Positions 1 through 64,000 of a stretch of 64,000 nt of DNA are shown one piece after another. Made by a program: the position numbers and the translations under genes. The stretch spans positions 277,090-341,089 of IMG/VR virus record IMGVR_UViG_3300046787_000200; one strand, written 5' to 3'. Below the pieces are notes generated by a model. That model saw nothing but the letters and a program-made list of their open reading frames with translations. It ran no database searches and had not been told where the DNA came from. The DNA is from a virus. How positions within the stretch are numbered: the stretch's first letter is position 1; the number at the start of each line of letters is the position of its first letter.

Positions 1-156
1 GACGGTGGTGACATGGTCATTACTGTAACTAATGCAGGTTGGAAATCAAGTGGTACTGGAACTATGACGTTTGATACCATTGGTGATAGTTGTACATTAC
101 AATACATTAGTAGTAAATGGTATTGTATTGGTAATAATGGCGTAGTATTCGCATAA
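1..156 (+). CDS. Tail fibre-like structural protein, C-terminal end (partial)
   Basis: The reading frame is open from the left edge and stops at 154-156, giving the last 51 residues of a protein. The end is rich in Gly, Thr and Ser and finishes with a YISSKWYCIGNNG-type motif, a common C-terminus of phage tail-fibre and virion proteins. It lies 20 bases before the next fibre gene on the same strand, so it probably belongs to the same late structural operon. The exact function cannot be read from this fragment. Confidence 0.6.
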   Translation, partial: DGGDMVITVTNAGWKSSGTGTMTFDTIGDSCTLQYISSKWYCIGNNGVVFA

Positions 157-176
157 TAAGAATTTAGGAAATAGAA

Positions 177-2462
177 ATGACAACAGTTAAAATTACAGAA
201 CTTACAGAAATTGGGGCAAACTTAGCAACATCTACAGTTGTTCCAGTTGTTAATATGGCAGGCACACCGACAACACAAAAAACAACAGTTGGTAATATTG
301 CTAATTTAATATTAGAAGGTGCAGGTGTAGATTACCCAGAAGCTTCAGTAGCATTGCTAGCTCAAACAGTTAGTAATGCGGCTCAACCAAATATTACTTC
401 GGTCGGGACGTTAACTACATTAGCAGTTTCAGGTAATGCTTCAGTAAATGGTAATCTCACTAGTAACGGTACTGCATACGTAGGTAACTTAAGTACTACT
501 GGAATCGCTTCAATCACAACATTATCGGTAGGTGCTACTGCTAATTTAGGTGCAGTAGGTAATGTTACTATCACCGGCGGAACTGCAGGACAAGTATTGT
601 CTACTGATGGAGCAGGTAATCTAAGTTGGGCTAGTGATGCTACTACATATGGTAACTCAAACGTTGCAGCCTATCTTCCAACATATACCGGTAACATTGG
701 TGCAAACGTAGTTACTGCTAATCTATTTGTAGGTAGCGGTGCGAACTTAACAAATATTGCAGGTGTAAATGTATCTGGGTTTGTTCCTAATGCTAACGTT
801 GCTAATACTGCATTTGCAGTGGCGGCAGCAAATGTCTCTGGATTGGGTAACATCGCAGTGTCTAACTATGACGGTAACGCAAGTAACGTATTACACGGTG
901 ATGGTAGTTGGAGTGCTGATACAACCACATATGGTAATTCAAATGTTGCAGCCTATCTACCAACATTTACAGGTAATATCGGTGCTAATGTAATTAGTGC
1001 TAATCTATTTGTAGGTAGCGGTGCGAACTTAACAAATATTGCAGGCGGTAACGTTGTTGGTGCAGTTCCATATGCAACTACAGCAAATCTTGTAGCAGGT
1101 GCAAATGTTTCAGGACAAGTAAATTATGCATCAATTGCTAACTCAGTAGCCGGTGTAAATGTATCTGGGCAAGTAAATTTTGCGGCAACGGCAAACTCAG
1201 TAGCGGCCGCAAACGTTTCTGGCTTAGGAAATATTGCAACTATTAACTTAGACGGAAACATAAGCAATGCGTTGTTAGGCAATGGTGCTTGGGGACCAGT
1301 TGAAGTTAATGTTAATAGTATATATAATGGTACCTCATCAGTTCAAATTCCATCAAGTAATGGCAATGTTTCAATTAATGTAGGCAGTAATTCATGGTCG
1401 TTCACTACTGATGGTGACGTTCATTTACCAGGTAATTCATACTTATTAACATCAGGTGAATTAGGATTCCTTGTTGCGGCAAATGAAGCATTTGAAATTA
1501 CTACATCTAACAGTGCTAACTATTCTTGGTTTTTTAATCCAGATGGTAGTTTACTAATACCTGAACAACTTTCCGGAAGAACTTCTATTTTTTCACGTGA
1601 TAGTAATGCAAATACTACATCCTTTGTTTCATTTCCAACAGCATCAAGCTCTAATTTAACATTAGGCACAAACGATAATCATAATGTAGTTATTAATACT
1701 GACCATTCGAATGCAAATTTAAGATGGACATTTGATAATACAGGTAATCTAATTATCCCAGGAAGCTCTGGAGGATTCATCAAAACAATTGCTAATAGTT
1801 CAATCGGCATTGCGGCGATGGACAACGGTACAAACAATCCTGCACAGTTACTATTGATAGATGCCGGTACTGGTAATGCTGAGACAATTATTTCAGCATA
1901 TAACTCTAACGCAACTATTCAAACTAACGCATCCGGTGCAATTAATACTTGGAGTTTTGATAATAGTGGTAACTTAACATTACCTGGATCATTAATAGCG
2001 ACTTCAGCAAGCCCTGCTCCAACAATCAATGGATTTAGTATTACTAACTCTGCAGGTATCAGTGGTAATGGTAACATAGCAGGTAATAATATTAGTGCTA
2101 CTAGTAACATCTCAGGTAACACAAACGGTTATACGATTGGTTACTTAAACATCCCGCAAGTTGCGGCAAGTAACACTACATTAGCATTAGGTGATGCAGG
2201 TAAGCATTACTACTCAACTACAGCAGGTAACTTTACATTGACTGTTCCTAATAATGCTACTACTGCATTTGCTACTGGTACAGCAATCAGTATTGTTGTT
2301 CAGGCAGCAGGTAATATCTTAGTTAATGCTGACACTGGTGTTACATTGTATATGGCAGGCAACAGTACAGCGGCTAATCGTGTTGTAGGTGGATATGGTA
2401 TGGCAACACTAATGAAAGTAGGAACTGATACTTGGTTCATTAACGGCACCGGAGTAAGTTAA
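177..2462 (+). CDS. Repeat-rich tail fibre protein (761 aa)
   Basis: This 761-residue protein is dominated by short repeats of the type GN(I/V)xGxNxxxANLFVGSGANL and by AAQPNITSVGTLT modules, typical of elongated beta-structured phage tail fibres. It has no signal peptide or membrane segment. The start at 177 follows an AGGAAAT ribosome site. It overlaps the next gene by one base (TAATG), so the two are translationally coupled. The AAQPN(I/V)TS(V/L)GTLT module is shared with the minus-strand genes at 59931 and 63434, so fibre modules recur at both ends of the window. A fibre shaft or proximal receptor-binding role is inferred. Confidence 0.75.
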   Translation: MTTVKITELTEIGANLATSTVVPVVNMAGTPTTQKTTVGNIANLILEGAGVDYPEASVALLAQTVSNAAQPNITSVGTLTTLAVSGNASVNGNLTSNGTAYVGNLSTTGIASITTLSVGATANLGAVGNVTITGGTAGQVLSTDGAGNLSWASDATTYGNSNVAAYLPTYTGNIGANVVTANLFVGSGANLTNIAGVNVSGFVPNANVANTAFAVAAANVSGLGNIAVSNYDGNASNVLHGDGSWSADTTTYGNSNVAAYLPTFTGNIGANVISANLFVGSGANLTNIAGGNVVGAVPYATTANLVAGANVSGQVNYASIANSVAGVNVSGQVNFAATANSVAAANVSGLGNIATINLDGNISNALLGNGAWGPVEVNVNSIYNGTSSVQIPSSNGNVSINVGSNSWSFTTDGDVHLPGNSYLLTSGELGFLVAANEAFEITTSNSANYSWFFNPDGSLLIPEQLSGRTSIFSRDSNANTTSFVSFPTASSSNLTLGTNDNHNVVINTDHSNANLRWTFDNTGNLIIPGSSGGFIKTIANSSIGIAAMDNGTNNPAQLLLIDAGTGNAETIISAYNSNATIQTNASGAINTWSFDNSGNLTLPGSLIATSASPAPTINGFSITNSAGISGNGNIAGNNISATSNISGNTNGYTIGYLNIPQVAASNTTLALGDAGKHYYSTTAGNFTLTVPNNATTAFATGTAISIVVQAAGNILVNADTGVTLYMAGNSTAANRVVGGYGMATLMKVGTDTWFINGTGVS

Positions 2463-3289
2463 TGGCAGGTATAATGCAGTCGGTAGTATCGAGTGTAGTT
2501 ATTCCAGTAACATCAGGTACTGTGAACTTTTCATACACAGGGGCAGACCAAATTTGGACTGTTCCCGCTGGTGTATACTCAATCGCAGTAACAGTTAGAG
2601 GTGGTTCAGGTGGCAATGCATCGTCTGCAACAGGTGGTGCCGGCGCTACTGTAGCAACAACGATATCAGTTATCCCCGGTGATACTCTACAATTAGTTGT
2701 AGGTGCAAAAGGTGGTGACGGTGTGTTAGGTGGCATAACTAATACTACTTGTCCATATGGTGCCGGTGGTATAGGCGGTAGAAGCGCGGGCGGTAGTGCT
2801 TATTCAGCGGGCGCAGGCGGCGGATATTCTGGTATATTCAAAAATAATTCAATCTCTGTAGCAAATGCTTTAGTAGTAGCAGGTGGTGGCGGTGGTGCTA
2901 CTCTGTTTGATGTAACACTCTCTAACGGTGGCGCGGCAGGAACTTCAGATAATGCTACTGATGGTGTTAACGGAGGCGGCTCTTATGGTCACGTGGGTGG
3001 ATATGGTGCAACTACATCGGCTAACGGTGCCGCAGGTGTCCCGTTCGATGGACAACTTGTTAATCCAACTGCCGGTACACAACTCGCAGGTGGTGCAGGT
3101 GGACAAACTGATGCCGCTACTTGGGGTGGCGGTGGAGGGGGTGGCGGTGGATACTATTCAGGCGGCGGCGGTGTAGCAGGTGGCGCCGCTATCGGTGGCG
3201 GAGGCGGTGGAACAAGTTATATATTGTCAGGCTCAAATACAAGTTACTCAACAAATACAGGCAATGGTTCATTGTCTATTGTTTATTAA
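2462..3289 (+). CDS. Glycine-rich tail adhesin (275 aa)
   Basis: The protein is extremely glycine-rich, with many GGxG and poly-Gly runs in residues 60-265, and has a compact beta-like N-terminal 50 residues. Glycine-rich domains of this type occur in distal phage adhesins, where they form polyglycine-II bundles carrying variable loops that bind the receptor. It begins MAGIMQSVVSSVV, nearly the same N-terminus as the next gene, which suggests a common docking tag for interchangeable tips. It overlaps the fibre gene stop by one base. Receptor binding is inferred from composition and position. Confidence 0.65.
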   Translation: MAGIMQSVVSSVVIPVTSGTVNFSYTGADQIWTVPAGVYSIAVTVRGGSGGNASSATGGAGATVATTISVIPGDTLQLVVGAKGGDGVLGGITNTTCPYGAGGIGGRSAGGSAYSAGAGGGYSGIFKNNSISVANALVVAGGGGGATLFDVTLSNGGAAGTSDNATDGVNGGGSYGHVGGYGATTSANGAAGVPFDGQLVNPTAGTQLAGGAGGQTDAATWGGGGGGGGGYYSGGGGVAGGAAIGGGGGGTSYILSGSNTSYSTNTGNGSLSIVY

Positions 3290-3297
3290 GGATTAAA

Positions 3298-4026
3298 ATG
3301 TCAGGTATAATGCAGTCAGTTGTCAACAATGTAGTTCCTAGAACAGTAATAACCGATGGATTAGTTCTTTACTATGACCCTAGTAACAGTTCAAGTTATT
3401 CAGGATCAGGTGCTACTATTAATAGTTTGACACCTACAAACTTGCCCGGCACAATGAGTAACATCACTTATACTAATCCTTATTTTAGTTATAATGGAAC
3501 AAATAGTCAGGTTAGTGTACCTGATAATGCATTGCTAGAACCCGGTAGTGGTAGTTGGACTATGGAAGTATGGGTCAACCAAAATGTATCAGGGAATGAT
3601 GTTGTTCTTGGTAAATTTGATCCCGGTGGTGCCGCACAAAATGTTGGTTATAGCATACGAACTACCGGCACTTCATATTATGCTCAATTGGCTAGCGGTA
3701 GTGGTTCAGGTTCTACTTTGTTTGTCAACAGCACATCCTTTGTAGGTACGCTTAATACTTGGTATCAGTTAGTGTATGTGTTCAAAAATGGTGCTACAAA
3801 AACATTAGAAACATTTGTAAATGGTTCAAGTATAGGTACAGTCAATCATAGTTTAGCCAGCATCTTAAACACTACAACTAACTTATATATTGGATCATAC
3901 AATAACGGAGAATTTCCACAATGGTTTGATGGTAAAATAGGTATCACCCGATTATATAATACCGCACTAACTGCGAGCCAAGTATCAGGTAACTACAACG
4001 CAAATAAAGACATATACGGTCTATAA
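3298..4026 (+). CDS. LamG/concanavalin-like tail adhesin (242 aa)
   Basis: The start at 3298 is preferred over an upstream in-frame ATG because it gives the N-terminus MSGIMQSVVNNVV, matching the neighbouring adhesin, and follows an AAGGAT ribosome site. After a short linker the protein has the features of a laminin-G/concanavalin-like jelly-roll: LVLYYDPSN near the start, SWTMEVWVN in the middle and IGITRLYNTALTASQV at the end. Such domains bind glycans in phage tail tips. Together with the upstream gene it looks like an alternative or additional receptor-binding tip. Fold confidence is good; the ligand is unknown. Confidence 0.7.
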   Translation: MSGIMQSVVNNVVPRTVITDGLVLYYDPSNSSSYSGSGATINSLTPTNLPGTMSNITYTNPYFSYNGTNSQVSVPDNALLEPGSGSWTMEVWVNQNVSGNDVVLGKFDPGGAAQNVGYSIRTTGTSYYAQLASGSGSGSTLFVNSTSFVGTLNTWYQLVYVFKNGATKTLETFVNGSSIGTVNHSLASILNTTTNLYIGSYNNGEFPQWFDGKIGITRLYNTALTASQVSGNYNANKDIYGL

Positions 4027-4032
4027 TAAATA
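4025..4032 (+). promoter_or_regulatory. Late-type promoter box AATAAATA
   Basis: AATAAATA, a one-base variant of the T4 late box TATAAATA, lies 16 bases before the ATG of the 137-aa gene. An AAAGGA ribosome site sits between them, so this transcript would have a conventional short leader. It overlaps the stop region of the upstream adhesin gene. Confidence 0.35.
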
Positions 4033-4048
4033 TATAAAAGGATAACAA

Positions 4049-4462
4049 ATGGCAATAGTAATTGAAGGTGGAATAAGTATAGGACCAGGTATTGATATCG
4101 GTGGCTCAGGTGGCGGTGGTGGAACGCCCGGTGTTGATAATGTTACTGGCTATTTAGAAATGAATCCACCTATAATAGCAGGACAACAAACAGAAGATCC
4201 TACTGCTACAATCAACGGTACAACTGGATTTACTATTAATGATGATACAAAGACCGGCATTGCTATCAATGCACTATCTGTTAGCAATCAAGCCTGGTTT
4301 GCTACATACGGTACTGGTACAAAAACTTGCACTTGGGGTGCCGGTAGCACAGTTGCATCAAGCACTATACAAGTTGTTACTAATGTCGGTTCACAACTTG
4401 TATTTTATGTTCAAGGACAATCAGGTGCCGCAACATACAACTATCCATTCACATTCAGTTAA
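4049..4462 (+). CDS. Small virion/tail protein (137 aa)
   Basis: The 137-residue protein starts MAIVIEGGISIGPGIDIGG, a Gly/Ile-rich opening seen in small phage tail-associated proteins. A Gly linker follows, then a Thr/Gly/Ser-rich beta-type domain. The start at 4049 follows AAAGGATAACAA. It lies between the adhesins and the cysteine protease on the same strand, so a minor tail or adhesin-accessory role is likely. No catalytic motif is visible and the family is not recognised. Confidence 0.6.
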   Translation: MAIVIEGGISIGPGIDIGGSGGGGGTPGVDNVTGYLEMNPPIIAGQQTEDPTATINGTTGFTINDDTKTGIAINALSVSNQAWFATYGTGTKTCTWGAGSTVASSTIQVVTNVGSQLVFYVQGQSGAATYNYPFTFS

Positions 4463-4471
4463 GGAAATATT

Positions 4472-4546
4472 ATGAACTTACAACAAGAACCAAAACCAAG
4501 CGATCCAGACTTCTGGGATAAAATGAGAGCTAAGATACCTAAATGA
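4472..4546 (+). CDS. 24-aa coupled mini-protein
   Basis: A 24-residue reading frame starts at 4472 behind a clear AAGGAAAT ribosome site and ends in an ATGA overlap with the cysteine protease start at 4543. The peptide is Pro/Lys/Asp-rich with a central DFWDKMRAKIP segment and no membrane segment. Its role may be purely translational coupling of the protease gene, or a short accessory peptide. The ribosome site and four-base overlap are the support; conservation was not tested. Confidence 0.5.
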   Translation: MNLQQEPKPSDPDFWDKMRAKIPK

Positions 4547-5382
4547 AACAAGATCCTCGCACAATAATAAACACAAATGAGGATCATACTTTCAACAAGC
4601 CTGCTGACAAAAAAGTAGTTAGTAGGACACTTGACGACAAGTTTAGTTTTCAGTGGCAACCTGATAGATTAGATAGTAGGGATTATTCATATACATTATC
4701 CTCTAAAGCAAATCTAAACAAGGTTGATTTAAGACCTTATTGCAGTGCAATTGAAAATCAAGGTAATCTTGGTAGCTGTACCGGTCAAGCAATTGCAGGA
4801 GCAATCGAATTATTAAACAAACGCAATAGAAAACCATCTGACGTTAGTAGACTGTTCATTTACTATTATGAACGATTACTATTAGGTACAGTTAACTATG
4901 ATAGTGGTGCATATATACGTGATGGTATTAAAGCAACAAATCATTACGGTGCAAGTTTAGAAAGTTATTGGCCATACAATATTAAAAGATTTAAAGAAGA
5001 ACCAATCAGAGAAGCAAAGACCGATGCATTAAAACGTAAAGTAACACGTTATGAACGTATCACTAGCTTCAATGGTTGTATAGATGCATTAACAAATGGA
5101 TATCCAATTATAATGGGATTTCACGTATATAGTAGCTTTATGACAGCTAATGTTGCTAAGACAGGTAATATGCCTTATCCAAATACAAAACGTGAACGAC
5201 TATTAGGTGGTCACGCTGTGTTACTTGTAGGATATGATAAGATTAAAAAAGTTTTTATCGCACGTAATAGTTGGGGAACTAATTGGGGTGATAAAGGATA
5301 CTTCTATATGCCATTCAATGTGGTTACTAATACTAGCATGAGTAGTGATTTTTGGATTATTAAGTCGGTTAACAACCCGTAA
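4543..5382 (+). CDS. Papain-like (C1 family) cysteine protease (279 aa)
   Basis: The papain-fold catalytic set is visible: the oxyanion Gln73 and nucleophile Cys79 in ENQGNLGSCTGQA, His224 in GGHAVLLVGY and Asn242 in RNSWGTNWGDKGY. About 60 residues precede the catalytic domain, with no signal peptide. C1 peptidases hydrolyse peptide bonds in proteins. Being the last gene of the tail-adhesin cluster suggests a virion-carried enzyme that trims fibre or adhesin subunits, or attacks a host surface protein. It is translationally coupled to the 24-aa peptide and closed by a strong terminator. Catalytic family is secure; substrate is unknown. Confidence 0.85.
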   Translation: MKQDPRTIINTNEDHTFNKPADKKVVSRTLDDKFSFQWQPDRLDSRDYSYTLSSKANLNKVDLRPYCSAIENQGNLGSCTGQAIAGAIELLNKRNRKPSDVSRLFIYYYERLLLGTVNYDSGAYIRDGIKATNHYGASLESYWPYNIKRFKEEPIREAKTDALKRKVTRYERITSFNGCIDALTNGYPIIMGFHVYSSFMTANVAKTGNMPYPNTKRERLLGGHAVLLVGYDKIKKVFIARNSWGTNWGDKGYFYMPFNVVTNTSMSSDFWIIKSVNNP

Positions 5383-5407
5383 AAAAGCCCCGCTTAAGGG
5401 GCTTTTG
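5381..5407. terminator. Bidirectional rho-independent terminator
   Basis: A 9-bp perfect stem (AAAAGCCCC / GGGGCTTTT) encloses a 6-base loop, with A/T tracts on both sides. It separates the plus-strand protease gene from the convergent minus-strand gene ending at 5408, so it can end transcription in both directions. Confidence 0.9.
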
Positions 5408-5620
5408 TTATTGCATCTTTTCTAGCATATAGTTAGTGAATTTACTTTCACACATTGCCGGAATCTCAACAAACGGATCTTCTAAATAGAATGGACATCC
5501 ATTCTTCCATTTGCCTTTCTGCTTAAAGAACTTGAACTCTGCCAAATCTTTTTTATCTGCAGGATTAAATTCACGGCGAGGATTAAACGAGCGACGGAAT
5601 GTAGATAGATTCATGTTCAT
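5408..5620 (-). CDS. Hypothetical phage protein (70 aa)
   Basis: A basic 70-residue protein with an Arg-rich N-terminal third (RRSFNPRREFNPADKK) and a KGKWKNGCPFYLEDPF motif. No known domain was recognised. It is the last gene before the bidirectional terminator and follows the 127-aa gene by 27 bases, so both probably share the promoter at 6096-6124. An internal Met at residue 3 is an alternative start because no strong ribosome site separates the two. Confidence 0.6.
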   Translation of the reverse strand: MNMNLSTFRRSFNPRREFNPADKKDLAEFKFFKQKGKWKNGCPFYLEDPFVEIPAMCESKFTNYMLEKMQ

Positions 5621-5647
5621 ATGTTTATAGGGCCGAAGCCCTGTTAA

Positions 5648-6031
5648 TTAGAGGGGTGCGTCTTCAACTGCGGCCAAAATGTCTTCTGCGGACACTTCAG
5701 ATTTTTTAGCACGTGCTTTAATTGCATCAATACTAGGCTTAGTTGCTTTAACTTTAACGTTACCTTTAGTTGCTTCTTTTGTCTTATCGGACAATGTATC
5801 TGCAATAGTTGCCTGATCTGCCGCGCTAGCGAATTCAGGAAGTGTTGCAAGATATTTGAGTGCTTCAACCTTAGTCATCTCTGACGGCAACTCAACGAAA
5901 TCACAGCGAGTGGCTCCGCCTTTAGTAAATTGCTTGATACGACGGACCATGTCATCTGTGAAACGAACTTTAGCATTGCCATTGTGAATAGTGATGCCAG
6001 CGACTTTGAAAGTTTGATTAGAATTAGCCAT
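5648..6031 (-). CDS. Hypothetical early phage protein (127 aa)
   Basis: A 127-residue soluble protein. The N-terminal half resembles a small alpha/beta domain (FKVAGITIHNGNAKVRF) and the C-terminal half is Lys/Ala-rich and probably helical. The start follows AAAGGAAACACA. A near-consensus sigma70 promoter lies 65 bases upstream. No domain was recognised; promoter class and position suggest an early host-takeover or regulatory protein. Confidence 0.65.
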   Translation of the reverse strand: MANSNQTFKVAGITIHNGNAKVRFTDDMVRRIKQFTKGGATRCDFVELPSEMTKVEALKYLATLPEFASAADQATIADTLSDKTKEATKGNVKVKATKPSIDAIKARAKKSEVSAEDILAAVEDAPL

Positions 6032-6095
6032 TGTGTTTCCTTTAAATAAAAGCTAAGTTTAAAAAATGTGCCGCTAAATTCACAGCACTGTTATA

Positions 6096-6124
6096 ATGAT
6101 AACACAAGATCCATTTATTGTCAA
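6096..6124 (-). promoter_or_regulatory. Early sigma70 promoter P1
   Basis: On the minus strand TTGACA (6124-6119), a 17-base spacer beginning ATAAATGGAT, and TATCAT (6101-6096). It faces the 127-aa and 70-aa genes and belongs to the TTGACAATAAAT promoter family repeated through the window. Confidence 0.8.
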
Positions 6125-6147
6125 CCATTGTGTTACCCATTATTCGA

Positions 6148-6303
6148 TTAAGCCGGGTTCGCTGATTCTGAAATCAGCAAACGGCCATACATTGATTTTG
6201 CCATTTGGATTGCCGCAAACGGATTGTCAGCGTTAAGATATACCCGGCTGAATCCAGCTCCGGGTTCATCTTTCCATTTTACCATTACCCAATAACTATT
6301 CAT
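6148..6303 (-). CDS. Small hypothetical phage protein (51 aa)
   Basis: The start at 6303 is chosen because GGAG lies at ideal distance and the ATG follows the upstream stop by one base; a longer in-frame extension would overlap the upstream gene for no reason. The 51-residue product starts MNSYWVMVKWKDEPGAGF and has a compact alpha/beta look (sheet, YLNADNPFAAIQMAKSM helix). It is coupled to the 138-aa gene. Function unknown. Confidence 0.6.
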   Translation of the reverse strand: MNSYWVMVKWKDEPGAGFSRVYLNADNPFAAIQMAKSMYGRLLISESANPA

Positions 6304-6304
6304 T

Positions 6305-6721
6305 TTATTTCTCCAATGTGTAGGGTTTGTTCCATTTACCAATGTTAACGTCAACATAGTATGCAGTATTGAAGTAGTCGGTCATTGCATCTGATTCGTC
6401 ATACCAATCGGCAGACTTCAATGCATTAAATGCTTTAGTCAAAAATTCCTTAGCATCACCATCATAGTGATCCTGAAACCAGTAAGGATTCACCTGATCG
6501 TAACCACTTGTAGTAGGTTTAAATCCACGTTGTACCTGATAAAAGTCATTACCGCAAACACGATTGCTATTACCAATAAAGTCAATAGCACCGGACTTAA
6601 GAGTCAATACGATGGTAGAATGATTGCGCACAGAAAGCGAACCTTTAACTTTATACTTAGCCAAGATTGGCTTAAGTTTTTGTGCAATTTTCTGTTTACG
6701 TTCCTGATTCATGTAAGCCAT
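6305..6721 (-). CDS. Conserved-type phage protein (138 aa)
   Basis: A 138-residue soluble protein with a basic N-terminal helix (QERKQKIAQKLKPILAKY), a central sheet region and a C-terminal YFNTAYYVDVNIGKWNKPY motif typical of a phage hypothetical family. A perfect-consensus sigma70 promoter lies just upstream. It is followed by the coupled 51-aa gene. An early regulatory or DNA-associated role is possible but not shown. Confidence 0.65.
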   Translation of the reverse strand: MAYMNQERKQKIAQKLKPILAKYKVKGSLSVRNHSTIVLTLKSGAIDFIGNSNRVCGNDFYQVQRGFKPTTSGYDQVNPYWFQDHYDGDAKEFLTKAFNALKSADWYDESDAMTDYFNTAYYVDVNIGKWNKPYTLEK

Positions 6722-6754
6722 TTTGTAGTCCTTTATCTAACTGTCTAAGATTCT

Positions 6755-6783
6755 ATTATAGTCCCAAATCCAATTATTGTCAA
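6755..6783 (-). promoter_or_regulatory. Early sigma70 promoter P2 (perfect consensus)
   Basis: Minus strand TTGACA, 17-base spacer with ATTTGGG before the -10, and TATAAT. Both hexamers are exact consensus. It drives the 138-aa/51-aa gene pair. Confidence 0.9.
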
Positions 6784-6788
6784 CCTTT

Positions 6789-6962
6789 TTATGAATTAAT
6801 TGTCCTAAAAGGACTCAATTCCTCAGTCTGGCCTTCAATCGTTTCAATTACATCATAGACAAACACGACCGGAACGTCAAGAACCGCGGAAATAGTTGCT
6901 GGATGTGTGCCTTTTTCCAGCATATCCTCAATCTCTGTATATAGTTCTGCTACTTTACTCAT
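6789..6962 (-). CDS. Small HTH-like phage protein (57 aa)
   Basis: A 57-residue acidic protein beginning MSKVAELYTEIEDMLEKG. A segment resembling helix-turn-helix logic follows (THPATISAVLDVPVVFVYDVIE), in which a short turn separates two helices. It overlaps the upstream membrane-protein gene by ATGA and is third in an operon behind promoter P3. A transcription-modulator role is a guess from the helical pattern. Confidence 0.6.
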   Translation of the reverse strand: MSKVAELYTEIEDMLEKGTHPATISAVLDVPVVFVYDVIETIEGQTEELSPFRTINS

Positions 6963-7138
6963 TTTGTATTACTCACATTCGATTTAAAAACACCACCAAG
7001 AATAACAATTGCCGCCCAAGTTTCCAAACTATATGGAATTGCAAGAGCCGGAAACAATACATTCATTGACCAAATAGTCAATAGGGGACCAATAACAACA
7101 AGTACAATTACTGCCAGCACAATCAAAAAGTATTTCAT
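6959..7138 (-). CDS. Small two-TM membrane protein (59 aa)
   Basis: A 59-residue hydrophobic protein with one clear transmembrane segment at residues 4-22 and a second hydrophobic stretch at about 36-50, probably in the inner membrane. It overlaps both neighbours by four bases (ATGA), placing it tightly in the P3 operon. Small phage membrane proteins of this kind can act in host-membrane takeover or superinfection exclusion, but nothing here proves either. Confidence 0.65.
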   Translation of the reverse strand: MKYFLIVLAVIVLVVIGPLLTIWSMNVLFPALAIPYSLETWAAIVILGGVFKSNVSNTK

Positions 7139-7413
7139 ACAATCTCCAACATGTTAGCGGGCACTTTCCAGTTACCAAATGCTTTGCCTGTCTCACGGAC
7201 AATGACAAACTTACGATTGATTTTCTCCACTGTACCGATAAAGGTACCTTTAGTAGAACTTGTGAATTTCACTTTGGATCCAATCGATAGAGACATTTTA
7301 TTCCGTGCTACCAATTGTGCTCGGGCAAAACGAATCGCATCTCCGATACTATTCAATTCTTCATTAGTAAGATTACCGTGCATGATAGCAGTATTAATTT
7401 CTTTAATGTTCAT
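7135..7413 (-). CDS. Conserved phage protein with SH3-like C-terminus (92 aa)
   Basis: The first 40 residues are helical (a long amphipathic helix with DAIRFARAQL). The last 45 form a predicted small beta-barrel (SIGSKVKFTSSTKGTFIGTVEKI, then VPANMLEIV), a layout common in T4-like and marine phages. It is the first gene behind consensus promoter P3 and is followed by two translationally overlapped genes. Binding of nucleic acid or protein by the barrel is possible; the role is unknown. Confidence 0.7.
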   Translation of the reverse strand: MNIKEINTAIMHGNLTNEELNSIGDAIRFARAQLVARNKMSLSIGSKVKFTSSTKGTFIGTVEKINRKFVIVRETGKAFGNWKVPANMLEIV

Positions 7414-7442
7414 GTGAACTCCTTTTGACTGAATAAGACTCT

Positions 7443-7471
7443 ATTATAGACCCAAAGTGATTTATTGTCAA
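7443..7471 (-). promoter_or_regulatory. Early sigma70 promoter P3 (perfect consensus)
   Basis: Minus strand TTGACA-17-TATAAT with an ATAAATCAC...TTTGGG spacer. It lies 30 bases upstream of the 92-aa gene and drives a three-gene overlapping operon. Confidence 0.9.
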
Positions 7472-7475
7472 CCTT

Positions 7476-7715
7476 TTATTTTTTGATGTTCTTCAAAGAA
7501 TTATCGAGGTCTTCCAAATGTTTGCGATATTGGATGCGGCCAAGGTTGATGTTATACAATAGATATGCTAACATACCAATACAGAAAGTGATACCAATGT
7601 ATGGGATCGCTGTTGCCGGAATCATTGTAAGAAGGTAGGCTGTTGCAAACCCTGCAGTTACTAATAGTACCATTTCTTTTGCGGTTTGTGCTACCGCTTC
7701 AATTTTCTGAGACAT
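7476..7715 (-). CDS. Two-TM membrane protein (79 aa)
   Basis: A 79-residue protein with a short N-terminal amphipathic helix, two transmembrane segments (about residues 15-33 and 37-54) and a charged C-terminal coiled tail (RIQYRKHLEDLDNSLKNIKK). The N-in/C-in topology fits a small inner-membrane protein. It stands alone behind promoter P4. Possible roles are membrane remodelling or exclusion, without direct evidence. Confidence 0.65.
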   Translation of the reverse strand: MSQKIEAVAQTAKEMVLLVTAGFATAYLLTMIPATAIPYIGITFCIGMLAYLLYNINLGRIQYRKHLEDLDNSLKNIKK

Positions 7716-7747
7716 ATTGAATTTCCTTTCTAAGTTTCAATACAAGT

Positions 7748-7776
7748 ATTGTAGCACCAAATTGATTTATTGTCAA
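7748..7776 (-). promoter_or_regulatory. Early sigma70 promoter P4
   Basis: Minus strand TTGACA-17-TACAAT with the family spacer ATAAATCAATTTGG. The -35 overlaps the last codons of the upstream gene. It drives the 79-aa membrane protein. Confidence 0.85.
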
Positions 7777-8024
7777 ATATTTTTCAATAAGTGCAAGGTG
7801 AGGTCAGGCCCACCGATCAGTACACATTGATTGGTGTATTTTAGATACCCATCTTCCTGACGATATTTTGTAAGCATAGGGACTACCCTTACCTGTTTAG
7901 GTGTAATTTTGATAACCTTACCTACATAAAGGGTATTGTGATGTGAGAATGCCACCGTATCATCTTCCTTGACTTCACGTCCTAACAAGTCTCGGTGATC
8001 CTCATGTACTACTTTAGTACTCAT
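7773..8024 (-). CDS. Small beta-rich phage protein (83 aa)
   Basis: The start at 8024 is preferred because AGGAATAAAG sits directly before it; a longer in-frame reading would lack a ribosome site. Residues 18-60 resemble a small SH3/KOW-like barrel (VKEDDTVAFSHHNTLYVGKVIKITPKQVRVV). It overlaps the 52-aa upstream gene. A nucleic-acid or ribosome-associated function is conceivable from the barrel, but unproven. Confidence 0.6.
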   Translation of the reverse strand: MSTKVVHEDHRDLLGREVKEDDTVAFSHHNTLYVGKVIKITPKQVRVVPMLTKYRQEDGYLKYTNQCVLIGGPDLTLHLLKNI

Positions 8025-8172
8025 CTTTATTCCTATGCTTTGCTCGTCGGATGTACTCACCTTTTTTGGATTGTACAACCTTAGGTTTGAATGGTGTGTT
8101 CTCACAGAATAGAACACGATGGGCCCGATGTTTGGGCTCTTTAACGGTGAAAGATAATAGTTCCTTTTTCAT
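8014..8172 (-). CDS. Basic small phage protein (52 aa)
   Basis: A 52-residue strongly basic protein starting MKKELLSFTVKEPKHRAHR and ending in a Lys/Arg-rich tail. It overlaps the following 83-aa gene by 11 bases and has promoter P5 just upstream. Basic charge suggests RNA or DNA binding; no domain recognised. Confidence 0.55.
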   Translation of the reverse strand: MKKELLSFTVKEPKHRAHRVLFCENTPFKPKVVQSKKGEYIRRAKHRNKDEY

Positions 8173-8181
8173 AATACCCAT

Positions 8182-8210
8182 AGTATAGCATGAGTCTTAT
8201 TTATTGTCAA
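8182..8210 (-). promoter_or_regulatory. Early sigma70 promoter P5
   Basis: Minus strand TTGACA-17-TATACT. It overlaps the 3' end of the TPR/glycosyltransferase gene and drives the 52-aa/83-aa pair. Confidence 0.75.
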
Positions 8211-9522
8211 GTTCTATTTTTATCTGTTTTAATACACTATCCCAACTACCACCAGTCTGTCTAAACAACTTCATACAATTATAGAATGGGCTGTCATTTC
8301 GATTCATAAACCATCTCCAATCACAACCATAGTCACTTAGCATAACCCAAGTTGGTATGCCCATTGCACCGCTCAAATGAGGAATAACTGTATCAATTGA
8401 TATCACTAAATCCATTTGACTAATTAGTCCTGCTGTATTGTAAAAGCCAACTAAATCTTCATGGAATGTTTTGACGTTGTGTTTAGATAACAATTGTAAA
8501 ATGTTTTCATCTACTTCGTATGACAAACTTACAAACTCGTATTCATCACTTACTATTGATAATAGCTGTTCCAATTCAATACGACGGAAGCGTGATATGA
8601 ATGCAATCTTATTTGGACTCCAAAGTAAGCCAATGCGTTTCTTTGTCTTTGGTCCTAACTTTTCTTTCCAAGCTTGCTTCAGTCCCTCATCTACATCCAA
8701 ATATGCTGTAGGATATGGAATAGTATCAATTGTTGTATTAAAACATTTGGGCAGATCCATCATTGCTACATGATAGTGATAAGGTGGAATTTGCTCATCT
8801 GCATTTAATACTGTAAGATCAGGGAAGTTGTATCTAAACAGGTCATATAGTTGTGGCTTTGTTATCAATATAACTGTAGCACCTTTATCTTTTAATACTT
8901 TAGCAAAACGAACAAACTGGACACTATCACCGAATCCTTGCTCGTAATACACCATTATAATTTTACCTACAATGTCTTGCGAACCATCATATTCAGGACC
9001 TTGTAGTTGTGGCTTAAAGCTAGTATCACTTTGATAATACCAACGTGCGTTATATTTCTTCCACCCTTCAATCAAATCACCCTTCATTAAATGACTAACT
9101 GATTCATTCAATTCATAGTTGACATTGCCTGGTGTGAGTGATTGTGCTATCTGTAAGAATGGTATAGCAAGTTCAGGATATCCAAACTCACGTAATGTGT
9201 TTCCATAATTACTATAAGCAGTTGAATGCTTAGGGTCTAAAGCAAATGTGTGTGCAAAGGTTATCAATGCCTCTTTATATTTACCTAAGTTTCGTAGTGC
9301 AGTACCACGACTTAACCAGCTTTCTACATAGTTATGTTGACAAGGAAGCTCTAGGCATTTTAATGCTTCTTCATCACGTCCTAACTGACATAATGTGATG
9401 CCAAGATTATGCCAGGCTATATAATTAGCTGGCTCTTGTTCTACAAATCTTTTATAACATTCACTAGCTTCGTAATATTCTTTAGCCAGGTAGTGAATGT
9501 TACCTATTTCAAAATCGTTCAT
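8197..9522 (-). CDS. TPR protein with GT9-like glycosyltransferase domain (441 aa)
   Basis: Residues 1-150 carry about four tetratricopeptide repeats (AWHNLGITLCQLGRDEEAL, then AYSNYGNTLREFG). Residues 170-440 show the ADP-heptose/O-GlcNAc transferase-like pattern: MVYYEQGFGDSVQFVRF, a VISIDTVIPHLSGAMG nucleotide-sugar segment and a closing WRWFMNRNDSPFY. Such fusions transfer sugars to surface or protein acceptors. It ends a block overlapping the 96-aa gene upstream. It may alter host LPS or glycosylate a virion protein; the donor sugar is unknown. Confidence 0.75.
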   Translation of the reverse strand: MNDFEIGNIHYLAKEYYEASECYKRFVEQEPANYIAWHNLGITLCQLGRDEEALKCLELPCQHNYVESWLSRGTALRNLGKYKEALITFAHTFALDPKHSTAYSNYGNTLREFGYPELAIPFLQIAQSLTPGNVNYELNESVSHLMKGDLIEGWKKYNARWYYQSDTSFKPQLQGPEYDGSQDIVGKIIMVYYEQGFGDSVQFVRFAKVLKDKGATVILITKPQLYDLFRYNFPDLTVLNADEQIPPYHYHVAMMDLPKCFNTTIDTIPYPTAYLDVDEGLKQAWKEKLGPKTKKRIGLLWSPNKIAFISRFRRIELEQLLSIVSDEYEFVSLSYEVDENILQLLSKHNVKTFHEDLVGFYNTAGLISQMDLVISIDTVIPHLSGAMGIPTWVMLSDYGCDWRWFMNRNDSPFYNCMKLFRQTGGSWDSVLKQIKIELDNK

Positions 9523-9809
9523 TCTATAGTGAAATTAACTTGCTTTACTTTCTTAATAGTGAAGCTACGCCATTCATTCTTTTCCAAGTCAAACACACGC
9601 ATTGATGTAGTGGATTCTTTACGTGGCTTTGCATCTTCTTTAAGTTCGACTTTGGGCAGTTGTTCAGGTACTAAAGTGCATTTCATTACACGTTCAGTTC
9701 CGTCACTCTTGGTAAATGTCACAATACCTTCGCTTACTGCTAGCATACCTTTGAGCCATACAGTAAACTTATCCCAATCTTTATCAGTCCATTCTGTTGT
9801 GATGTTCAT
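9519..9809 (-). CDS. WYL_2/Sm-like phage protein (96 aa)
   Basis: The ATG at 9809 lies 7 bases after GGAG and is preferred over a GTG one codon earlier. The protein contains IVTFTKSDGTERVMKCTL and SMRVFDLEKNEWRSFTI, the pattern I associate with the small beta-barrel family formerly called DUF2693 (WYL_2). The family is common in phages and may bind nucleic acid. It overlaps the flanking genes at both ends. Family assignment is from memory of the motif, not a search. Confidence 0.6.
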   Translation of the reverse strand: MNITTEWTDKDWDKFTVWLKGMLAVSEGIVTFTKSDGTERVMKCTLVPEQLPKVELKEDAKPRKESTTSMRVFDLEKNEWRSFTIKKVKQVNFTIE

Positions 9810-10137
9810 CACTTTTCTCCGTTTTTAAACAACCAAATACAATAAAAGGTATAATTGCAAACCAAGGAATGACAATAGTACCAGCAAACCAAGGATTGAT
9901 TCCTGCATCTCTACAACGTCTTGCTGTTGTTGCTAACACTGACCATGTCAATGCAATTACACCACCTAAAATTATCAATCCACCTATTACTGATCCTATT
10001 AGACCTCCCATAGTAAAGATTGCACCTATTAGTAATACAGGTATTAGTAGCAAGTATGCGATGATGTTAACACCCCAATATTCACTACGTGTCGCTTTAC
10101 CGGTAAAGGTAAAATATTTTTCTATTTTGTCTATCAC
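9784..10137 (-). CDS. DUF805-family inner membrane protein (117 aa)
   Basis: The N-terminal YFTFTGKATRSEYWGVNI matches the DUF805 signature, followed by two or three transmembrane segments (about 25-70), the conserved ARRCRDAG turn and a last membrane segment ending FGCLKTEK. DUF805 (YhaH-type) proteins are small inner-membrane proteins of unknown role in bacteria, so this is probably host-derived. It sits in a run of overlapping membrane/envelope genes. Confidence 0.8.
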   Translation of the reverse strand: MIDKIEKYFTFTGKATRSEYWGVNIIAYLLLIPVLLIGAIFTMGGLIGSVIGGLIILGGVIALTWSVLATTARRCRDAGINPWFAGTIVIPWFAIIPFIVFGCLKTEKSDEHHNRMD

Positions 10138-10421
10138 ATTAACATCCTTATTAAACCTACACTATCAATGGTGGTTAACAATATATAGTTAGCCAACATG
10201 CCAAAAGATTTCCTAGTCCAACTAGCCCAAGCATACATAGCACAGCCAGTGATCCAAATGGGATAAAGAGTAAGAAGCGGTGGATTGGGGACTGTGAACG
10301 CCATAGTAATACTGCAACCAATACTAATAGCCCAAGCAAGCAACTCAACAACAAAGCGAACTCTGTTAGACTTAAAGTCATCTTTTATCCACAAAAAAAT
10401 ACCATAAAAAATATCGTTCAT
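10134..10421 (-). CDS. Phage membrane protein (95 aa)
   Basis: A 95-residue protein with an N-terminal amphipathic segment and two or three membrane segments. It contains the distinctive VPNPPLLTLYPIWITGCAMY and SFGMLANYILLTTID motifs of a conserved phage membrane protein. It overlaps both neighbours by four bases. Function unknown; envelope location is secure. Confidence 0.7.
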   Translation of the reverse strand: MNDIFYGIFLWIKDDFKSNRVRFVVELLAWAISIGCSITMAFTVPNPPLLTLYPIWITGCAMYAWASWTRKSFGMLANYILLTTIDSVGLIRMLM

Positions 10422-10717
10422 TGATTACACGTGCGTGTCCTAGTAATTGTACCATCTGGGTTTTGTGTTTCAGTCCAAGGAGTGCAAACTTGCCCTGGGT
10501 AGACATTAGGATTTTGAATCACTACTGTTTGAGTATGACGATTATGTGCTTCATTAATTGCCGCACCGATAATTAGTGCACCAACTGCAGGGGCTATCCA
10601 GTTATCACGATAGATAACACGAGGACCATGATGACGAAAGCCGTGCCCATGATAGTGTTGAGCCATTGCAGTACTGGTTACTGCCAATAAGGATAGTGCG
10701 AATAGAATTTTTTTCAT
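10418..10717 (-). CDS. Exported His-rich small protein (99 aa)
   Basis: An N-terminal signal peptide (MKKILFALSLLAVTSTAMA, cleavage after AMA) is followed by a His-rich stretch (HYHGHGFRHH), a hydrophobic segment (about 42-56) and a Cys-containing tail with NPDGTITRTRTC. The protein would be periplasmic or surface-exposed, and the His cluster could bind metal. It resembles host envelope proteins, suggesting acquisition. ATGA overlap with the next gene places it in the envelope cluster. Confidence 0.65.
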   Translation of the reverse strand: MKKILFALSLLAVTSTAMAQHYHGHGFRHHGPRVIYRDNWIAPAVGALIIGAAINEAHNRHTQTVVIQNPNVYPGQVCTPWTETQNPDGTITRTRTCNQ

Positions 10718-10735
10718 AACGATCTCCGGTTACAC

Positions 10736-11281
10736 TTATATAACGTATTGGTCTAACATTCCGTTGACGCGGTGATGTTCAATCATGTCTTGCAAGATAA
10801 TCTCTATCATCTTATTTAGTGTGATATCACGCTTGTGCGCTTCCATAGATAGCTTTAGGATAGTGTCATTATCAAGGTCTACTGGTACTTGAATGCGAGT
10901 ATCCCAATAATCACCTTCAAACATTGCTTTTGCTTTTTCTAGGAAGTCTTCGTCTGTTTCCAGTTCAATCCATTTAACATCATCCCATGCTTGATTAGGG
11001 TCTACTTTGCGTTCTTTGGCTTCATTTAAGTAATCATCTTTGAATTCAGGATTCGTCCAACGATATGGCTTATCAAAGCGTTCGTCATCAGGCCAGACAC
11101 CTCGTTTAATAGATGCGTCTGCTTGGTATACAGTTTGATCGATTGTACTATACAATATAGAAACGTGAGCATACTCACTTTCATAATCCAGGAATCGTGC
11201 ATCAGGAAAACAGTTCCAATGATAATCAGAGCCACCGGTGATTTGGTGACTCAATGCTTCGTTAATCTGGTTCAATTTCAT
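10736..11281 (-). CDS. Conserved phage protein with RHH-like C-terminus (181 aa)
   Basis: The N-terminal 130 residues resemble a conserved phage family (ITGGSDYHWNCFPDARFLDYESEYA, then KPYRWTNP). The C-terminal 45 residues (VPVDLDNDTILKLSMEAHKR, then TLNKMIEIIL) look like a ribbon-helix-helix DNA-binding unit. An Arc/CopG-like regulatory role is therefore possible. Its start overlaps the end of the 76-aa gene by 20 bases. Confidence 0.6.
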   Translation of the reverse strand: MKLNQINEALSHQITGGSDYHWNCFPDARFLDYESEYAHVSILYSTIDQTVYQADASIKRGVWPDDERFDKPYRWTNPEFKDDYLNEAKERKVDPNQAWDDVKWIELETDEDFLEKAKAMFEGDYWDTRIQVPVDLDNDTILKLSMEAHKRDITLNKMIEIILQDMIEHHRVNGMLDQYVI

Positions 11282-11492
11282 TTTCTTCTTTCAACAAGGT
11301 TTTACAATTGTCAATAACATTTTTTGGAAATTCGTGTGAATTTTTTACAATTAATTCACATCTATAATTAAGTGTAATGATTGGTTGAGCCGACTCCTCT
11401 TCAGGAACACTTAACCAATACAATGCAAACACTATTGCTAGTATAGCAAATATTTTTTGTTTGTGCAAGTCTAAAATGTCCCAAAAGTTCAT
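11262..11492 (-). CDS. Single-TM small protein (76 aa), leaderless late gene
   Basis: A 76-residue protein with one transmembrane segment (residues 13-29) and a C-terminal soluble tail carrying two Cys. Its ATG lies only 5 bases after a perfect TATAAATA box, predicting a leaderless late transcript. It overlaps the 181-aa gene downstream, so this box may drive the whole 11.5-8.2 kb run. Function unknown. Confidence 0.6.
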   Translation of the reverse strand: MNFWDILDLHKQKIFAILAIVFALYWLSVPEEESAQPIITLNYRCELIVKNSHEFPKNVIDNCKTLLKEENEIEPD

Positions 11493-11497
11493 ATTGC

Positions 11498-11505
11498 TAT
11501 TTATA
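11498..11505 (-). promoter_or_regulatory. Late promoter box TATAAATA, 5 nt from ATG
   Basis: Perfect T4-type late box on the minus strand, separated from the ATG of the 76-aa gene by GCAAT. In T4 the start site lies a few bases past the box, so the message would begin at or next to the ATG. Confidence 0.65.
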
Positions 11506-11526
11506 ACAATATTTGTGTCAAAAATA

Positions 11527-11640
11527 TTATACCTCTACAATATAATAACAACTATGTGGATATGTTTCATGTAGCCACTCTAGCATCCCTTCTTCGTATG
11601 GCAACACTACTGACTTGTATTTGTTAGTTATGTACCTCAC
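11527..11640 (-). CDS. Small GTG-start protein (37 aa)
   Basis: The frame starts at a GTG behind a strong GGGAGGA ribosome site 6 bases away and overlaps the end of the 78-aa gene. The 37-residue product (RYITNKYKSVVLPYEEG, then EWLHETYPHS) is a plausible compact peptide. Sequence character and the strong ribosome site support it; no family is known. Confidence 0.5.
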   Translation of the reverse strand: MRYITNKYKSVVLPYEEGMLEWLHETYPHSCYYIVEV

Positions 11641-11860
11641 GTTTTGTCCTCCCGATACGACTTTCTTTATTCCAATCGTAGGCAACACCATCAGGACATT
11701 TGCCATCTACGACACTATCCACACCGAACTTACCTACAATCTCTGTAGAGCCGTCGGTGATGGTTACAAACTCATCAACATATTTTGCCATCTCCATTGC
11801 GATATTCAGGTCCAGACTTTTACCCCTGACGTGACCATCACTATCTTTTACTAACCACAT
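11624..11860 (-). CDS. Conserved-type phage protein (78 aa)
   Basis: A 78-residue protein with an N-terminal small sheet/helix unit and a conserved-looking VDGKCPDGVAYDWNKESRIGR C-terminal segment, shared by many phage hypotheticals. It follows the 102-aa gene by 9 bases and hosts the GTG start of the next small gene in its 3' end. Role unknown. Confidence 0.6.
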   Translation of the reverse strand: MWLVKDSDGHVRGKSLDLNIAMEMAKYVDEFVTITDGSTEIVGKFGVDSVVDGKCPDGVAYDWNKESRIGRTKREVHN

Positions 11861-11869
11861 AATAATCCT

Positions 11870-12178
11870 TTATGCAACAATCCATTCATTGTCTTCCTTA
11901 TATTCAATAGATTCAGAGCCGTCATATTCTACTACTTTGAATAGTGTACCTTCTGGTATCCATTGTACTTCTAAATCCATCATACCTAGTTTACATATTT
12001 CTGGATACTTTAACTCCACAAAGGTTTCTAGTTCATCAAACTTTTCTTCAATAACCAATTGTGCAATTGCAGGATCAAATAATATTTCGGGTGTTTCTCC
12101 ATTCCAAGTATACCAACCTGCACCAAAGCTAGGTGAATATAATACTGCTACTTTTCCATCTACTACTAACTTGTTCAT
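11870..12178 (-). CDS. Conserved-type phage protein (102 aa)
   Basis: A 102-residue acidic protein with the opening VAVLYSPSFGAGWYTWNG and a LFDPAIAQLVIEEKF helix, a pattern seen in many large phages. It lies in a co-directional run of small genes with 2-12 base gaps. No catalytic motif; role unknown. Confidence 0.65.
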   Translation of the reverse strand: MNKLVVDGKVAVLYSPSFGAGWYTWNGETPEILFDPAIAQLVIEEKFDELETFVELKYPEICKLGMMDLEVQWIPEGTLFKVVEYDGSESIEYKEDNEWIVA

Positions 12179-12180
12179 TA

Positions 12181-12264
12181 TTAAAATCCATCTTTTAAAA
12201 GAATCGCTAGGCCCATCACAATGACGGGCATCATAACGATAATTAAATTTGTAATAGCTTGCAT
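12181..12264 (-). CDS. Single-TM micro-protein (27 aa)
   Basis: A 27-residue peptide that is essentially one membrane helix (MQAITNLIIVMMPVIVMG), with GGAG 7 bases before its ATG. It sits 11 bases after the zinc-ribbon gene and 2 bases before the 102-aa gene. Such membrane peptides are typical of phage accessory regions. Translation is likely from the ribosome site; function unknown. Confidence 0.5.
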   Translation of the reverse strand: MQAITNLIIVMMPVIVMGLAILLKDGF

Positions 12265-12275
12265 TATTTTACTCC

Positions 12276-12437
12276 TTAAGTAAATGCACCGGGCTTTTCT
12301 TCTGCACCGGATACTTTTTCACAATCACATTCCCACATATAAAACGCTTCATAGTATCCCCTAAAATGTCGTGGTCGCATTGACACCTTACAATAAGGGC
12401 ATACTGGCATTACTACTTCTTTAACTTCTACTGTCAT
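12276..12437 (-). CDS. Zinc-ribbon-like small protein (53 aa)
   Basis: A 53-residue protein with two Cys pairs, CPYC near residue 13 and CDC near residue 37, spaced like a small zinc ribbon. A GGAG site precedes the ATG. Neighbours are tightly packed small genes on the same strand. A nucleic-acid or protein-binding role is inferred only from the Cys pattern. Confidence 0.55.
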   Translation of the reverse strand: MTVEVKEVVMPVCPYCKVSMRPRHFRGYYEAFYMWECDCEKVSGAEEKPGAFT

Positions 12438-12446
12438 AATTACTCC

Positions 12447-12641
12447 TTAAAAGCAATATTCACGGACCCACTCAAAACGAGTGCTAGCAGGCACCCATCG
12501 GAATTCGCTTTTCTTGCGTTCTGCTTTTTCAAAATCAAAACATACCATAACCCAACCACGCTCGGAGGAGAAGGCCACGGTGTCTGCTGTGCGAACTACT
12601 TCAACAACTCTGTCGTTCATTTTTGCTACTGTGGTCATCAT
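12447..12641 (-). CDS. Small phage protein (64 aa)
   Basis: A 64-residue basic protein with a beta-type core (MNDRVVEVVRTADTVAFSS, WVMVCFDF) and the ending EFRWVPASTRFEWVREY. It overlaps the GIY-YIG-like gene by ATGA and so is co-translated with it. Two adjacent ATGs exist at the start. No family recognised. Confidence 0.55.
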   Translation of the reverse strand: MMTTVAKMNDRVVEVVRTADTVAFSSERGWVMVCFDFEKAERKKSEFRWVPASTRFEWVREYCF

Positions 12642-12976
12642 TTCACTCCAAATGTGTTCAATGCGGGTTGCAATGTGTTAATCAATTCAGTCTCACGTGC
12701 GTGAGCAGGACGCTTGCCTCGAACAACTTCTAAGGTACCAAATACAAATCGGTCAGCACCACGCTCACGCAAAGCACGACTCAAACCCCAATCTTTGTTT
12801 TCTGTCATAGCACGTTGCATGTGTTTTTGCATACGACGGGTCAATGTTTTGAATACATTACCTTTAAATGAAAGTGCGGTCAAACCAATGTAATATTCAA
12901 GTGTTACTGTATCACGGATATAGTAAATCACTTGATTACGATCAGTTCTGCGCTTACGGGCGATTTTTGAGTTCAT
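12638..12976 (-). CDS. GIY-YIG-like nuclease (112 aa)
   Basis: The paired tyrosine motifs of the GIY-YIG fold are present as YYI (18-20) and YYIG (28-31). A basic helix (TRRMQKHMQRAM), the likely metal-binding Glu95 in ARETELI and Asn107 in PALNTFG follow. These residues match the fold's catalytic order, suggesting a small endonuclease that nicks or cuts DNA. It is the first gene behind promoter P6 and is not inserted within another gene, so it may be a housekeeping or host-DNA-attacking enzyme rather than a homing one. Confidence 0.7.
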   Translation of the reverse strand: MNSKIARKRRTDRNQVIYYIRDTVTLEYYIGLTALSFKGNVFKTLTRRMQKHMQRAMTENKDWGLSRALRERGADRFVFGTLEVVRGKRPAHARETELINTLQPALNTFGVK

Positions 12977-12982
12977 AGATGA

Positions 12983-13011
12983 ATTATACGCCCAAATTGA
13001 TTATTTGTCAA
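12983..13011 (-). promoter_or_regulatory. Early sigma70 promoter P6 (perfect consensus)
   Basis: Minus strand TTGACA, 17-base spacer with AATCAATTTGGG, and TATAAT. It lies just upstream of the GIY-YIG-like gene. Confidence 0.9.
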
Positions 13012-13027
13012 ATTTGGGTTGTAATAC

Positions 13028-13234
13028 TTAAACACTACCTCTGTAGTCTGCTCTTACATACCACTCGGGAGCATAGTCTAGGTTGTTGTGTTCTTTGTTA
13101 TAAGAAATAGCACGGTTGCGGGCTTCTTCCTCGTTATCGTAATACTCAGTATCCCAGTGTTTTTGACCACTGAACCGATCATACTCGGTGAACTCTACTT
13201 TATACAGACCTTTTGCTAAAGTGACTTTTGCCAT
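13028..13234 (-). CDS. Small phage protein (68 aa)
   Basis: A 68-residue protein (KGLYKVEFTEYDRFSGQKHW, then EEEARNRAISYNKE) with a sheet-helix-sheet layout, resembling small phage-encoded single-domain proteins. AAAGGACAGCAAA precedes its ATG and promoter P7 lies 40 bases upstream. Function unknown. Confidence 0.6.
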   Translation of the reverse strand: MAKVTLAKGLYKVEFTEYDRFSGQKHWDTEYYDNEEEARNRAISYNKEHNNLDYAPEWYVRADYRGSV

Positions 13235-13275
13235 TTTGCTGTCCTTTCTCGGGGGTTACTATCTACTGTATATAC

Positions 13276-13304
13276 AGTTTAACAGAATGTCCATTTATTG
13301 TCAA
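13276..13304 (-). promoter_or_regulatory. Early sigma70 promoter P7
   Basis: Minus strand TTGACA-17-TAAACT with spacer ATAAATGGAC. It drives the 68-aa gene. Confidence 0.75.
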
Positions 13305-13311
13305 ATAATGG

Positions 13312-13364
13312 AAAAAATCGCTAGACGTGTATCAGTATGAGTTCCTGAATCCTCTAGCGATTTT
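13312..13364 (-). terminator. Rho-independent terminator with long loop
   Basis: A 12-bp perfect stem (AAAATCGCTAGA / TCTAGCGATTTT) encloses a 27-base loop, followed on the minus strand by a run of six T. It closes the 13.4-14.1 kb transcript just before promoter P7. The long loop contains a further 4-bp stem, so the element may also be a stable 3' RNA end. Confidence 0.75.
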
Positions 13365-13417
13365 GAAGCCCCTGAGGGTCAAAAATGAATACTTTTGTTT
13401 CTTAAAAATGTAGTACT

Positions 13418-13696
13418 TTAGTGTACTACTTCTCCTAAGCTTGTGTTCATGTAAGTTTTGATTTCTTTACGTAGGTCTTTTTCAGTATATCCTAAATCGG
13501 CTAACTCTTGTATTAATGCTACAAATAATCCATGAGTAGCAATACCGGGTATATATTCAGGATCATCATTATCATTTTCAAATTCATCTAATAATGGTAA
13601 TAATGTATCATATATAAAATCACACGCTACTAATGCGCTTTTTTCTATTTGTTCTACTTCTTCAGCAGTATTAACCATTTTAGTTTCTTTTGTCAT
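13418..13696 (-). CDS. Conserved-type phage protein (92 aa)
   Basis: The start at 13696 is chosen because AGGTGA sits at good distance and the ATG follows the upstream stop by one base. The 92-residue, largely helical, acidic protein has the pattern ACDFIYDTLLPLLDEFE and YIPGIATHGLFVALIQELADLGYTEKDL, familiar from many myovirus hypotheticals. It is coupled to the GNAT gene and closed by the terminator at 13312-13364. Confidence 0.7.
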   Translation of the reverse strand: MTKETKMVNTAEEVEQIEKSALVACDFIYDTLLPLLDEFENDNDDPEYIPGIATHGLFVALIQELADLGYTEKDLRKEIKTYMNTSLGEVVH

Positions 13697-13697
13697 A

Positions 13698-14147
13698 TTA
13701 TTCACCTGATTTAGTATTATATTCATAATTAACAGTTTCTATATTCTCACGGAATATAATAGCACCATTTTTTAAATGAAAGCGTCTTGCTAATTCTGTT
13801 TTAGGACTTAATGTTACAAATCTATTTACACTAGGATATTGCTCCTGAATACCTTTTACCGCTTGTATCAATAAATCACGACCTTTACCGGCTTTATAAC
13901 TCCATATAGTATAAAATACAGCAGTAGTTGGAACCTCAGATACATTAGATAAATCATCTACCCCAGCCGGAACAAAATCATGGAAACTAACACATACCAT
14001 TGCATCAGGATCATCTTCATTACTTGCTAATGCGGCAACCATTCTACCATCACTAACTCTAAAATCAGTAGGTATCTCTGGTCGTACTGGATCATCTTTG
14101 ATGAAGTTTAATAGTTTGTGTGTTAGGTCTGTAATGAAGTGTAGCAT
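13698..14147 (-). CDS. GNAT-like acetyltransferase (149 aa)
   Basis: The protein has a GNAT-like layout: an N-terminal helix, a central VCVSFHDFVPAG sheet, an acetyl-CoA loop-like YKAGKGRDLLIQAV segment and a C-terminal TELARRFHLKNGA strand-helix. GNATs transfer acetyl from acetyl-CoA to an amine; the substrate is unknown. A TATAAATA box lies 20 bases before the ATG, leaving a short leader without a strong ribosome site. It is coupled to the 92-aa gene. Confidence 0.65.
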   Translation of the reverse strand: MLHFITDLTHKLLNFIKDDPVRPEIPTDFRVSDGRMVAALASNEDDPDAMVCVSFHDFVPAGVDDLSNVSEVPTTAVFYTIWSYKAGKGRDLLIQAVKGIQEQYPSVNRFVTLSPKTELARRFHLKNGAIIFRENIETVNYEYNTKSGE

Positions 14148-14167
14148 GATGGGTGTTCTCTTTTTTG

Positions 14168-14175
14168 TATTTATA
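14168..14175 (-). promoter_or_regulatory. Late promoter box TATAAATA with 20-nt leader
   Basis: Perfect late-type box for the minus-strand GNAT gene. It is divergent from the plus-strand ACTAAATA box 35 bases away, so this 75-base intergenic region fires late in both directions. Confidence 0.6.
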
Positions 14176-14209
14176 CAAGATTGTAAATATACGCTTATTT
14201 AGTTTACCT

Positions 14210-14217
14210 ACTAAATA
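14210..14217 (+). promoter_or_regulatory. Late-type box ACTAAATA, 5 nt from ATG
   Basis: ACTAAATA followed by TTATC and the ATG of the PP-loop gene at 14223. Same 5-base geometry as the perfect boxes; the same variant precedes the desaturase gene. Confidence 0.5.
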
Positions 14218-14222
14218 TTATC

Positions 14223-15110
14223 ATGTCAGAAATATTACAATGGTCAACTGGTTTGAATGGGTACAAAAAACATTCCCTACATAACAATCATTTTACTACA
14301 GAATTGACCGAATGTCAATTTGAAAAGGGTAGGAACATTGATGATATTTTTGTCGACCATTTAATTGATAAACCCAATAATCCTGTCGAATTACTATATA
14401 GTGGTGGATTAGATAGTGAGTTAGTTCTTATGTCATTGTTACGTAATAAGATACCAGTAGAAGCAATGACAATGGTTATTACTATTAAGGGTGCAATACT
14501 AAATGTAGTGGATCTTTATTACTCTGAAAAATTCTGTAGGGAAAATAACGTCAAACAAAATCTATTCTACTTTGATGCTATTGATTTCTATGAGAGCGGT
14601 AAGTATTTAGAATATGCAATACCATTCAACATTATTGAACCTCATGTACCTAGTCACCTGTGGCTTATTGATCAGTGTCATAATTATCCTATAATAGGAG
14701 GAGATTGGCCTTGGCTACAAGTTGAAAAGAAAGTATTGAGTCCATTCAAATTATCATTTAGTAGTTATGAAAGATTTATGCAATCTAAAGGCATACCCGG
14801 TATAGGTAATATGATAAGCCACAGTTTTGAATCTAGTTATTACTTTATAAATGAACATATAAAGGCACATGAAAAGGATATTGATAGTTTTCACACAGTA
14901 CCATTTTTAAAACATAAAATGTACGGAACCAATGAACCTAGAATTAAAAGTTATGGTTGGGAACAATGTCCTATACAACTGTTCAACATAACTAAATACA
15001 AGGTAGAATTATTAAAAAGAGCACATGCTCAGAAGTCAAGTATAATTTGGGGTGATCAAATATCTCAACTTATAGAATCAGCAACTAATACAAATTCACG
15101 TTTTATATGA
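14223..15110 (+). CDS. PP-loop ATPase (asparagine synthase-like), 295 aa
   Basis: The pyrophosphatase loop YSGGLDS is at residues 59-65, the hallmark of PP-loop enzymes that adenylate a carboxylate or carbonyl and release PPi. A C-terminal helical domain follows a GGDWPWLQVE segment. No glutaminase domain is present, unlike full asparagine synthetases, so the nucleophile must come from elsewhere. It has a paralogue at 45749 (SGGLDSEYVL) and more distant relatives at 15675 and 41143. It overlaps the next gene by ATGA and has a late box 5 bases before its ATG. The product is unknown. Confidence 0.75.
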   Translation: MSEILQWSTGLNGYKKHSLHNNHFTTELTECQFEKGRNIDDIFVDHLIDKPNNPVELLYSGGLDSELVLMSLLRNKIPVEAMTMVITIKGAILNVVDLYYSEKFCRENNVKQNLFYFDAIDFYESGKYLEYAIPFNIIEPHVPSHLWLIDQCHNYPIIGGDWPWLQVEKKVLSPFKLSFSSYERFMQSKGIPGIGNMISHSFESSYYFINEHIKAHEKDIDSFHTVPFLKHKMYGTNEPRIKSYGWEQCPIQLFNITKYKVELLKRAHAQKSSIIWGDQISQLIESATNTNSRFI

Positions 15111-15682
15111 ATACATACGAATCATTTTCACATAGTCTTATTGCCAGTAAATTATGGTTATGTGAACACCTAGAAAATACGTTAGACAATGAAAATATAA
15201 TTAACCCATCAGTTAATATTTTAGCAAGTTGGGATAGTTTATTAGCATTTATGTTATTAACTAGACGGCCCAAATACTATGGAGTTGTTAATGCATATGA
15301 CATGGATTCTATGTCAACTGAAAATGCAAATAAGATTTGTGATTATTGGAAGTTTGAATATCCAAAAGTATACAATCATACTAAAGATATAAACACACTT
15401 GACTTTAATAACACCGGCAGCGAATCTATTTTTATAAATTGTAGTATAGATCAAATAGACGGTACTGCCTGGTATGATAGTATACCTAAGGGAAGACTAG
15501 TTTGCTTTCAGACTACTGATTTACCAACATCTACTTCTGAATGGCACATAAAGCAGAGTTATAATAACTTAACAGACTTTACCGAGACTTATAAAGTAAG
15601 TAGATTAATTTACTGCGATTCTATTATGTTCAAGTACAATCATTTGACTTTTAAACGTCACATGATGATCGGTATCAAGTAA
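15107..15682 (+). CDS. Methyltransferase-like Rossmann protein (191 aa)
   Basis: A 191-residue protein with the order HSLIASKLWLCEHLE, a VNILASWDSL glycine-poor loop at the nucleotide-binding strand, VVNAYDMDS (acidic residue after strand 2) and IFINCSIDQIDGTAWYDSIP. This resembles a divergent class I SAM methyltransferase of the type found in large phages. It is translationally coupled to the PP-loop gene and converges on the next PP-loop gene with an 8-base overlap. Catalysis is uncertain because the usual GxGxG is degenerate. Confidence 0.5.
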   Translation: MNTYESFSHSLIASKLWLCEHLENTLDNENIINPSVNILASWDSLLAFMLLTRRPKYYGVVNAYDMDSMSTENANKICDYWKFEYPKVYNHTKDINTLDFNNTGSESIFINCSIDQIDGTAWYDSIPKGRLVCFQTTDLPTSTSEWHIKQSYNNLTDFTETYKVSRLIYCDSIMFKYNHLTFKRHMMIGIK

Positions 15683-16865
15683 CATCTTTCAGGTAGTATT
15701 TTTTAGCAAAGCAACCTAGTGTACCCTGATATGGATCTTCTTTATTAAAAATAGTAGCATAATGAGTTTTTAAGTAAACCATTGCATCATTGAAATTATG
15801 TGCAGATATCCATTTATCATCAGTGGCATTCTTTAATAGACGTTGGAAAACTTGTTCACGTCCCTCAGTCTTGTATTTACTTTTACCATTTTGAATACCT
15901 AATTTAATATTCCATGCGGCGCCTCGACCGCATGATATACAAAAGTCGTCATAATACTCACTATGACTATTACCGCAATATTCTTTTAAGAAATCACTTG
16001 TAATTTTACTAGACATTAAAACTTTATCAGGGGCAGTAATTATAAAACTGCTAGGAGTAGATCCTAACTTTGTATTGACTAATGGATCAATTTGTTCCGG
16101 CTTATATTGTACAGCAGTGCCATATGTTCGTTCAATATGATTTAATGTCATCCAACTTTGCTTCAAATGCAGTTTTGGCATGTCAGGAGCATAGTAGAAC
16201 AATTCAATATTAGGAATATCGGTCATAAATGTTTCCATTGTTTTATCGATAACAGTAGAATAATACTTGCCGTCTTCCATTATAATACGAGGCTTATCAA
16301 CACCTAGTATTATGCCATGATTAGGTTCATCCGCATGCATAATCTGTTTTACATAGAAACTAAAATTAGTTGGTTGAAAATAACCATGTATTAATGCGCT
16401 TGCTGGTTTTTCTAACCAGTCATCACTGAAGTAATTATCAAATTCTTCGGGACCAACGTCTACTGTAGTGACTTTAGTATTTGGATATGCTTTGATAAAC
16501 TCTTGTACTTGCGGATAAATCAATCTAATCAATTCATCCTGACGCATTGGATTTGTACGTAAGTTCAATAATACTAGTTCGTCTAATGGAATATTAAAAT
16601 GATAAAAGCATCGTAAAACATGATGACTGTCACGACCTGCACTATAGAATAAGCTTAATTTTTTATAACGTTGACGCAATTGTGTACATCTGTCATAACA
16701 TAATTGATCCCAAGTTTCTGTTGGTTCTACTGTCCAATCAAGTTGATCATATGCTTCTTCATAAAAATAGAAGTGTGGTTTAGTGTTTAATTTATGTGCG
16801 GCACGCCATGCATCAATTTGACTGCTCGTGCGTTGTCCGTCTACTATCCAATGTGGTAAATACAT
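15675..16865 (-). CDS. Divergent PP-loop ATPase (396 aa)
   Basis: A PP-loop variant FYSAGRDS lies at residues 73-80, where the second Gly of SGGxDS is Ala and Arg precedes Asp. A QVQEFIKAYPNTKVTTVDVG Rossmann strand pattern follows, and a late Cys pair (DFCISCGRG) may bind metal. The overall layout fits adenylating PP-loop enzymes. It is encoded one base after the stop of the Bug protein gene, so both are co-translated. Substrate unknown. Confidence 0.65.
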   Translation of the reverse strand: MYLPHWIVDGQRTSSQIDAWRAAHKLNTKPHFYFYEEAYDQLDWTVEPTETWDQLCYDRCTQLRQRYKKLSLFYSAGRDSHHVLRCFYHFNIPLDELVLLNLRTNPMRQDELIRLIYPQVQEFIKAYPNTKVTTVDVGPEEFDNYFSDDWLEKPASALIHGYFQPTNFSFYVKQIMHADEPNHGIILGVDKPRIIMEDGKYYSTVIDKTMETFMTDIPNIELFYYAPDMPKLHLKQSWMTLNHIERTYGTAVQYKPEQIDPLVNTKLGSTPSSFIITAPDKVLMSSKITSDFLKEYCGNSHSEYYDDFCISCGRGAAWNIKLGIQNGKSKYKTEGREQVFQRLLKNATDDKWISAHNFNDAMVYLKTHYATIFNKEDPYQGTLGCFAKKYYLKDVT

Positions 16866-16866
16866 A

Positions 16867-17736
16867 TTATTTCTTCGCTACTGATTTTATAATATTTCTA
16901 ATTTCTTCTGTTGAAATGAAAATAGGTTGAGAATTAACTTTTTCTAATTTTTGAACAATATCATTATCTTTACCACAATGATGTATTGTTCGTATTATCA
17001 TATTTTTTACATTTATATCTACTGAAGGTTGTACACTTAATATTAGTCCTAATTTCATCTTAGATAGACTAGGACTATATTTTTCAATAGATTCATGTTT
17101 ATATTTCTTTGCCGTTTGTCTGTCAAATGTACTTGCAACAATATTAATTTTTTCTGCGTCTACTAGAGGTCTTGATCCAATAAAAGTATCAATAAATAAA
17201 TCCAAACTTCCGTTAACTACATCAGTCAGACCTGTAATGCTATTCTTATAAGGTATAATTTGATAAGATATTTTTAGCTCCTTAAACAAATTTTCTATCA
17301 GAAAGGTACCAGATGATGACGGTGACCCGATATTAATTGCACCTTCTTTTAAATCATCTAATGATTTATATTTTCCATTTTTACCTACAATTACCAATGG
17401 AGTAGAATTCATATACGTAATTGGATTAATATCATCTACCAAATCAACATTCGGAAATTTACCTAATACATTCAATCCGAAATTCCCTAAAAGAATATTG
17501 GTCATGTTATCAGTGTCTTGTGAATTCTGTAACGCTTTAATTGCAACTAAACCTTCGGCTCCGGGCTTGAAGTCTTTCAATACTGAAATACCTTGTTGTT
17601 TCAAACAAGGGGAATATGTTTCTAGTACTACATCAGATCCAGATCCTGGGCCACTAGATAGAATAAATTTATAGGTGTGTGTTTGGGCATTTGCTATGCC
17701 AAATGTTAATAATAGTAATGCTAATAGTTTTTTCAT
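16867..17736 (-). CDS. Bug/TctC-type periplasmic solute-binding protein (289 aa)
   Basis: The ATG at 17736 (not the TTG one codon earlier) gives the signal peptide MKKLLALLLLTFGIANAQ and stands 5 bases after a perfect TATAAATA box. The mature part has Bug-family features: SGPGSGSDVVLE near the start, the PGAEGLVAIKAL turn, TYMNSTPLVIVGKNG and INIGSPSSSGTFL in the ligand pocket. Such proteins bind carboxylates in the periplasm for tripartite tricarboxylate or other uptake. No transporter subunits are encoded here, so it would have to use host membrane partners, or act as a ligand trap or virion protein. A second family member is at 19788. Confidence 0.8.
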   Translation of the reverse strand: MKKLLALLLLTFGIANAQTHTYKFILSSGPGSGSDVVLETYSPCLKQQGISVLKDFKPGAEGLVAIKALQNSQDTDNMTNILLGNFGLNVLGKFPNVDLVDDINPITYMNSTPLVIVGKNGKYKSLDDLKEGAINIGSPSSSGTFLIENLFKELKISYQIIPYKNSITGLTDVVNGSLDLFIDTFIGSRPLVDAEKINIVASTFDRQTAKKYKHESIEKYSPSLSKMKLGLILSVQPSVDINVKNMIIRTIHHCGKDNDIVQKLEKVNSQPIFISTEEIRNIIKSVAKK

Positions 17737-17741
17737 CAAAC

Positions 17742-17749
17742 TATTTATA
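17742..17749 (-). promoter_or_regulatory. Late promoter box TATAAATA, 5 nt from ATG
   Basis: Perfect late box; GTTTG separates it from the ATG of the Bug protein gene. Supports leaderless expression and the ATG start choice. Confidence 0.65.
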
Positions 17750-17849
17750 TTGAGAAATTGCTCACTTTAGATTTCCTAGTAGCGAATTAGTACGTCAAGC
17801 CAGCAGCCGGCTACACCACGGTAACGAGTACCGGTCCTAAGGTGTGTTC
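17750..17849 (-). other. Structured intergenic element
   Basis: This 100-base gap is more GC-rich than its surroundings. On the minus strand it has nested stems: ACACC...GGTGT (17841-17845 with 17813-17817) around CGGTA-CTCGT-TACCG (17829-17833 with 17819-17823), and a 4-bp AGCC/GGCT stem further on. It follows the 3' end of the 2OG oxygenase gene and precedes the late box of the Bug gene. It may be a structured 3' end or a small RNA; there is no T tract for a classical terminator. Confidence 0.4.
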
Positions 17850-18539
17850 TTACCAAGATGCAACTGCATCATATAAATTATGTTGATCAAATCTTTTTAA
17901 CCTGTTTATAAATTCATTTGTTTTCTCTGTCATAACACCTGTTAATTGCAAGGTCACTCTTGGGTTATGTCCTGCATTTGCAGTGCTATGTGGTAGATTT
18001 TGCCAATCAAATGTTGTCACATCCCCGGCATGCCACTGTGTATGCACATGATTACCATAACTCCAAAAATGACCTTGCTCCCAATCAGTTAACTGTATCA
18101 TTACACGTAGTACTTTCCATGGTTCTTCAGGAGCCCATTTCTGCAATTTATCTATATGTAAATTCCATACTTCTCCTGGCATTTGAACATGCACACGTTC
18201 CATGCAATCGTCTAATGCAAATAATCTACTGACTTCTTGCATAGCAGGAGTTAGTTTCCAATTCAAATGAGTGATAATAATTTTAGGATCTACACCTGCA
18301 CGTTGTAAATCATATTCTTCTGCAATCAAATCTTCACGTGGTGGCAATACACCCTCACCTTTATAACCACGTGTTTCCCATGTTGCCGGCTTGGAAGTTT
18401 TAATTATCTCACTAATATCATTTTTCCAATCATGTACGATTCTACCAAATCTTATTACTTTATCAACTTGAGGATCATTCTTAAAATTATCAAAATGATA
18501 ATTACTTTTTGCTTTTGTTGTATCCCAACTACTTATCAT
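17850..18539 (-). CDS. 2OG-Fe(II) oxygenase-like protein (229 aa)
   Basis: The facial-triad pattern is visible: His128 and Asp130 in WNLHIDK, distal His184 in LPHSTANAGHNPR and the 2-oxoglutarate-binding Arg194, with VLRVMIQLTDW before the core strand. Such enzymes use O2 and 2-oxoglutarate to hydroxylate proteins or small molecules. The gene overlaps the P-loop gene upstream by 4 bases and is part of the 21.3-16.9 kb cargo operon. Substrate is unknown; the motif set is convincing. Confidence 0.75.
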   Translation of the reverse strand: MISSWDTTKAKSNYHFDNFKNDPQVDKVIRFGRIVHDWKNDISEIIKTSKPATWETRGYKGEGVLPPREDLIAEEYDLQRAGVDPKIIITHLNWKLTPAMQEVSRLFALDDCMERVHVQMPGEVWNLHIDKLQKWAPEEPWKVLRVMIQLTDWEQGHFWSYGNHVHTQWHAGDVTTFDWQNLPHSTANAGHNPRVTLQLTGVMTEKTNEFINRLKRFDQHNLYDAVASW

Positions 18540-19168
18540 ATTTTATCCTTTATTCCACTTACTTTTCTAACAAGATTATCCAACTCTTGTCGCTCTATCT
18601 CATTAAAATATTTTTCATTTGCATCGTCTTTAAGTATCTCAAATACTCTAGGATCATCATATGCTATTGGAAAATCTAATTGCTTCGATAAACTATGTAT
18701 ATACTTATCTTTATACAAATATAACAGTTCCTGACTTATGTATACTGGATCAAATGTTGTTAAATATTCTAGTGATTCATCAAAGTCAGGTAAACTTATT
18801 CTATCTCTAACTCTTTGTTGTTGATATTTAAGAACATTTTGATCTCTACCAATAATCGCTACCTTGACTTTAAAGTTGAATTTTTGTAATGTTTCAATAA
18901 ATTCTTTATATTTGGGGATAGTGACTACTCCGTTATTGGCGTATGGACAACTAATGCTAGTGACGTAATACTTATTATTTGACCAATCAATACTATGTAA
19001 TAAGCTAGGTGTGCCCCAACAGTCACTAAATGGTTCATGGTCATGTGCTATCCAATATTGATTAAGTAGTTCTTTCCAACCATATACATCTGGGTGCAAT
19101 GCAAAGATTTTACTAAACACATGATTACCTGACCCTTGCGGGCCAGTAATGATTAACATTTCTTTCAT
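18536..19168 (-). CDS. P-loop kinase/sulfotransferase-like protein (210 aa)
   Basis: The N-terminus LIITGPQGSGNHVFSKIF contains a phosphate-binding loop (GPQGSGNH, residues 9-16) followed by helix 1, as in sulfotransferases and nucleoside kinases. A basic VAIIGRDQNVLKYQQQRVRDR segment could be the 3'-phosphate site. It overlaps its neighbours at both ends (4 bases), so it is made together with the 2OG oxygenase and the next sulfotransferase-like gene. Whether it binds PAPS or ATP is undecided. Confidence 0.6.
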   Translation of the reverse strand: MKEMLIITGPQGSGNHVFSKIFALHPDVYGWKELLNQYWIAHDHEPFSDCWGTPSLLHSIDWSNNKYYVTSISCPYANNGVVTIPKYKEFIETLQKFNFKVKVAIIGRDQNVLKYQQQRVRDRISLPDFDESLEYLTTFDPVYISQELLYLYKDKYIHSLSKQLDFPIAYDDPRVFEILKDDANEKYFNEIERQELDNLVRKVSGIKDKI

Positions 19169-19785
19169 ATTACAGTAACCCTTACGTCTGATGCTCCGTA
19201 ATCTTGGTAATATTCACTAGGGGGCAATTCAATGTTTAACATTTTACATAGCATATGATTAGTTAGTGGCAACTTACTTGGATACTTATATGTTGCTTTG
19301 ATAATGCCTTGATTCTGTTCTTTAATCTTAGTAGCCATTACTTTCAAATTCTGATAGTATTCGCTATAGTCAGGATATGTGATATCAAAATGACCACACT
19401 TGACCCACCATCCTAAACAAGCATCATCTGGACGATGTACTAATACAATAGGACAATCAGGCCATGTTTCTTTGATAAAATCAATATGATTACTGAAAAC
19501 ATGAGACTTGATGATGCGAACACCTTCACCGGTGAATGCTTCATCAAAGTCTTGCTCTAGTTGTTCTTTAGTATACATAGGCATTCTATGTAGATACTTA
19601 CCAAACTCCATGCCAGGATCATAGTATGCACCTAAGTGCATTAAATCTACTTTGCCGCTAGCGTCATGGTAATATGTTCTAGTATCACTGTAGTCTGATT
19701 GATCAACATTAGGACTATAGTAGATATTTTTTACAACACTGCTCCACTTAGAGCCGGGAGCGCCGGCTACAAAGATATATTTCAA
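19165..19785 (-). CDS. Sulfotransferase-like protein (206 aa)
   Basis: A 5'-phosphosulfate-type loop (VAGAPGSKWSS, residues 6-16) begins the protein, and IIKSHVFSNHIDFIKE then CPIVLVHRPDDACLGWW resembles the sulfotransferase 3'-phosphate-binding strand and helix with Arg118. Family members move a sulfo group from PAPS to hydroxyls or amines. The gene overlaps its downstream neighbour by 4 bases and follows the Bug gene by 2. The acceptor is unknown. Confidence 0.65.
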   Translation of the reverse strand: MKYIFVAGAPGSKWSSVVKNIYYSPNVDQSDYSDTRTYYHDASGKVDLMHLGAYYDPGMEFGKYLHRMPMYTKEQLEQDFDEAFTGEGVRIIKSHVFSNHIDFIKETWPDCPIVLVHRPDDACLGWWVKCGHFDITYPDYSEYYQNLKVMATKIKEQNQGIIKATYKYPSKLPLTNHMLCKMLNIELPPSEYYQDYGASDVRVTVI

Positions 19786-19787
19786 GT

Positions 19788-20762
19788 TTATTCCTTACTT
19801 AAATCTATCTTACTTAGTACAGGAATAAAGGCTGCTCGTAATTCATCCATATGCTTCTTTAGTCCTGCAGGATTTAATTCATCTTCAGCATAGAAAATAA
19901 CATTAGCATCAGTATATTCTTTATATTCTGCACTACGAACTGCTTTACTAAATTGTTGTTGGTACCATTCAACAATATCTTTATTGGTTCCGGGTGGCAA
20001 TTGAATACTCCATGCGGCATATACATTGATACCCGGAGCTACATCACGCAACAATGGTACTTTGGGGAATTGCGGCATTTTTTGTGTACCGGTAAATCCG
20101 ATTGGTTTAACTTTACCTGCATCTACTAATGCTTTAGCGACAGCAATTGGCATGATACCAAACTCAGTACCAGTCTTACCATCAAAACTAGCTACACTTT
20201 GTACTGCTGGCTGCGGTCCATTAAATTTGATAGGCTTTACTGTGTCTTTGTTACCGTTACCTTTAGACATTAGATATTCAAATGCAGTACGATGTGCTCC
20301 GCCGCCTATAGCAATATTAATAGTTCTACCACTTTGGATATACTTGACAAACTCTTGGGGAGTATTGATTCCACTCTTTAGACTAGCAACCAATACTAAT
20401 GGACTCTTACCCATAGTTAATACGTCAACGAAACTGTCATAGTTATATTTCTTAATGTTCTTTTCCCAAATATCATTAGTTACATATGAACTCATATGAC
20501 TTGGTAAGTTGATAGTATGCCCATCATTTGTTGCTTCCAAGAATTTGTTGTTTGCAATTACAGAATCAGCACCCGGGATGTTTTGCACAACATACACAAA
20601 CTTTGGATTTGATTTCTGTACGATATCAGCTAGTTTTCTGAATGCCATTTCATTCCCTGCGCCTGGTGTATTACCTATGATAACAGTTACGGGTTTTGTT
20701 GGTTCCCATGCATGGGCTGTTATACTTAATGTTAATGCTAACAATGCTAAAAGTTTTTTCAT
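19788..20762 (-). CDS. Bug/TctC-type periplasmic solute-binding protein (324 aa)
   Basis: A classical signal peptide (MKKLLALLALTLSITAHA) precedes a full-length Bug-family protein with WEPTKPVTVIIGNTPGAGNE, NIPGADSVIANNKFLEA, INIAIGGGAHRTAFEYL and the domain-2 GFTGTQKMPQFPKVPLL signature. The length matches free-standing host Bug receptors (about 320 aa). It binds a small carboxylate or similar ligand in the periplasm by family knowledge. It overlaps the amidotransferase gene by 4 bases. Two different Bug proteins in one phage is unusual. Confidence 0.85.
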   Translation of the reverse strand: MKKLLALLALTLSITAHAWEPTKPVTVIIGNTPGAGNEMAFRKLADIVQKSNPKFVYVVQNIPGADSVIANNKFLEATNDGHTINLPSHMSSYVTNDIWEKNIKKYNYDSFVDVLTMGKSPLVLVASLKSGINTPQEFVKYIQSGRTINIAIGGGAHRTAFEYLMSKGNGNKDTVKPIKFNGPQPAVQSVASFDGKTGTEFGIMPIAVAKALVDAGKVKPIGFTGTQKMPQFPKVPLLRDVAPGINVYAAWSIQLPPGTNKDIVEWYQQQFSKAVRSAEYKEYTDANVIFYAEDELNPAGLKKHMDELRAAFIPVLSKIDLSKE

Positions 20763-21337
20763 ATTTTCCTCTTTAATAAATTTTCTATTTCTTCAGGTAC
20801 CCAAGGTACTTCCATTCTCTCGGGGTGCCACACTACTGCGGCTATTTTACCAGTAATCCATGATTCACAATACCCATCAATGTCGACCGCTAACACAGTT
20901 GCTGTTTTTGGTGGTTTGTCTATGCATAGATTATGATAGCTGTTTACTGTCTTTTCTTCATTTTTATACATAACCATATGATTGTTTCCCATATGTCTAT
21001 ATCTATTAGTAGTTGTAATTAACTTATCATTAATCCAGGAACCACCGAATAATTTTGTTAGTAAAAATGCTCCTTGACAAATTCCTATTATAGTCTTATC
21101 AAACTGAATCATTTGTTCTATAAGTTTTGTTTCAACATCAGTGCGCAATAAACTATTACTTCCACCGGTAACTATTAAGCAATCTAGCTCACTTGCTATC
21201 TTAGTAAAGTCTTGTGACACATCATTTTTTATAGTAGATATATGATGCTCCTTAAGATACGAGTACCAACCGTGTTCGGTTCTATCATATCTTATACCGT
21301 CAATATCTATGATTCCTTGAGTTAATCCTATTTTCAA
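20759..21337 (-). CDS. Class I glutamine amidotransferase-like protein (192 aa), possible 5' frameshift
   Basis: The GATase-1 signatures are present: IVTGGSNS oxyanion strand, nucleophile Cys in IGICQGAF and the catalytic His-Glu of WHPER near the C-terminus, close to the C26 (gamma-glutamyl hydrolase/PuuD-like) group. The frame begins at TTG 21337 with no ribosome site. Fifteen to 25 bases upstream an ATG at 21362 has a strong AAAAGGAGA site but hits a stop after 7 codons; removing one A from the A7 tract (21351-21357) joins it in frame. The true start is therefore probably 21362 with a homopolymer indel. It could supply ammonia to the PP-loop enzymes, which lack glutaminase domains. Confidence 0.7.
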   Translation of the reverse strand: MKIGLTQGIIDIDGIRYDRTEHGWYSYLKEHHISTIKNDVSQDFTKIASELDCLIVTGGSNSLLRTDVETKLIEQMIQFDKTIIGICQGAFLLTKLFGGSWINDKLITTTNRYRHMGNNHMVMYKNEEKTVNSYHNLCIDKPPKTATVLAVDIDGYCESWITGKIAAVVWHPERMEVPWVPEEIENLLKRKI

Positions 21338-21404
21338 TTTAATTGTCCAATTTTTTTATCATAAACTCTCCTTTTATTTTAATACGATTGTATAGAGATA
21401 AGTA

Positions 21405-21412
21405 TATTTATA
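21405..21412 (-). promoter_or_regulatory. Late promoter box TATAAATA with ~42-nt leader
   Basis: Perfect late box on the minus strand, 42 bases before the ATG at 21362, followed by a leader with a strong AAAAGGAGA ribosome site. It likely drives the whole cargo operon down to the structured element at 17750. Confidence 0.5.
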
Positions 21413-21461
21413 AAAATTTGTTATCCATACGAATTATTTATCATTTTTAGAAAAATTTACT

Positions 21462-22190
21462 ATGAACACTAAAATTTTTAATCTTTTACAGAAAAATTTG
21501 CAACTTGCGTTTAATTTACCCAAGTACTCAAAAATTATTATTGACGGGGATACTATTGTACAAGACTTGCCCTGGACACCCGCACGATATCGTAAATTCA
21601 AAGATACGGTTGAATCTGAGTTAAGCTTACCTTGTGATTATATAGGAACGCTAAGAGATATCACCAATGACCTAAGTGAACGATACATTCTACGTTTTTT
21701 TAGTGAGATATGGAAACCTAGAACCGGTGACTATGAGCATACTGGATGGGAGTTAGCTGAGGAAATAAACAAGCTTAATCCTGAAAAAGTATTAGATGTT
21801 GGATGTGGGTATCATCCATTTAAAGGCCGCATACAGAATATTATTGGTATTGATCCATACAATAACCAAGCTGATTATGAGGTTGACATACTTGAATATA
21901 AAGTTAAGCCTGAAAGCCACGATGTTATTATGGCTTTAGGTAGTATAAATTTCAATTCACGTGATGAGATTGAGTCCCGATTCAGTCACTGTATCAATCT
22001 TTTAAAGAAAGGTGGCAAGTTCTATCTACGTGCTAATCCAGGTATCCCGCACAAGACAGGACCGTATGTTGATATCTTCCCGTGGAGCTTTGAAGTTGTC
22101 AATGAGTTTGCTGAAAAATACAATCTTAAATTAGAGACATTCAAAAAAGATGCTAACGATAGATTGTATTTTGTGTATCAAAAATTATGA
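21462..22190 (+). CDS. Class I SAM methyltransferase (242 aa)
   Basis: Residues 1-95 form an all-alpha/basic leader, then motif I KVLDVGCGYHPF, the acidic IIGIDPYNN after strand 2, VIMALGSINF at strand 4 and INLLKKGGKFYLRANPG at strand 5. This is the canonical class I methyltransferase order. It would methylate a small molecule, protein or nucleic acid; no DNA-methylase NPPY/DPPY motif is seen. It is a lone plus-strand gene converging with the 171-aa gene (13-base overlap). No ribosome site or late box is evident upstream. Confidence 0.75.
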   Translation: MNTKIFNLLQKNLQLAFNLPKYSKIIIDGDTIVQDLPWTPARYRKFKDTVESELSLPCDYIGTLRDITNDLSERYILRFFSEIWKPRTGDYEHTGWELAEEINKLNPEKVLDVGCGYHPFKGRIQNIIGIDPYNNQADYEVDILEYKVKPESHDVIMALGSINFNSRDEIESRFSHCINLLKKGGKFYLRANPGIPHKTGPYVDIFPWSFEVVNEFAEKYNLKLETFKKDANDRLYFVYQKL

Positions 22191-22693
22191 GGATAATTAG
22201 CTGTATTCATAGCTAGCCATCTATAATACAGTTCACCATCCATATATGGAATTTCATATTTTTTTAATTGTTCTAATAACTTACCTTTGATAATATCAGA
22301 TAGTTCAATAGTATAATTAGAAAATCTATTATGAAATTCCATTTCTGTTTTTAAATTTTCTTTATAAAAATCTACATTAGGATAAATTATCCCTAATCTA
22401 GCAACACACCATTGAAGTAAATCTTCAGAATTCACATTTATGGTAATTGTTTTATATCTAGTATCAGTCATCACCGATTCAACATAATGTTGACAGCTAA
22501 TTGATTTGAAGTTTAATGATGCATTTTCTAACATTGTCGGTAAACTATTAAGATCCACGTGATTATTTTTTAACAATCTTCGTTGATTTATAAAACTGAT
22601 GGATCCTTTATGTGTTAATGATGCACCTTTGTTATCTATGACTGCGCTTACTATATCACCGCATGCACCGGGTATTGCTCTTATAATATACAT
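22178..22693 (-). CDS. P-loop-like phage protein (171 aa), paralogue of 23437 gene
   Basis: It begins MYIIRAIPGACGDIVSAVID, a phosphate-loop-like opening shared with the 200-aa gene at 23437 (ILYNAGSGGDMVSAVID). The C-terminal part ends with LLEQLKKYEIPYMDGELYYRWL, again parallel to the paralogue. These look like small relatives of the sulfotransferase/kinase superfamily. The ATG is 4 bases after a perfect TATAAATA box. Function unknown. Confidence 0.55.
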   Translation of the reverse strand: MYIIRAIPGACGDIVSAVIDNKGASLTHKGSISFINQRRLLKNNHVDLNSLPTMLENASLNFKSISCQHYVESVMTDTRYKTITINVNSEDLLQWCVARLGIIYPNVDFYKENLKTEMEFHNRFSNYTIELSDIIKGKLLEQLKKYEIPYMDGELYYRWLAMNTANYPHNF

Positions 22694-22697
22694 CGTC

Positions 22698-22705
22698 TAT
22701 TTATA
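22698..22705 (-). promoter_or_regulatory. Late promoter box TATAAATA, 4 nt from ATG
   Basis: Perfect late box; GACG separates it from the ATG of the 171-aa gene. No ribosome site is possible in this gap. Confidence 0.65.
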
Positions 22706-22706
22706 G

Positions 22707-22737
22707 CCAAAAAAATAGGACCCGAAGGTCCTATTTT
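22707..22737 (-). terminator. Rho-independent terminator (UUCG tetraloop)
   Basis: A 10-bp perfect stem AAATAGGACC / GGTCCTATTT with a TTCG loop on the minus strand and a T-rich tail. It ends the metallophosphoesterase transcript and lies directly before the late box of the next gene. Confidence 0.9.
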
Positions 22738-23299
22738 ACATTGTGGGTCCGTTGCCATTTTTAAAGCCAACTGTTCCACCTTCTGATACTATTCTTTTCA
22801 TTACATCTTCAAACAACATGGGTCTGTAATCTGTTTGCTCAACACATACACAATGATATCTTGGATCAATAGTATTACCTAACATAACACGGTTTGCATG
22901 TAAATGTCCGTGAATGTTAACACCAAAACGACCTAATGATTCAGTATGAATTGGAATATGACTTAAGATCATCCCGTTCATTACATGATATGCACGTAAT
23001 TCACGGAAGTATTGTCTATAATCATCATCACGGAAGATATCATGGTTACCGCGAATTAACACTTTATCACCATTAAGTCTGCCTAATGTCTTTAAAGCTT
23101 TGCGGTTAATGACAACATCACCTAAGTGATATACTTTATCATTTGGTCGTACAGTTTCATTCCAACGCTTCACCATTTCTTCATCCATCTCATCTGGATC
23201 AGTCCATGGTCTTAATTTTGTAACACCGTCGTTACGTGTGAATCTACATACTCCGGTATGCCCGAAGTGTGTATCACTTGTTAAAAATACTGCAGGCAT
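22736..23299 (-). CDS. Calcineurin-like metallophosphoesterase (187 aa)
   Basis: All metal-ligand motifs are visible in order: SDTHFGH (Asp9, His11), HLGDVV (Asp61), RGNHD (Asn85, His86), LSHIPIH (His114) and GHLH near 131-134. The enzyme would hydrolyse phosphate esters, probably nucleotide or nucleic acid phosphodiesters. It has its own early promoter P8 and terminator, so it forms a single-gene early unit within the late cargo region. AGAGGAG precedes its ATG. Confidence 0.85.
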   Translation of the reverse strand: MPAVFLTSDTHFGHTGVCRFTRNDGVTKLRPWTDPDEMDEEMVKRWNETVRPNDKVYHLGDVVINRKALKTLGRLNGDKVLIRGNHDIFRDDDYRQYFRELRAYHVMNGMILSHIPIHTESLGRFGVNIHGHLHANRVMLGNTIDPRYHCVCVEQTDYRPMLFEDVMKRIVSEGGTVGFKNGNGPTM

Positions 23300-23326
23300 A
23301 TATTACTCCTCTTAGTCAATACAAGT

Positions 23327-23355
23327 ATTATACACCCATATTGATTTACTGTCAA
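23327..23355 (-). promoter_or_regulatory. Early sigma70 promoter P8 (perfect hexamers)
   Basis: Minus strand TTGACA-17-TATAAT with spacer GTAAATCAATATGGG. It lies between the tRNA-Trp 3' end and the metallophosphoesterase gene. Confidence 0.9.
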
Positions 23356-23360
23356 TTGTT

Positions 23361-23434
23361 TGGCATACCCCCAAGGATTCGAACCTTGACCAGCGGTTTT
23401 GGAGACCGATATGCTGCCATTACACTAGGGATAC
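23361..23434 (-). tRNA. tRNA-Trp (CCA anticodon)
   Basis: Cloverleaf on the minus strand with acceptor GTATCCC pairing GGGGTAT, anticodon loop CTCCAAA (CCA), T-arm CAAGGTTCGAATCCTTG and an encoded 3' CCA. It is the only tRNA left of the main array and lies between the 200-aa gene and promoter P8. Confidence 0.9.
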
Positions 23435-23436
23435 AT

Positions 23437-24039
23437 TTATTCTACGGGTGGCAATTTACTGATAATAGTAGATAACCAATGTTGATATATATCATCATTT
23501 AAAGGTGTATCTATCCATTGCTGTAACACTGATATTAGTTTACCTTCTAATATATCTTTAAAATCAATAACTTTTATATTTTTAAATGTTTTTGCGAACC
23601 TGATTCGATTCGATCGGTCTGTATAATGCTCATCGCTAAAAACGGGATGATCCTTAGGAGATAACCATCTACATCTATCCATACACCATTTTGTATATTT
23701 GTATTCTGAATCGTCAATTACGATGATTTCAGAATCTAATAACTCTGCCCAGCGAATTACAGTGAAATCATGTCCAGTAGTTAATGATTTATATTTTTTT
23801 TCTAAGTTGATAAAAAGTTCTGACTTTTCAGTCTTCCCTGTTATTTGATTTAGTGTGACTAGTAAGTCATTACAATATAATCCTTGTTTATGGGAATTTA
23901 TTATATTCATTTTAAATAAAAATCGCTCGGATCTAGGAGTAGCAGTAACATCAATAGATGTTGCTCTATAGTCAGTAGAATCTATTACTGCACTGACCAT
24001 GTCTCCGCCCGAACCTGCATTATACAAAATAAAAATCAT
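23437..24039 (-). CDS. P-loop-like phage protein (200 aa), paralogue of 22178 gene
   Basis: It opens MIFILYNAGSGGDMVSAVID, the same start as the 171-aa gene, and ends with LISVLQQWIDTPLNDDIYQHWL, also parallel. An IIVIDDSEYKYTKW segment fits a central Rossmann strand. The ATG is 4 bases after TATAAATA and the gene ends 2 bases before tRNA-Trp. Probable member of the sulfotransferase-like P-loop group; substrate unknown. Confidence 0.55.
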   Translation of the reverse strand: MIFILYNAGSGGDMVSAVIDSTDYRATSIDVTATPRSERFLFKMNIINSHKQGLYCNDLLVTLNQITGKTEKSELFINLEKKYKSLTTGHDFTVIRWAELLDSEIIVIDDSEYKYTKWCMDRCRWLSPKDHPVFSDEHYTDRSNRIRFAKTFKNIKVIDFKDILEGKLISVLQQWIDTPLNDDIYQHWLSTIISKLPPVE

Positions 24040-24043
24040 TCAT

Positions 24044-24051
24044 TATTTATA
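24044..24051 (-). promoter_or_regulatory. Late promoter box TATAAATA, 4 nt from ATG
   Basis: Perfect late box overlapping the stop codon of the nucleosidase gene, ATGA then ATG. Expression would be leaderless. Confidence 0.65.
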
Positions 24052-24589
24052 CTAATGGAATGTTCAGTTCTTTTAATTTGTTAAGATAGTGTACTTGACC
24101 TTGACTAACAGTTGAACGCCAATCATTCAATGAATCTTCATTCGCACCATCGCTAACAAACTTATAACATAAAAATTCTATGTTATGTTTCTTACATACT
24201 TTTGCAATAGCATATGCTTCCATATCTACTAGATCAGCAGGGATAAGCAAGTTATTATCAGTGACAAAGTTATCTCCTGTACTGCATGTTAGTCCGTCAC
24301 CATTATCAATGATAATAGTATCTTCAAATGGTGTTTGACCTGGTTGACTGCCCAACTCACAACACATCATATCACGCTGTACAAACTTTGAAACTTGATG
24401 AAATCCTGACTTAACTGTGATTCCACCTGCAGTACCGAAGTTAATAACACGTTTTGGGTTATACTTAGTGATAAGTTCTGCCGCGGTCATTGCGGCATTG
24501 ACTTTACCCACACCAGTATAGAAGACCTTCATGCTGTAATGCATATCGGGTGCTTCGTCTTTAAGTGCGATAAGAATCAAATCATGCAT
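24047..24589 (-). CDS. Nucleosidase/phosphorylase-superfamily protein (180 aa)
   Basis: The PNP/UDP phosphorylase-fold motifs are present: TGVGKVNAAMTAAELI, KRVINFGTAGGI, VDMEAYAIAKVC with the substrate-binding Met-Glu, and FVSDGANED with the catalytic Asp. It is closest in pattern to MTA/SAH nucleosidases, which cleave adenine from methylthioadenosine or S-adenosylhomocysteine. At 180 aa it is shorter than the usual 230, mainly in the middle. It overlaps the omega gene by 8 bases. It may clear SAH made by the phage methyltransferases. Confidence 0.75.
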   Translation of the reverse strand: MHDLILIALKDEAPDMHYSMKVFYTGVGKVNAAMTAAELITKYNPKRVINFGTAGGITVKSGFHQVSKFVQRDMMCCELGSQPGQTPFEDTIIIDNGDGLTCSTGDNFVTDNNLLIPADLVDMEAYAIAKVCKKHNIEFLCYKFVSDGANEDSLNDWRSTVSQGQVHYLNKLKELNIPLV

Positions 24590-24803
24590 TTTTTCTAATG
24601 CGTTTTAGATATTCACGACCCACTAATCCCTGCTCAATTTCCATCAATGCAGTTACAGTTGGGCCTGCTTTAGTATTAAGTGTAGAACGATGTCCTCGCT
24701 TCAATTCTCGTACACGCTGTGCGGCAATAAGAACTAAATCAAATCGATTGCCAACGGCTAATGCGGCTTCTTCACTTGTATATCTTGCTCTGCTTTCAGT
24801 CAT
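24582..24803 (-). CDS. rpoZ-like: RNA polymerase omega subunit homologue (73 aa)
   Basis: The core VGNRFDLVLIAAQRVRELK, then VTALMEIEQGLVG, is the omega (RpoZ) signature from helix 2 to helix 4; the 73-aa length suits a trimmed omega. In bacteria omega assists assembly of beta-prime and is part of the ppGpp site. A phage copy could remodel host RNA polymerase during late transcription, in line with the two promoter classes seen here. AAAGGAAGAAA precedes the ATG. The gene overlaps the nucleosidase gene. Confidence 0.8.
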   Translation of the reverse strand: MTESRARYTSEEAALAVGNRFDLVLIAAQRVRELKRGHRSTLNTKAGPTVTALMEIEQGLVGREYLKRIRKNA

Positions 24804-24825
24804 TTTCTTCCTTTAAAAGTTAAAA

Positions 24826-25473
24826 TTAATCTAAGAATAATAAGTTATTGTTTTTAAAAACATCTCTCCAATAACCTGTTTTAGGTACAAGTGCCCATAG
24901 TTTGGTTTTCTCAAATACAATTAATGTTTTTGCGTTTCTATTTTGCCCTACTGCTAAAAGCACACCGGGGAAAATTTTTGCATAATCATCACCTATTAAT
25001 AAATCATCATCGGTTACATACTTAAGAATATCATGCTGTACTGATTCGTACACGTGAGATCCATCAATAAAAGTTAAATTAAATTTTTTATTCTTATTAT
25101 ATAATTCGCTTGATATAACTTGAAGATTTATATCATTATACATTTTATCACCAATGCAATATTTAAAGCCGGCTTGCCATCCTTGTTCTGTTACAATTTG
25201 ATTTATTTTTTCAAAATCACTATACTCAGTTGCATGACGCAGTGAAAACTTAAAATTTTTAAAATTTTCTGTATTAAGCGCAGTGAAGTTGTCAACCACT
25301 TCTAGTGAGACTGAATCTAACTTACCTCGATACAATGCAGTTGTTGAGAGTCCTAAAAAACAACCAATTTCAAGTATAGAGCCATTCTCGGGGACATATC
25401 CTGCCAAAGTATGAAGTATTGACAACTCTTTTTCATTCATCCATCCTGGTATATCTATATTGTATTTTTGCAT
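24826..25473 (-). CDS. Class I SAM methyltransferase (Methyltransf_24-like), 215 aa
   Basis: Motifs: SILEIGCFLGLSTTALYRG (motif I), SLEVVDNF after strand 2, LTFIDGSHVYESVQHDI and DDDLLIGDDYAK. The FIDGSHxYE segment is typical of Methyltransf_24/TylF-like enzymes that methylate sugars or small molecules. It lies between omega and the tRNA array. No ribosome site stronger than a weak AACAT is visible, and no clear late box. Substrate unknown. Confidence 0.75.
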   Translation of the reverse strand: MQKYNIDIPGWMNEKELSILHTLAGYVPENGSILEIGCFLGLSTTALYRGKLDSVSLEVVDNFTALNTENFKNFKFSLRHATEYSDFEKINQIVTEQGWQAGFKYCIGDKMYNDINLQVISSELYNKNKKFNLTFIDGSHVYESVQHDILKYVTDDDLLIGDDYAKIFPGVLLAVGQNRNAKTLIVFEKTKLWALVPKTGYWRDVFKNNNLLFLD

Positions 25474-25488
25474 ATTATGTTATAAGTT

Positions 25489-25564
25489 TGGAGCGGCTAA
25501 CGAGGCTCGAACTCGTGACCTATACCTTGGCAAGGTATCGCTCTACCAACTGAGCTACAGCCGC
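25489..25564 (-). tRNA. tRNA-Gly (GCC)
   Basis: Complete cloverleaf, anticodon loop TTGCCAA, T-arm ACGAGTTCGAGCCTCGT, encoded CCA; 76 bases. Confidence 0.95.
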
Positions 25565-25571
25565 ATTATTT

Positions 25572-25647
25572 TGGTACATCGTGACGGGCTCGAACCGCCG
25601 ACAGCCACCGTGTAAGGATGGAGCTCTACCAACTGAGCTAACGATGC
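25572..25647 (-). tRNA. tRNA-Val (TAC)
   Basis: Complete cloverleaf, anticodon loop CTTACAC, acceptor GCATCGT, encoded CCA; 76 bases. Only 7 bases from tRNA-Gly. Confidence 0.95.
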
Positions 25648-25657
25648 ATTATTCTAT

Positions 25658-25849
25658 TTAACCACCTTGAGTGGAATCTTTAATATCTGTGTCAATATCA
25701 AGTTCAACATTAGATGAATCAATGCGACTAGTGCCTGGAGCCGGTTGCTTGCCATCATCTACTTGATTTTTTCTAAAGATGTTGTCCCAGTTATTATCAA
25801 ACGTTTTTAAATTAACGCTGTATGGTCTAGGAGTACTACCCTTGCTCAC
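25658..25849 (-). CDS. Small phage protein (63 aa), GTG start
   Basis: The GTG at 25849 has GAGGAG 8 bases upstream and overlaps the stop of the 54-aa gene (GTGA). The product starts MSKGSTPRPYSVNLKTFDNN and contains WDNIFRKN, a pattern common to a small conserved phage family. Disordered C-terminus. Function unknown. Confidence 0.65.
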   Translation of the reverse strand: MSKGSTPRPYSVNLKTFDNNWDNIFRKNQVDDGKQPAPGTSRIDSSNVELDIDTDIKDSTQGG

Positions 25850-26010
25850 TTTTTGTCTCCTCGACTAGCCGAGCGTGAATTACTCTTTTCAATTTCTACA
25901 AAACTGCGAATGAATGCGCCACGCACATGTGCATCGGCAATAAGTGATGCCGCACGTTTAACTGTTTTAGACACTTTAACTGCCTTTGGATCATAACCTC
26001 TACAACTCAT
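25846..26010 (-). CDS. Small basic phage protein (54 aa)
   Basis: A 54-residue basic protein beginning MSCRGYDPKAVKVSKTVKR, with a helix RAASLIADAHVRGAF and a Ser/Arg-rich tail. GGAAATAAT precedes the ATG. It is coupled to the next gene by GTGA. Possibly nucleic-acid binding; not recognised. Confidence 0.6.
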   Translation of the reverse strand: MSCRGYDPKAVKVSKTVKRAASLIADAHVRGAFIRSFVEIEKSNSRSASRGDKK

Positions 26011-26032
26011 ATTATTTCCTTTTGTTTAAAAT

Positions 26033-26109
26033 TGGTCGGAGTACAAGGATTCGAACCTTGGACCCCCTGGTCCCAAACCAGGTGCGCTACCAGACTGCGC
26101 TACACTCCG
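26033..26109 (-). tRNA. tRNA-Pro (TGG)
   Basis: Complete cloverleaf, anticodon loop TTTGGGA, acceptor CGGAGT/ACTCCG, encoded CCA; 77 bases. A second Pro(TGG) is at 35005. Confidence 0.95.
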
Positions 26110-26116
26110 AATATAC

Positions 26117-26437
26117 TTACCAGTAGTACCAGTGAGGCTTGCGGCTCACACTGGGGTAATCAATGATATCTAAATCATTAATATCTACTTTTAATACATT
26201 TTTCTCCCACTGACGACCTTTTGCTCGTTGTGGTTGATTCATCATTTCACGTATCCACCACATAGGTGTACTCATCCAATGATGTTCTGTATCAACATTC
26301 TTTTTCTTTTTAGTTAGTACCCCGGGATATTGCAAGTAATCAATATACTTACGACCACCGACGAAGTAATACTTATAATCCCATTGTTCCTCAGGATATC
26401 TGAGTTTACTGGGAAGGTCTTTATACGTCCTAGACAT
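26117..26437 (-). CDS. Conserved-type phage protein (106 aa)
   Basis: The opening MSRTYKDLPSKLRYPEEQW, the middle HHWMSTPMWWIREMMN and the ending SRKPHWYYW form a signature I recognise from many phage hypotheticals. The protein is basic and Trp/Tyr-rich. It stands alone between tRNA-Pro and tRNA-Met. Function unknown. Confidence 0.7.
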   Translation of the reverse strand: MSRTYKDLPSKLRYPEEQWDYKYYFVGGRKYIDYLQYPGVLTKKKKNVDTEHHWMSTPMWWIREMMNQPQRAKGRQWEKNVLKVDINDLDIIDYPSVSRKPHWYYW

Positions 26438-26486
26438 GATGTTCTCCTTATCTAAAATCGCATATTGACCTCTCTTTCTTTATGTT

Positions 26487-26560
26487 TGGATGCGGGTGAC
26501 AGATTCGAACTGCCGATGCTCCTGGCTTATGAGACCGAAGTGGTGACCAACCCTACCCGC
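26487..26560 (-). tRNA. tRNA-Met (CAT)
   Basis: Anticodon loop CTCATAA, acceptor GCGGGTA, T-arm CAGTTCGAATCTG, encoded CCA; 74 bases. The anticodon stem contains mismatches. CAT could also be Ile2 if the C is lysidinylated; tRNA at 29324 is the better Ile2 candidate. Confidence 0.85.
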
Positions 26561-26838
26561 GTAATTTATAAATGTATTTCTTTTTCACTTATAGAGCCGG
26601 TCTTATCAGCCGGGTATGAAACACACTTATAAAGTGAGACTGCTACTTACACCACATAAGCCCAATCTCTGAGTAGTTACCCTGTCCACGTGTTTATTTC
26701 TTTTAGCGGCAGTTAGCGTTCTGCACTTTGTGATTTCTCAAACAGCCCTAAAGAGGCCTTTGCGGTAGATCCAATGCACCGTGCTTTTAAGGTGTTGCAA
26801 TTACCTAACTCTATTACGCTAAGTTAACGCGGGTTTAT
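26561..26838. other. Non-coding structured spacer
   Basis: This 278-base spacer holds no supported reading frame. It contains the hairpin-family element at 26568-26630 and a CCGG-loop-CCGG stem in its loop. The rest is hairpin-prone and of higher GC than the flanking genes. It is probably transcribed from the right as part of the tRNA precursor. Confidence 0.6.
26568..26630. repeat. Hairpin-family element 1
   Basis: Arms ATAAATGTATTTC (26568-26580) and GAAACACACTTAT (26618-26630) pair over 13 bp with two G-U pairs; loop 37 bases. Shares the AAACACAC core with the other copies, here in the right arm. Confidence 0.6.
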
Positions 26839-26912
26839 TGGTGGAGGATGGGAGAATCGAACTCCCACGAAAACCTTGCAAAGGTCCCAGGCTCCCATTA
26901 CATCAATCCCCC
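26839..26912 (-). tRNA. tRNA-Ala (TGC)
   Basis: Acceptor GGGGGAT/ATCCTCC, anticodon loop TTTGCAA, encoded CCA; 74 bases. Its 5' ten bases overlap the last codons and stop of the HNH gene, so the tRNA 5' end is inside a coding region. Confidence 0.9.
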
Positions 26913-27457
26913 GAATTATATTTCTTGTCCCATGCTTCTATACGGTTAAGTAATTGTTCATAGGACATTGTATTATTCTTGCCTTTAGATACATTTTTTC
27001 CGTGTTGCATCAAAACACAATTTGCCGGATGAGCTAAATGCTCTGATGGCAAATTATTATCATAACCATATCTCACACTAACTGCATGGTCTCTACTAAC
27101 ACCAGACAGATTGTTACCTCTGTTCTTTGGCTTGTACCAACCGTAGCTTTCGATCAATGTAAAATCAAACTCATCAGGGAAATCCGATAAGTTAAACGTA
27201 AACGCACAATCTGCTCTATAATTTACAAGAGCAGACCTATGTTTTCTTACTTCAGAATAATCTCTAGGCTTCATTTCCTGTGCGACTTTTCCGGCGTCTG
27301 AGAGACTCCTAGAAGTGAACAAGTTCAAGGTTCTAGCCTTAGCTATGGTCTTTCCACTCATTACATATTTCTTACATAAGTCTCGGGTTGATAAGCCAGC
27401 ATCGTAGTCAGATTGTATCTGGCTCCATAGCATATCAGTGATAAAAATTCGTTTCAT
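26903..27457 (-). CDS. HNH-family nuclease in the tRNA array (184 aa)
   Basis: The ATG at 27457 lies 5 bases after GATAAATA and is preferred over an upstream GTG. The N-terminal part has a helix-turn-helix (SDYDAGLSTRDLCKKYVMSG). The C-terminal part shows an HNH-like SRDHAVSVRYG, a LAHPANCVLMQH segment and a closing Asn/Lys-rich KNVSKGKNN, where His, Asn and His/Asn can bind metal. A free-standing homing or host-DNA nuclease is possible. It sits between tRNA genes and overlaps tRNA-Ala. Confidence 0.65.
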   Translation of the reverse strand: MKRIFITDMLWSQIQSDYDAGLSTRDLCKKYVMSGKTIAKARTLNLFTSRSLSDAGKVAQEMKPRDYSEVRKHRSALVNYRADCAFTFNLSDFPDEFDFTLIESYGWYKPKNRGNNLSGVSRDHAVSVRYGYDNNLPSEHLAHPANCVLMQHGKNVSKGKNNTMSYEQLLNRIEAWDKKYNSGD

Positions 27458-27462
27458 ACTCT

Positions 27463-27470
27463 TATTTATC
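27463..27470 (-). promoter_or_regulatory. Late-type box GATAAATA, 5 nt from ATG
   Basis: GATAAATA followed by AGAGT and the HNH gene ATG. Same geometry as the perfect boxes. Confidence 0.55.
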
Positions 27471-27500
27471 ACCGGCTATTCAACTGCTCTCCCAAAGCTT

Positions 27501-27585
27501 TGGTGCGGATGGTGAGACTCGAACTCACACACCTTTCGGCGACGGCTTCTAAGACCGTTGCGGCTACCAATTACGCCACATCCGC
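27501..27585 (-). tRNA. tRNA-Leu (TAG)
   Basis: Class II cloverleaf with variable arm CGCCGAAAGGTG, anticodon loop CTTAGAA, encoded CCA; 85 bases. First tRNA behind the promoter at 27611-27639. Confidence 0.95.
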
Positions 27586-27591
27586 ATTAAA

Positions 27592-27604
27592 CTTTTAAAG
27601 AACA
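27592..27604 (-). promoter_or_regulatory. boxA-like antitermination site 1
   Basis: Minus strand TGTTCTTTAAAAG, close to the rrn boxA consensus (GCTCTTTAACA). It lies between the promoter and tRNA-Leu. Two other tRNA transcripts have the same element. Confidence 0.55.
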
Positions 27605-27610
27605 AGTAGT

Positions 27611-27639
27611 ATTATAACAGAGAACTATTTATCTGTCTA
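27611..27639 (-). promoter_or_regulatory. Sigma70 promoter for tRNA block
   Basis: Minus strand TAGACA-17-TATAAT, with the boxA-like site immediately downstream and tRNA-Leu(TAG) next. It matches the early promoter family except for one -35 base. Confidence 0.75.
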
Positions 27640-27655
27640 CAATATTTGGGTAATT

Positions 27656-27729
27656 TGGAGCGGGGTAAGAGAATCGAACTCTCCGCATCAGCTTGGAAGG
27701 CTGAGGTATTACCACTATACGAACCCCGC
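27656..27729 (-). tRNA. tRNA-Gly (TCC)
   Basis: Anticodon loop CTTCCAA, acceptor GCGGGGT, encoded CCA; 74 bases. With Gly(GCC) it covers all glycine codons. Confidence 0.95.
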
Positions 27730-27737
27730 ATGTATTC

Positions 27738-27814
27738 TGGAGTAGGTGACAGGACTTGAACCTGCATAAGACGGATTTGCAATCCGTAGCCTGACCATTC
27801 AGCGACACACCTAC
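27738..27814 (-). tRNA. tRNA-Cys (GCA)
   Basis: Acceptor GTAGGTG/CACCTAC, anticodon loop TTGCAAA in a perfect stem, encoded CCA; 77 bases. Confidence 0.9.
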
Positions 27815-28144
27815 ATAAAAGCATATATAAACACACCTTACCTAGCATTATCAGTGCAAGCCTTGCAGGAACCGGCTTATAGACTATCTAGGTTTCACAG
27901 ATTCCACGATGGGTGTGTTTATATATGCTCTGCATCCCCCGGCGGTAATTGTAGTAAATCTTTAACAAGCCACGTTCTCGCATGACTGAGAAACTAGCAT
28001 CATTATGTTTACCTTCCACCCGCTTCCCGACAGGGACCGTTCTCGCATTGCTAGCGGCCTTTTGGTAAGAAGACTACCACCCTTAGTTATCACACTACTT
28101 CTCATCGTACGGGTCATACTATCTGTTGATTAGACAGAACGTTC
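27815..28144. other. Non-coding structured spacer
   Basis: No supported gene in 330 bases. It contains hairpin-family element 2 with an inner ACCTAG/CTAGGT stem and an AAGCC/GGCTT stem, then an 11-base direct repeat CGTTCTCGCAT (near 27973 and 28038) and a TCTGT/ACAGA stem before tRNA-Ser. GC is higher than in flanking protein genes. It is presumably part of the tRNA precursor RNA. Confidence 0.65.
27821..27928. repeat. Hairpin-family element 2
   Basis: Perfect 17-bp arms GCATATATAAACACACC (27821-27837) and its complement (27912-27928); 74-base loop with further nested stems. Confidence 0.85.
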
Positions 28145-28232
28145 TGGTGGAGAGTGTGGGATTCGAACCCACGCACCCATTGCTGAATGACAGATTAGCA
28201 ATCTGTTGGTTTAACCACTCACCCAACTCTCC
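28145..28232 (-). tRNA. tRNA-Ser (GCT)
   Basis: Class II cloverleaf, anticodon loop TTGCTAA in a perfect stem, variable arm present, encoded CCA; 88 bases. Confidence 0.95.
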
Positions 28233-28658
28233 AAATCTTATTATACTGAAACACACTACCAACCACCAAAGAGGGTGATTTCGTTTGAGTCAACAAAAAG
28301 AAATAATGTGTTTTAGTATAATGGAGCACTGAGAATACATGCTTACCGAGTAACACCTCAGACATTATTGTAAACCTTGCGAGCCTACTTTCTTCTGATT
28401 TCCACTAAGCCCTGCTTTTACACAGTAACCTAGTCTGTTACCAACATCGCCGTTTTAAGTCAGGCATTAGACTTGACATTGTATGCTATTCTACGCTTTC
28501 TACTCCGTTGACCTTTAGAGCCATTCACTACCGCTAAGTAGTTACGAAACTTCCTGCATAAACTGTTTTCACCTTGCGAGTTACGACAGACTTGATTGTG
28601 TTGCCACTCAAGTATTAGATGCTTTTCACATACAACCGAGACAGACTTTGCATTTTTA
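28233..28658. other. Non-coding structured spacer
   Basis: No supported gene in about 425 bases. It starts with hairpin-family element 3, then contains stems GTAAC/GTTAC (28425-28441) and AAGTC/GACTT (28457-28474) and ends with the left arm of the helix that encloses the Lys-like tRNA. The C/T-rich plus strand and higher GC are unlike coding neighbours. Confidence 0.65.
28241..28321. repeat. Hairpin-family element 3
   Basis: Arms TTATACTGAAACACA (28241-28255) and TGTGTTTTAGTATAA (28307-28321): 15 bp with one G-U pair; 51-base loop. Confidence 0.8.
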
Positions 28659-28753
28659 TAAGATAGTAGGAGTTGAACCTACAGCCTATTCCTTAAAAGG
28701 GAATCACTCTACCATTGAGTTATATCAACCTACTGTGATGTGCTGTCTCAGTT
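28634..28753 (-). other. tRNA-Lys-like element inside an extended helix
   Basis: A Lys-type anticodon arm (loop CTTTTAA in a 5-bp stem), D-stem ACTC/GAGT and T-arm GTAGGTTCAACTCCTAC lie at 28659-28729. The first three acceptor pairs are broken and no CCA is encoded, unlike the good tRNAs here. Outside it, AACCGAGACAG (28634-28644) and CTGTCTCAGTT (28743-28753) form an 11-bp helix with one G-U pair. The element may be a degenerate tRNA held as an RNA domain; a functional tRNA-Lys(TTT) exists at 37652. Confidence 0.6.
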
Positions 28754-29197
28754 GCTTCATAATCTTTTGGACTACAAAATACAACACGCCACGTACCTTT
28801 TGTCTCGCGGACTACTCAGTCGTTTTTTGCGATTAATGTTGCCCCGCCGGTTTCCCGACAACACCATCAACCACTCAAACTGCATACGAACTCTTAGGTG
28901 CGACCCCTCGAATCAATACACTACCCTTTCTCATACCAGTTAACTGGGCTGGTTTTGTTGTGAGGTCAGCACCACCTGTTACTCTCTGTCTGCCTGTCTT
29001 ACCCTCACGGGAACATAAACAAACATTCTTTCCACAACTCCCAGCGTCACTGTTATCACCACCCGTCTTATAGATGATGACTGCCTCACGGCAGTGAGCA
29101 GGCTTGCTTAGATGAACTATTACTAGCGCGGGTCTGTAGGAGACGACCGCTTTGGGCATATCACTATGCTTATTCTAATGAGGCTAAGCCCCCAAAA
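28754..29197. other. Non-coding structured spacer
   Basis: About 440 bases with no credible protein gene; reading frames here have Cys/Arg/Thr-rich composition and no ribosome sites. A perfect ACTGCC-TCAC-GGCAGT hairpin lies at 29080-29095 and other short stems occur. The plus strand is C/T-rich. Candidate non-coding RNA domain of the tRNA transcript. Confidence 0.6.
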
Positions 29198-29313
29198 TTC
29201 TTATACAAATACACATTCACAGGAATCGAACCTGCCGACCTCGCTCTATACAGGGCGATGCTATATCCACTATATCAGCGTGTACGGCGCTTTTATGTGT
29301 ATGTGTATAAGAA
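29198..29313 (-). other. tRNA-like element enclosed by 19-bp inverted repeat
   Basis: Arms 29198-29216 and 29295-29313 pair over 18 of 19 bases. The 78-base loop carries a tRNA-like T-arm (GCAGGTTCGATTCCTGT on the minus strand), a TACACG/TGTGTA acceptor-like stem and a degenerate anticodon arm containing CTGTATA. The anticodon stem has a bulge, the D-arm is poor and no CCA is encoded. It looks like a tRNA captured into a larger hairpin; a real tRNA-Tyr is at 30181. Confidence 0.6.
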
Positions 29314-29323
29314 CTATACAAAA

Positions 29324-29400
29324 TGGTGCCTCGAACTGGACTCGAACCAGTAACCTAACGATTATGAGTCGTGTGCTCTAACCAATTGAGCTATCAAGGC
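29324..29400 (-). tRNA. tRNA (CAT), probably Ile2
   Basis: Anticodon arm ACGACTCATAATCGT, the following bases and T-arm resemble bacterial tRNA-Ile2, whose CAT is converted to lysidine-AT and reads AUA. Encoded CCA; 77 bases. Met is the alternative. Confidence 0.85.
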
Positions 29401-29404
29401 AATT

Positions 29405-29490
29405 TGGTGCGACTGGCCGGACTCGAACCGGCACGCTATTACGGCGAGAGATTTTAAGTCTCTTGTGGCTACCAATTACACCACAGTCGC
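29405..29490 (-). tRNA. tRNA-Leu (TAA)
   Basis: Class II cloverleaf, anticodon loop CTTAAAA in a perfect AGAGA/TCTCT stem, encoded CCA; 86 bases. First tRNA behind promoter P9. Confidence 0.95.
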
Positions 29491-29508
29491 AAAAACTTTT
29501 TCAACTAA

Positions 29509-29522
29509 CTTTTTAAAGAACA
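29509..29522 (-). promoter_or_regulatory. boxA-like antitermination site 2
   Basis: Minus strand TGTTCTTTAAAAAG between promoter P9 and tRNA-Leu(TAA); resembles betaproteobacterial rrn leader boxA. Confidence 0.6.
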
Positions 29523-29528
29523 AGTTGT

Positions 29529-29557
29529 ATTATATATCAAAAACTATTTATTGTCAA
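29529..29557 (-). promoter_or_regulatory. Early sigma70 promoter P9 (perfect hexamers)
   Basis: Minus strand TTGACA, 17-base spacer with AATAAATAG, TATAAT. It drives tRNA-Leu(TAA) and the array to its left. Confidence 0.9.
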
Positions 29558-29872
29558 ATGAATTTGTAAGTAGTTCTCCCATAGTTATAAGAACCATTCA
29601 CCCGTTTATACAAGACCGGTCGGGACTCGGTACGTCACTTGGGATACTAATCCAGTTAGCAACCAATCTGCACCGATCTTCCGATCGGTCGGGAGTTGAA
29701 CCCGTCCCCTTCTACTATATCAGTTGTTCGAACAAACCTTTATAGCGTGACATTCTCTTGCTGACACTTACAAAACTTTTTGTGTATAAGCATGACCAAA
29801 CCTGCTACTTATACTTCAGACACCTTACCTTGATGCGTGGCGTTGTGGTCAACCCATGTGTCTTACTAAACT
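29558..29872. other. Non-coding structured spacer with T-arm-like remnant
   Basis: No supported gene in 315 bases. It contains a perfect CCGATC-TTCC-GATCGG hairpin (29673-29688; GGAA loop on the minus strand), a duplicated CGGTCGGGA motif, and a T-arm-like segment ACGGGTTCAACTCCCG. The latter may be the end of a decayed tRNA. It lies between promoter P9 and tRNA-Asp and must be transcribed from further right. Confidence 0.55.
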
Positions 29873-29949
29873 TGGCGCACCGTAGGGGACTCGAACCCCT
29901 GGCCTCCACAGTGACAGTGTGGCGATCTAACCAACTGAGCTAACGGTGC
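29873..29949 (-). tRNA. tRNA-Asp (GTC)
   Basis: Anticodon loop CTGTCAC in a perfect CCACA/TGTGG stem, acceptor GCACCGT/ACGGTGC, encoded CCA; 77 bases. Confidence 0.95.
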
Positions 29950-30180
29950 AAAAACTTTGATTGACTACTTACACTTTCGGCCGTCAATCAAGGCAATGAA
30001 TTTCTGAGTCGCATTTGATTACACGGCATATACGCCCGTCCGTGACGTTACGGTTGTTAATTTACCTGCAGGACGCATTAACAACTATCTTACATTTCTG
30101 CCGGGCGTGATTTACAAGGTTATCCCCGACCCCCTTGACTGACCCTCTTGTCAGCGTGTGCCGCTTGTTACAGCAGTTCT
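29950..30180. other. Non-coding structured spacer with two 9-bp perfect stems
   Basis: No gene. Perfect stems TTGATTGAC/GTCAATCAA (29957-29965, 29983-29991) and GTTGTTAAT/ATTAACAAC (30053-30061, 30077-30085) plus CTGAC/GTCAG (30139-30154) lie in series in 231 bases. This density is far above that of the protein-coding regions and suggests a structured RNA. Confidence 0.7.
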
Positions 30181-30265
30181 TGGTGGAGATGGTAAGATTC
30201 GAACCTACTCACCCGAAAGAATTGATTTACAGTCAACCGCGCCTCGCCGTCTGCGCCGCATCTCC
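30181..30265 (-). tRNA. tRNA-Tyr (GTA)
   Basis: Class II cloverleaf with variable arm, anticodon loop CTGTAAA in a TTGA/TCAA stem, acceptor GGAGATG, encoded CCA; 85 bases. Confidence 0.95.
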
Positions 30266-30657
30266 AAAAACTATTCTGAAACACACTATCCTCTCTACCC
30301 ATGTACCTTGGGACAGGCTTTTACTGTGCGAAATGTGTTTTAGAATAATACAGTAATACACGGCGTTAAACTGTCGGCCTATGCCCGCTTAACTTCTGTA
30401 CTGTAACAGCTCTTTCCGCTAACAACACTTTTCCTACCCCTACTGGACCGACTTTGCTTATCGTTCGTCACATTGGTCACGGTGCGCTTTCGCGGTGCGT
30501 GTATGTGAAGCCCGGGAAGTCTCTCCCGGGTCGGTTTCCATCTACTCATCTTACTAAGTGTTGTCTTAGTATCTTGACGCAATCGGAACAGTACTCCGAT
30601 ATCTACACTAAGGTACCCTAGTGTCGTTCTTATCTAGTATTGAACTATGCGAATTTT
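30266..30657. other. Non-coding structured spacer with serial hairpins
   Basis: No supported gene in 392 bases. After hairpin-family element 4 come perfect stems CCCGGGA/TCCCGGG (30511-30530), ACTAAG/CTTAGT (30553-30570), TCGGA/TCCGA (30583-30599) and ACACTA/TAGTGT (30605-30624). Such a run of hairpins between tRNA-Tyr and tRNA-Glu indicates a folded non-coding RNA. Confidence 0.7.
30272..30347. repeat. Hairpin-family element 4
   Basis: Arms TATTCTGAAACACA (30272-30285) and TGTGTTTTAGAATA (30334-30347): 14 bp with one G-U pair; 48-base loop. Confidence 0.8.
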
Positions 30658-30732
30658 TGGAAGAGCCACGGGGAATCGAACCCCGCTTCTCAGGATGAAA
30701 ACCTGATGTCCTAACCGATAGACGATGGCTCC
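30658..30732 (-). tRNA. tRNA-Glu (TTC)
   Basis: Anticodon loop TTTTCAT in a CAGG/CCTG stem, acceptor GGAGCCA/TGGCTCT, encoded CCA; 75 bases. A second Glu(TTC) is at 36224. Confidence 0.95.
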
Positions 30733-30734
30733 AT

Positions 30735-30952
30735 CTATATGTAAACACACTATGGGAACTACACTTCTAATATAAGACCGTCTCTTATATTTTCAGTTTT
30801 GTCATTACTGCCTAACTACCCGTCACGTTCAACATTGCGCTACGCACTTTGTTCATACGCTTCTTGCACTCTATGAAACCCAGTTTCGTCCACTGGCTGA
30901 TTTCAATAGAGTACCTAACGGATCAGGTAACCTTTAATATGTTTGCATATAG
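30735..30952. repeat. Hairpin-family element 5
   Basis: Arms CTATATGTAAACACA (30735-30749) and TATGTTTGCATATAG (30938-30952): 15 bp with two G-U pairs; long 188-base loop. Confidence 0.65.
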
Positions 30953-30988
30953 TCTCCTGAACTTAACAGGAGCTATATGAAAAATTAA

Positions 30989-31001
30989 CTTTTTAAAGAA
31001 C
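30989..31001 (-). promoter_or_regulatory. boxA-like antitermination site 3
   Basis: Minus strand GTTCTTTAAAAAG downstream of promoter P10 in the leader of the tRNA-Glu transcript. Confidence 0.55.
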
Positions 31002-31028
31002 GTTGTTGATTTCTCAACTCATGCTATG

Positions 31029-31057
31029 ATTGTAGCACAATTTTGATTTATTGTCAA
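31029..31057 (-). promoter_or_regulatory. Early sigma70 promoter P10
   Basis: Minus strand TTGACA-17-TACAAT with spacer ATAAATCAAAATTG. It drives the tRNA-Glu block through boxA-like site 3. Confidence 0.85.
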
Positions 31058-31112
31058 ATTCTTTTTTTGTATCTCTGTTTCCCAAGAACTTCTTCAATCA
31101 ATCTAAGTATCT

Positions 31113-31141
31113 ATTGTAGCACCAAGTTGATTTATTGTCAA
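31113..31141 (-). promoter_or_regulatory. Early sigma70 promoter P11
   Basis: Minus strand TTGACA-17-TACAAT with spacer ATAAATCAACTTGG, 84 bases upstream of P10, giving a tandem promoter pair for the same tRNA block. Confidence 0.85.
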
Positions 31142-31148
31142 CCTATTC

Positions 31149-31156
31149 GATAAATA
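31149..31156 (+). promoter_or_regulatory. Late-type box GATAAATA, 5 nt from ATG
   Basis: GATAAATA, then ATCAA, then ATG at 31162. It is divergent to P11 and drives the frameshifted oxygenase gene. Confidence 0.55.
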
Positions 31157-31161
31157 ATCAA

Positions 31162-31754
31162 ATGATGATACCAATTAACTTGCCCAAACCATCAAACAGG
31201 ACCATGGCATACATCAACTATTTCACGCAACAGAATTTACAAAAAAAATTGAATAATTCTAAAGAATGGTTCAACACTACTCAAAGACAAAAAATAAACT
31301 GTGCCTCAGGCTATTTAGTCCCTGACAAGATTATAACATCATTGTCACATGAGGAATATGTCATTTTTTTCCTGATGAAAATTTTGATATATCGATTGGT
31401 ATATTACAAAATGTTTCTATCAACGAACCGGTAGCCTTTGTTCCTCCACATATCGATCGGGGTAGAACCCTTGGCTTAATGTTTATTGTTGAAACAGGTG
31501 GTATTAACACAACTACTACATTTTATAAAACGCCACATGATGAATACACTCCGCAACAAACAGTTATGGTAGATTACAATGATTTAGAATCTGTATATTC
31601 GATTAAAACATTGAAGGATCAATGGTACCTCATTGACGTTCAACAATTTCATAGTGTAGGAAATATTGAAACGCATCGTATATTATACAGTATAAATTTC
31701 TATGGAATTACTTATTCTAATTTCAAAGAAAAATATAAAAACTATATAATATAG
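31162..31754 (+). pseudogene. 2OG-Fe(II) oxygenase-like gene with frameshift at T7 tract
   Basis: The frame from 31162 runs to EEYVIFF at the T7 tract (31364-31370) and then loses homology-like character. Adding one T restores a single 197-codon frame through 31754: it continues PDENFDISIG, gains HID (PPHIDRGR), and ends with a QQFHSVGNIETHR distal His/Arg segment. That is a complete oxygenase triad. The gene is either broken, read by slippage, or mis-assembled by one base in the homopolymer. Confidence 0.7.
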
Positions 31755-31756
31755 TT

Positions 31757-31831
31757 TGGTCCGGGGTGCAGGAATCGAACCCACATTCATCGGGTAGAAG
31801 CCGATTGTATTATCCATTATACTAACCCCAG
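31757..31831 (-). tRNA. tRNA-Arg (TCT)
   Basis: Anticodon loop CTTCTAC, acceptor CTGGGGT/ACCCCGG, encoded CCA; 75 bases. Reads AGA/AGG. Promoter P12 lies just upstream. Confidence 0.95.
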
Positions 31832-31852
31832 ATAAATTTCTAACTTGCCTCT

Positions 31853-31881
31853 ATTATAGTGTATTGTTGATTTATTGTCAA
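31853..31881 (-). promoter_or_regulatory. Early sigma70 promoter P12 (perfect hexamers)
   Basis: Minus strand TTGACA-17-TATAAT with spacer ATAAATCAACAATAC. It is 22 bases from tRNA-Arg(TCT). Confidence 0.9.
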
Positions 31882-31893
31882 CAATTATTTTAT

Positions 31894-31969
31894 TGGCTCC
31901 CCTACGTGGGCTCGAACCACGGACATTTTGATTAACAGTCAAACGCTCTACCGACTGAGCTATAGGAGA
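31894..31969 (-). tRNA. tRNA-Asn (GTT)
   Basis: Anticodon loop CTGTTAA in a TTTGA/TCAAA stem, acceptor TCTCCTA, encoded CCA; 76 bases. Confidence 0.95.
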
Positions 31970-31976
31970 ATAAATT

Positions 31977-32056
31977 TGGGGCAGGGTTCAAACCTACCGC
32001 ATTACATACCTTTATCGTTGTAACTCTGCACTATGTTATAGCCATTGTGTGCCTGC
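31977..32056 (-). other. Degenerate tRNA-like remnant
   Basis: An 80-base stretch ends with an encoded CCA and a T-arm-like GTAGGTTTGAACCCTGC, but the acceptor stem and a proper anticodon arm are missing. It lies in tandem between tRNA-Asn and tRNA-Thr, so a decayed tRNA gene is likely. Confidence 0.45.
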
Positions 32057-32063
32057 ATTTTCT

Positions 32064-32138
32064 TGGTGCCCCAGGTTAGAATCGAACTAACTACCTATCG
32101 CTTACAAGGCGAGTGCTCTACCAGTGAGCTACAAGGGC
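32064..32138 (-). tRNA. tRNA-Thr (TGT)
   Basis: Anticodon loop CTTGTAA in a TCGC/GCGA stem, encoded CCA; 75 bases. One acceptor mismatch. A second Thr(TGT) is at 36708. Confidence 0.9.
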
Positions 32139-32158
32139 TTTGTCTTTTATTTAACTGA

Positions 32159-32187
32159 AGTATATCACAACAAAACTTTTTTGTCAA
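32159..32187 (-). promoter_or_regulatory. Early sigma70 promoter for tRNA-Thr/Asn
   Basis: Minus strand TTGACA-17-TATACT, 20 bases upstream of tRNA-Thr(TGT). Confidence 0.7.
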
Positions 32188-32206
32188 GCCTCATTGTGAT
32201 ATCTTT

Positions 32207-32767
32207 CTAGCTTAGGAGAATTCTACTATGCTTGGGAACACCTGCTAACAAATATTCCATTTGATCTGCAAGAATAGTTCTATGTTGTAAAATCATATTT
32301 TCATAATGATTCGGTACATACGGTGCGTACAGCAATTCCATACGTGCTTCTTTCAAAGTCTTGTGACCCTTCTTACTGTTACATTCTTTGCAAGCAGTAA
32401 CTACGTTCATCCAGGTGTTTTCACCACCTTTACTCTTTGGATGAATGTGGTCACGACTTAAGTTATTGTAATTCGCAAAGTGCTCACCGCAATATGCACA
32501 TACATGCCTATCACGACCAAACAATGTTCTGTTGGTAAGTGCAACACATGAATGTTTATATGGATTGAATCCGTGACCTTTAATAGCGATAATGCTAGAA
32601 GTTTCTAAGTAACTTTCGCTACCGTCATTCTGTACACCACCACGATATCTAGCCACAACTTCACCCATTGACCATGCGATGGCATCTTTGGCTTTGTAGG
32701 TAATTGCGTCATCATATGAGATCCATTGTCTTGGAACTCCCGAGATATCTAGTGCTAGAACAGCCAT
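32207..32767 (-). CDS. HNH endonuclease (186 aa)
   Basis: A canonical HNH module lies at about residues 95-145: two zinc-knuckle pairs CAYC and CKEC flank LSRDHIHPKSKGGENTW and NVVTACKECNSKKG. The HNH metal-binding His/Asn are in place. The N-terminal 85 residues form a separate sheet domain. It would make double-strand breaks or nicks in DNA, possibly as a free-standing homing enzyme in the tRNA array or as a packaging-associated nuclease. A weak GGAG site precedes the start. Confidence 0.85.
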   Translation of the reverse strand: MAVLALDISGVPRQWISYDDAITYKAKDAIAWSMGEVVARYRGGVQNDGSESYLETSSIIAIKGHGFNPYKHSCVALTNRTLFGRDRHVCAYCGEHFANYNNLSRDHIHPKSKGGENTWMNVVTACKECNSKKGHKTLKEARMELLYAPYVPNHYENMILQHRTILADQMEYLLAGVPKHSRILLS

Positions 32768-32816
32768 GGTGTACTCCTTTTCTTGCTATTGTCACTAATT
32801 GTATTTAATGTCCTAT

Positions 32817-32891
32817 TGGCGGGTCCTGCAGGAATTGAACCCACATCCCGAAGTTCGAAGCATCGTATTCTATCCATTGAACTAAGGACCC
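32817..32891 (-). tRNA. tRNA-Arg (TCG)
   Basis: Anticodon loop CTTCGAA, acceptor GGGTCCT/AGGACCC, encoded CCA; 75 bases. Its 5' end overlaps the stop codon of the 329-aa gene. Confidence 0.9.
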
Positions 32892-33871
32892 ATGTTTCTA
32901 TTATACACCTTTACGATTTCTTGTAAAGTTTTGTTCTTCCATTCTATATTTGGCATATCAGCCATTATTTCTTTAACAGTCAATGCTTGCAATAATGGAT
33001 GAGAACATAAGTATTCATTTAGTACTTTTGTATGTCTAAATTTAAAAATTTCATCTTTAAATTTTAAATTTGATTGAGCACCCGCATATGTAGGATGATA
33101 ACTCTTTGCAAAACTAAAATCAAATTCCCCTAAATTGGATTCTTGTGTAATTTTTTCTAGCACATCAAAAATATCATTATCATATATTTTCATTAAATCC
33201 AGTGAGTAGAAATATTTAGGTATTTCATGTGGGGTGACATAGTGTTCACTATTTACTTCATGCGGATTATGTTCGTTACGTAAATTAAACCAGTGGGCAT
33301 AATTATTACGTAATGGTGTTAAATTAAAAGTTTCTGTTTGTGTTTCTAACCCAAATGATATAGGAAAAATAGTATCATAATGTTCAATAAACTTATCACG
33401 TGTTACTATATCGTTAGGTGGATTAAAAAAATCTATATTGTATATTTCATTAAACTTTTTAGCATGGAAATACAACGGCCATTTAGTAATGGCATTTAAA
33501 TTGCCTATACATCTAGTATAATGATTATCTGCAGTGATATGAATGATTACTGGATCTCTATCCATATTCATAATTGTATCAATAGAAGTTATAATACTAC
33601 CTCTATCCCAACCATTCACTAAAAATATTTTCTTTTCTTTCGGTTGATTTAGTATCAACCAATACATTATTTCTCGTATAGTAGAATGTGTTGGTATTCT
33701 ATAATGCAAATGACTTGTACCTGTACCACCGTATTTCTTATTATCAGAAACATTTAACGGATCATCTACTGTTGTAGTAGATAAATTATTTTCACTCTTA
33801 CTTAAACACCAGCTTAAGTAACTACCTGAATATCCCGGTGGGTATATCAAGTAAACATTTTTATTCAACAT
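32882..33871 (-). CDS. P-loop/sulfotransferase-like large protein (329 aa)
   Basis: It opens NVYLIYPPGYSGSYLSWCL, where PGYSGSY replaces a typical phosphate loop, followed by IFLVNGWDRGSI and a long C-terminal domain. The opening resembles the other sulfotransferase-like proteins of this phage (GTGGNFLC, APGSKWSS), but the fold assignment is weak. Its start overlaps the 90-aa gene and its stop lies in tRNA-Arg(TCG). Function unknown. Confidence 0.5.
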   Translation of the reverse strand: MLNKNVYLIYPPGYSGSYLSWCLSKSENNLSTTTVDDPLNVSDNKKYGGTGTSHLHYRIPTHSTIREIMYWLILNQPKEKKIFLVNGWDRGSIITSIDTIMNMDRDPVIIHITADNHYTRCIGNLNAITKWPLYFHAKKFNEIYNIDFFNPPNDIVTRDKFIEHYDTIFPISFGLETQTETFNLTPLRNNYAHWFNLRNEHNPHEVNSEHYVTPHEIPKYFYSLDLMKIYDNDIFDVLEKITQESNLGEFDFSFAKSYHPTYAGAQSNLKFKDEIFKFRHTKVLNEYLCSHPLLQALTVKEIMADMPNIEWKNKTLQEIVKVYNRNMGP

Positions 33872-34133
33872 TGTCTATAATTTCAATATTAGGAGAAGTA
33901 ATTCCTAAATTAGCAGTTTCTGTTAATATAAATTGCTTAAATTCTTCTGCCGCGGCTTGATCTAACCAATACCGTTTAGTTGTAACATCATCTATTACAT
34001 CATATAAACCATTGGTCTTGTCGGTTGCTACTGCATTAGATATAAAATCCATTCTATCTTCATTCAAACTATCATGTCCAACTTGTGATTCTAGCGAGTC
34101 CCATTTAATTATTGTGGCTTTAGTCCAAACCAT
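33861..34133 (-). CDS. Small phage protein with DQAAAEE motif (90 aa)
   Basis: A 90-residue protein sharing the RYWLDQAAAEEFKQF motif with the 100-aa gene at 35801 (RYWSDQAAAEEWETY), so the two are paralogues. A third related small protein is at 40116. An ACTAAATA box lies 20 bases before the ATG with a GGAGAAA ribosome site. Function unknown; it may partner the sulfotransferase-like gene it overlaps. Confidence 0.6.
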   Translation of the reverse strand: MVWTKATIIKWDSLESQVGHDSLNEDRMDFISNAVATDKTNGLYDVIDDVTTKRYWLDQAAAEEFKQFILTETANLGITSPNIEIIDNVE

Positions 34134-34153
34134 ATATTTCTCCTATGCAAACA

Positions 34154-34161
34154 TATTTAGT
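34154..34161 (-). promoter_or_regulatory. Late-type box ACTAAATA with 20-nt leader
   Basis: ACTAAATA followed by a short leader with GGAG before the 90-aa gene ATG. Confidence 0.4.
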
Positions 34162-34185
34162 TACAGTGGTTCAACGATAATTATT

Positions 34186-34261
34186 TGGTGCCAACGAATG
34201 GGATCGAACCATTGACGCACAGATTTTCAGTCTGTCGCTCTACCATCTGAGCTACATCGGC
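34186..34261 (-). tRNA. tRNA-Phe (GAA)
   Basis: Anticodon loop CTGAAAA in an ACAGA/TCTGT stem, acceptor GCCGATG, encoded CCA; 76 bases. It abuts the FkbM gene end. Confidence 0.95.
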
Positions 34262-34882
34262 TTATTTTTTATAGAAAATACTATTATGAACTTTTGAAAT
34301 AACCATTTCAAATCCCAAGTCAAGTAATCTATCTCGTAATACATTAGGTACAGCTTCTATAATAAACAATTTACATTTAGTAAGTTTGTTTAAATCAACG
34401 TCATTGAATAGCATTTTAAGAAATTCTGATTCTGGTTTTGCCTCAACATCTATACTAATTGCATCAACATCCCAACCTACATAATCTAATAACGTGTTAA
34501 CTGTAGTTGTATTGGTAATGATAGGGTATTGTCTATCTGTTTGTTTATAGTAATATTGTTGGCTCATCCATGATGGATCAAAACTTGAAGAACCTCCTGT
34601 ATCTACTGACAGATAAAAATCTGATAGTCCACTAGTAGGTGCTACTGCACCGTTAAAGATTTTAACCTTATCTCCATATGACATGACATTGTTAAGCAAT
34701 CTAGTACATGACATTGGATTAGGTTCGCAGTAAACACCGTTCCATCCTTTTTCTAGTAGCCCCCAAAATGGCTCGTCATCAGAGTTTGGGCCGCCGTCAC
34801 ATGCACCTATTTCTAGGAATTTTCCAGTGGGTTGATTCTTAAAAAAATCAATTACAAATTGTTTTTCAATTATGTCGTTCAT
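34262..34882 (-). CDS. FkbM-family methyltransferase (206 aa)
   Basis: The ATG at 34882, 5 bases after ATTAAATA, is preferred over a much longer reading that would cross three tRNA genes. Features: FLEIGACDGGPNSDDE (SAM loop), WNGVYCEPNPMSC (acidic residue after strand 2), AISIDVEAKPESEFL and a C-terminal MVISKVHNSIFYKK, all typical of FkbM enzymes that O-methylate sugars or glycans. Lies between tRNA-Phe and tRNA-Val. It may modify a surface polymer with the other cargo enzymes. Confidence 0.8.
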   Translation of the reverse strand: MNDIIEKQFVIDFFKNQPTGKFLEIGACDGGPNSDDEPFWGLLEKGWNGVYCEPNPMSCTRLLNNVMSYGDKVKIFNGAVAPTSGLSDFYLSVDTGGSSSFDPSWMSQQYYYKQTDRQYPIITNTTTVNTLLDYVGWDVDAISIDVEAKPESEFLKMLFNDVDLNKLTKCKLFIIEAVPNVLRDRLLDLGFEMVISKVHNSIFYKK

Positions 34883-34887
34883 TATAA

Positions 34888-34895
34888 TATTTAAT
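34888..34895 (-). promoter_or_regulatory. Late-type box ATTAAATA, 5 nt from ATG
   Basis: ATTAAATA, TTATA, ATG of the FkbM gene. Weaker match but identical spacing. Confidence 0.45.
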
Positions 34896-34923
34896 AACAT
34901 TAAAGTGTTATATAAATTATTTA

Positions 34924-34998
34924 TGGTGGATGATGCAAGGATCGAACTTGCGGCCTTCTCAATGTCACTGAGATATTCTACCTCTGAAATAATCATCC
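34924..34998 (-). tRNA. tRNA-Val (GAC)
   Basis: Anticodon loop GTGACAT in a perfect TCTCA/TGAGA stem, acceptor GGATGAT/ATCATCC, encoded CCA; 75 bases. Position 32 is an unusual G. Confidence 0.85.
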
Positions 34999-35004
34999 TA
35001 AAAT

Positions 35005-35083
35005 TGGTCTGGATGGGAGGATTCGAACCTCCAGCCTCCGACTTCCAAGGCCGGCCGTCTACGCAGATTGACAATACACCCAG
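35005..35083 (-). tRNA. tRNA-Pro (TGG), second copy
   Basis: Anticodon loop CTTGGAA, acceptor CTGGGTG/CATCCAG, encoded CCA; 79 bases. The D-arm is irregular, so it may be a diverged copy of tRNA-Pro at 26033. Confidence 0.8.
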
Positions 35084-35090
35084 ATATGTT

Positions 35091-35165
35091 TGGTGGAGAC
35101 CGAGGGAGTTGAACCCTTCTAGACAAGAATCTTGCAAGGATTCCCCGTAGCCCGCTACTGTCCCC
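35091..35165 (-). tRNA. tRNA-Ala (TGC)-like with short D-arm
   Basis: Anticodon loop CTTGCAA in a perfect GAATC/GATTC stem, acceptor GGGGACA, encoded CCA; 75 bases. The D-arm has only a 4-base loop (GTAG-CGGG-CTAC). Ala identity is from the anticodon only. Confidence 0.7.
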
Positions 35166-35168
35166 AAT

Positions 35169-35543
35169 TTATCTTACTGCTTTCGCCCTTGCTTCTACCA
35201 TCTCGTCAATGAAACATTTATCAATGACGTTTGTATAGGTATCTGTATAGCTACTTGCGTGATCCACGACCCTATTGTCTGGTTCGTGGTATGTTCTAAT
35301 TCTTTCAGAGCCTGCTAAGTTACGCTCTTTATCTTTATGAAAATGTGCTTGTATACGACTTAAACAGGTTGTATATGCCGCTCGTTTATTATCTTCTCGG
35401 CTACGACTATTCGTACCGTTAGCTTGAATGCCTGTTGGCTCATGTATGCATCTGCAACAGTTTTGATGTTTGTTACGATGTTGTCCACCTTTGCCGGTGC
35501 CACTGAACCATTCATAGCGAAATTGATCTTCTGTAATTTTCAT
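35169..35543 (-). CDS. RF-like GGQ-domain protein (124 aa)
   Basis: The peptidyl-hydrolysis motif GGQ is at residues 19-21 in SGTGKGGQHRNKHQN, followed by THxPTG-like IHEPTGIQANGT and the RF-type RIRTYHEPDNRVVDH. These are domain 3 features of class I release factors and of rescue factors such as ArfB/PrfH. No stop-codon-recognition domain (PxT/SPF) is present, so it probably hydrolyses peptidyl-tRNA on stalled ribosomes. It lies inside the tRNA array, suggesting a role in phage-controlled translation. Confidence 0.8.
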   Translation of the reverse strand: MKITEDQFRYEWFSGTGKGGQHRNKHQNCCRCIHEPTGIQANGTNSRSREDNKRAAYTTCLSRIQAHFHKDKERNLAGSERIRTYHEPDNRVVDHASSYTDTYTNVIDKCFIDEMVEARAKAVR

Positions 35544-35560
35544 ATGTGCCTTAAAAATAC

Positions 35561-35636
35561 TGGAGCCCCTAGATGGAGTCGAACCATCGACTTCTCTATA
35601 CCAAAGAGATATTTTACCGTTGCAAACTATGGGGGC
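35561..35636 (-). tRNA. tRNA-Thr (GGT)
   Basis: Anticodon loop TTGGTAT in a TCTCT/AGAGA stem, acceptor GCCCCCA/TAGGGGC, encoded CCA; 76 bases. Confidence 0.85.
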
Positions 35637-35800
35637 AAAGGAGGGAGCCTAACTATCTGTCGTTACACAGCCTTGTTAGATTGTCTCGAACACAAGAGTT
35701 TAAGCTACCTATGCAATCATACTATAGTGTCACACACCAGCGCAGTGTGCTAGATTACTCGGGACTCATCGTGCCGTCTATCCCAAAAAAGTGAAGAAGA
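35637..35800. other. Non-coding spacer with hairpin and tRNA-like trace
   Basis: No supported gene in 164 bases. A CACAC/GTGTG hairpin and a GTTCGAGAC T-loop-like segment suggest a decayed tRNA. Confidence 0.4.
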
Positions 35801-36103
35801 TTAACTAGCGTCAGTAATTTGTATATTTACTATGCTAACACCTGCTGCCGGAGACAGAATAGTATTTAAATATGTTTCCCATTCTTCCGCGGCAGCTTGA
35901 TCCGACCAATAACGTTCTGTTACATAAGTTGGATTTGTTGACAGTTCATGCAATATACCGTCTGTTTTTCCTTCTGTAACCATAGCATTGATCTTTACTT
36001 TAGAATCAATTATTGGTTGTTCTCTTAAATTAATATTACTAGCAGTTTGAAATATAGTAGCGTAGGTTGCCCATTCGCATACAAGTTTTTTTGTTAAACT
36101 CAT
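35801..36103 (-). CDS. Small phage protein with DQAAAEE motif (100 aa)
   Basis: A 100-residue protein with RYWSDQAAAEEWETY near residue 70, the same motif as the 90-aa gene at 33861. The start has GGACTAAAAA upstream. A GATAAATA box lies 18 bases before the ATG. It stands between two tRNA groups. Function unknown. Confidence 0.6.
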   Translation of the reverse strand: MSLTKKLVCEWATYATIFQTASNINLREQPIIDSKVKINAMVTEGKTDGILHELSTNPTYVTERYWSDQAAAEEWETYLNTILSPAAGVSIVNIQITDAS

Positions 36104-36121
36104 TTTTTAGTCCTAAACATA

Positions 36122-36129
36122 TATTTATC
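36122..36129 (-). promoter_or_regulatory. Late-type box GATAAATA with 18-nt leader
   Basis: GATAAATA before the 100-aa gene, leaving a short leader with TTTAGGAC. Confidence 0.4.
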
Positions 36130-36136
36130 TAGTTTT

Positions 36137-36214
36137 TGGCAGAGGGTACTGGATTCGAACCAGTGATCATGGAGTCAAAGTCCAATGCTTTAGGCCAAAC
36201 TAAGCTAACCCCCA
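36137..36214 (-). tRNA. tRNA-Gln (TTG)
   Basis: Anticodon loop CTTTGAC in a TTGGA/TCCAT stem, weak first acceptor pair as usual for Gln, encoded CCA; 78 bases. Confidence 0.9.
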
Positions 36215-36223
36215 ACAAAATTT

Positions 36224-36299
36224 TGGCATCCTGTACGGGAATCGAACCCGTCTCTACAACTTGAAAGGCTGTTGATCTAAACCGATAATCTAACAGGAT
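36224..36299 (-). tRNA. tRNA-Glu (TTC), second copy
   Basis: Anticodon loop CTTTCAA in ACAGC/GTTGT, acceptor ATCCTGT/ACAGGAT, encoded CCA; 76 bases. The sequence differs strongly from the copy at 30658. Confidence 0.85.
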
Positions 36300-36373
36300 A
36301 TAAATTTGGCGCCGATTTTTGTCATTTTAACTCAGGCTAACGTACACTCCCTGAGATTAGTTGCAACACAACT

Positions 36374-36450
36374 TGGTAGCCTCACTGTGACTCGAACACA
36401 GGACCCCCGCCTTATCAAGACGGTGCTCTAACCAACTGAGCTATGAGGCT
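36374..36450 (-). tRNA. tRNA-Ile (GAT)
   Basis: Anticodon loop TTGATAA, acceptor AGCCTCA/TGAGGCT, encoded CCA; 77 bases. Its 5' base is also the first base of the divergent plus-strand TATAAATA box. Confidence 0.95.
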
Positions 36451-36457
36451 ATAAATA
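36450..36457 (+). promoter_or_regulatory. Late promoter box TATAAATA, 5 nt from ATG
   Basis: Perfect late box; CTACT then ATG of the 54-aa gene at 36463. Confidence 0.65.
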
Positions 36458-36462
36458 CTACT

Positions 36463-36627
36463 ATGAAAACCTACAAGAATCTTACTCCTAGTGGTTTACA
36501 TTTTCATTTGTCTTTAAGTGATGAAGGTGTATGTTGTATCATAGTCTATGATATCTTTGATTGTGAATCACAACTTCATTACTTCACTGATATCAATAAA
36601 GCATTGCGCTTTATCAACAATTTATAA
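36463..36627 (+). CDS. Small leaderless phage protein (54 aa)
   Basis: A 54-residue protein (MKTYKNLTPSGLHFHLSLSD, then VYDIFDCESQLHYFTDINKA) with a beta-hairpin plus helix look. It is one of few plus-strand genes in the tRNA array. The perfect TATAAATA box 5 bases before the ATG and a good coding character support it. No family recognised. Confidence 0.65.
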   Translation: MKTYKNLTPSGLHFHLSLSDEGVCCIIVYDIFDCESQLHYFTDINKALRFINNL

Positions 36628-36629
36628 TT

Positions 36630-36704
36630 TGGTGGATGTAAGTAGATTTGAACTACTGACCTGCTCCGTATGAAGGAGATGCACTACCGCTGTGCTATAC
36701 ATCC
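36630..36704 (-). tRNA. tRNA (CAT), Met-type
   Basis: Anticodon loop TTCATAC with CTCC/GGAG stem, acceptor GGATGTA/TACATCC, encoded CCA; 75 bases. It lacks initiator features such as three G-C pairs below the loop; elongator Met is most likely. Confidence 0.8.
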
Positions 36705-36707
36705 ATT

Positions 36708-36781
36708 TGGTGCCCCTTGACAGAATTGAACTGCCGTATCCTGATTACAAAACAGGCGTAATACCGTTATACGAAAAGGGC
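36708..36781 (-). tRNA. tRNA-Thr (TGT), second copy
   Basis: Anticodon loop TTTGTAA in a CCTG/CAGG stem, acceptor GCCCTTT/AAGGGGC, encoded CCA; 74 bases. Confidence 0.85.
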
Positions 36782-36788
36782 GATATCT

Positions 36789-36865
36789 TGGGGTGCTTGA
36801 TGGGATTCGAACCCACGCATATCGGAATCACAATCCGAGGTCTTGACCGCTTGACGACAAGCACC
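36789..36865 (-). tRNA. tRNA-His (GTG)
   Basis: Anticodon loop TTGTGAT in a TCGGA/TCCGA stem, extra G-1 opposite discriminator C as in bacterial tRNA-His, encoded CCA; 77 bases. Confidence 0.95.
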
Positions 36866-36871
36866 ATATGT

Positions 36872-36963
36872 TGGAGGAAGATGTGAGATTCGAACTCACG
36901 GAACCATTTCTGATCCGTCTGATTTCAAGTCAGGTGCATTAAACCGGGCTCTGCCAATCTTCC
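36872..36963 (-). tRNA. tRNA-Ser (TGA)
   Basis: Class II cloverleaf with long variable arm, anticodon loop CTTGAAA, acceptor GGAAGAT, encoded CCA; 92 bases. Confidence 0.95.
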
Positions 36964-36964
36964 G

Positions 36965-37150
36965 TTATACTTTTTTGTCTATATGATTGTTATGATGTGT
37001 AGGCTCTAACTCTCCTACTCTGTTATATAGATACTGAACAACTTCAATAACTTTCTTATTAGTTGCAGGATCTACTAACATACTGTAAACCGTGTTGCGA
37101 TATTGGTGATTAACCATATCGTTTACTGAGGTTACACTTTGAACTATCAT
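36965..37150 (-). CDS. Small phage protein (61 aa), leaderless
   Basis: A 61-residue protein (MIVQSVTSVNDMVNHQYRNT, then VIEVVQYLYNRVGELEP) with one long amphipathic helix. The ATG is 4 bases after GTTAAATA. It stops one base before tRNA-Ser(TGA). Function unknown. Confidence 0.5.
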   Translation of the reverse strand: MIVQSVTSVNDMVNHQYRNTVYSMLVDPATNKKVIEVVQYLYNRVGELEPTHHNNHIDKKV

Positions 37151-37154
37151 ATAG

Positions 37155-37162
37155 TATTTAAC
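37155..37162 (-). promoter_or_regulatory. Late-type box GTTAAATA, 4 nt from ATG
   Basis: GTTAAATA, CTAT, ATG of the 61-aa gene. One of the weaker variants. Confidence 0.4.
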
Positions 37163-37166
37163 ATAC

Positions 37167-37244
37167 CATATAGAAACACACTAGCGATTGGTTGATCTCC
37201 AACCTTTACCCACGCTTCTCACCTGACTAATGTGTTTTTATATG
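37167..37244. repeat. Hairpin-family element 6
   Basis: Arms CATATAGAAACACA (37167-37180) and TGTGTTTTTATATG (37231-37244): 14 bp, one G-U pair; 50-base loop. Confidence 0.8.
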
Positions 37245-37384
37245 ATATTGAGGGTGGGTAACGATCCCACTAACTATCGGTGCGATGCCGATTGTGCTAC
37301 GCTCCATATACAATTAGTTTACTCTGTTTCGAACCAGACCAACTGTATATCTTTGCACTAACTTTCCATGTCGTTTTCCTCTTT

Positions 37385-37512
37385 ACCATATAAAAACATT
37401 TTCAATACTCAACGCAATGCTGGCACAATGTTCTTTCGCCCCTGCCAGGGAACCGAACAGAGCACCGAAAATTTGTGGCCGATGATGCCCGTCAAAAATG
37501 TTTTTATATGGT
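37385..37512. repeat. Hairpin-family element 7
   Basis: Perfect 18-bp arms ACCATATAAAAACATTTT (37385-37402) and complement (37495-37512); 92-base loop. The core is AAACATTT instead of AAACACAC, changed on both arms. Confidence 0.85.
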
Positions 37513-37573
37513 GGCTCCTTACTTCGATACGAGCGAATCGTGTCGGTCTGGTGGAGTTAACCACGGAGTTAAA

Positions 37574-37657
37574 CTACCATATAGAAACACACTCCCGGAG
37601 ACGCATTACCTCCCCGTACCGTAGTATTATGAATTCAAGTGTGTTTTTATATGGTAG
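37574..37657. repeat. Hairpin-family element 8, overlapping tRNA-Lys 3' end
   Basis: 20-bp arms (37574-37593, 37638-37657) with one G-U pair; 44-base loop. The right arm includes the last 6 bases of tRNA-Lys(TTT), CTACCA on the minus strand, so hairpin and mature tRNA 3' end are mutually exclusive. Confidence 0.8.
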
Positions 37658-37728
37658 AAGCACAGGGACTTGAACCCTGAACCTACCGGTTAAAAGCCGG
37701 TTGCTCTAGCCAGTTGAGCTATACTTCC
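37652..37728 (-). tRNA. tRNA-Lys (TTT)
   Basis: Anticodon loop CTTTTAA in a perfect ACCGG/CCGGT stem, acceptor GGAAGTA, encoded CCA; 77 bases. Confidence 0.95.
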
Positions 37729-37735
37729 ATAATTA

Positions 37736-37810
37736 TGGTCCCTCCACTCAGAATTGAACTGAGTCTTGTCGGATTAAGAGTCCGCTATGCTACCGTAACA
37801 TCTTAGAGGG
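37736..37810 (-). tRNA. tRNA-Lys (CTT)
   Basis: Anticodon loop CTCTTAA in a CGGA/TCCG stem, acceptor CCCTCTA/TGGAGGG, encoded CCA; 75 bases. Confidence 0.9.
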
Positions 37811-37875
37811 ATGACTGTATTAAATTGTCTTTAATGTGCCATCCCTAGACCATACTTGGAAGTCTAAGAATGACA

Positions 37876-37899
37876 CTATCGTTTACCTGAACGTTTCAT
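37876..37899 (-). CDS. 7-codon minicistron (MKRSGKR)
   Basis: A very strong AAAGGAG site lies 6 bases before this ATG, behind promoter P13 and upstream of tRNA-Lys(CTT). A basic heptapeptide could be a leader or a decayed gene start; a similar GAGGAAAACGACATG occurs at about 37370. Very low certainty of function. Confidence 0.3.
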   Translation of the reverse strand: MKRSGKR

Positions 37900-37921
37900 G
37901 TCGTTCTCCTTTAAAAAATGA

Positions 37922-37950
37922 AGTATACTAGACAACTGAATTATTGTCAA
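37922..37950 (-). promoter_or_regulatory. Early sigma70 promoter P13
   Basis: Minus strand TTGACA-17-TATACT, upstream of the minicistron and the two tRNA-Lys genes. Confidence 0.75.
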
Positions 37951-37954
37951 ATAT

Positions 37955-38031
37955 TGGTGCGACCTAAGAGAGTCGAACTCCTGACCCCCAAGTTCGTAGC
38001 CTGGTGCTCTATCCATCTGAGCTAAGGTCGC
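37955..38031 (-). tRNA. tRNA-Arg (ACG)
   Basis: Anticodon loop CTACGAA in CCAGG/CTTGG, acceptor GCGACCT/AGGTCGC, encoded CCA; 77 bases. Needs host TadA to make inosine and read CGU/CGC/CGA. Confidence 0.95.
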
Positions 38032-38032
38032 A

Positions 38033-38040
38033 TATAAATA
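38033..38040 (+). promoter_or_regulatory. Late promoter box TATAAATA, 4 nt from ATG
   Basis: Perfect late box one base from the tRNA-Arg 5' end; CAGA then ATG of the 178-aa oxygenase gene. Confidence 0.65.
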
Positions 38041-38044
38041 CAGA

Positions 38045-38581
38045 ATGAATCCATTCTGCGTTAATTTAAATTTAGATATACCCCCTTTAAGACCTGATAT
38101 AGATATCAATAACTTTTCTAAAGATTATTGGAATACTATTCCTTTATCATATATCAATACAAATTTAATCTCTTTTCTATTACAAAAAGGATTAGATTTG
38201 CCTAAAGCGGCTACTTTCTATTCTGAAGGTGAATGCATTCATCCTATACATATTGATGGCATAGCAGAATCTGATATGGTTAAAATCAATTGGGTATACG
38301 GTGATAACCATATGATGAATTGGTATTCATCTAATATAATTAAGCCATATAGTCTTGAAAAAAATGATAGAACATATGTCTATTATAAACCACATGAAGT
38401 TAATCTAGTGCATTCTCAACAAGTAGGATGTCCTAGTATAGTTCAAACAGGAATACCGCATAACGTAGTAAATTACTACGGAACACGTAGATGTATATCT
38501 ATTGCATTGTCACATCGCCAATCTAAAAAGCTTGTAACAATGGATGAAGCATTGCATTTGTTTAATGAGATTACGGCTTAA
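38045..38581 (+). CDS. 2OG-Fe(II) oxygenase-like protein (178 aa)
   Basis: His69 and Asp71 in IHPIHIDG and distal His139 in TGIPHNVVN with Arg148/149 in TRRCISIALSHR form a 2OG-oxygenase triad and cosubstrate site. Small size and lack of other domains suggest a protein or small-molecule hydroxylase. A leaderless late gene, plus strand, opposite to most neighbours. Substrate unknown. Confidence 0.65.
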   Translation: MNPFCVNLNLDIPPLRPDIDINNFSKDYWNTIPLSYINTNLISFLLQKGLDLPKAATFYSEGECIHPIHIDGIAESDMVKINWVYGDNHMMNWYSSNIIKPYSLEKNDRTYVYYKPHEVNLVHSQQVGCPSIVQTGIPHNVVNYYGTRRCISIALSHRQSKKLVTMDEALHLFNEITA

Positions 38582-38827
38582 CCCGTCAGAAGGGTCAGTG
38601 TGCTGTTCATCCGTAAAGCATTCTAAAACATACTAGATGCGGCATTTCAGCCCATATCAACTTAGTATGTTTTAGAATGCCGTGTATTGCTACACGACAT
38701 GTTAGGGTCGATACCCTAACCAGTGATTTTAGTCTCTGCGTTATCGCCACAGATTTCATCCTACTGTCCGCCCATTCTATACATTTTGCGCTGTATCACG
38801 GCTCTCGTTGCCTATTCACGCTATCTA
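38582..38827. other. Non-coding spacer with family hairpin and tRNA-Leu remnant
   Basis: No supported gene. Contains hairpin-family element 9 and, at about 38696-38758, a tRNA-like trace whose GAGACTAAAATC anticodon region and T-stem TTAGGG/CCCTAA resemble decayed tRNA-Leu(TAA). A CGTGT/ACACG hairpin lies between them. Confidence 0.55.
38618..38680. repeat. Hairpin-family element 9
   Basis: Perfect 18-bp arms GCATTCTAAAACATACTA (38618-38635) and complement (38663-38680); 27-base loop. Confidence 0.85.
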
Positions 38828-38989
38828 TCAATCTTCAAGTAAGTACTTGTCTTTCTCTCTTAACTGATAGATTTTAGCACGGTCAATCTTATTTTGTATC
38901 AACTGTGCTAGTTGCTCCTTTGTCAGAACATGAGTGCTAAACCAATCATGTTTTGCTTCAGAAGTTTTGTATTCTATCTCTTTATCCAT
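38828..38989 (-). CDS. Small helical phage protein (53 aa)
   Basis: A 53-residue helical protein (MDKEIEYKTSEAKHDWFSTH, then LTKEQLAQLIQNKIDRAKIY) with good coding character. The ATG falls inside the spacer of an early-type promoter (38971-38999), so that promoter cannot make its full message; transcription may come from 39293-39321 instead. No strong ribosome site before the ATG. Function unknown. Confidence 0.5.
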   Translation of the reverse strand: MDKEIEYKTSEAKHDWFSTHVLTKEQLAQLIQNKIDRAKIYQLREKDKYLLED

Positions 38990-38999
38990 TTATTGTCAA
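38971..38999 (-). promoter_or_regulatory. Early-type promoter P14 overlapping gene start
   Basis: Minus strand TTGACA-17-TAGAAT with the family spacer ATAAATGGAT. It overlaps the start of the 53-aa frame, so either that start is wrong or the promoter serves the non-coding region to the left. Confidence 0.5.
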
Positions 39000-39017
39000 A
39001 TTTTCTTTCCACTAAGT

Positions 39018-39050
39018 AAAAACCCTGAGAGTCTTGCGATTCCCAGGGTC
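39018..39050 (-). terminator. Rho-independent terminator
   Basis: Stem ACCCTGAGA / TCCCAGGGT (9 bp, one mismatch), 10-base loop, then a run of five T on the minus strand. It ends the short transcript from 39293-39321. Confidence 0.65.
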
Positions 39051-39062
39051 TTGATAATTTTG

Positions 39063-39158
39063 TTATGATGCTAACTTGTTACCTCGTCCCCGGGCTATGT
39101 TCCTGTGAATCATTTGTGCCGCGAATACTTGTTGGATATGCTGGTGCAAAGGATACAT
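39063..39158 (-). CDS. Possible small protein (31 aa)
   Basis: A 31-residue frame (MYPLHQHIQQVFAAQMIHRN, then RGRGNKLAS) with plausible helix content, between a promoter and a terminator. No ribosome site is evident. An alternative overlapping frame from 39216 exists, so this is tentative. Confidence 0.3.
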   Translation of the reverse strand: MYPLHQHIQQVFAAQMIHRNIARGRGNKLAS

Positions 39159-39292
39159 TGGCTATTGTTGACCATTGTCCCATATGTTTCAGCAAATTAC
39201 AAGTTTTATTCATCATAGTCTTTTATTTAGTCCTGGTTTAAAATAAGTGCAAATAACGGTTGTTTTTTACACCTTTTTTCAATTCATGCTGA

Positions 39293-39321
39293 AGTATAGC
39301 ATTGTTTTGAATTAAAGTCAA
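39293..39321 (-). promoter_or_regulatory. Sigma70 promoter for a short transcript
   Basis: Minus strand TTGACT-17-TATACT. With the terminator at 39018-39050 it would yield an RNA of about 270 bases. Confidence 0.55.
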
Positions 39322-39347
39322 TAAGTTTTTTAAGTAGTTTACCCAAA

Positions 39348-40079
39348 TTATTGTATTTTGAAATGTTCTGCAACACCTGCACGTTGTGCCCACTCTTTGT
39401 TAAAAGCACCATCGATACGAAGGCTCCATGCAGTATGCAATGGGTGCCCCTCACTTGCATGTACATTGTTAGAATCAAACACACATGCTCTAGTATTAGA
39501 GTAATGCTTTTCATTGGTCTCTGGATCAAACACTACTAACTGCTTAGGAATGACACCGGTAAGCCAAATAAAAGGATCTTTATTTATACCATGGTATTTG
39601 TCCGGGTAATCTCTATGTAGTGCTGTTTTTTGACAAGGTTCATTTATCCAAAAAATAACTCTACCGTATTCAGTGAAACATCCTTGTGCATCTATCCAAT
39701 CAAATAAAAATCTAAATTGCTCATCAAATGCAAATTTAGAAGTATATTGGCTCATATGCTTCTTAGAATAAGTAGCAGGGTATCCTATATTCCCTCTTAA
39801 TACAAAATTAGTACCCAACGTAACAGTTCCTGTCAGCTTACTGTAAAATAAAGCTTCATCTGGAGCTAAGTCCGGATTTTCTTTCATAACATCATCACGT
39901 TTCTTATATACTGATAACTTAGATTTATCGTATATCGTATCTTGTGAAGTACCAGAAGGTCTAAAATGGTGTCTATTTTTTGCTAAGGTCCTACATATTT
40001 GATCATTTATAGCATCAAACCCTGCCATATCCAAATGATCTTCTAAATTGCAAAATATCTGATTGTTAATTAAATTCAT
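39348..40079 (-). CDS. 2OG-Fe(II) oxygenase-like protein (243 aa)
   Basis: His155 and Asp157 in TALHRDYPD, distal His207 in DSNNVHASEGH and Arg221 in WSLRIDG give the 2OG-oxygenase triad and cosubstrate Arg. The N-terminal 90 residues add a helical domain. It opens the second cargo block, 36 bases after the 98-aa gene. No late box of good quality precedes it. Substrate unknown. Confidence 0.7.
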   Translation of the reverse strand: MNLINNQIFCNLEDHLDMAGFDAINDQICRTLAKNRHHFRPSGTSQDTIYDKSKLSVYKKRDDVMKENPDLAPDEALFYSKLTGTVTLGTNFVLRGNIGYPATYSKKHMSQYTSKFAFDEQFRFLFDWIDAQGCFTEYGRVIFWINEPCQKTALHRDYPDKYHGINKDPFIWLTGVIPKQLVVFDPETNEKHYSNTRACVFDSNNVHASEGHPLHTAWSLRIDGAFNKEWAQRAGVAEHFKIQ

Positions 40080-40115
40080 ACTTTATATATGATAGTATGA
40101 GGGGCCAGAAATATT

Positions 40116-40412
40116 TTACACATCCTTTTGCCAAAATGATACAATATCATTAGCTGTGTTATAGGCTTCACGGTCTCTTTGGCATGCTACTAACACAGGA
40201 TCATTAATAAATTGCTGAAGTGCCGCATAATCTTTCCATATGCCAGAGTAAGTGCGTATTAATCCGTCATCTGAAAATGTTTTTGATACACTTTCTCGTA
40301 ACCCAGTTGCTACATAATTTTCTTCTATATGTTGCTTAACTTCTTCTGGAAAGTCCCAGAAAGGGATGTTTGGATCTGTTCTGAAAGATAATCTAGTCTC
40401 TTTGTAACTCAT
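40116..40412 (-). CDS. Small phage protein (98 aa)
   Basis: A 98-residue protein resembling the DQAAAEE pair in its ending (LQQFINDPVLVACQRDREAY) and length. A GATAAATA box and a CAGGAGAAC ribosome site precede the ATG. It lies between a sulfotransferase and a 2OG oxygenase. Possibly a small partner or adaptor of cargo enzymes; not recognised. Confidence 0.55.
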   Translation of the reverse strand: MSYKETRLSFRTDPNIPFWDFPEEVKQHIEENYVATGLRESVSKTFSDDGLIRTYSGIWKDYAALQQFINDPVLVACQRDREAYNTANDIVSFWQKDV

Positions 40413-40433
40413 TGTTTGTTCTCCTGATAACTA

Positions 40434-40441
40434 TATTTATC
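40434..40441 (-). promoter_or_regulatory. Late-type box GATAAATA with 21-nt leader
   Basis: GATAAATA overlapping the upstream stop; the leader holds CAGGAGAAC before the 98-aa gene. Confidence 0.45.
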
Positions 40442-41141
40442 TCATATCATTGAAGTAATCAGTGCCGGACAATCTCTTTTTGTCAAATGCATTAAACCAA
40501 GTTTTAACTTCATCTAAATTTTCTACTAGTTTCTCTAGGTTAGTATGTTCATCTTTTGAATTAACTACATAAGGTTTTCCAAATACATCTGACTTTCCGT
40601 TAACAAGTTCATCAAAATATATTAAGGTAGATGACATGTTTTCTAATACCCAATTTTGTAGTGTGTCAGTCTTATAATAGTCCCAATATGTCTTTCTAAA
40701 AGCATCTAATTTGAACGTTACTGGCTTACTTTCTTTTAATCCATCAAAGTTATAATTTTTTGAACTTATATACCAACTTAACATCTGCTGCCAGGGATCC
40801 CTTTTTACACAAGCCCAATGATAAGTTTGGTATTCATTTAACATAAATGGAAATTCTAATAATGAATCAGGCCAAATAGTAATGACACTTTTGTTAGTGT
40901 TTTTATACAAGTTAAATCTTTTTATATGTTCTACTGTTTTATGATATTTTATCTCAGATAAGGCTAACGACGGAAGAATTCTATCTTCTTTACGTATAGC
41001 TTTATTATTTTCTATCTTAGTGGAAAATAATGAATACCATTCACCAAACGAATGATATCCAAAATCTTCTAAAATTTTTGCTAGAAGCTTTGTGCCGGTT
41101 CTAGGTTGTGAAAATATTACAATATTATCATGTTCTAACAT
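40437..41141 (-). CDS. Sulfotransferase (234 aa)
   Basis: The PAPS 5'-phosphosulfate loop is FSQPRTGTKLLAKIL (residues 10-24) and the 3'-phosphate segment is CVKRDPWQQMLSWYIS (111-126) with the usual Arg and Ser. This is the clearest sulfotransferase in the window. It transfers a sulfo group to an unknown acceptor. The ATG follows the PP-loop gene stop by one base, so the two are coupled. Confidence 0.8.
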   Translation of the reverse strand: MLEHDNIVIFSQPRTGTKLLAKILEDFGYHSFGEWYSLFSTKIENNKAIRKEDRILPSLALSEIKYHKTVEHIKRFNLYKNTNKSVITIWPDSLLEFPFMLNEYQTYHWACVKRDPWQQMLSWYISSKNYNFDGLKESKPVTFKLDAFRKTYWDYYKTDTLQNWVLENMSSTLIYFDELVNGKSDVFGKPYVVNSKDEHTNLEKLVENLDEVKTWFNAFDKKRLSGTDYFNDMR

Positions 41142-41142
41142 T

Positions 41143-42582
41143 TCATTCTATTTCCCGATACATAAGTGCATATTCATGTGCAGTTTTATATCCTATTTTT
41201 GGTCCTGCATGATCTACCATTTGCTTATTAGATAATAATATAGTAGAGTATACTTTTTTGCGATTTTGAGATTTTGCAATGATATCTACACATTTATGCA
41301 ATTGTTTATGAATGCTATGACCACGATGATCCTTGTTTACATATGCTAATTTAATTAGTAAATCTTCCTTGTATGATGCAGTATGAAAGAATATGCCGGC
41401 AATAACTTCATTGCCTTTTTTAAGTAATGCGCCACCGTCAATAAGATGAGGCGTTGGTTTATTGATATAATCTTCTGTGTCAACTCGATATAACGCAAAC
41501 ATCTTTTCATACTCAGTAACTAATGCTACATTTGAGTGACTAAACATTACATATTCATAATCTAAATATTTCTCAACATCGTGTTCAGTCGCTATGTTTA
41601 CATCCGGAGAATTTATAATAACTTCACCGTTACTTTGTGTTTCGTTATTCATTGATACGAACCGTGAATCTTCTGCATATATCCACTCGCTATAATCTTT
41701 ATGCGTTGACCTATTATTTTCTAAAAAGTCTACTAAATCCCAATAAGGTACTGACACTTTTGTTTCTTTAATCATACATGAGTCTTTAAACCAAGTGGGA
41801 TATGATTCATACCCAGTCAGTTTACCATACCATATGATATCATTTTTAAAATGCTTAGCCTTCATCATGCCCTTACCGTAATAATTCCAATAGTTACCTG
41901 GCTTAAGTATCGACCCGCGTAAAAAAGCTAATTTATTTTCATGGTAATACTGTATAGAATTACAGAATGCTTTAACAATGTCATCAGTATAATAACTTGC
42001 TATCGTTTCAGGGCTGTACGGAAAATCAATAATCTGTCTACTCTTACCCATCATTCTAAAACGCTGTTGCATCGTTTCAAAATAATTGCAGTATATTGAC
42101 ATCTTCTGACTAGTAGTACCTAAAATTTCAGGATCATTTGCTCCTTGGGTAATGATAGGATAATTACCTTCTAAGTGCTGACTTAACCATTCGAATGGAT
42201 AATGATACATTGAAAATGGATGTTCAGTTTTACTACGTGCTATCCATTCTTCTTTATGTTCATCTATATTGATATCGACAACACGAACTTTAAACCCAAA
42301 GAACTTTTCACATTCACGTACATGGGCTAATTCAGCATCACTATATCCAACAGAGTTTAAGAAAACATATTCTGCATCTACCCCCATATCTAAAAAAGTT
42401 CTTGCTATAACTTGGCTGTCAACACCAGAACTAAACAAAACATATACTTGACCATATGTGTTTTTAATCCTTACCGCATCATTATTAGATTCGGTGCGAA
42501 AATCAGAAAAATCTCTATCCGGTGCTTGATATCGGACAATACATTTCTGTCCTTCTAATATATACTCTAAACCTTGTTTCAT
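41143..42582 (-). CDS. PP-loop ATPase fused to GNAT acetyltransferase (479 aa)
   Basis: Residues 1-300 hold a PP-loop domain with VLFSSGVDSQVIA (SSGVDS at 51-56). Residues 330-479 hold a GNAT domain with LLIKLAYVNKDHRGHSIHKQL (acetyl-CoA loop) and IGYKTAHEYALMY. The fusion implies a two-step modification: ATP-driven activation/ligation and acetylation of the same product. The ATG is 5 bases after TATAAATA, which overlaps the upstream stop. The substrate is unknown. Confidence 0.75.
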   Translation of the reverse strand: MKQGLEYILEGQKCIVRYQAPDRDFSDFRTESNNDAVRIKNTYGQVYVLFSSGVDSQVIARTFLDMGVDAEYVFLNSVGYSDAELAHVRECEKFFGFKVRVVDINIDEHKEEWIARSKTEHPFSMYHYPFEWLSQHLEGNYPIITQGANDPEILGTTSQKMSIYCNYFETMQQRFRMMGKSRQIIDFPYSPETIASYYTDDIVKAFCNSIQYYHENKLAFLRGSILKPGNYWNYYGKGMMKAKHFKNDIIWYGKLTGYESYPTWFKDSCMIKETKVSVPYWDLVDFLENNRSTHKDYSEWIYAEDSRFVSMNNETQSNGEVIINSPDVNIATEHDVEKYLDYEYVMFSHSNVALVTEYEKMFALYRVDTEDYINKPTPHLIDGGALLKKGNEVIAGIFFHTASYKEDLLIKLAYVNKDHRGHSIHKQLHKCVDIIAKSQNRKKVYSTILLSNKQMVDHAGPKIGYKTAHEYALMYREIE

Positions 42583-42587
42583 AATTT

Positions 42588-42595
42588 TATTTATA
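42588..42595 (-). promoter_or_regulatory. Late promoter box TATAAATA, 5 nt from ATG
   Basis: Perfect late box overlapping the stop codon of the upstream sulfotransferase; AAATT then ATG. Confidence 0.65.
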
Positions 42596-43259
42596 TGTAT
42601 TCTTGGGGTGCTGAAATCTTATGCAGATAATCAGTTACTTCAGTTAAATTCTCAATAGTTACTACATTTTTTGCATCTTGTACAATATACCTAGTACTAG
42701 GATTCCACCATTCTGATTTGGGAAAATCTATCATATCCTCATAATATATTTTTATCGGATTGAACATCTCACTTACCGTTGCTATCTTGTTATCACATTT
42801 TTTCATAATATGGATTGCATCATCTATTGACGATAAATTTACACTTATGTTTTTTTTGTATACGGTATTATGCAATTCCAATGTGTTCAATGCGATGAGT
42901 AAACTCCAAAAAGTATCACGTTTATTCTTTCTTTCTAATAAAATATACTGCAAATCTCTTTCTGCAAAGAATTCACAAATTGAGTCAGTTAACAAATGTA
43001 AATGAGTTTTAACTGATATGGCTTTGTGTTTATCGTTAAATGTGTCAAACAATTCAAACCGATAGTCTAGGTCGGTGTTTGCGACAGTTGAATAGTTGTA
43101 TCTTATTCCTGTATCCATGTCTACACTTTTTATACCACAATACATAGTGAATAATTCACTTAAATTAAATTGCGGTAAACTATCTTGTATCCATGTGCTG
43201 CCACTTCTTGGATGACTTAATATGATTACAGATTTGTTTGGGCCGAGAATAGGTGCCAT
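42591..43259 (-). CDS. Sulfotransferase-like protein (222 aa)
   Basis: The loop VIILSHPRSGSTWIQDSL (residues 11-28) is the sulfotransferase PAPS motif, followed by a central Rossmann pattern with LQYILLERKNKRDTFWSL as the likely 3'-phosphate segment. It overlaps the 2OG-oxygenase gene upstream by 34 bases. Acceptor unknown. Confidence 0.75.
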   Translation of the reverse strand: MAPILGPNKSVIILSHPRSGSTWIQDSLPQFNLSELFTMYCGIKSVDMDTGIRYNYSTVANTDLDYRFELFDTFNDKHKAISVKTHLHLLTDSICEFFAERDLQYILLERKNKRDTFWSLLIALNTLELHNTVYKKNISVNLSSIDDAIHIMKKCDNKIATVSEMFNPIKIYYEDMIDFPKSEWWNPSTRYIVQDAKNVVTIENLTEVTDYLHKISAPQEYI

Positions 43260-43816
43260 GGGTCTTGTGTAAATCTAAAACTTATAGAAATTCTTACATC
43301 TTTTGTATCGTTATGTATAGAATGTGGTACTGTATTATTCATAATCACCGGAGTATCTAGTACATATCTGTCAATCTCTTTTAACTTGGATTCCCCGTAA
43401 AATATGAATGACCCTTCAGAAGGATCGGGTAATGGTATATATTGTTTTGGACCACTGATATATTCATACAATATTACAGAAGTCTCTGTATAATTTTGTA
43501 TGCCGAAATTTAAACTTAAACAACCACTGGTGTTGCCGAAACTTACAGGTGGTTCTATGTCTCTATCTACATGTGCGTCATTTTCTTTAGTACCCGGATG
43601 TACTACAATATAACAAACTTTTTTTAAATGTTCTAGTAAGTTATTTGATTTAATATATGCAAGTATCGTTGGGCAAGATGATATAAAGTTATCTAAATTC
43701 ACACTCCATAATCCAGTGGGCTTGTCAACACAGTGAGGAAGAATATAATTACATAGTTCCTCATGTATCTCTTTTAATTTTGGAACTATTAAATGTTTGT
43801 ATGTAACATAATTCAT
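43226..43816 (-). CDS. 2OG-Fe(II) oxygenase-like protein (196 aa)
   Basis: His82 and Asp84 in DAHVDRD, the core GCLSLNFGIQN strand, distal His165 in NTVPHSIHND and Arg175 in DVRISISFRF match the 2OG-oxygenase order. It overlaps the 233-aa oxygenase by 4 bases, so two different oxygenases are made together. Substrate unknown. Confidence 0.7.
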   Translation of the reverse strand: MNYVTYKHLIVPKLKEIHEELCNYILPHCVDKPTGLWSVNLDNFISSCPTILAYIKSNNLLEHLKKVCYIVVHPGTKENDAHVDRDIEPPVSFGNTSGCLSLNFGIQNYTETSVILYEYISGPKQYIPLPDPSEGSFIFYGESKLKEIDRYVLDTPVIMNNTVPHSIHNDTKDVRISISFRFTQDPWHLFSAQTNL

Positions 43817-51214: not shown

Positions 51215-51808
51215 TTATATCTTATTTTCATTTTTAGCAACAATCTTTTGGGTAGATTTTTTCTGTTTACTATAAAAAATATGATTACCAATCTTAGCTA
51301 CTTGTTTATAAGGCCATAATGGATCTACTTGCAAGTTATGGAAGAACAATGCTGATTTTGGTACAACTTCACTGTATGCATCATTAGCCATAACATCATA
51401 TGCCACTTGATATGCTTGTTTATAGCGTTGACTATTTTTATTGGGTTCACCTTTGCCCTCACACACCCAACTAAACTGACAAAGTTTTACTTTAACTATT
51501 TCGTCATCTATTACTCTATCTACGGTGTGTGCTTGATATACAACCGCGCACGGATTGTGGGCGAAGCCATGGCTTACTCTATTCAATACCACACGTGCTA
51601 CTGCTGCCTGCCCCATAATAGATTCGTGACCAGCTTCATAAAATATATTTTTTGCTATACAAGCAAGTTGTTTTGGATCTACTACTTTAGCTACAACCTT
51701 TTCTTCCGGTTCATCTTCAACAGAAAGCATATCTATCGGGTTATATGTTATACCTGCAATTACCAATATAACAAAGGCAATTATAGGTTTGATAAATCTT
51801 AAGTTCAT
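51215..51808 (-). CDS. SleB/CwlJ-type cell wall hydrolase (197 aa)
   Basis: An N-terminal signal-anchor (PIIAFVILVIAGITYN, residues 8-23) and the Hydrolase_2 pattern LACIAKNIFYEAGHESIMGQ with catalytic Glu58, VARVVLNRVSHGF and QFSWVCEGKGEPNKNS identify a SleB-type lytic transglycosylase/muramidase. It degrades peptidoglycan. The gene is directly after the 586-aa tail protein, fitting a virion-associated or lysis role. Confidence 0.85.
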   Translation of the reverse strand: MNLRFIKPIIAFVILVIAGITYNPIDMLSVEDEPEEKVVAKVVDPKQLACIAKNIFYEAGHESIMGQAAVARVVLNRVSHGFAHNPCAVVYQAHTVDRVIDDEIVKVKLCQFSWVCEGKGEPNKNSQRYKQAYQVAYDVMANDAYSEVVPKSALFFHNLQVDPLWPYKQVAKIGNHIFYSKQKKSTQKIVAKNENKI

Positions 51809-51817
51809 ATTTTATCT

Positions 51818-53578
51818 TTAAGTTAAATCCCAGCAATCGCAGTTACAAAGAATTACTTGTTCAATAGATTCTGCGATTGTGTATGTAGACGGTAACAATG
51901 TATTTGATATGTAATATATGTTTAAGTTAGGTGGTGTAATATTCGAATATTGTGAACCACCAAATGATCCTATCACGTTTGAGTTACCAAAATCTACTAC
52001 ATCTCCGGTCGAACTTCCGCCGGCTGTACCGCTTTCTCCCGCAAATGACTCAGTTCCACCACCTGAAGTTCCACCACCGCCTGGATTGTTAGTAGAATAG
52101 TCTGGATTAGTTATTATTATATCACCAGTTGCAGTATCATACGATGCAATTGGGATAACTCCTACTGGTATAGTTTGACTACCTACTGCTACAGATGTTC
52201 CTGCAAGAATAGATTGCTGTAGTGTTGTTAATGTATCTCTGATGTTATTGTCTAGTGTTACACCCATTTCAACTAGTCTATTTTGATTGCGACTTTCACG
52301 CATCATTGCGACAATACTTTGACCTCCGGGAGTATTTAAATTACATATTGCTTCTAATGTTTGTGAATACATATGCGGCATAATGTTTTTAGCATACTGT
52401 GGAATAGAATCAGTAAATGTATATTGTGAAGTAGGAAATAGTGATAAGAAATCTTCTCTAGTAATATCATCTAACGGAGGTCGTAAAGCACTAACTCTAG
52501 CTCGTTGTTCAATATTTAATTGATATCCTGTTTCGTTCCATGAATCGTTTAAACTTTTACATTGAGCAGGCTTTGCAGCCAAGATAACATTGATTTCTTC
52601 ATTAGCTTGGTCAATGTATAATTGTATAGGTGTATTCATACCTGGCCATTGTGCCGGGCCAGTAACTATAGTTCCTAGCGAGCCCGTACCGTACCCTAAT
52701 GATACATTAGTCCCTGCCGTAGAGAAACTACCATCCGGCTGGACTGGTAAGTCATCCGGTGGAGGTAATTCAATGTAAATTATTTCTTCAGGTGGAGTAG
52801 GAGCCGCCGGCGGCCCAGCTTGCATAACTGATGTTGTTGCATATTTGTATGGGCTACCAAAATTTGCACTTAACCCATTAACTCTACCAAAATCTCCCGG
52901 TATATTATTGTCATTTGTTCCTATAGTGCAAGTTGCACTTGCACCTACATTATTTGGTTGAATAGTAATTACCGGAGGTGGGGCAGTACCTCTTCCATAA
53001 CCGCCACCGGTAACGCCTACTGCAAAAGTTATTGTGTAATACCAATCATCAATTCTAGGTTGACCTGCAATAGGAGGAATAGCAGATGGATCCGGTGCAA
53101 TATAAGGTTGTATCAACACATTATATTTAGGTTGTGTTATACTCATTCTTGCACGTTGATATGTTACTGCAAGATAAGTCTCATGGTATATGTTGAATAA
53201 CTTTCTAGTTGCTACTGCATTTAGTTGATTGTAAATGTTTATCAACGGACCGTTATAAGGTAAGCCGCTCATACAGCCAAAGAAGTCACTCATTGTATAT
53301 GATTGTTGCGGGCCACTTCCTAAAGCAATTAATGGTCTTGCCGCAGTTCTTAAATCTAAATTTGTAGGTACAGTAGTTCCGTTAACCGGTAAACCTGCTA
53401 TTGTTTCTAAGTTCATGCATACTTGTGCGAACTTTTCTACAGGTACATTAGTGATGTTTTTAACTTGGCCAACTGACGCTCCAAATGCGCCGGCTGCGGT
53501 CGCTATATCAGGTGGCAATATACCATCTAAGTATGATCCAAATCCCGTAGCAAAATTTTGTATTGTTATATCTGCCAT
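51818..53578 (-). CDS. Large structural protein, tail/baseplate type (586 aa)
   Basis: A 586-residue protein with long Pro/Gly linkers, a central YHETYLAVTYQRARMSI helix and a Gly/Ser-rich segment near residue 510. It is encoded 1 base after the 540-aa gene and before SleB, in the order PAAR - 540 aa - 586 aa - SleB, which is typical of baseplate-hub modules in large myoviruses. Precise role unassigned. Confidence 0.6.
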   Translation of the reverse strand: MADITIQNFATGFGSYLDGILPPDIATAAGAFGASVGQVKNITNVPVEKFAQVCMNLETIAGLPVNGTTVPTNLDLRTAARPLIALGSGPQQSYTMSDFFGCMSGLPYNGPLINIYNQLNAVATRKLFNIYHETYLAVTYQRARMSITQPKYNVLIQPYIAPDPSAIPPIAGQPRIDDWYYTITFAVGVTGGGYGRGTAPPPVITIQPNNVGASATCTIGTNDNNIPGDFGRVNGLSANFGSPYKYATTSVMQAGPPAAPTPPEEIIYIELPPPDDLPVQPDGSFSTAGTNVSLGYGTGSLGTIVTGPAQWPGMNTPIQLYIDQANEEINVILAAKPAQCKSLNDSWNETGYQLNIEQRARVSALRPPLDDITREDFLSLFPTSQYTFTDSIPQYAKNIMPHMYSQTLEAICNLNTPGGQSIVAMMRESRNQNRLVEMGVTLDNNIRDTLTTLQQSILAGTSVAVGSQTIPVGVIPIASYDTATGDIIITNPDYSTNNPGGGGTSGGGTESFAGESGTAGGSSTGDVVDFGNSNVIGSFGGSQYSNITPPNLNIYYISNTLLPSTYTIAESIEQVILCNCDCWDLT

Positions 53579-53579
53579 A

Positions 53580-55202
53580 TTATCTCACTGCGTTATCAAA
53601 TGTTTCATATGCTTTACCACCGGCACCCGATGATGCAGTTGATGTAGCGACAGCAATCGTTTCTACATTAGGTATCGATTGCGCTACGGTTACTTCTATT
53701 TGCGGTGTTCCTGCAGATACTTGAGTTCCAATCTGTTCTTTAACTAAAGGACTATTTAAATTACCATTAGTACCTAACCCACTGTAGATAGGGTAATATG
53801 TTTTACTATTAGTTATTGATTGTGTAGTGTTATATACCGGAACAGTTAATGATTGATAGCTATTAGGAAATAACTTTTTAGGATTTAACAAATCAGCTAA
53901 TGAATCCAATCCTGCAGTTTTGCAATTTAATGAGACTAATACTTCATTTAAACTATCACCTACTATTATACTAAATGCACCGTATAGTTTACGTTCTTGG
54001 TCTTTAGTTGGTAAAGTTATATTTCCTAATATGTTGCCTAACTCATTTGGTTCAATACCAGAAGCTATAATTGCTAAACTAACATTCTTCGTTAGACCAT
54101 TATTCTGTTGTAATGTCATTAGTAGATTACTAGGTAATCCAAATGTAGATATCTTATTAAGATTAATTGCTCTACCGGTCTTAATTAAATCTTGTCCAAA
54201 TATGTTTGTTGCTAAACTTACACCTGTTATGTCTGCTGTTATCAAATCATTCATGTTACTATACGTACCATCTAAGAATGTTTTACTATTATCAACAGAT
54301 AATATTGCATTGTTTGAATATTCTGCATAACCATAACAACTCATCCATGATTGTAAGAAATCTCTATATCCTGCAGGGTTATTAGTTGATCCTGATCCTA
54401 ACGTGCTATTATAATTAAATTCCATCCATGCTTGTAATGGCATTAGTCTTACATAACCCCATTGTGTTGCAGGATTAGCAGTTGAATCACTTGATGTTAC
54501 TGGTAAAGGTTGATTGTTTTTATATAGTGAGCCGCCCCAACCTTTTTTATCACCCAAAGTGAATGATCCTACACCGTATGGGCCAATTTTTTGTTCCCAA
54601 GTATATACAAATGATTTTGCATTACCTAATCCGGGAACTTGATTGTCAATAGTAAAGTATCCAGGTGTTGTCGCACTACCATAGTTAGCAGTTACATATA
54701 CTCTAAATGATAGTCCACTTACTGTAGCTATTTCCCAATTACCATTGTAATAGCCAGGAGGAACTAGTGGATCAACACTTGATATTTCAGAACCATTGAT
54801 TCGTATAAATGTTCCAGGGGTCAACACTGGCCCACTAGCATAAGTTACTTCAAAGTATATTGTATCAGTGCCTGATATGACACCTGATGTTATACTAGTG
54901 ATGTTGATATTTGTGAGTCCACCGCCAATACTTATCAAGTTATTATATACGGTCTGACTAGGTGTTCCGTCCGGTGGTGTTCCAGGACTCAAATCTATAT
55001 GTCCTTTATAACCTTCATTAATAGCATAAGTGATTACACGTAATACAGTATTCTGACATACTTTACCAAACGAATATGATGGGAAGCTAGTGCTTGTTCC
55101 CGCATATGAAGTAAAGGTAGGATTGATTTGCAATCCTTGTACTATCAATAAGGAGTTAAGACTATTAACTCCTAATGGGCTTTGTTTTCCTGTATCACTC
55201 AT
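53580..55202 (-). CDS. Large structural protein, tail/baseplate type (540 aa)
   Basis: A 540-residue protein starting MSDTGKQSPLGVNSLNSLLI, with beta-rich middle and helical IITADITG/GLPSNLLMTLQ parts. It overlaps the PAAR gene by 4 bases, implying production with the spike tip. No enzyme motif is seen. Tail-hub or baseplate component is inferred from position. Confidence 0.6.
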   Translation of the reverse strand: MSDTGKQSPLGVNSLNSLLIVQGLQINPTFTSYAGTSTSFPSYSFGKVCQNTVLRVITYAINEGYKGHIDLSPGTPPDGTPSQTVYNNLISIGGGLTNINITSITSGVISGTDTIYFEVTYASGPVLTPGTFIRINGSEISSVDPLVPPGYYNGNWEIATVSGLSFRVYVTANYGSATTPGYFTIDNQVPGLGNAKSFVYTWEQKIGPYGVGSFTLGDKKGWGGSLYKNNQPLPVTSSDSTANPATQWGYVRLMPLQAWMEFNYNSTLGSGSTNNPAGYRDFLQSWMSCYGYAEYSNNAILSVDNSKTFLDGTYSNMNDLITADITGVSLATNIFGQDLIKTGRAINLNKISTFGLPSNLLMTLQQNNGLTKNVSLAIIASGIEPNELGNILGNITLPTKDQERKLYGAFSIIVGDSLNEVLVSLNCKTAGLDSLADLLNPKKLFPNSYQSLTVPVYNTTQSITNSKTYYPIYSGLGTNGNLNSPLVKEQIGTQVSAGTPQIEVTVAQSIPNVETIAVATSTASSGAGGKAYETFDNAVR

Positions 55203-55471
55203 GGGACAAATACATCCGGGCTACCTTGTGCCATATGATGACCGCAACTATTACCAGAGCCTACTCTAGCTACTGCTATACCGTCAGCAAATACAGTAGG
55301 ACTACCTTCGGTTACAATCGCGGCTTTATGCGGACCTTTCCAAGGTGCGTGAGGACTAATGCGACTACCTTGTTGACCAACTAGTATTCCATTGGCAAAG
55401 ACAGTACTAGCGCCTGCAATAATGGCGCCCTTCATTTCATTTGTGTCCCCTATCCTACTTATCTGTGGCAT
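55199..55471 (-). CDS. PAAR-domain spike-tip protein (90 aa)
   Basis: The protein is built of PAAR repeats (ISRIGD, GAIIAGASTVFANGILVG, TEGSPTVFADGIAVARVGS) and ends CGHHMAQGSPDVFVP with the metal-binding Cys/His. PAAR proteins cap the phage or T6SS spike as a sharp cone and help pierce the outer membrane (T4 gp5.4). Length is typical. Strong evidence of a contractile-tail phage. Confidence 0.9.
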   Translation of the reverse strand: MPQISRIGDTNEMKGAIIAGASTVFANGILVGQQGSRISPHAPWKGPHKAAIVTEGSPTVFADGIAVARVGSGNSCGHHMAQGSPDVFVP

Positions 55472-55472
55472 A

Positions 55473-55778
55473 TTATCCTAATACTATTTTCTTATCTGGT
55501 ACTTTAATACCAGTTGTTGCTTCTAAATACTTCATTTTAACACTATCGTCAGTCTCGGCATAAAGAGCAATACTAGTAGTATTTAGTCTAAAAATACCCT
55601 TCGGATCTGCAGTAAACACGCTAGGAATCATTTGCATCCCTTGTTGTGTGGGTGCAATAGAAACTGGTTCTTCTAATTCAATAAAGTTTCCACCTGCTTG
55701 CGTTACTTTCGCAATAAGTTCTTCTCCTGAGTTAAGTTTAAATGTATATACGTGATTTGGTGTGAGTGCTATTTGCAT
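55473..55778 (-). CDS. Sm-like small phage protein (101 aa)
   Basis: The sheet-rich pattern VYTFKLNSGEELIAKVTQAGG, FIELEEPVSIAP and FRLNTTSIALYAETDDSV resembles Sm/LSm-like barrels seen in many T4-like phages near structural genes. It overlaps the glutaredoxin gene by one base. Function unknown. Confidence 0.6.
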   Translation of the reverse strand: MQIALTPNHVYTFKLNSGEELIAKVTQAGGNFIELEEPVSIAPTQQGMQMIPSVFTADPKGIFRLNTTSIALYAETDDSVKMKYLEATTGIKVPDKKIVLG

Positions 55779-56008
55779 TACGCTGCCTTTGTTAAAAATT
55801 GTTTAAGTTCGTTGAAACCACCGATTAATTCACCATCGATAATAATTTGTGGTACTGTTCTTGCTGTTGGAATTGCTTCTAGCAATTCTTCTTTTGTGTA
55901 GCCGTCTCCGATTTTCTTTTCTTCAAACGGTATCTCTCGTTGCCCTAATAATGCCTTTGCTTGGTCACAATAAGGGCAGTGGTACTTACTCCATATAATT
56001 GCTTTCAT
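55778..56008 (-). CDS. Glutaredoxin (76 aa)
   Basis: The CPYC active site is at residues 11-14, the cis-Pro segment RTVPQIIIDG and the glutathione-binding GGFNEL follow. It reduces disulfides, in phages mainly the C-terminal Cys pair of NrdA. It is 11 bases after nrdB, completing the RNR operon. Confidence 0.9.
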   Translation of the reverse strand: MKAIIWSKYHCPYCDQAKALLGQREIPFEEKKIGDGYTKEELLEAIPTARTVPQIIIDGELIGGFNELKQFLTKAA

Positions 56009-56019
56009 TTTTATTCTCC

Positions 56020-57123
56020 TTAAATATTCGGTAGATCATCGTAATTGATACTATCAGTCATAACACCAATAACATAATTAGTTGATTCGTTTTCTTGTAA
56101 TGCTGTTTGTTTTTTACTTGTGTCACTATGTTTATTGAACCAAGGAATAGGTGTAGCTTTTGGGAATGGATTATTGTAACGAATGCCAATTGCTTTCAAT
56201 GCATCATTGGCTGTGTAGTCAACGAAGTCTTTTAACACAGTTGCATTCAATCCGATGACAGGTCCCATCTTAAACAAGTAGTCTGCCCATTCTTTTTCTT
56301 CACGTATAACATCCATATAAAGTTGATATACTTCATTTTCACATTCAGATTTAACTTGTGCGAAACGACTATCTTCTTTAACAACTTGATTAATAAGGTA
56401 GGCAGTCCAGCCTTTATGGAGAAGTTCATCTTGGAGAATTAAACTGATAATATTGCCATTACCAATAAAGATTTTGTTCTCAACCATTGCCAACGATGTA
56501 GCGAATGATACCATAAAGCGGAATGCTTCCAATGCGTAACTGGCGTGTAGTGCCATATAAATTGCTTTGATGTGTGATTTTTCTGACTCTAACTCAAAGC
56601 CTAATTCTTTCTTACAGTTCATCTTATGTAACTCATCATAGTAGCGACCAACACTACTTGCCATGTCTACAATCTCTTTTGTATCATGGATAGTGTTGAA
56701 TACGTCTTTAGGCACATTATAGATGTTACGAATGATATGACTATAGCTACGACTATGAATATTAGTTTCAAAGAAACTCCAATTGTAAATCAATGCCTCT
56801 AGTTCAGGTAGTGACACTACTGGGGTAAACACTTGACTAGGGGCACGACCTTGTAAACTATCTAGTGCAGTTTGGCGTAATAGATTGCTAGTAAAAATAT
56901 GCTTTACTGCATCGCTTGCTTCTTTAAAGTCATTGGCATCTTTAGTTAGACTAACTTCTTCTGGAACCCAAAAGAAACCTCGTGCTGTTGTTTCAAAGTC
57001 TGCAATCTTTTTATATTTTACTTCTTCAAATCGTTGAATGGTTACGGGACCTTCCGGGTCCAAAAACATTTTTCTATTCAAATAATCTGTACGTGTGTTT
57101 AAATTGTATTGTTGTTTTGACAT
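56020..57123 (-). CDS. nrdB: Class Ia ribonucleotide reductase beta subunit (367 aa)
   Basis: The ferritin-like core has the radical Tyr127 in IHSRSYSHIIRN, metal ligands in LDSLQGR, SFFETNIHS and ISLILQDELLHKG, and the C-terminal YDDLPNI that docks on NrdA. It makes the tyrosyl radical used for dNTP synthesis. Encoded 8 bases after nrdA. Full length. Confidence 0.95.
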   Translation of the reverse strand: MSKQQYNLNTRTDYLNRKMFLDPEGPVTIQRFEEVKYKKIADFETTARGFFWVPEEVSLTKDANDFKEASDAVKHIFTSNLLRQTALDSLQGRAPSQVFTPVVSLPELEALIYNWSFFETNIHSRSYSHIIRNIYNVPKDVFNTIHDTKEIVDMASSVGRYYDELHKMNCKKELGFELESEKSHIKAIYMALHASYALEAFRFMVSFATSLAMVENKIFIGNGNIISLILQDELLHKGWTAYLINQVVKEDSRFAQVKSECENEVYQLYMDVIREEKEWADYLFKMGPVIGLNATVLKDFVDYTANDALKAIGIRYNNPFPKATPIPWFNKHSDTSKKQTALQENESTNYVIGVMTDSINYDDLPNI

Positions 57124-57131
57124 TGTTTTCC

Positions 57132-59447
57132 TTAAAGCTTACAAGCTTCACAATCTTCTTCTATATCATTAAAGCCGCTCGGCAAATCTAATACAGTTTC
57201 ATCTTGGCTCTTACTACCTGCTTTATTAATTAAGCTATAGTAGAATGTTTTTAATCCCCAGTAATGGCTTTGCATCAAGTTCTTAGCAATCAATGTTGTT
57301 GGAACTTTGCGCTCAGGGAAATGTGCAGGGTTGTAGAATGTGTTAGTACTGATACTTTGGTCAACATAAGCCGCAATAACTGCGGCAGTCTTTAAGTAAC
57401 CATCACAATCTTTTTGTTCCCACATCAATTGATATTTGTTTTTCAATTTATGATATTCCGGAACTACTTGTACAAAACTTCCTGCTTTACTTTCTTTAAC
57501 TGAGATTAGACTCATTGGCATTTCAATGCCATTAGTACTATTAATTACTACAGAACTAGATTCTACAGGAGCTACTGCCATTTGTGTAGCATTACGGACA
57601 CCATACTCTTTCATTTGTGTACGTAGTGATTCCCAATCTAATTCAGGTGTAAAATCAGTTAGTTCGTTAACGCCTTTAGCACGTAATTCCCAAGGAAATG
57701 TGCCTTGTCCATAACGTGTCTTATCACTGCCTTCACACTTGCCACGTTCTTTGGCTAACTCTACTGAAGCTTCAGTTAGATAGAATGCCAAATGTTCCAT
57801 CCAAGATTTAACTTCTTGTAGTGCATCTTTCTCTCCGTATTTCAATGAGCGTTTAGCATGCCAGTATGCAAGATTAGTTACACCAATGCCCAATGGACGA
57901 ATCTCATCATTACTTAACTTAGACTGTATGGATAGAAAATCCTGATAATCCAATATGTTATTAAGGCTGCGATGCAAAATGCGACAAGCCCTACGCATAT
58001 CTTCTGGGTTGCGGAAGGCTCCCCAGTTAATTGAACCCAACGTACATAGTGCGATACGACCAGTATCGTCATCCAGACGTTTAAAGGACTTAGTAGGAAG
58101 TAGAATTTCACAGCAAAGATTACTCTGGTAAATCGTATGATATTCGGGGTCAAACGGACCTTGATTCATCACGTTGTCAACAAATACAAGATAAATACGT
58201 CCGGTATCTGTTCTTTCTTTTAAGATGCCGCCTTTGAATACATCTTCGGCAGCCATTTGTTTTTTTCGCAGGCCAGGTTGTTTCTCATACTTAACGTATA
58301 ATTCTTCAAACTTTTCGGTGTTTGAATAGAACGCTTCATATAAGTCTGGTACTTCGTTAGGATCAAAGAATGTAATCTGTTCTTTGTTTTTAAATCTACG
58401 CCAGAAGAATGCGCTAAGAACAACCCCATAGTCCATGAACCTGACACGGGTTTCGTCTGTGCCTTGGTTGTTCTTAAGGACGATAAGATCATCAAACTGA
58501 TGATGCCAAATTGGATAAAAAACTGTAGCACTAGCATTGCGAATACCTCCTTGACTGCAACTACGTAGGTCACCAAACCATTTCTTTAAGAATGGAATCA
58601 TACCTGTATGCATAATTTCACCACCGCGAATCGGTGATCCTAATGGGCGTAGTCTCCCAATTTCTAAGCCAATGCCAGCACGTTTGCTAGCATATTTTGC
58701 CATCATCTCACCACTAGCAAAAATACTATCAAGGTCATCATCACTGCGAATAAGTACGCACGAACTGAATTGTTTAGTAGGGGTACCGAGACCAGCAAGG
58801 ACAGGAGTAGCAAGAGTAAATAATCCATCAGAGGCCGCATTATAATATTCCTTTATATAACGCATTCTTGCGTTATTTGGTTCTTCACTATGAAACACTG
58901 TAGCTGCCGCAATCATATAACGAATCTGCGGAGTTTCATAGATTTCTTTTGTACTGCGATTTTTTACTAGATATTTTTCAATCAATTGTTCAATGGCGGC
59001 ATAACTATATTGCTCGTCCTTAGAATGATCTAACATATCATTCATCTTGTTCCAATCTTCTTCAGTATACCATTCTAATAGTTCATTAGTATACAATCCA
59101 GTTGCTACATTCTTTTTAACAATCTCATAGAGATGTGGTACTTCGTATGATCCATATACATCTTTACGTAGCATACTTACACGCTGTTTACCTGCTACAT
59201 ATTGATAGTTAGTATGACCTACATCACTATTGTTTTCTACATCAATCAAGTCAACAATAGCACGTAAGGTGATTTCATCAATTTCTTTGGTAGTAATACC
59301 ATCATAGAAATGAAGTTGTGATTTGATTTCAATCATCGAAGGGCTAACGTCTGCGATCCCTTTACATACTTTTGCTACTTGTGCTTGCCATTTTTCGAGT
59401 GTGAGTGGCTCTTTTATACCAGAGCGTTTGGTGACGTTTATCTTCAT
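57132..59447 (-). CDS. nrdA: Class Ia ribonucleotide reductase alpha subunit (771 aa)
   Basis: An N-terminal ATP-cone-like region, then the active-site cysteines in QFSSCVL, NLCCEIL and IALCTLGSIN, the radical-transfer tyrosines in GLKTFYYSLI and the C-terminal redox pair CEACKL. It reduces NDPs to dNDPs with NrdB, and glutaredoxin re-reduces the tail. It overlaps the 149-aa gene upstream by 4 bases. Complete and apparently functional. Confidence 0.95.
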   Translation of the reverse strand: MKINVTKRSGIKEPLTLEKWQAQVAKVCKGIADVSPSMIEIKSQLHFYDGITTKEIDEITLRAIVDLIDVENNSDVGHTNYQYVAGKQRVSMLRKDVYGSYEVPHLYEIVKKNVATGLYTNELLEWYTEEDWNKMNDMLDHSKDEQYSYAAIEQLIEKYLVKNRSTKEIYETPQIRYMIAAATVFHSEEPNNARMRYIKEYYNAASDGLFTLATPVLAGLGTPTKQFSSCVLIRSDDDLDSIFASGEMMAKYASKRAGIGLEIGRLRPLGSPIRGGEIMHTGMIPFLKKWFGDLRSCSQGGIRNASATVFYPIWHHQFDDLIVLKNNQGTDETRVRFMDYGVVLSAFFWRRFKNKEQITFFDPNEVPDLYEAFYSNTEKFEELYVKYEKQPGLRKKQMAAEDVFKGGILKERTDTGRIYLVFVDNVMNQGPFDPEYHTIYQSNLCCEILLPTKSFKRLDDDTGRIALCTLGSINWGAFRNPEDMRRACRILHRSLNNILDYQDFLSIQSKLSNDEIRPLGIGVTNLAYWHAKRSLKYGEKDALQEVKSWMEHLAFYLTEASVELAKERGKCEGSDKTRYGQGTFPWELRAKGVNELTDFTPELDWESLRTQMKEYGVRNATQMAVAPVESSSVVINSTNGIEMPMSLISVKESKAGSFVQVVPEYHKLKNKYQLMWEQKDCDGYLKTAAVIAAYVDQSISTNTFYNPAHFPERKVPTTLIAKNLMQSHYWGLKTFYYSLINKAGSKSQDETVLDLPSGFNDIEEDCEACKL

Positions 59448-59887
59448 ATGTTACCTATTTTTTTAATTATTGTTTCTAAATCTAACTTGTTTACTACTTT
59501 AAAATCTTTTAGACTATTACTTATTACCGTATTAGGCCAGTAATTCATTATATATTTTGCGTTATCAACCAGGACTAATACTACATCTTCTGCTGTTTCG
59601 TTCGTTGCTAACACTAATTCTATATCTTTTACTCCTACTAGCATTAGAGTATAACACATTCCTAATGCTCTTGCAACCTCACAATAATTATTTTCGGACA
59701 AAAGTTCCCAAGGATCAGGCCAGTTTTCCATATCATATGGATGTAAGTGGTGGGTAACTAATGGGGCACGTTGCCACCATTCGTCAATGGTTATACATTG
59801 TTGTTCTATGGGTAAATTAATTACGTATTGACGTAATTGAAACCAAGCTTGAAGTCTTGCTTCATACGTTGATTGGAAGATATTCAT
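59444..59887 (-). CDS. Conserved RNR-adjacent phage protein (147 aa)
   Basis: Starts at ATG 59887 rather than a GTG two codons earlier. The pattern EWWQRAPLVTHHLHPYDMEN WP (in two parts) and DPWELLSENNYCEVARALG is typical of a conserved phage protein encoded next to nrdA. Its start codon lies in the stem of a 15-bp hairpin/pseudoknot element at 59884-59930. It overlaps nrdA by 4 bases, so it could control RNR translation. Function unknown. Confidence 0.65.
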   Translation of the reverse strand: MNIFQSTYEARLQAWFQLRQYVINLPIEQQCITIDEWWQRAPLVTHHLHPYDMENWPDPWELLSENNYCEVARALGMCYTLMLVGVKDIELVLATNETAEDVVLVLVDNAKYIMNYWPNTVISNSLKDFKVVNKLDLETIIKKIGNI

Positions 59888-59930
59888 ACACACTTACTTA
59901 TCAATTTTAGTAAGTGTGTATGAAAATTGA
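59884..59930 (-). promoter_or_regulatory. Hairpin/pseudoknot over the start codon of the RNR operon
   Basis: Perfect 15-bp arms (59909-59923 and 59884-59898 on the minus strand) flank a 10-base loop AAAATTGATA. The loop's AAAATTGA is also complementary to TCAATTTT immediately upstream (59923-59930), which would give an H-type pseudoknot or a competing hairpin. The ATG of the 147-aa gene is inside the 3' arm. A terminator is less likely as no T run follows. Confidence 0.55.

Positions 59931-64000: not shown

Follow-up and report, generated by a model that had tools for sequence, protein, structure and literature searches.

An RNA polymerase omega homologue with apparently altered ppGpp Site 1 features in large T4-like phages

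Of the core subunits of RNA polymerase, omega is the least understood, and its ppGpp site is the second, weaker one. An omega-like gene in a phage genome raises the question of what a phage might gain by encoding this subunit, and whether its version could form that site at all. We addressed this question for an open reading frame in a 64,000-nucleotide stretch of viral DNA (positions 277,090 to 341,089 of IMG/VR record IMGVR_UViG_3300046787_000200), which we call the window. The window comes from a 352,012-base record (G000) of a very large, freshwater-type, T4-like phage that encodes T4-like gp43, gp44, gp46, and gp47 as well as a class I ribonucleotide reductase.

We compared the predicted protein (MTESRARYTSEEAALAVGNRFDLVLIAAQRVRELKRGHRSTLNTKAGPTVTALMEIEQGLVGREYLKRIRKNA) with family models, known structures, and phage protein families. 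It matched PF01192 with an E value of 1.8e-11 and 44.3 bits (Pfam cut-off 26) and the rpoZ equivalog model TIGR00690 with an E value of 6.3e-9 and 35.8 bits (NCBIfam cut-off 23.6), and in a phmmer search of the PDB, omega chains made up the best 23 of 24 matches, with E. coli omega at 4.5e-10. A search of PHROGs assigned it to no family (best E value 0.2). The AF2 model has a mean pLDDT of 81.6, with values below 50 for residues 1 to 6. The top Foldseek matches of this model were all omega, and VIA-align superposed it on omega with a Z score of about 10 over 67 residues at 39% identity, placing R7 of the model on R3 of E. coli omega. The phage protein contains the omega core block, NRF.L...A..R.R and ALxEI, whose residues contact beta-prime in omega. 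The first-pass annotation had called the frame an omega homologue; a structural match to omega was found, and the identification as a genuine omega (RpoZ) homologue holds. Compared with bacterial RpoZ of the Burkholderiales type, the phage protein has the same fold, length class, and core residues (R16, F17, R26, R28, A50, L51, and E53), but phage omegas carry an extended N-terminus in place of the terminal M-A-R, Met, Gln, or Glu in place of Arg52, and Gly in place of Lys45.

The coordinates of the gene and its neighbors are listed in Table 1. We placed the start codon upstream of the N-terminal extension because the ribosome-binding site AAAGGAAG is located there, and the same start is kept in relatives. 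The omega gene overlaps the nucleosidase-like gene by 8 bp, and the two are probably translationally coupled; the Methyltransf_24 gene is probably on the same transcript as omega. Among the loci compared, the nucleosidase-like neighbor is common mostly to the nearest relatives, whereas most omega loci of relatives share the small upstream frames (at 25658 and 25846) and a downstream metallophosphatase. Two mutually similar proteins of no known family (window positions 22178-22693 and 23437-24039, minus strand) also recur near omega in relatives. In addition, the window encodes two tripartite tricarboxylate transporter receptor (TctC) proteins (19788-20762 and 16867-17739, minus strand); in several relatives, homologues of the first lie next to omega. 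We rejected a host assignment based on the TctC protein; its best plasmid matches are from Burkholderiales, but at <30% identity they are too weak.

Table 1. Positions of the omega gene, its sequence features, and its neighbors in the window
Feature	Position	Strand	Remarks
Phage omega (RpoZ) gene	24582..24803	-	73 aa, ATG start; HMM, PDB, and fold matches
Ribosome-binding site of omega gene	24807..24814	-	Just upstream of ATG
Codons M-T-E-S-R of N-terminal extension	24789..24803	-	Precede A6-R7 (equivalent to E. coli A2-R3)
Codon of Met54	24642..24644	-	Equivalent of E. coli omega Arg52, by alignment
Nucleosidase-like gene (downstream)	24047..24589	-	PNP_UDP_1; best NCBIfam model PRK05634, below its cut-off
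Methyltransf_24 gene (upstream)	24826..25473	-	22 bp before omega, same strand

We quantified how widespread such genes are. A single-sequence search detected omega relatives at 95 IMG/VR places, the best 80 of which are 72 to 99% identical, and alignment-based searches raised this number to 273 and then 409. The omega-bearing records range from 102 to 524 kb, with one or two copies each. A 364 kb record that we retrieved through its DNA polymerase alone also carries omega, and no omega was found in three shorter fragments (95 to 139 kb) that were either retrieved likewise or included for comparison. Examples of phages with two copies are the record containing L003:376-606 and L003:4992-5213, the second of which belongs to a divergent type and has Leu at position 52, and G002 (524,565 bases), with copies at 115 kb and 426 kb. 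In INPHARED there were only nine omega matches. The annotated match that was inspected, in 'Acinetobacter phage MD-2021a', lies in a gmk-rpoZ-spoT locus of the usual host kind, and one match is a 4.4 kb unverified clone. Three INPHARED entries classed as phage, CAKLQH020000003.1, AFYI01000003.1, and AGRM01000003.1, of which only the first was inspected, look like pieces of bacterial chromosomes with the host rpoZ. The earlier statement that few phages carry omega is therefore accurate for catalogued phages (INPHARED) but not for uncultured large phages, in which omega is common (about 400 IMG/VR places). Among pattern matches in bacterial genomes (85k species), no phage-type omega was confirmed. 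No phage omega was described in the open-access literature that we searched, although absence there is not proof of novelty, and the main text of the open-access huge-phage papers examined does not mention omega or rpoZ.

The gene could be a recently captured host omega, or a contaminating host fragment, that has no function in the phage. In a tree built with the trait columns removed, the phage omegas form one clade apart from bacteria (support 100/99), and this clade joins the Burkholderiales side (support 100/89), although the tree rests on a short alignment and leaves many forks poorly supported. Burkholderiales omegas are the nearest bacterial ones, which would fit a capture, as would the host fragment catalogued under MD-2021a. 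The single phage clade, its occurrence on hundreds of contigs, and a median pairwise dN/dS of 0.14, which indicates that the phage omegas are under purifying selection, contradict this explanation. Furthermore, the gene sits among phage-type genes and tRNAs in a phage genome, whereas bacterial rpoZ sits beside gmk and spoT. Overall, we consider capture or contamination very improbable.

An omega subunit acts within a core polymerase, and we searched the phage records for one. Beta-prime and beta models (PF04997 and PF00562) had no match in G000, whereas both matched in 14/14 control genomes; this search is Pfam-based and could miss phage subunits that are split and very divergent. Beta-prime was likewise not found in 12 related records. 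Because G000 has no detectable beta or beta-prime, omega has no known access to a core polymerase other than the host's, and we rejected the idea that omega serves a multisubunit polymerase of the phage itself, like the nvRNAP or vRNAP of jumbo phages. A gp55-type late sigma is encoded at G000:18026-18940 (phrog_12791, 2.3e-73), and gp55 is present in 9 of the 17 records checked. The presence of gp55 and the lack of beta and beta-prime are consistent with remodeling of the host RNA polymerase by the phage omega. The late boxes that the first-pass annotation had invoked did not stand up: the late-promoter motif TATAAATA occurs 12 times in the window compared to 12.4 expected, with none just upstream of the omega gene. 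We therefore rejected late-promoter control of omega, even though a late sigma is encoded elsewhere in the record. The window also contains a cluster of 34 tRNA genes with small open reading frames between them (23361-38031, minus strand) and, at 41143-42582 (minus strand), a gene whose 479 aa product weakly matches QueC-like queuosine biosynthesis (E value 0.0003).

Crystal structures from 2013 reportedly identify Arg52 as the other omega contact in ppGpp Site 1, besides the N-terminus. E. coli Site 1 is situated between omega and beta-prime. The phosphates of ppGpp are coordinated there by residues 2 to 5 of omega, and polymerase with omega delta2-5 binds ppGpp with a Kd of >100 uM compared to 6.1 uM (PMC7676912). 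An N-terminal MAR motif is a mark of omega in the alpha, beta, gamma, and delta proteobacteria (PMC9462843). We examined both features in 61 distinct close phage omegas, a set biased to near relatives of the window protein, and in 155 distinct Pseudomonadota omegas. All 155 Pseudomonadota omegas have two residues before R3, starting M-A/S-R. Six residues precede the R3 equivalent in 58 of the 61 phage omegas and none has fewer, corresponding to at least four extra residues; one of the 61 is a divergent second copy with Asp at the R3 equivalent. The window omega has no terminal MAR, and its R3 equivalent, R7, sits behind four extra residues. Position 52 is Arg in 150 and Lys in 5 of the Pseudomonadota omegas, but in the phage set it is Met (26), Gln (17), Glu (17), or Leu (1) and never Arg or Lys (0/61); the window protein has Met54 where the proteobacterial Site 1 omegas have Arg or Lys.

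Judged from sequence, then, both Site 1 features are altered in the close phage omegas, and the earlier suggestion that the omega-dependent ppGpp site is removed gains support at this level from the displaced N-terminus and the loss of Arg or Lys at position 52. The predicted outcome, loss of Site 1, is the same as in E. coli Site 1 mutants with omega delta2-5 or with RNA polymerase lacking omega (PMC7676912). However, omega delta2-5 is a laboratory mutant from which the N-terminus was deleted, whereas the phage omega is natural and selected, and its N-terminus has been added to.

The best explanation of these features, and one we hold with modest confidence, is a replacement omega that acts on the host core and disables ppGpp Site 1. 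The phage omega would bind beta-prime of the host core in the infected cell, either by competing with host omega or by entering core as it is newly assembled. The residues that face the core are kept, while the extra residues would displace the N-terminus that forms Site 1 and the Arg52 equivalent is Met, Gln, or Glu. Polymerase containing the phage omega would then have little or no ppGpp binding left at Site 1, and a rise in ppGpp caused by infection or nutrient exhaustion would damp transcription with host sigma and the gp55-type late sigma less. In this way the host polymerase may become partly deaf to the starvation signal. Host core binding, loss of ppGpp binding, and benefit in infection are what we infer, and the extra Arg5 of the extension could in principle rebuild a phosphate contact. 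The possible size of the effect is limited, because in E. coli Site 1 is weaker than Site 2, the other ppGpp site, and Site 2 would be left untouched; in E. coli the Site 1 effect is modest and the Site 2 (DksA) effect is larger (PMC7676912).

The main rival is a plain replacement omega that stabilizes the host core or helps it fold during host shut-off, with ppGpp-site features that are dispensable to a lytic phage and have therefore drifted. Omega is described as a beta-prime chaperone in the abstract of PMC5811629, and conservation of the core residues would suit such a role. We extended the comparison to a wider family of 101 distinct phage omegas, one of them without its N-terminus. In this family A50, L51, E53, G57, and R26 are invariant and R16 is present in 100/101, yet position 52 varies inside this block, with residues that include M, Q, E, L, A, and K. 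Such variety is what relaxed constraint would produce; a single position that differs amid invariant neighbors fits it less well. The extension is itself conserved: S4, R5, R7, and Y8 are kept in >=90% of 25 phage omegas, the N-terminus reading MTESRARYT or MSQSRARYT, and gain of a fixed N-terminus is not an obvious result of drift. Conservation of the extension and the invariance around position 52 thus appear to speak against pure decay of the ppGpp site, and we regard a stabilizing omega with a decayed site as a serious but rather unlikely alternative.

A conserved extension at one end of omega, in a phage that encodes gp55, could also be a new docking surface that contacts a phage protein or the gp55 holoenzyme and steers promoter choice, with loss of ppGpp binding as a side effect. 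We found no candidate partner, the extension is modeled at low pLDDT, and gp55 is also encoded alongside omegas that lack the extension (records G295 and G302); this explanation seems to us improbable.

We then asked how the two Site 1 features are distributed across the wider family. Among the more distant phage omegas, those that begin with the canonical MA[RK] have R52 in 14/14 cases, compared to R in 3/86 and K in 6/86 of those with other starts. A naive Fisher test of start type against residue 52 gives p = 1.5e-14 but ignores kinship; on the tree there are only three supported independent pairs in which the MAR start and R52 change together (median p 0.5), and significance is out of reach with so few. 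Because some phage omegas retain both MAR and R52, loss of Site 1 is not required by all of these phages.

We also looked for alarmone enzymes in omega-bearing records. PF13328 (HD_4) proteins scored above the cut-off in 8 of 37 such records, and those tested match SpoT/RelA hydrolase domains and MESH1, which makes them probable small alarmone hydrolases. One 229 kb record has a SpoT-like HD protein close to a MAR-type omega, and the HD_4 protein of the 364 kb sister (G287) falls below the Pfam cut-off and is closest to a (p)ppApp hydrolase. The HD_4 proteins are L478, L477, L479, L480, L481, L482, L483, L476, and L484 in G294, G300, G296, G310, G293, G311, G308, G297, and G287, respectively. 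No RelA/SpoT or SpoT-like HD enzyme was found in G000, the record of the window. We rejected the idea that an omega with an intact site goes with a hydrolase and an omega with a lost site goes without, given that hydrolases accompany both kinds of omega. Their presence hints that alarmones may matter to omega-bearing phages. A small alarmone hydrolase has been proposed in Pseudomonas phage Adele (PMC12846349); such enzymes would likewise blunt alarmone signaling, but by destroying the signal rather than the receptor. More tentatively, and with somewhat less confidence than we place in the replacement omega itself, we suggest that widespread large T4-like phages swap host omega for a ppGpp-blind one, so that the polymerase under gp55 would ignore Site 1, and that related phages add alarmone hydrolases, the two together forming a family-wide counter to alarmone signaling or alarmone-based defense.

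Remodeling of the host RNA polymerase by T4 through gp55, gp33, RpbA, and Alt/Mod similarly places phage parts on a host core, and gp55 is common to both systems. Here, however, the phage supplies a core subunit itself; T4 is not known to encode an omega homologue. If a ppGpp-blind replacement omega is the correct explanation, a core subunit would join the known routes by which phages take over RNA polymerase, and phage omegas would provide ready-made ppGpp-blind omegas as tools. Phages that had removed Site 1 but kept omega would constitute a natural experiment indicating that Site 1 matters during infection. In a 235 kb record (G295), two proteins that by eye resemble fatty acid desaturases adjoin a MAR-type phage omega (L354:260-1791).
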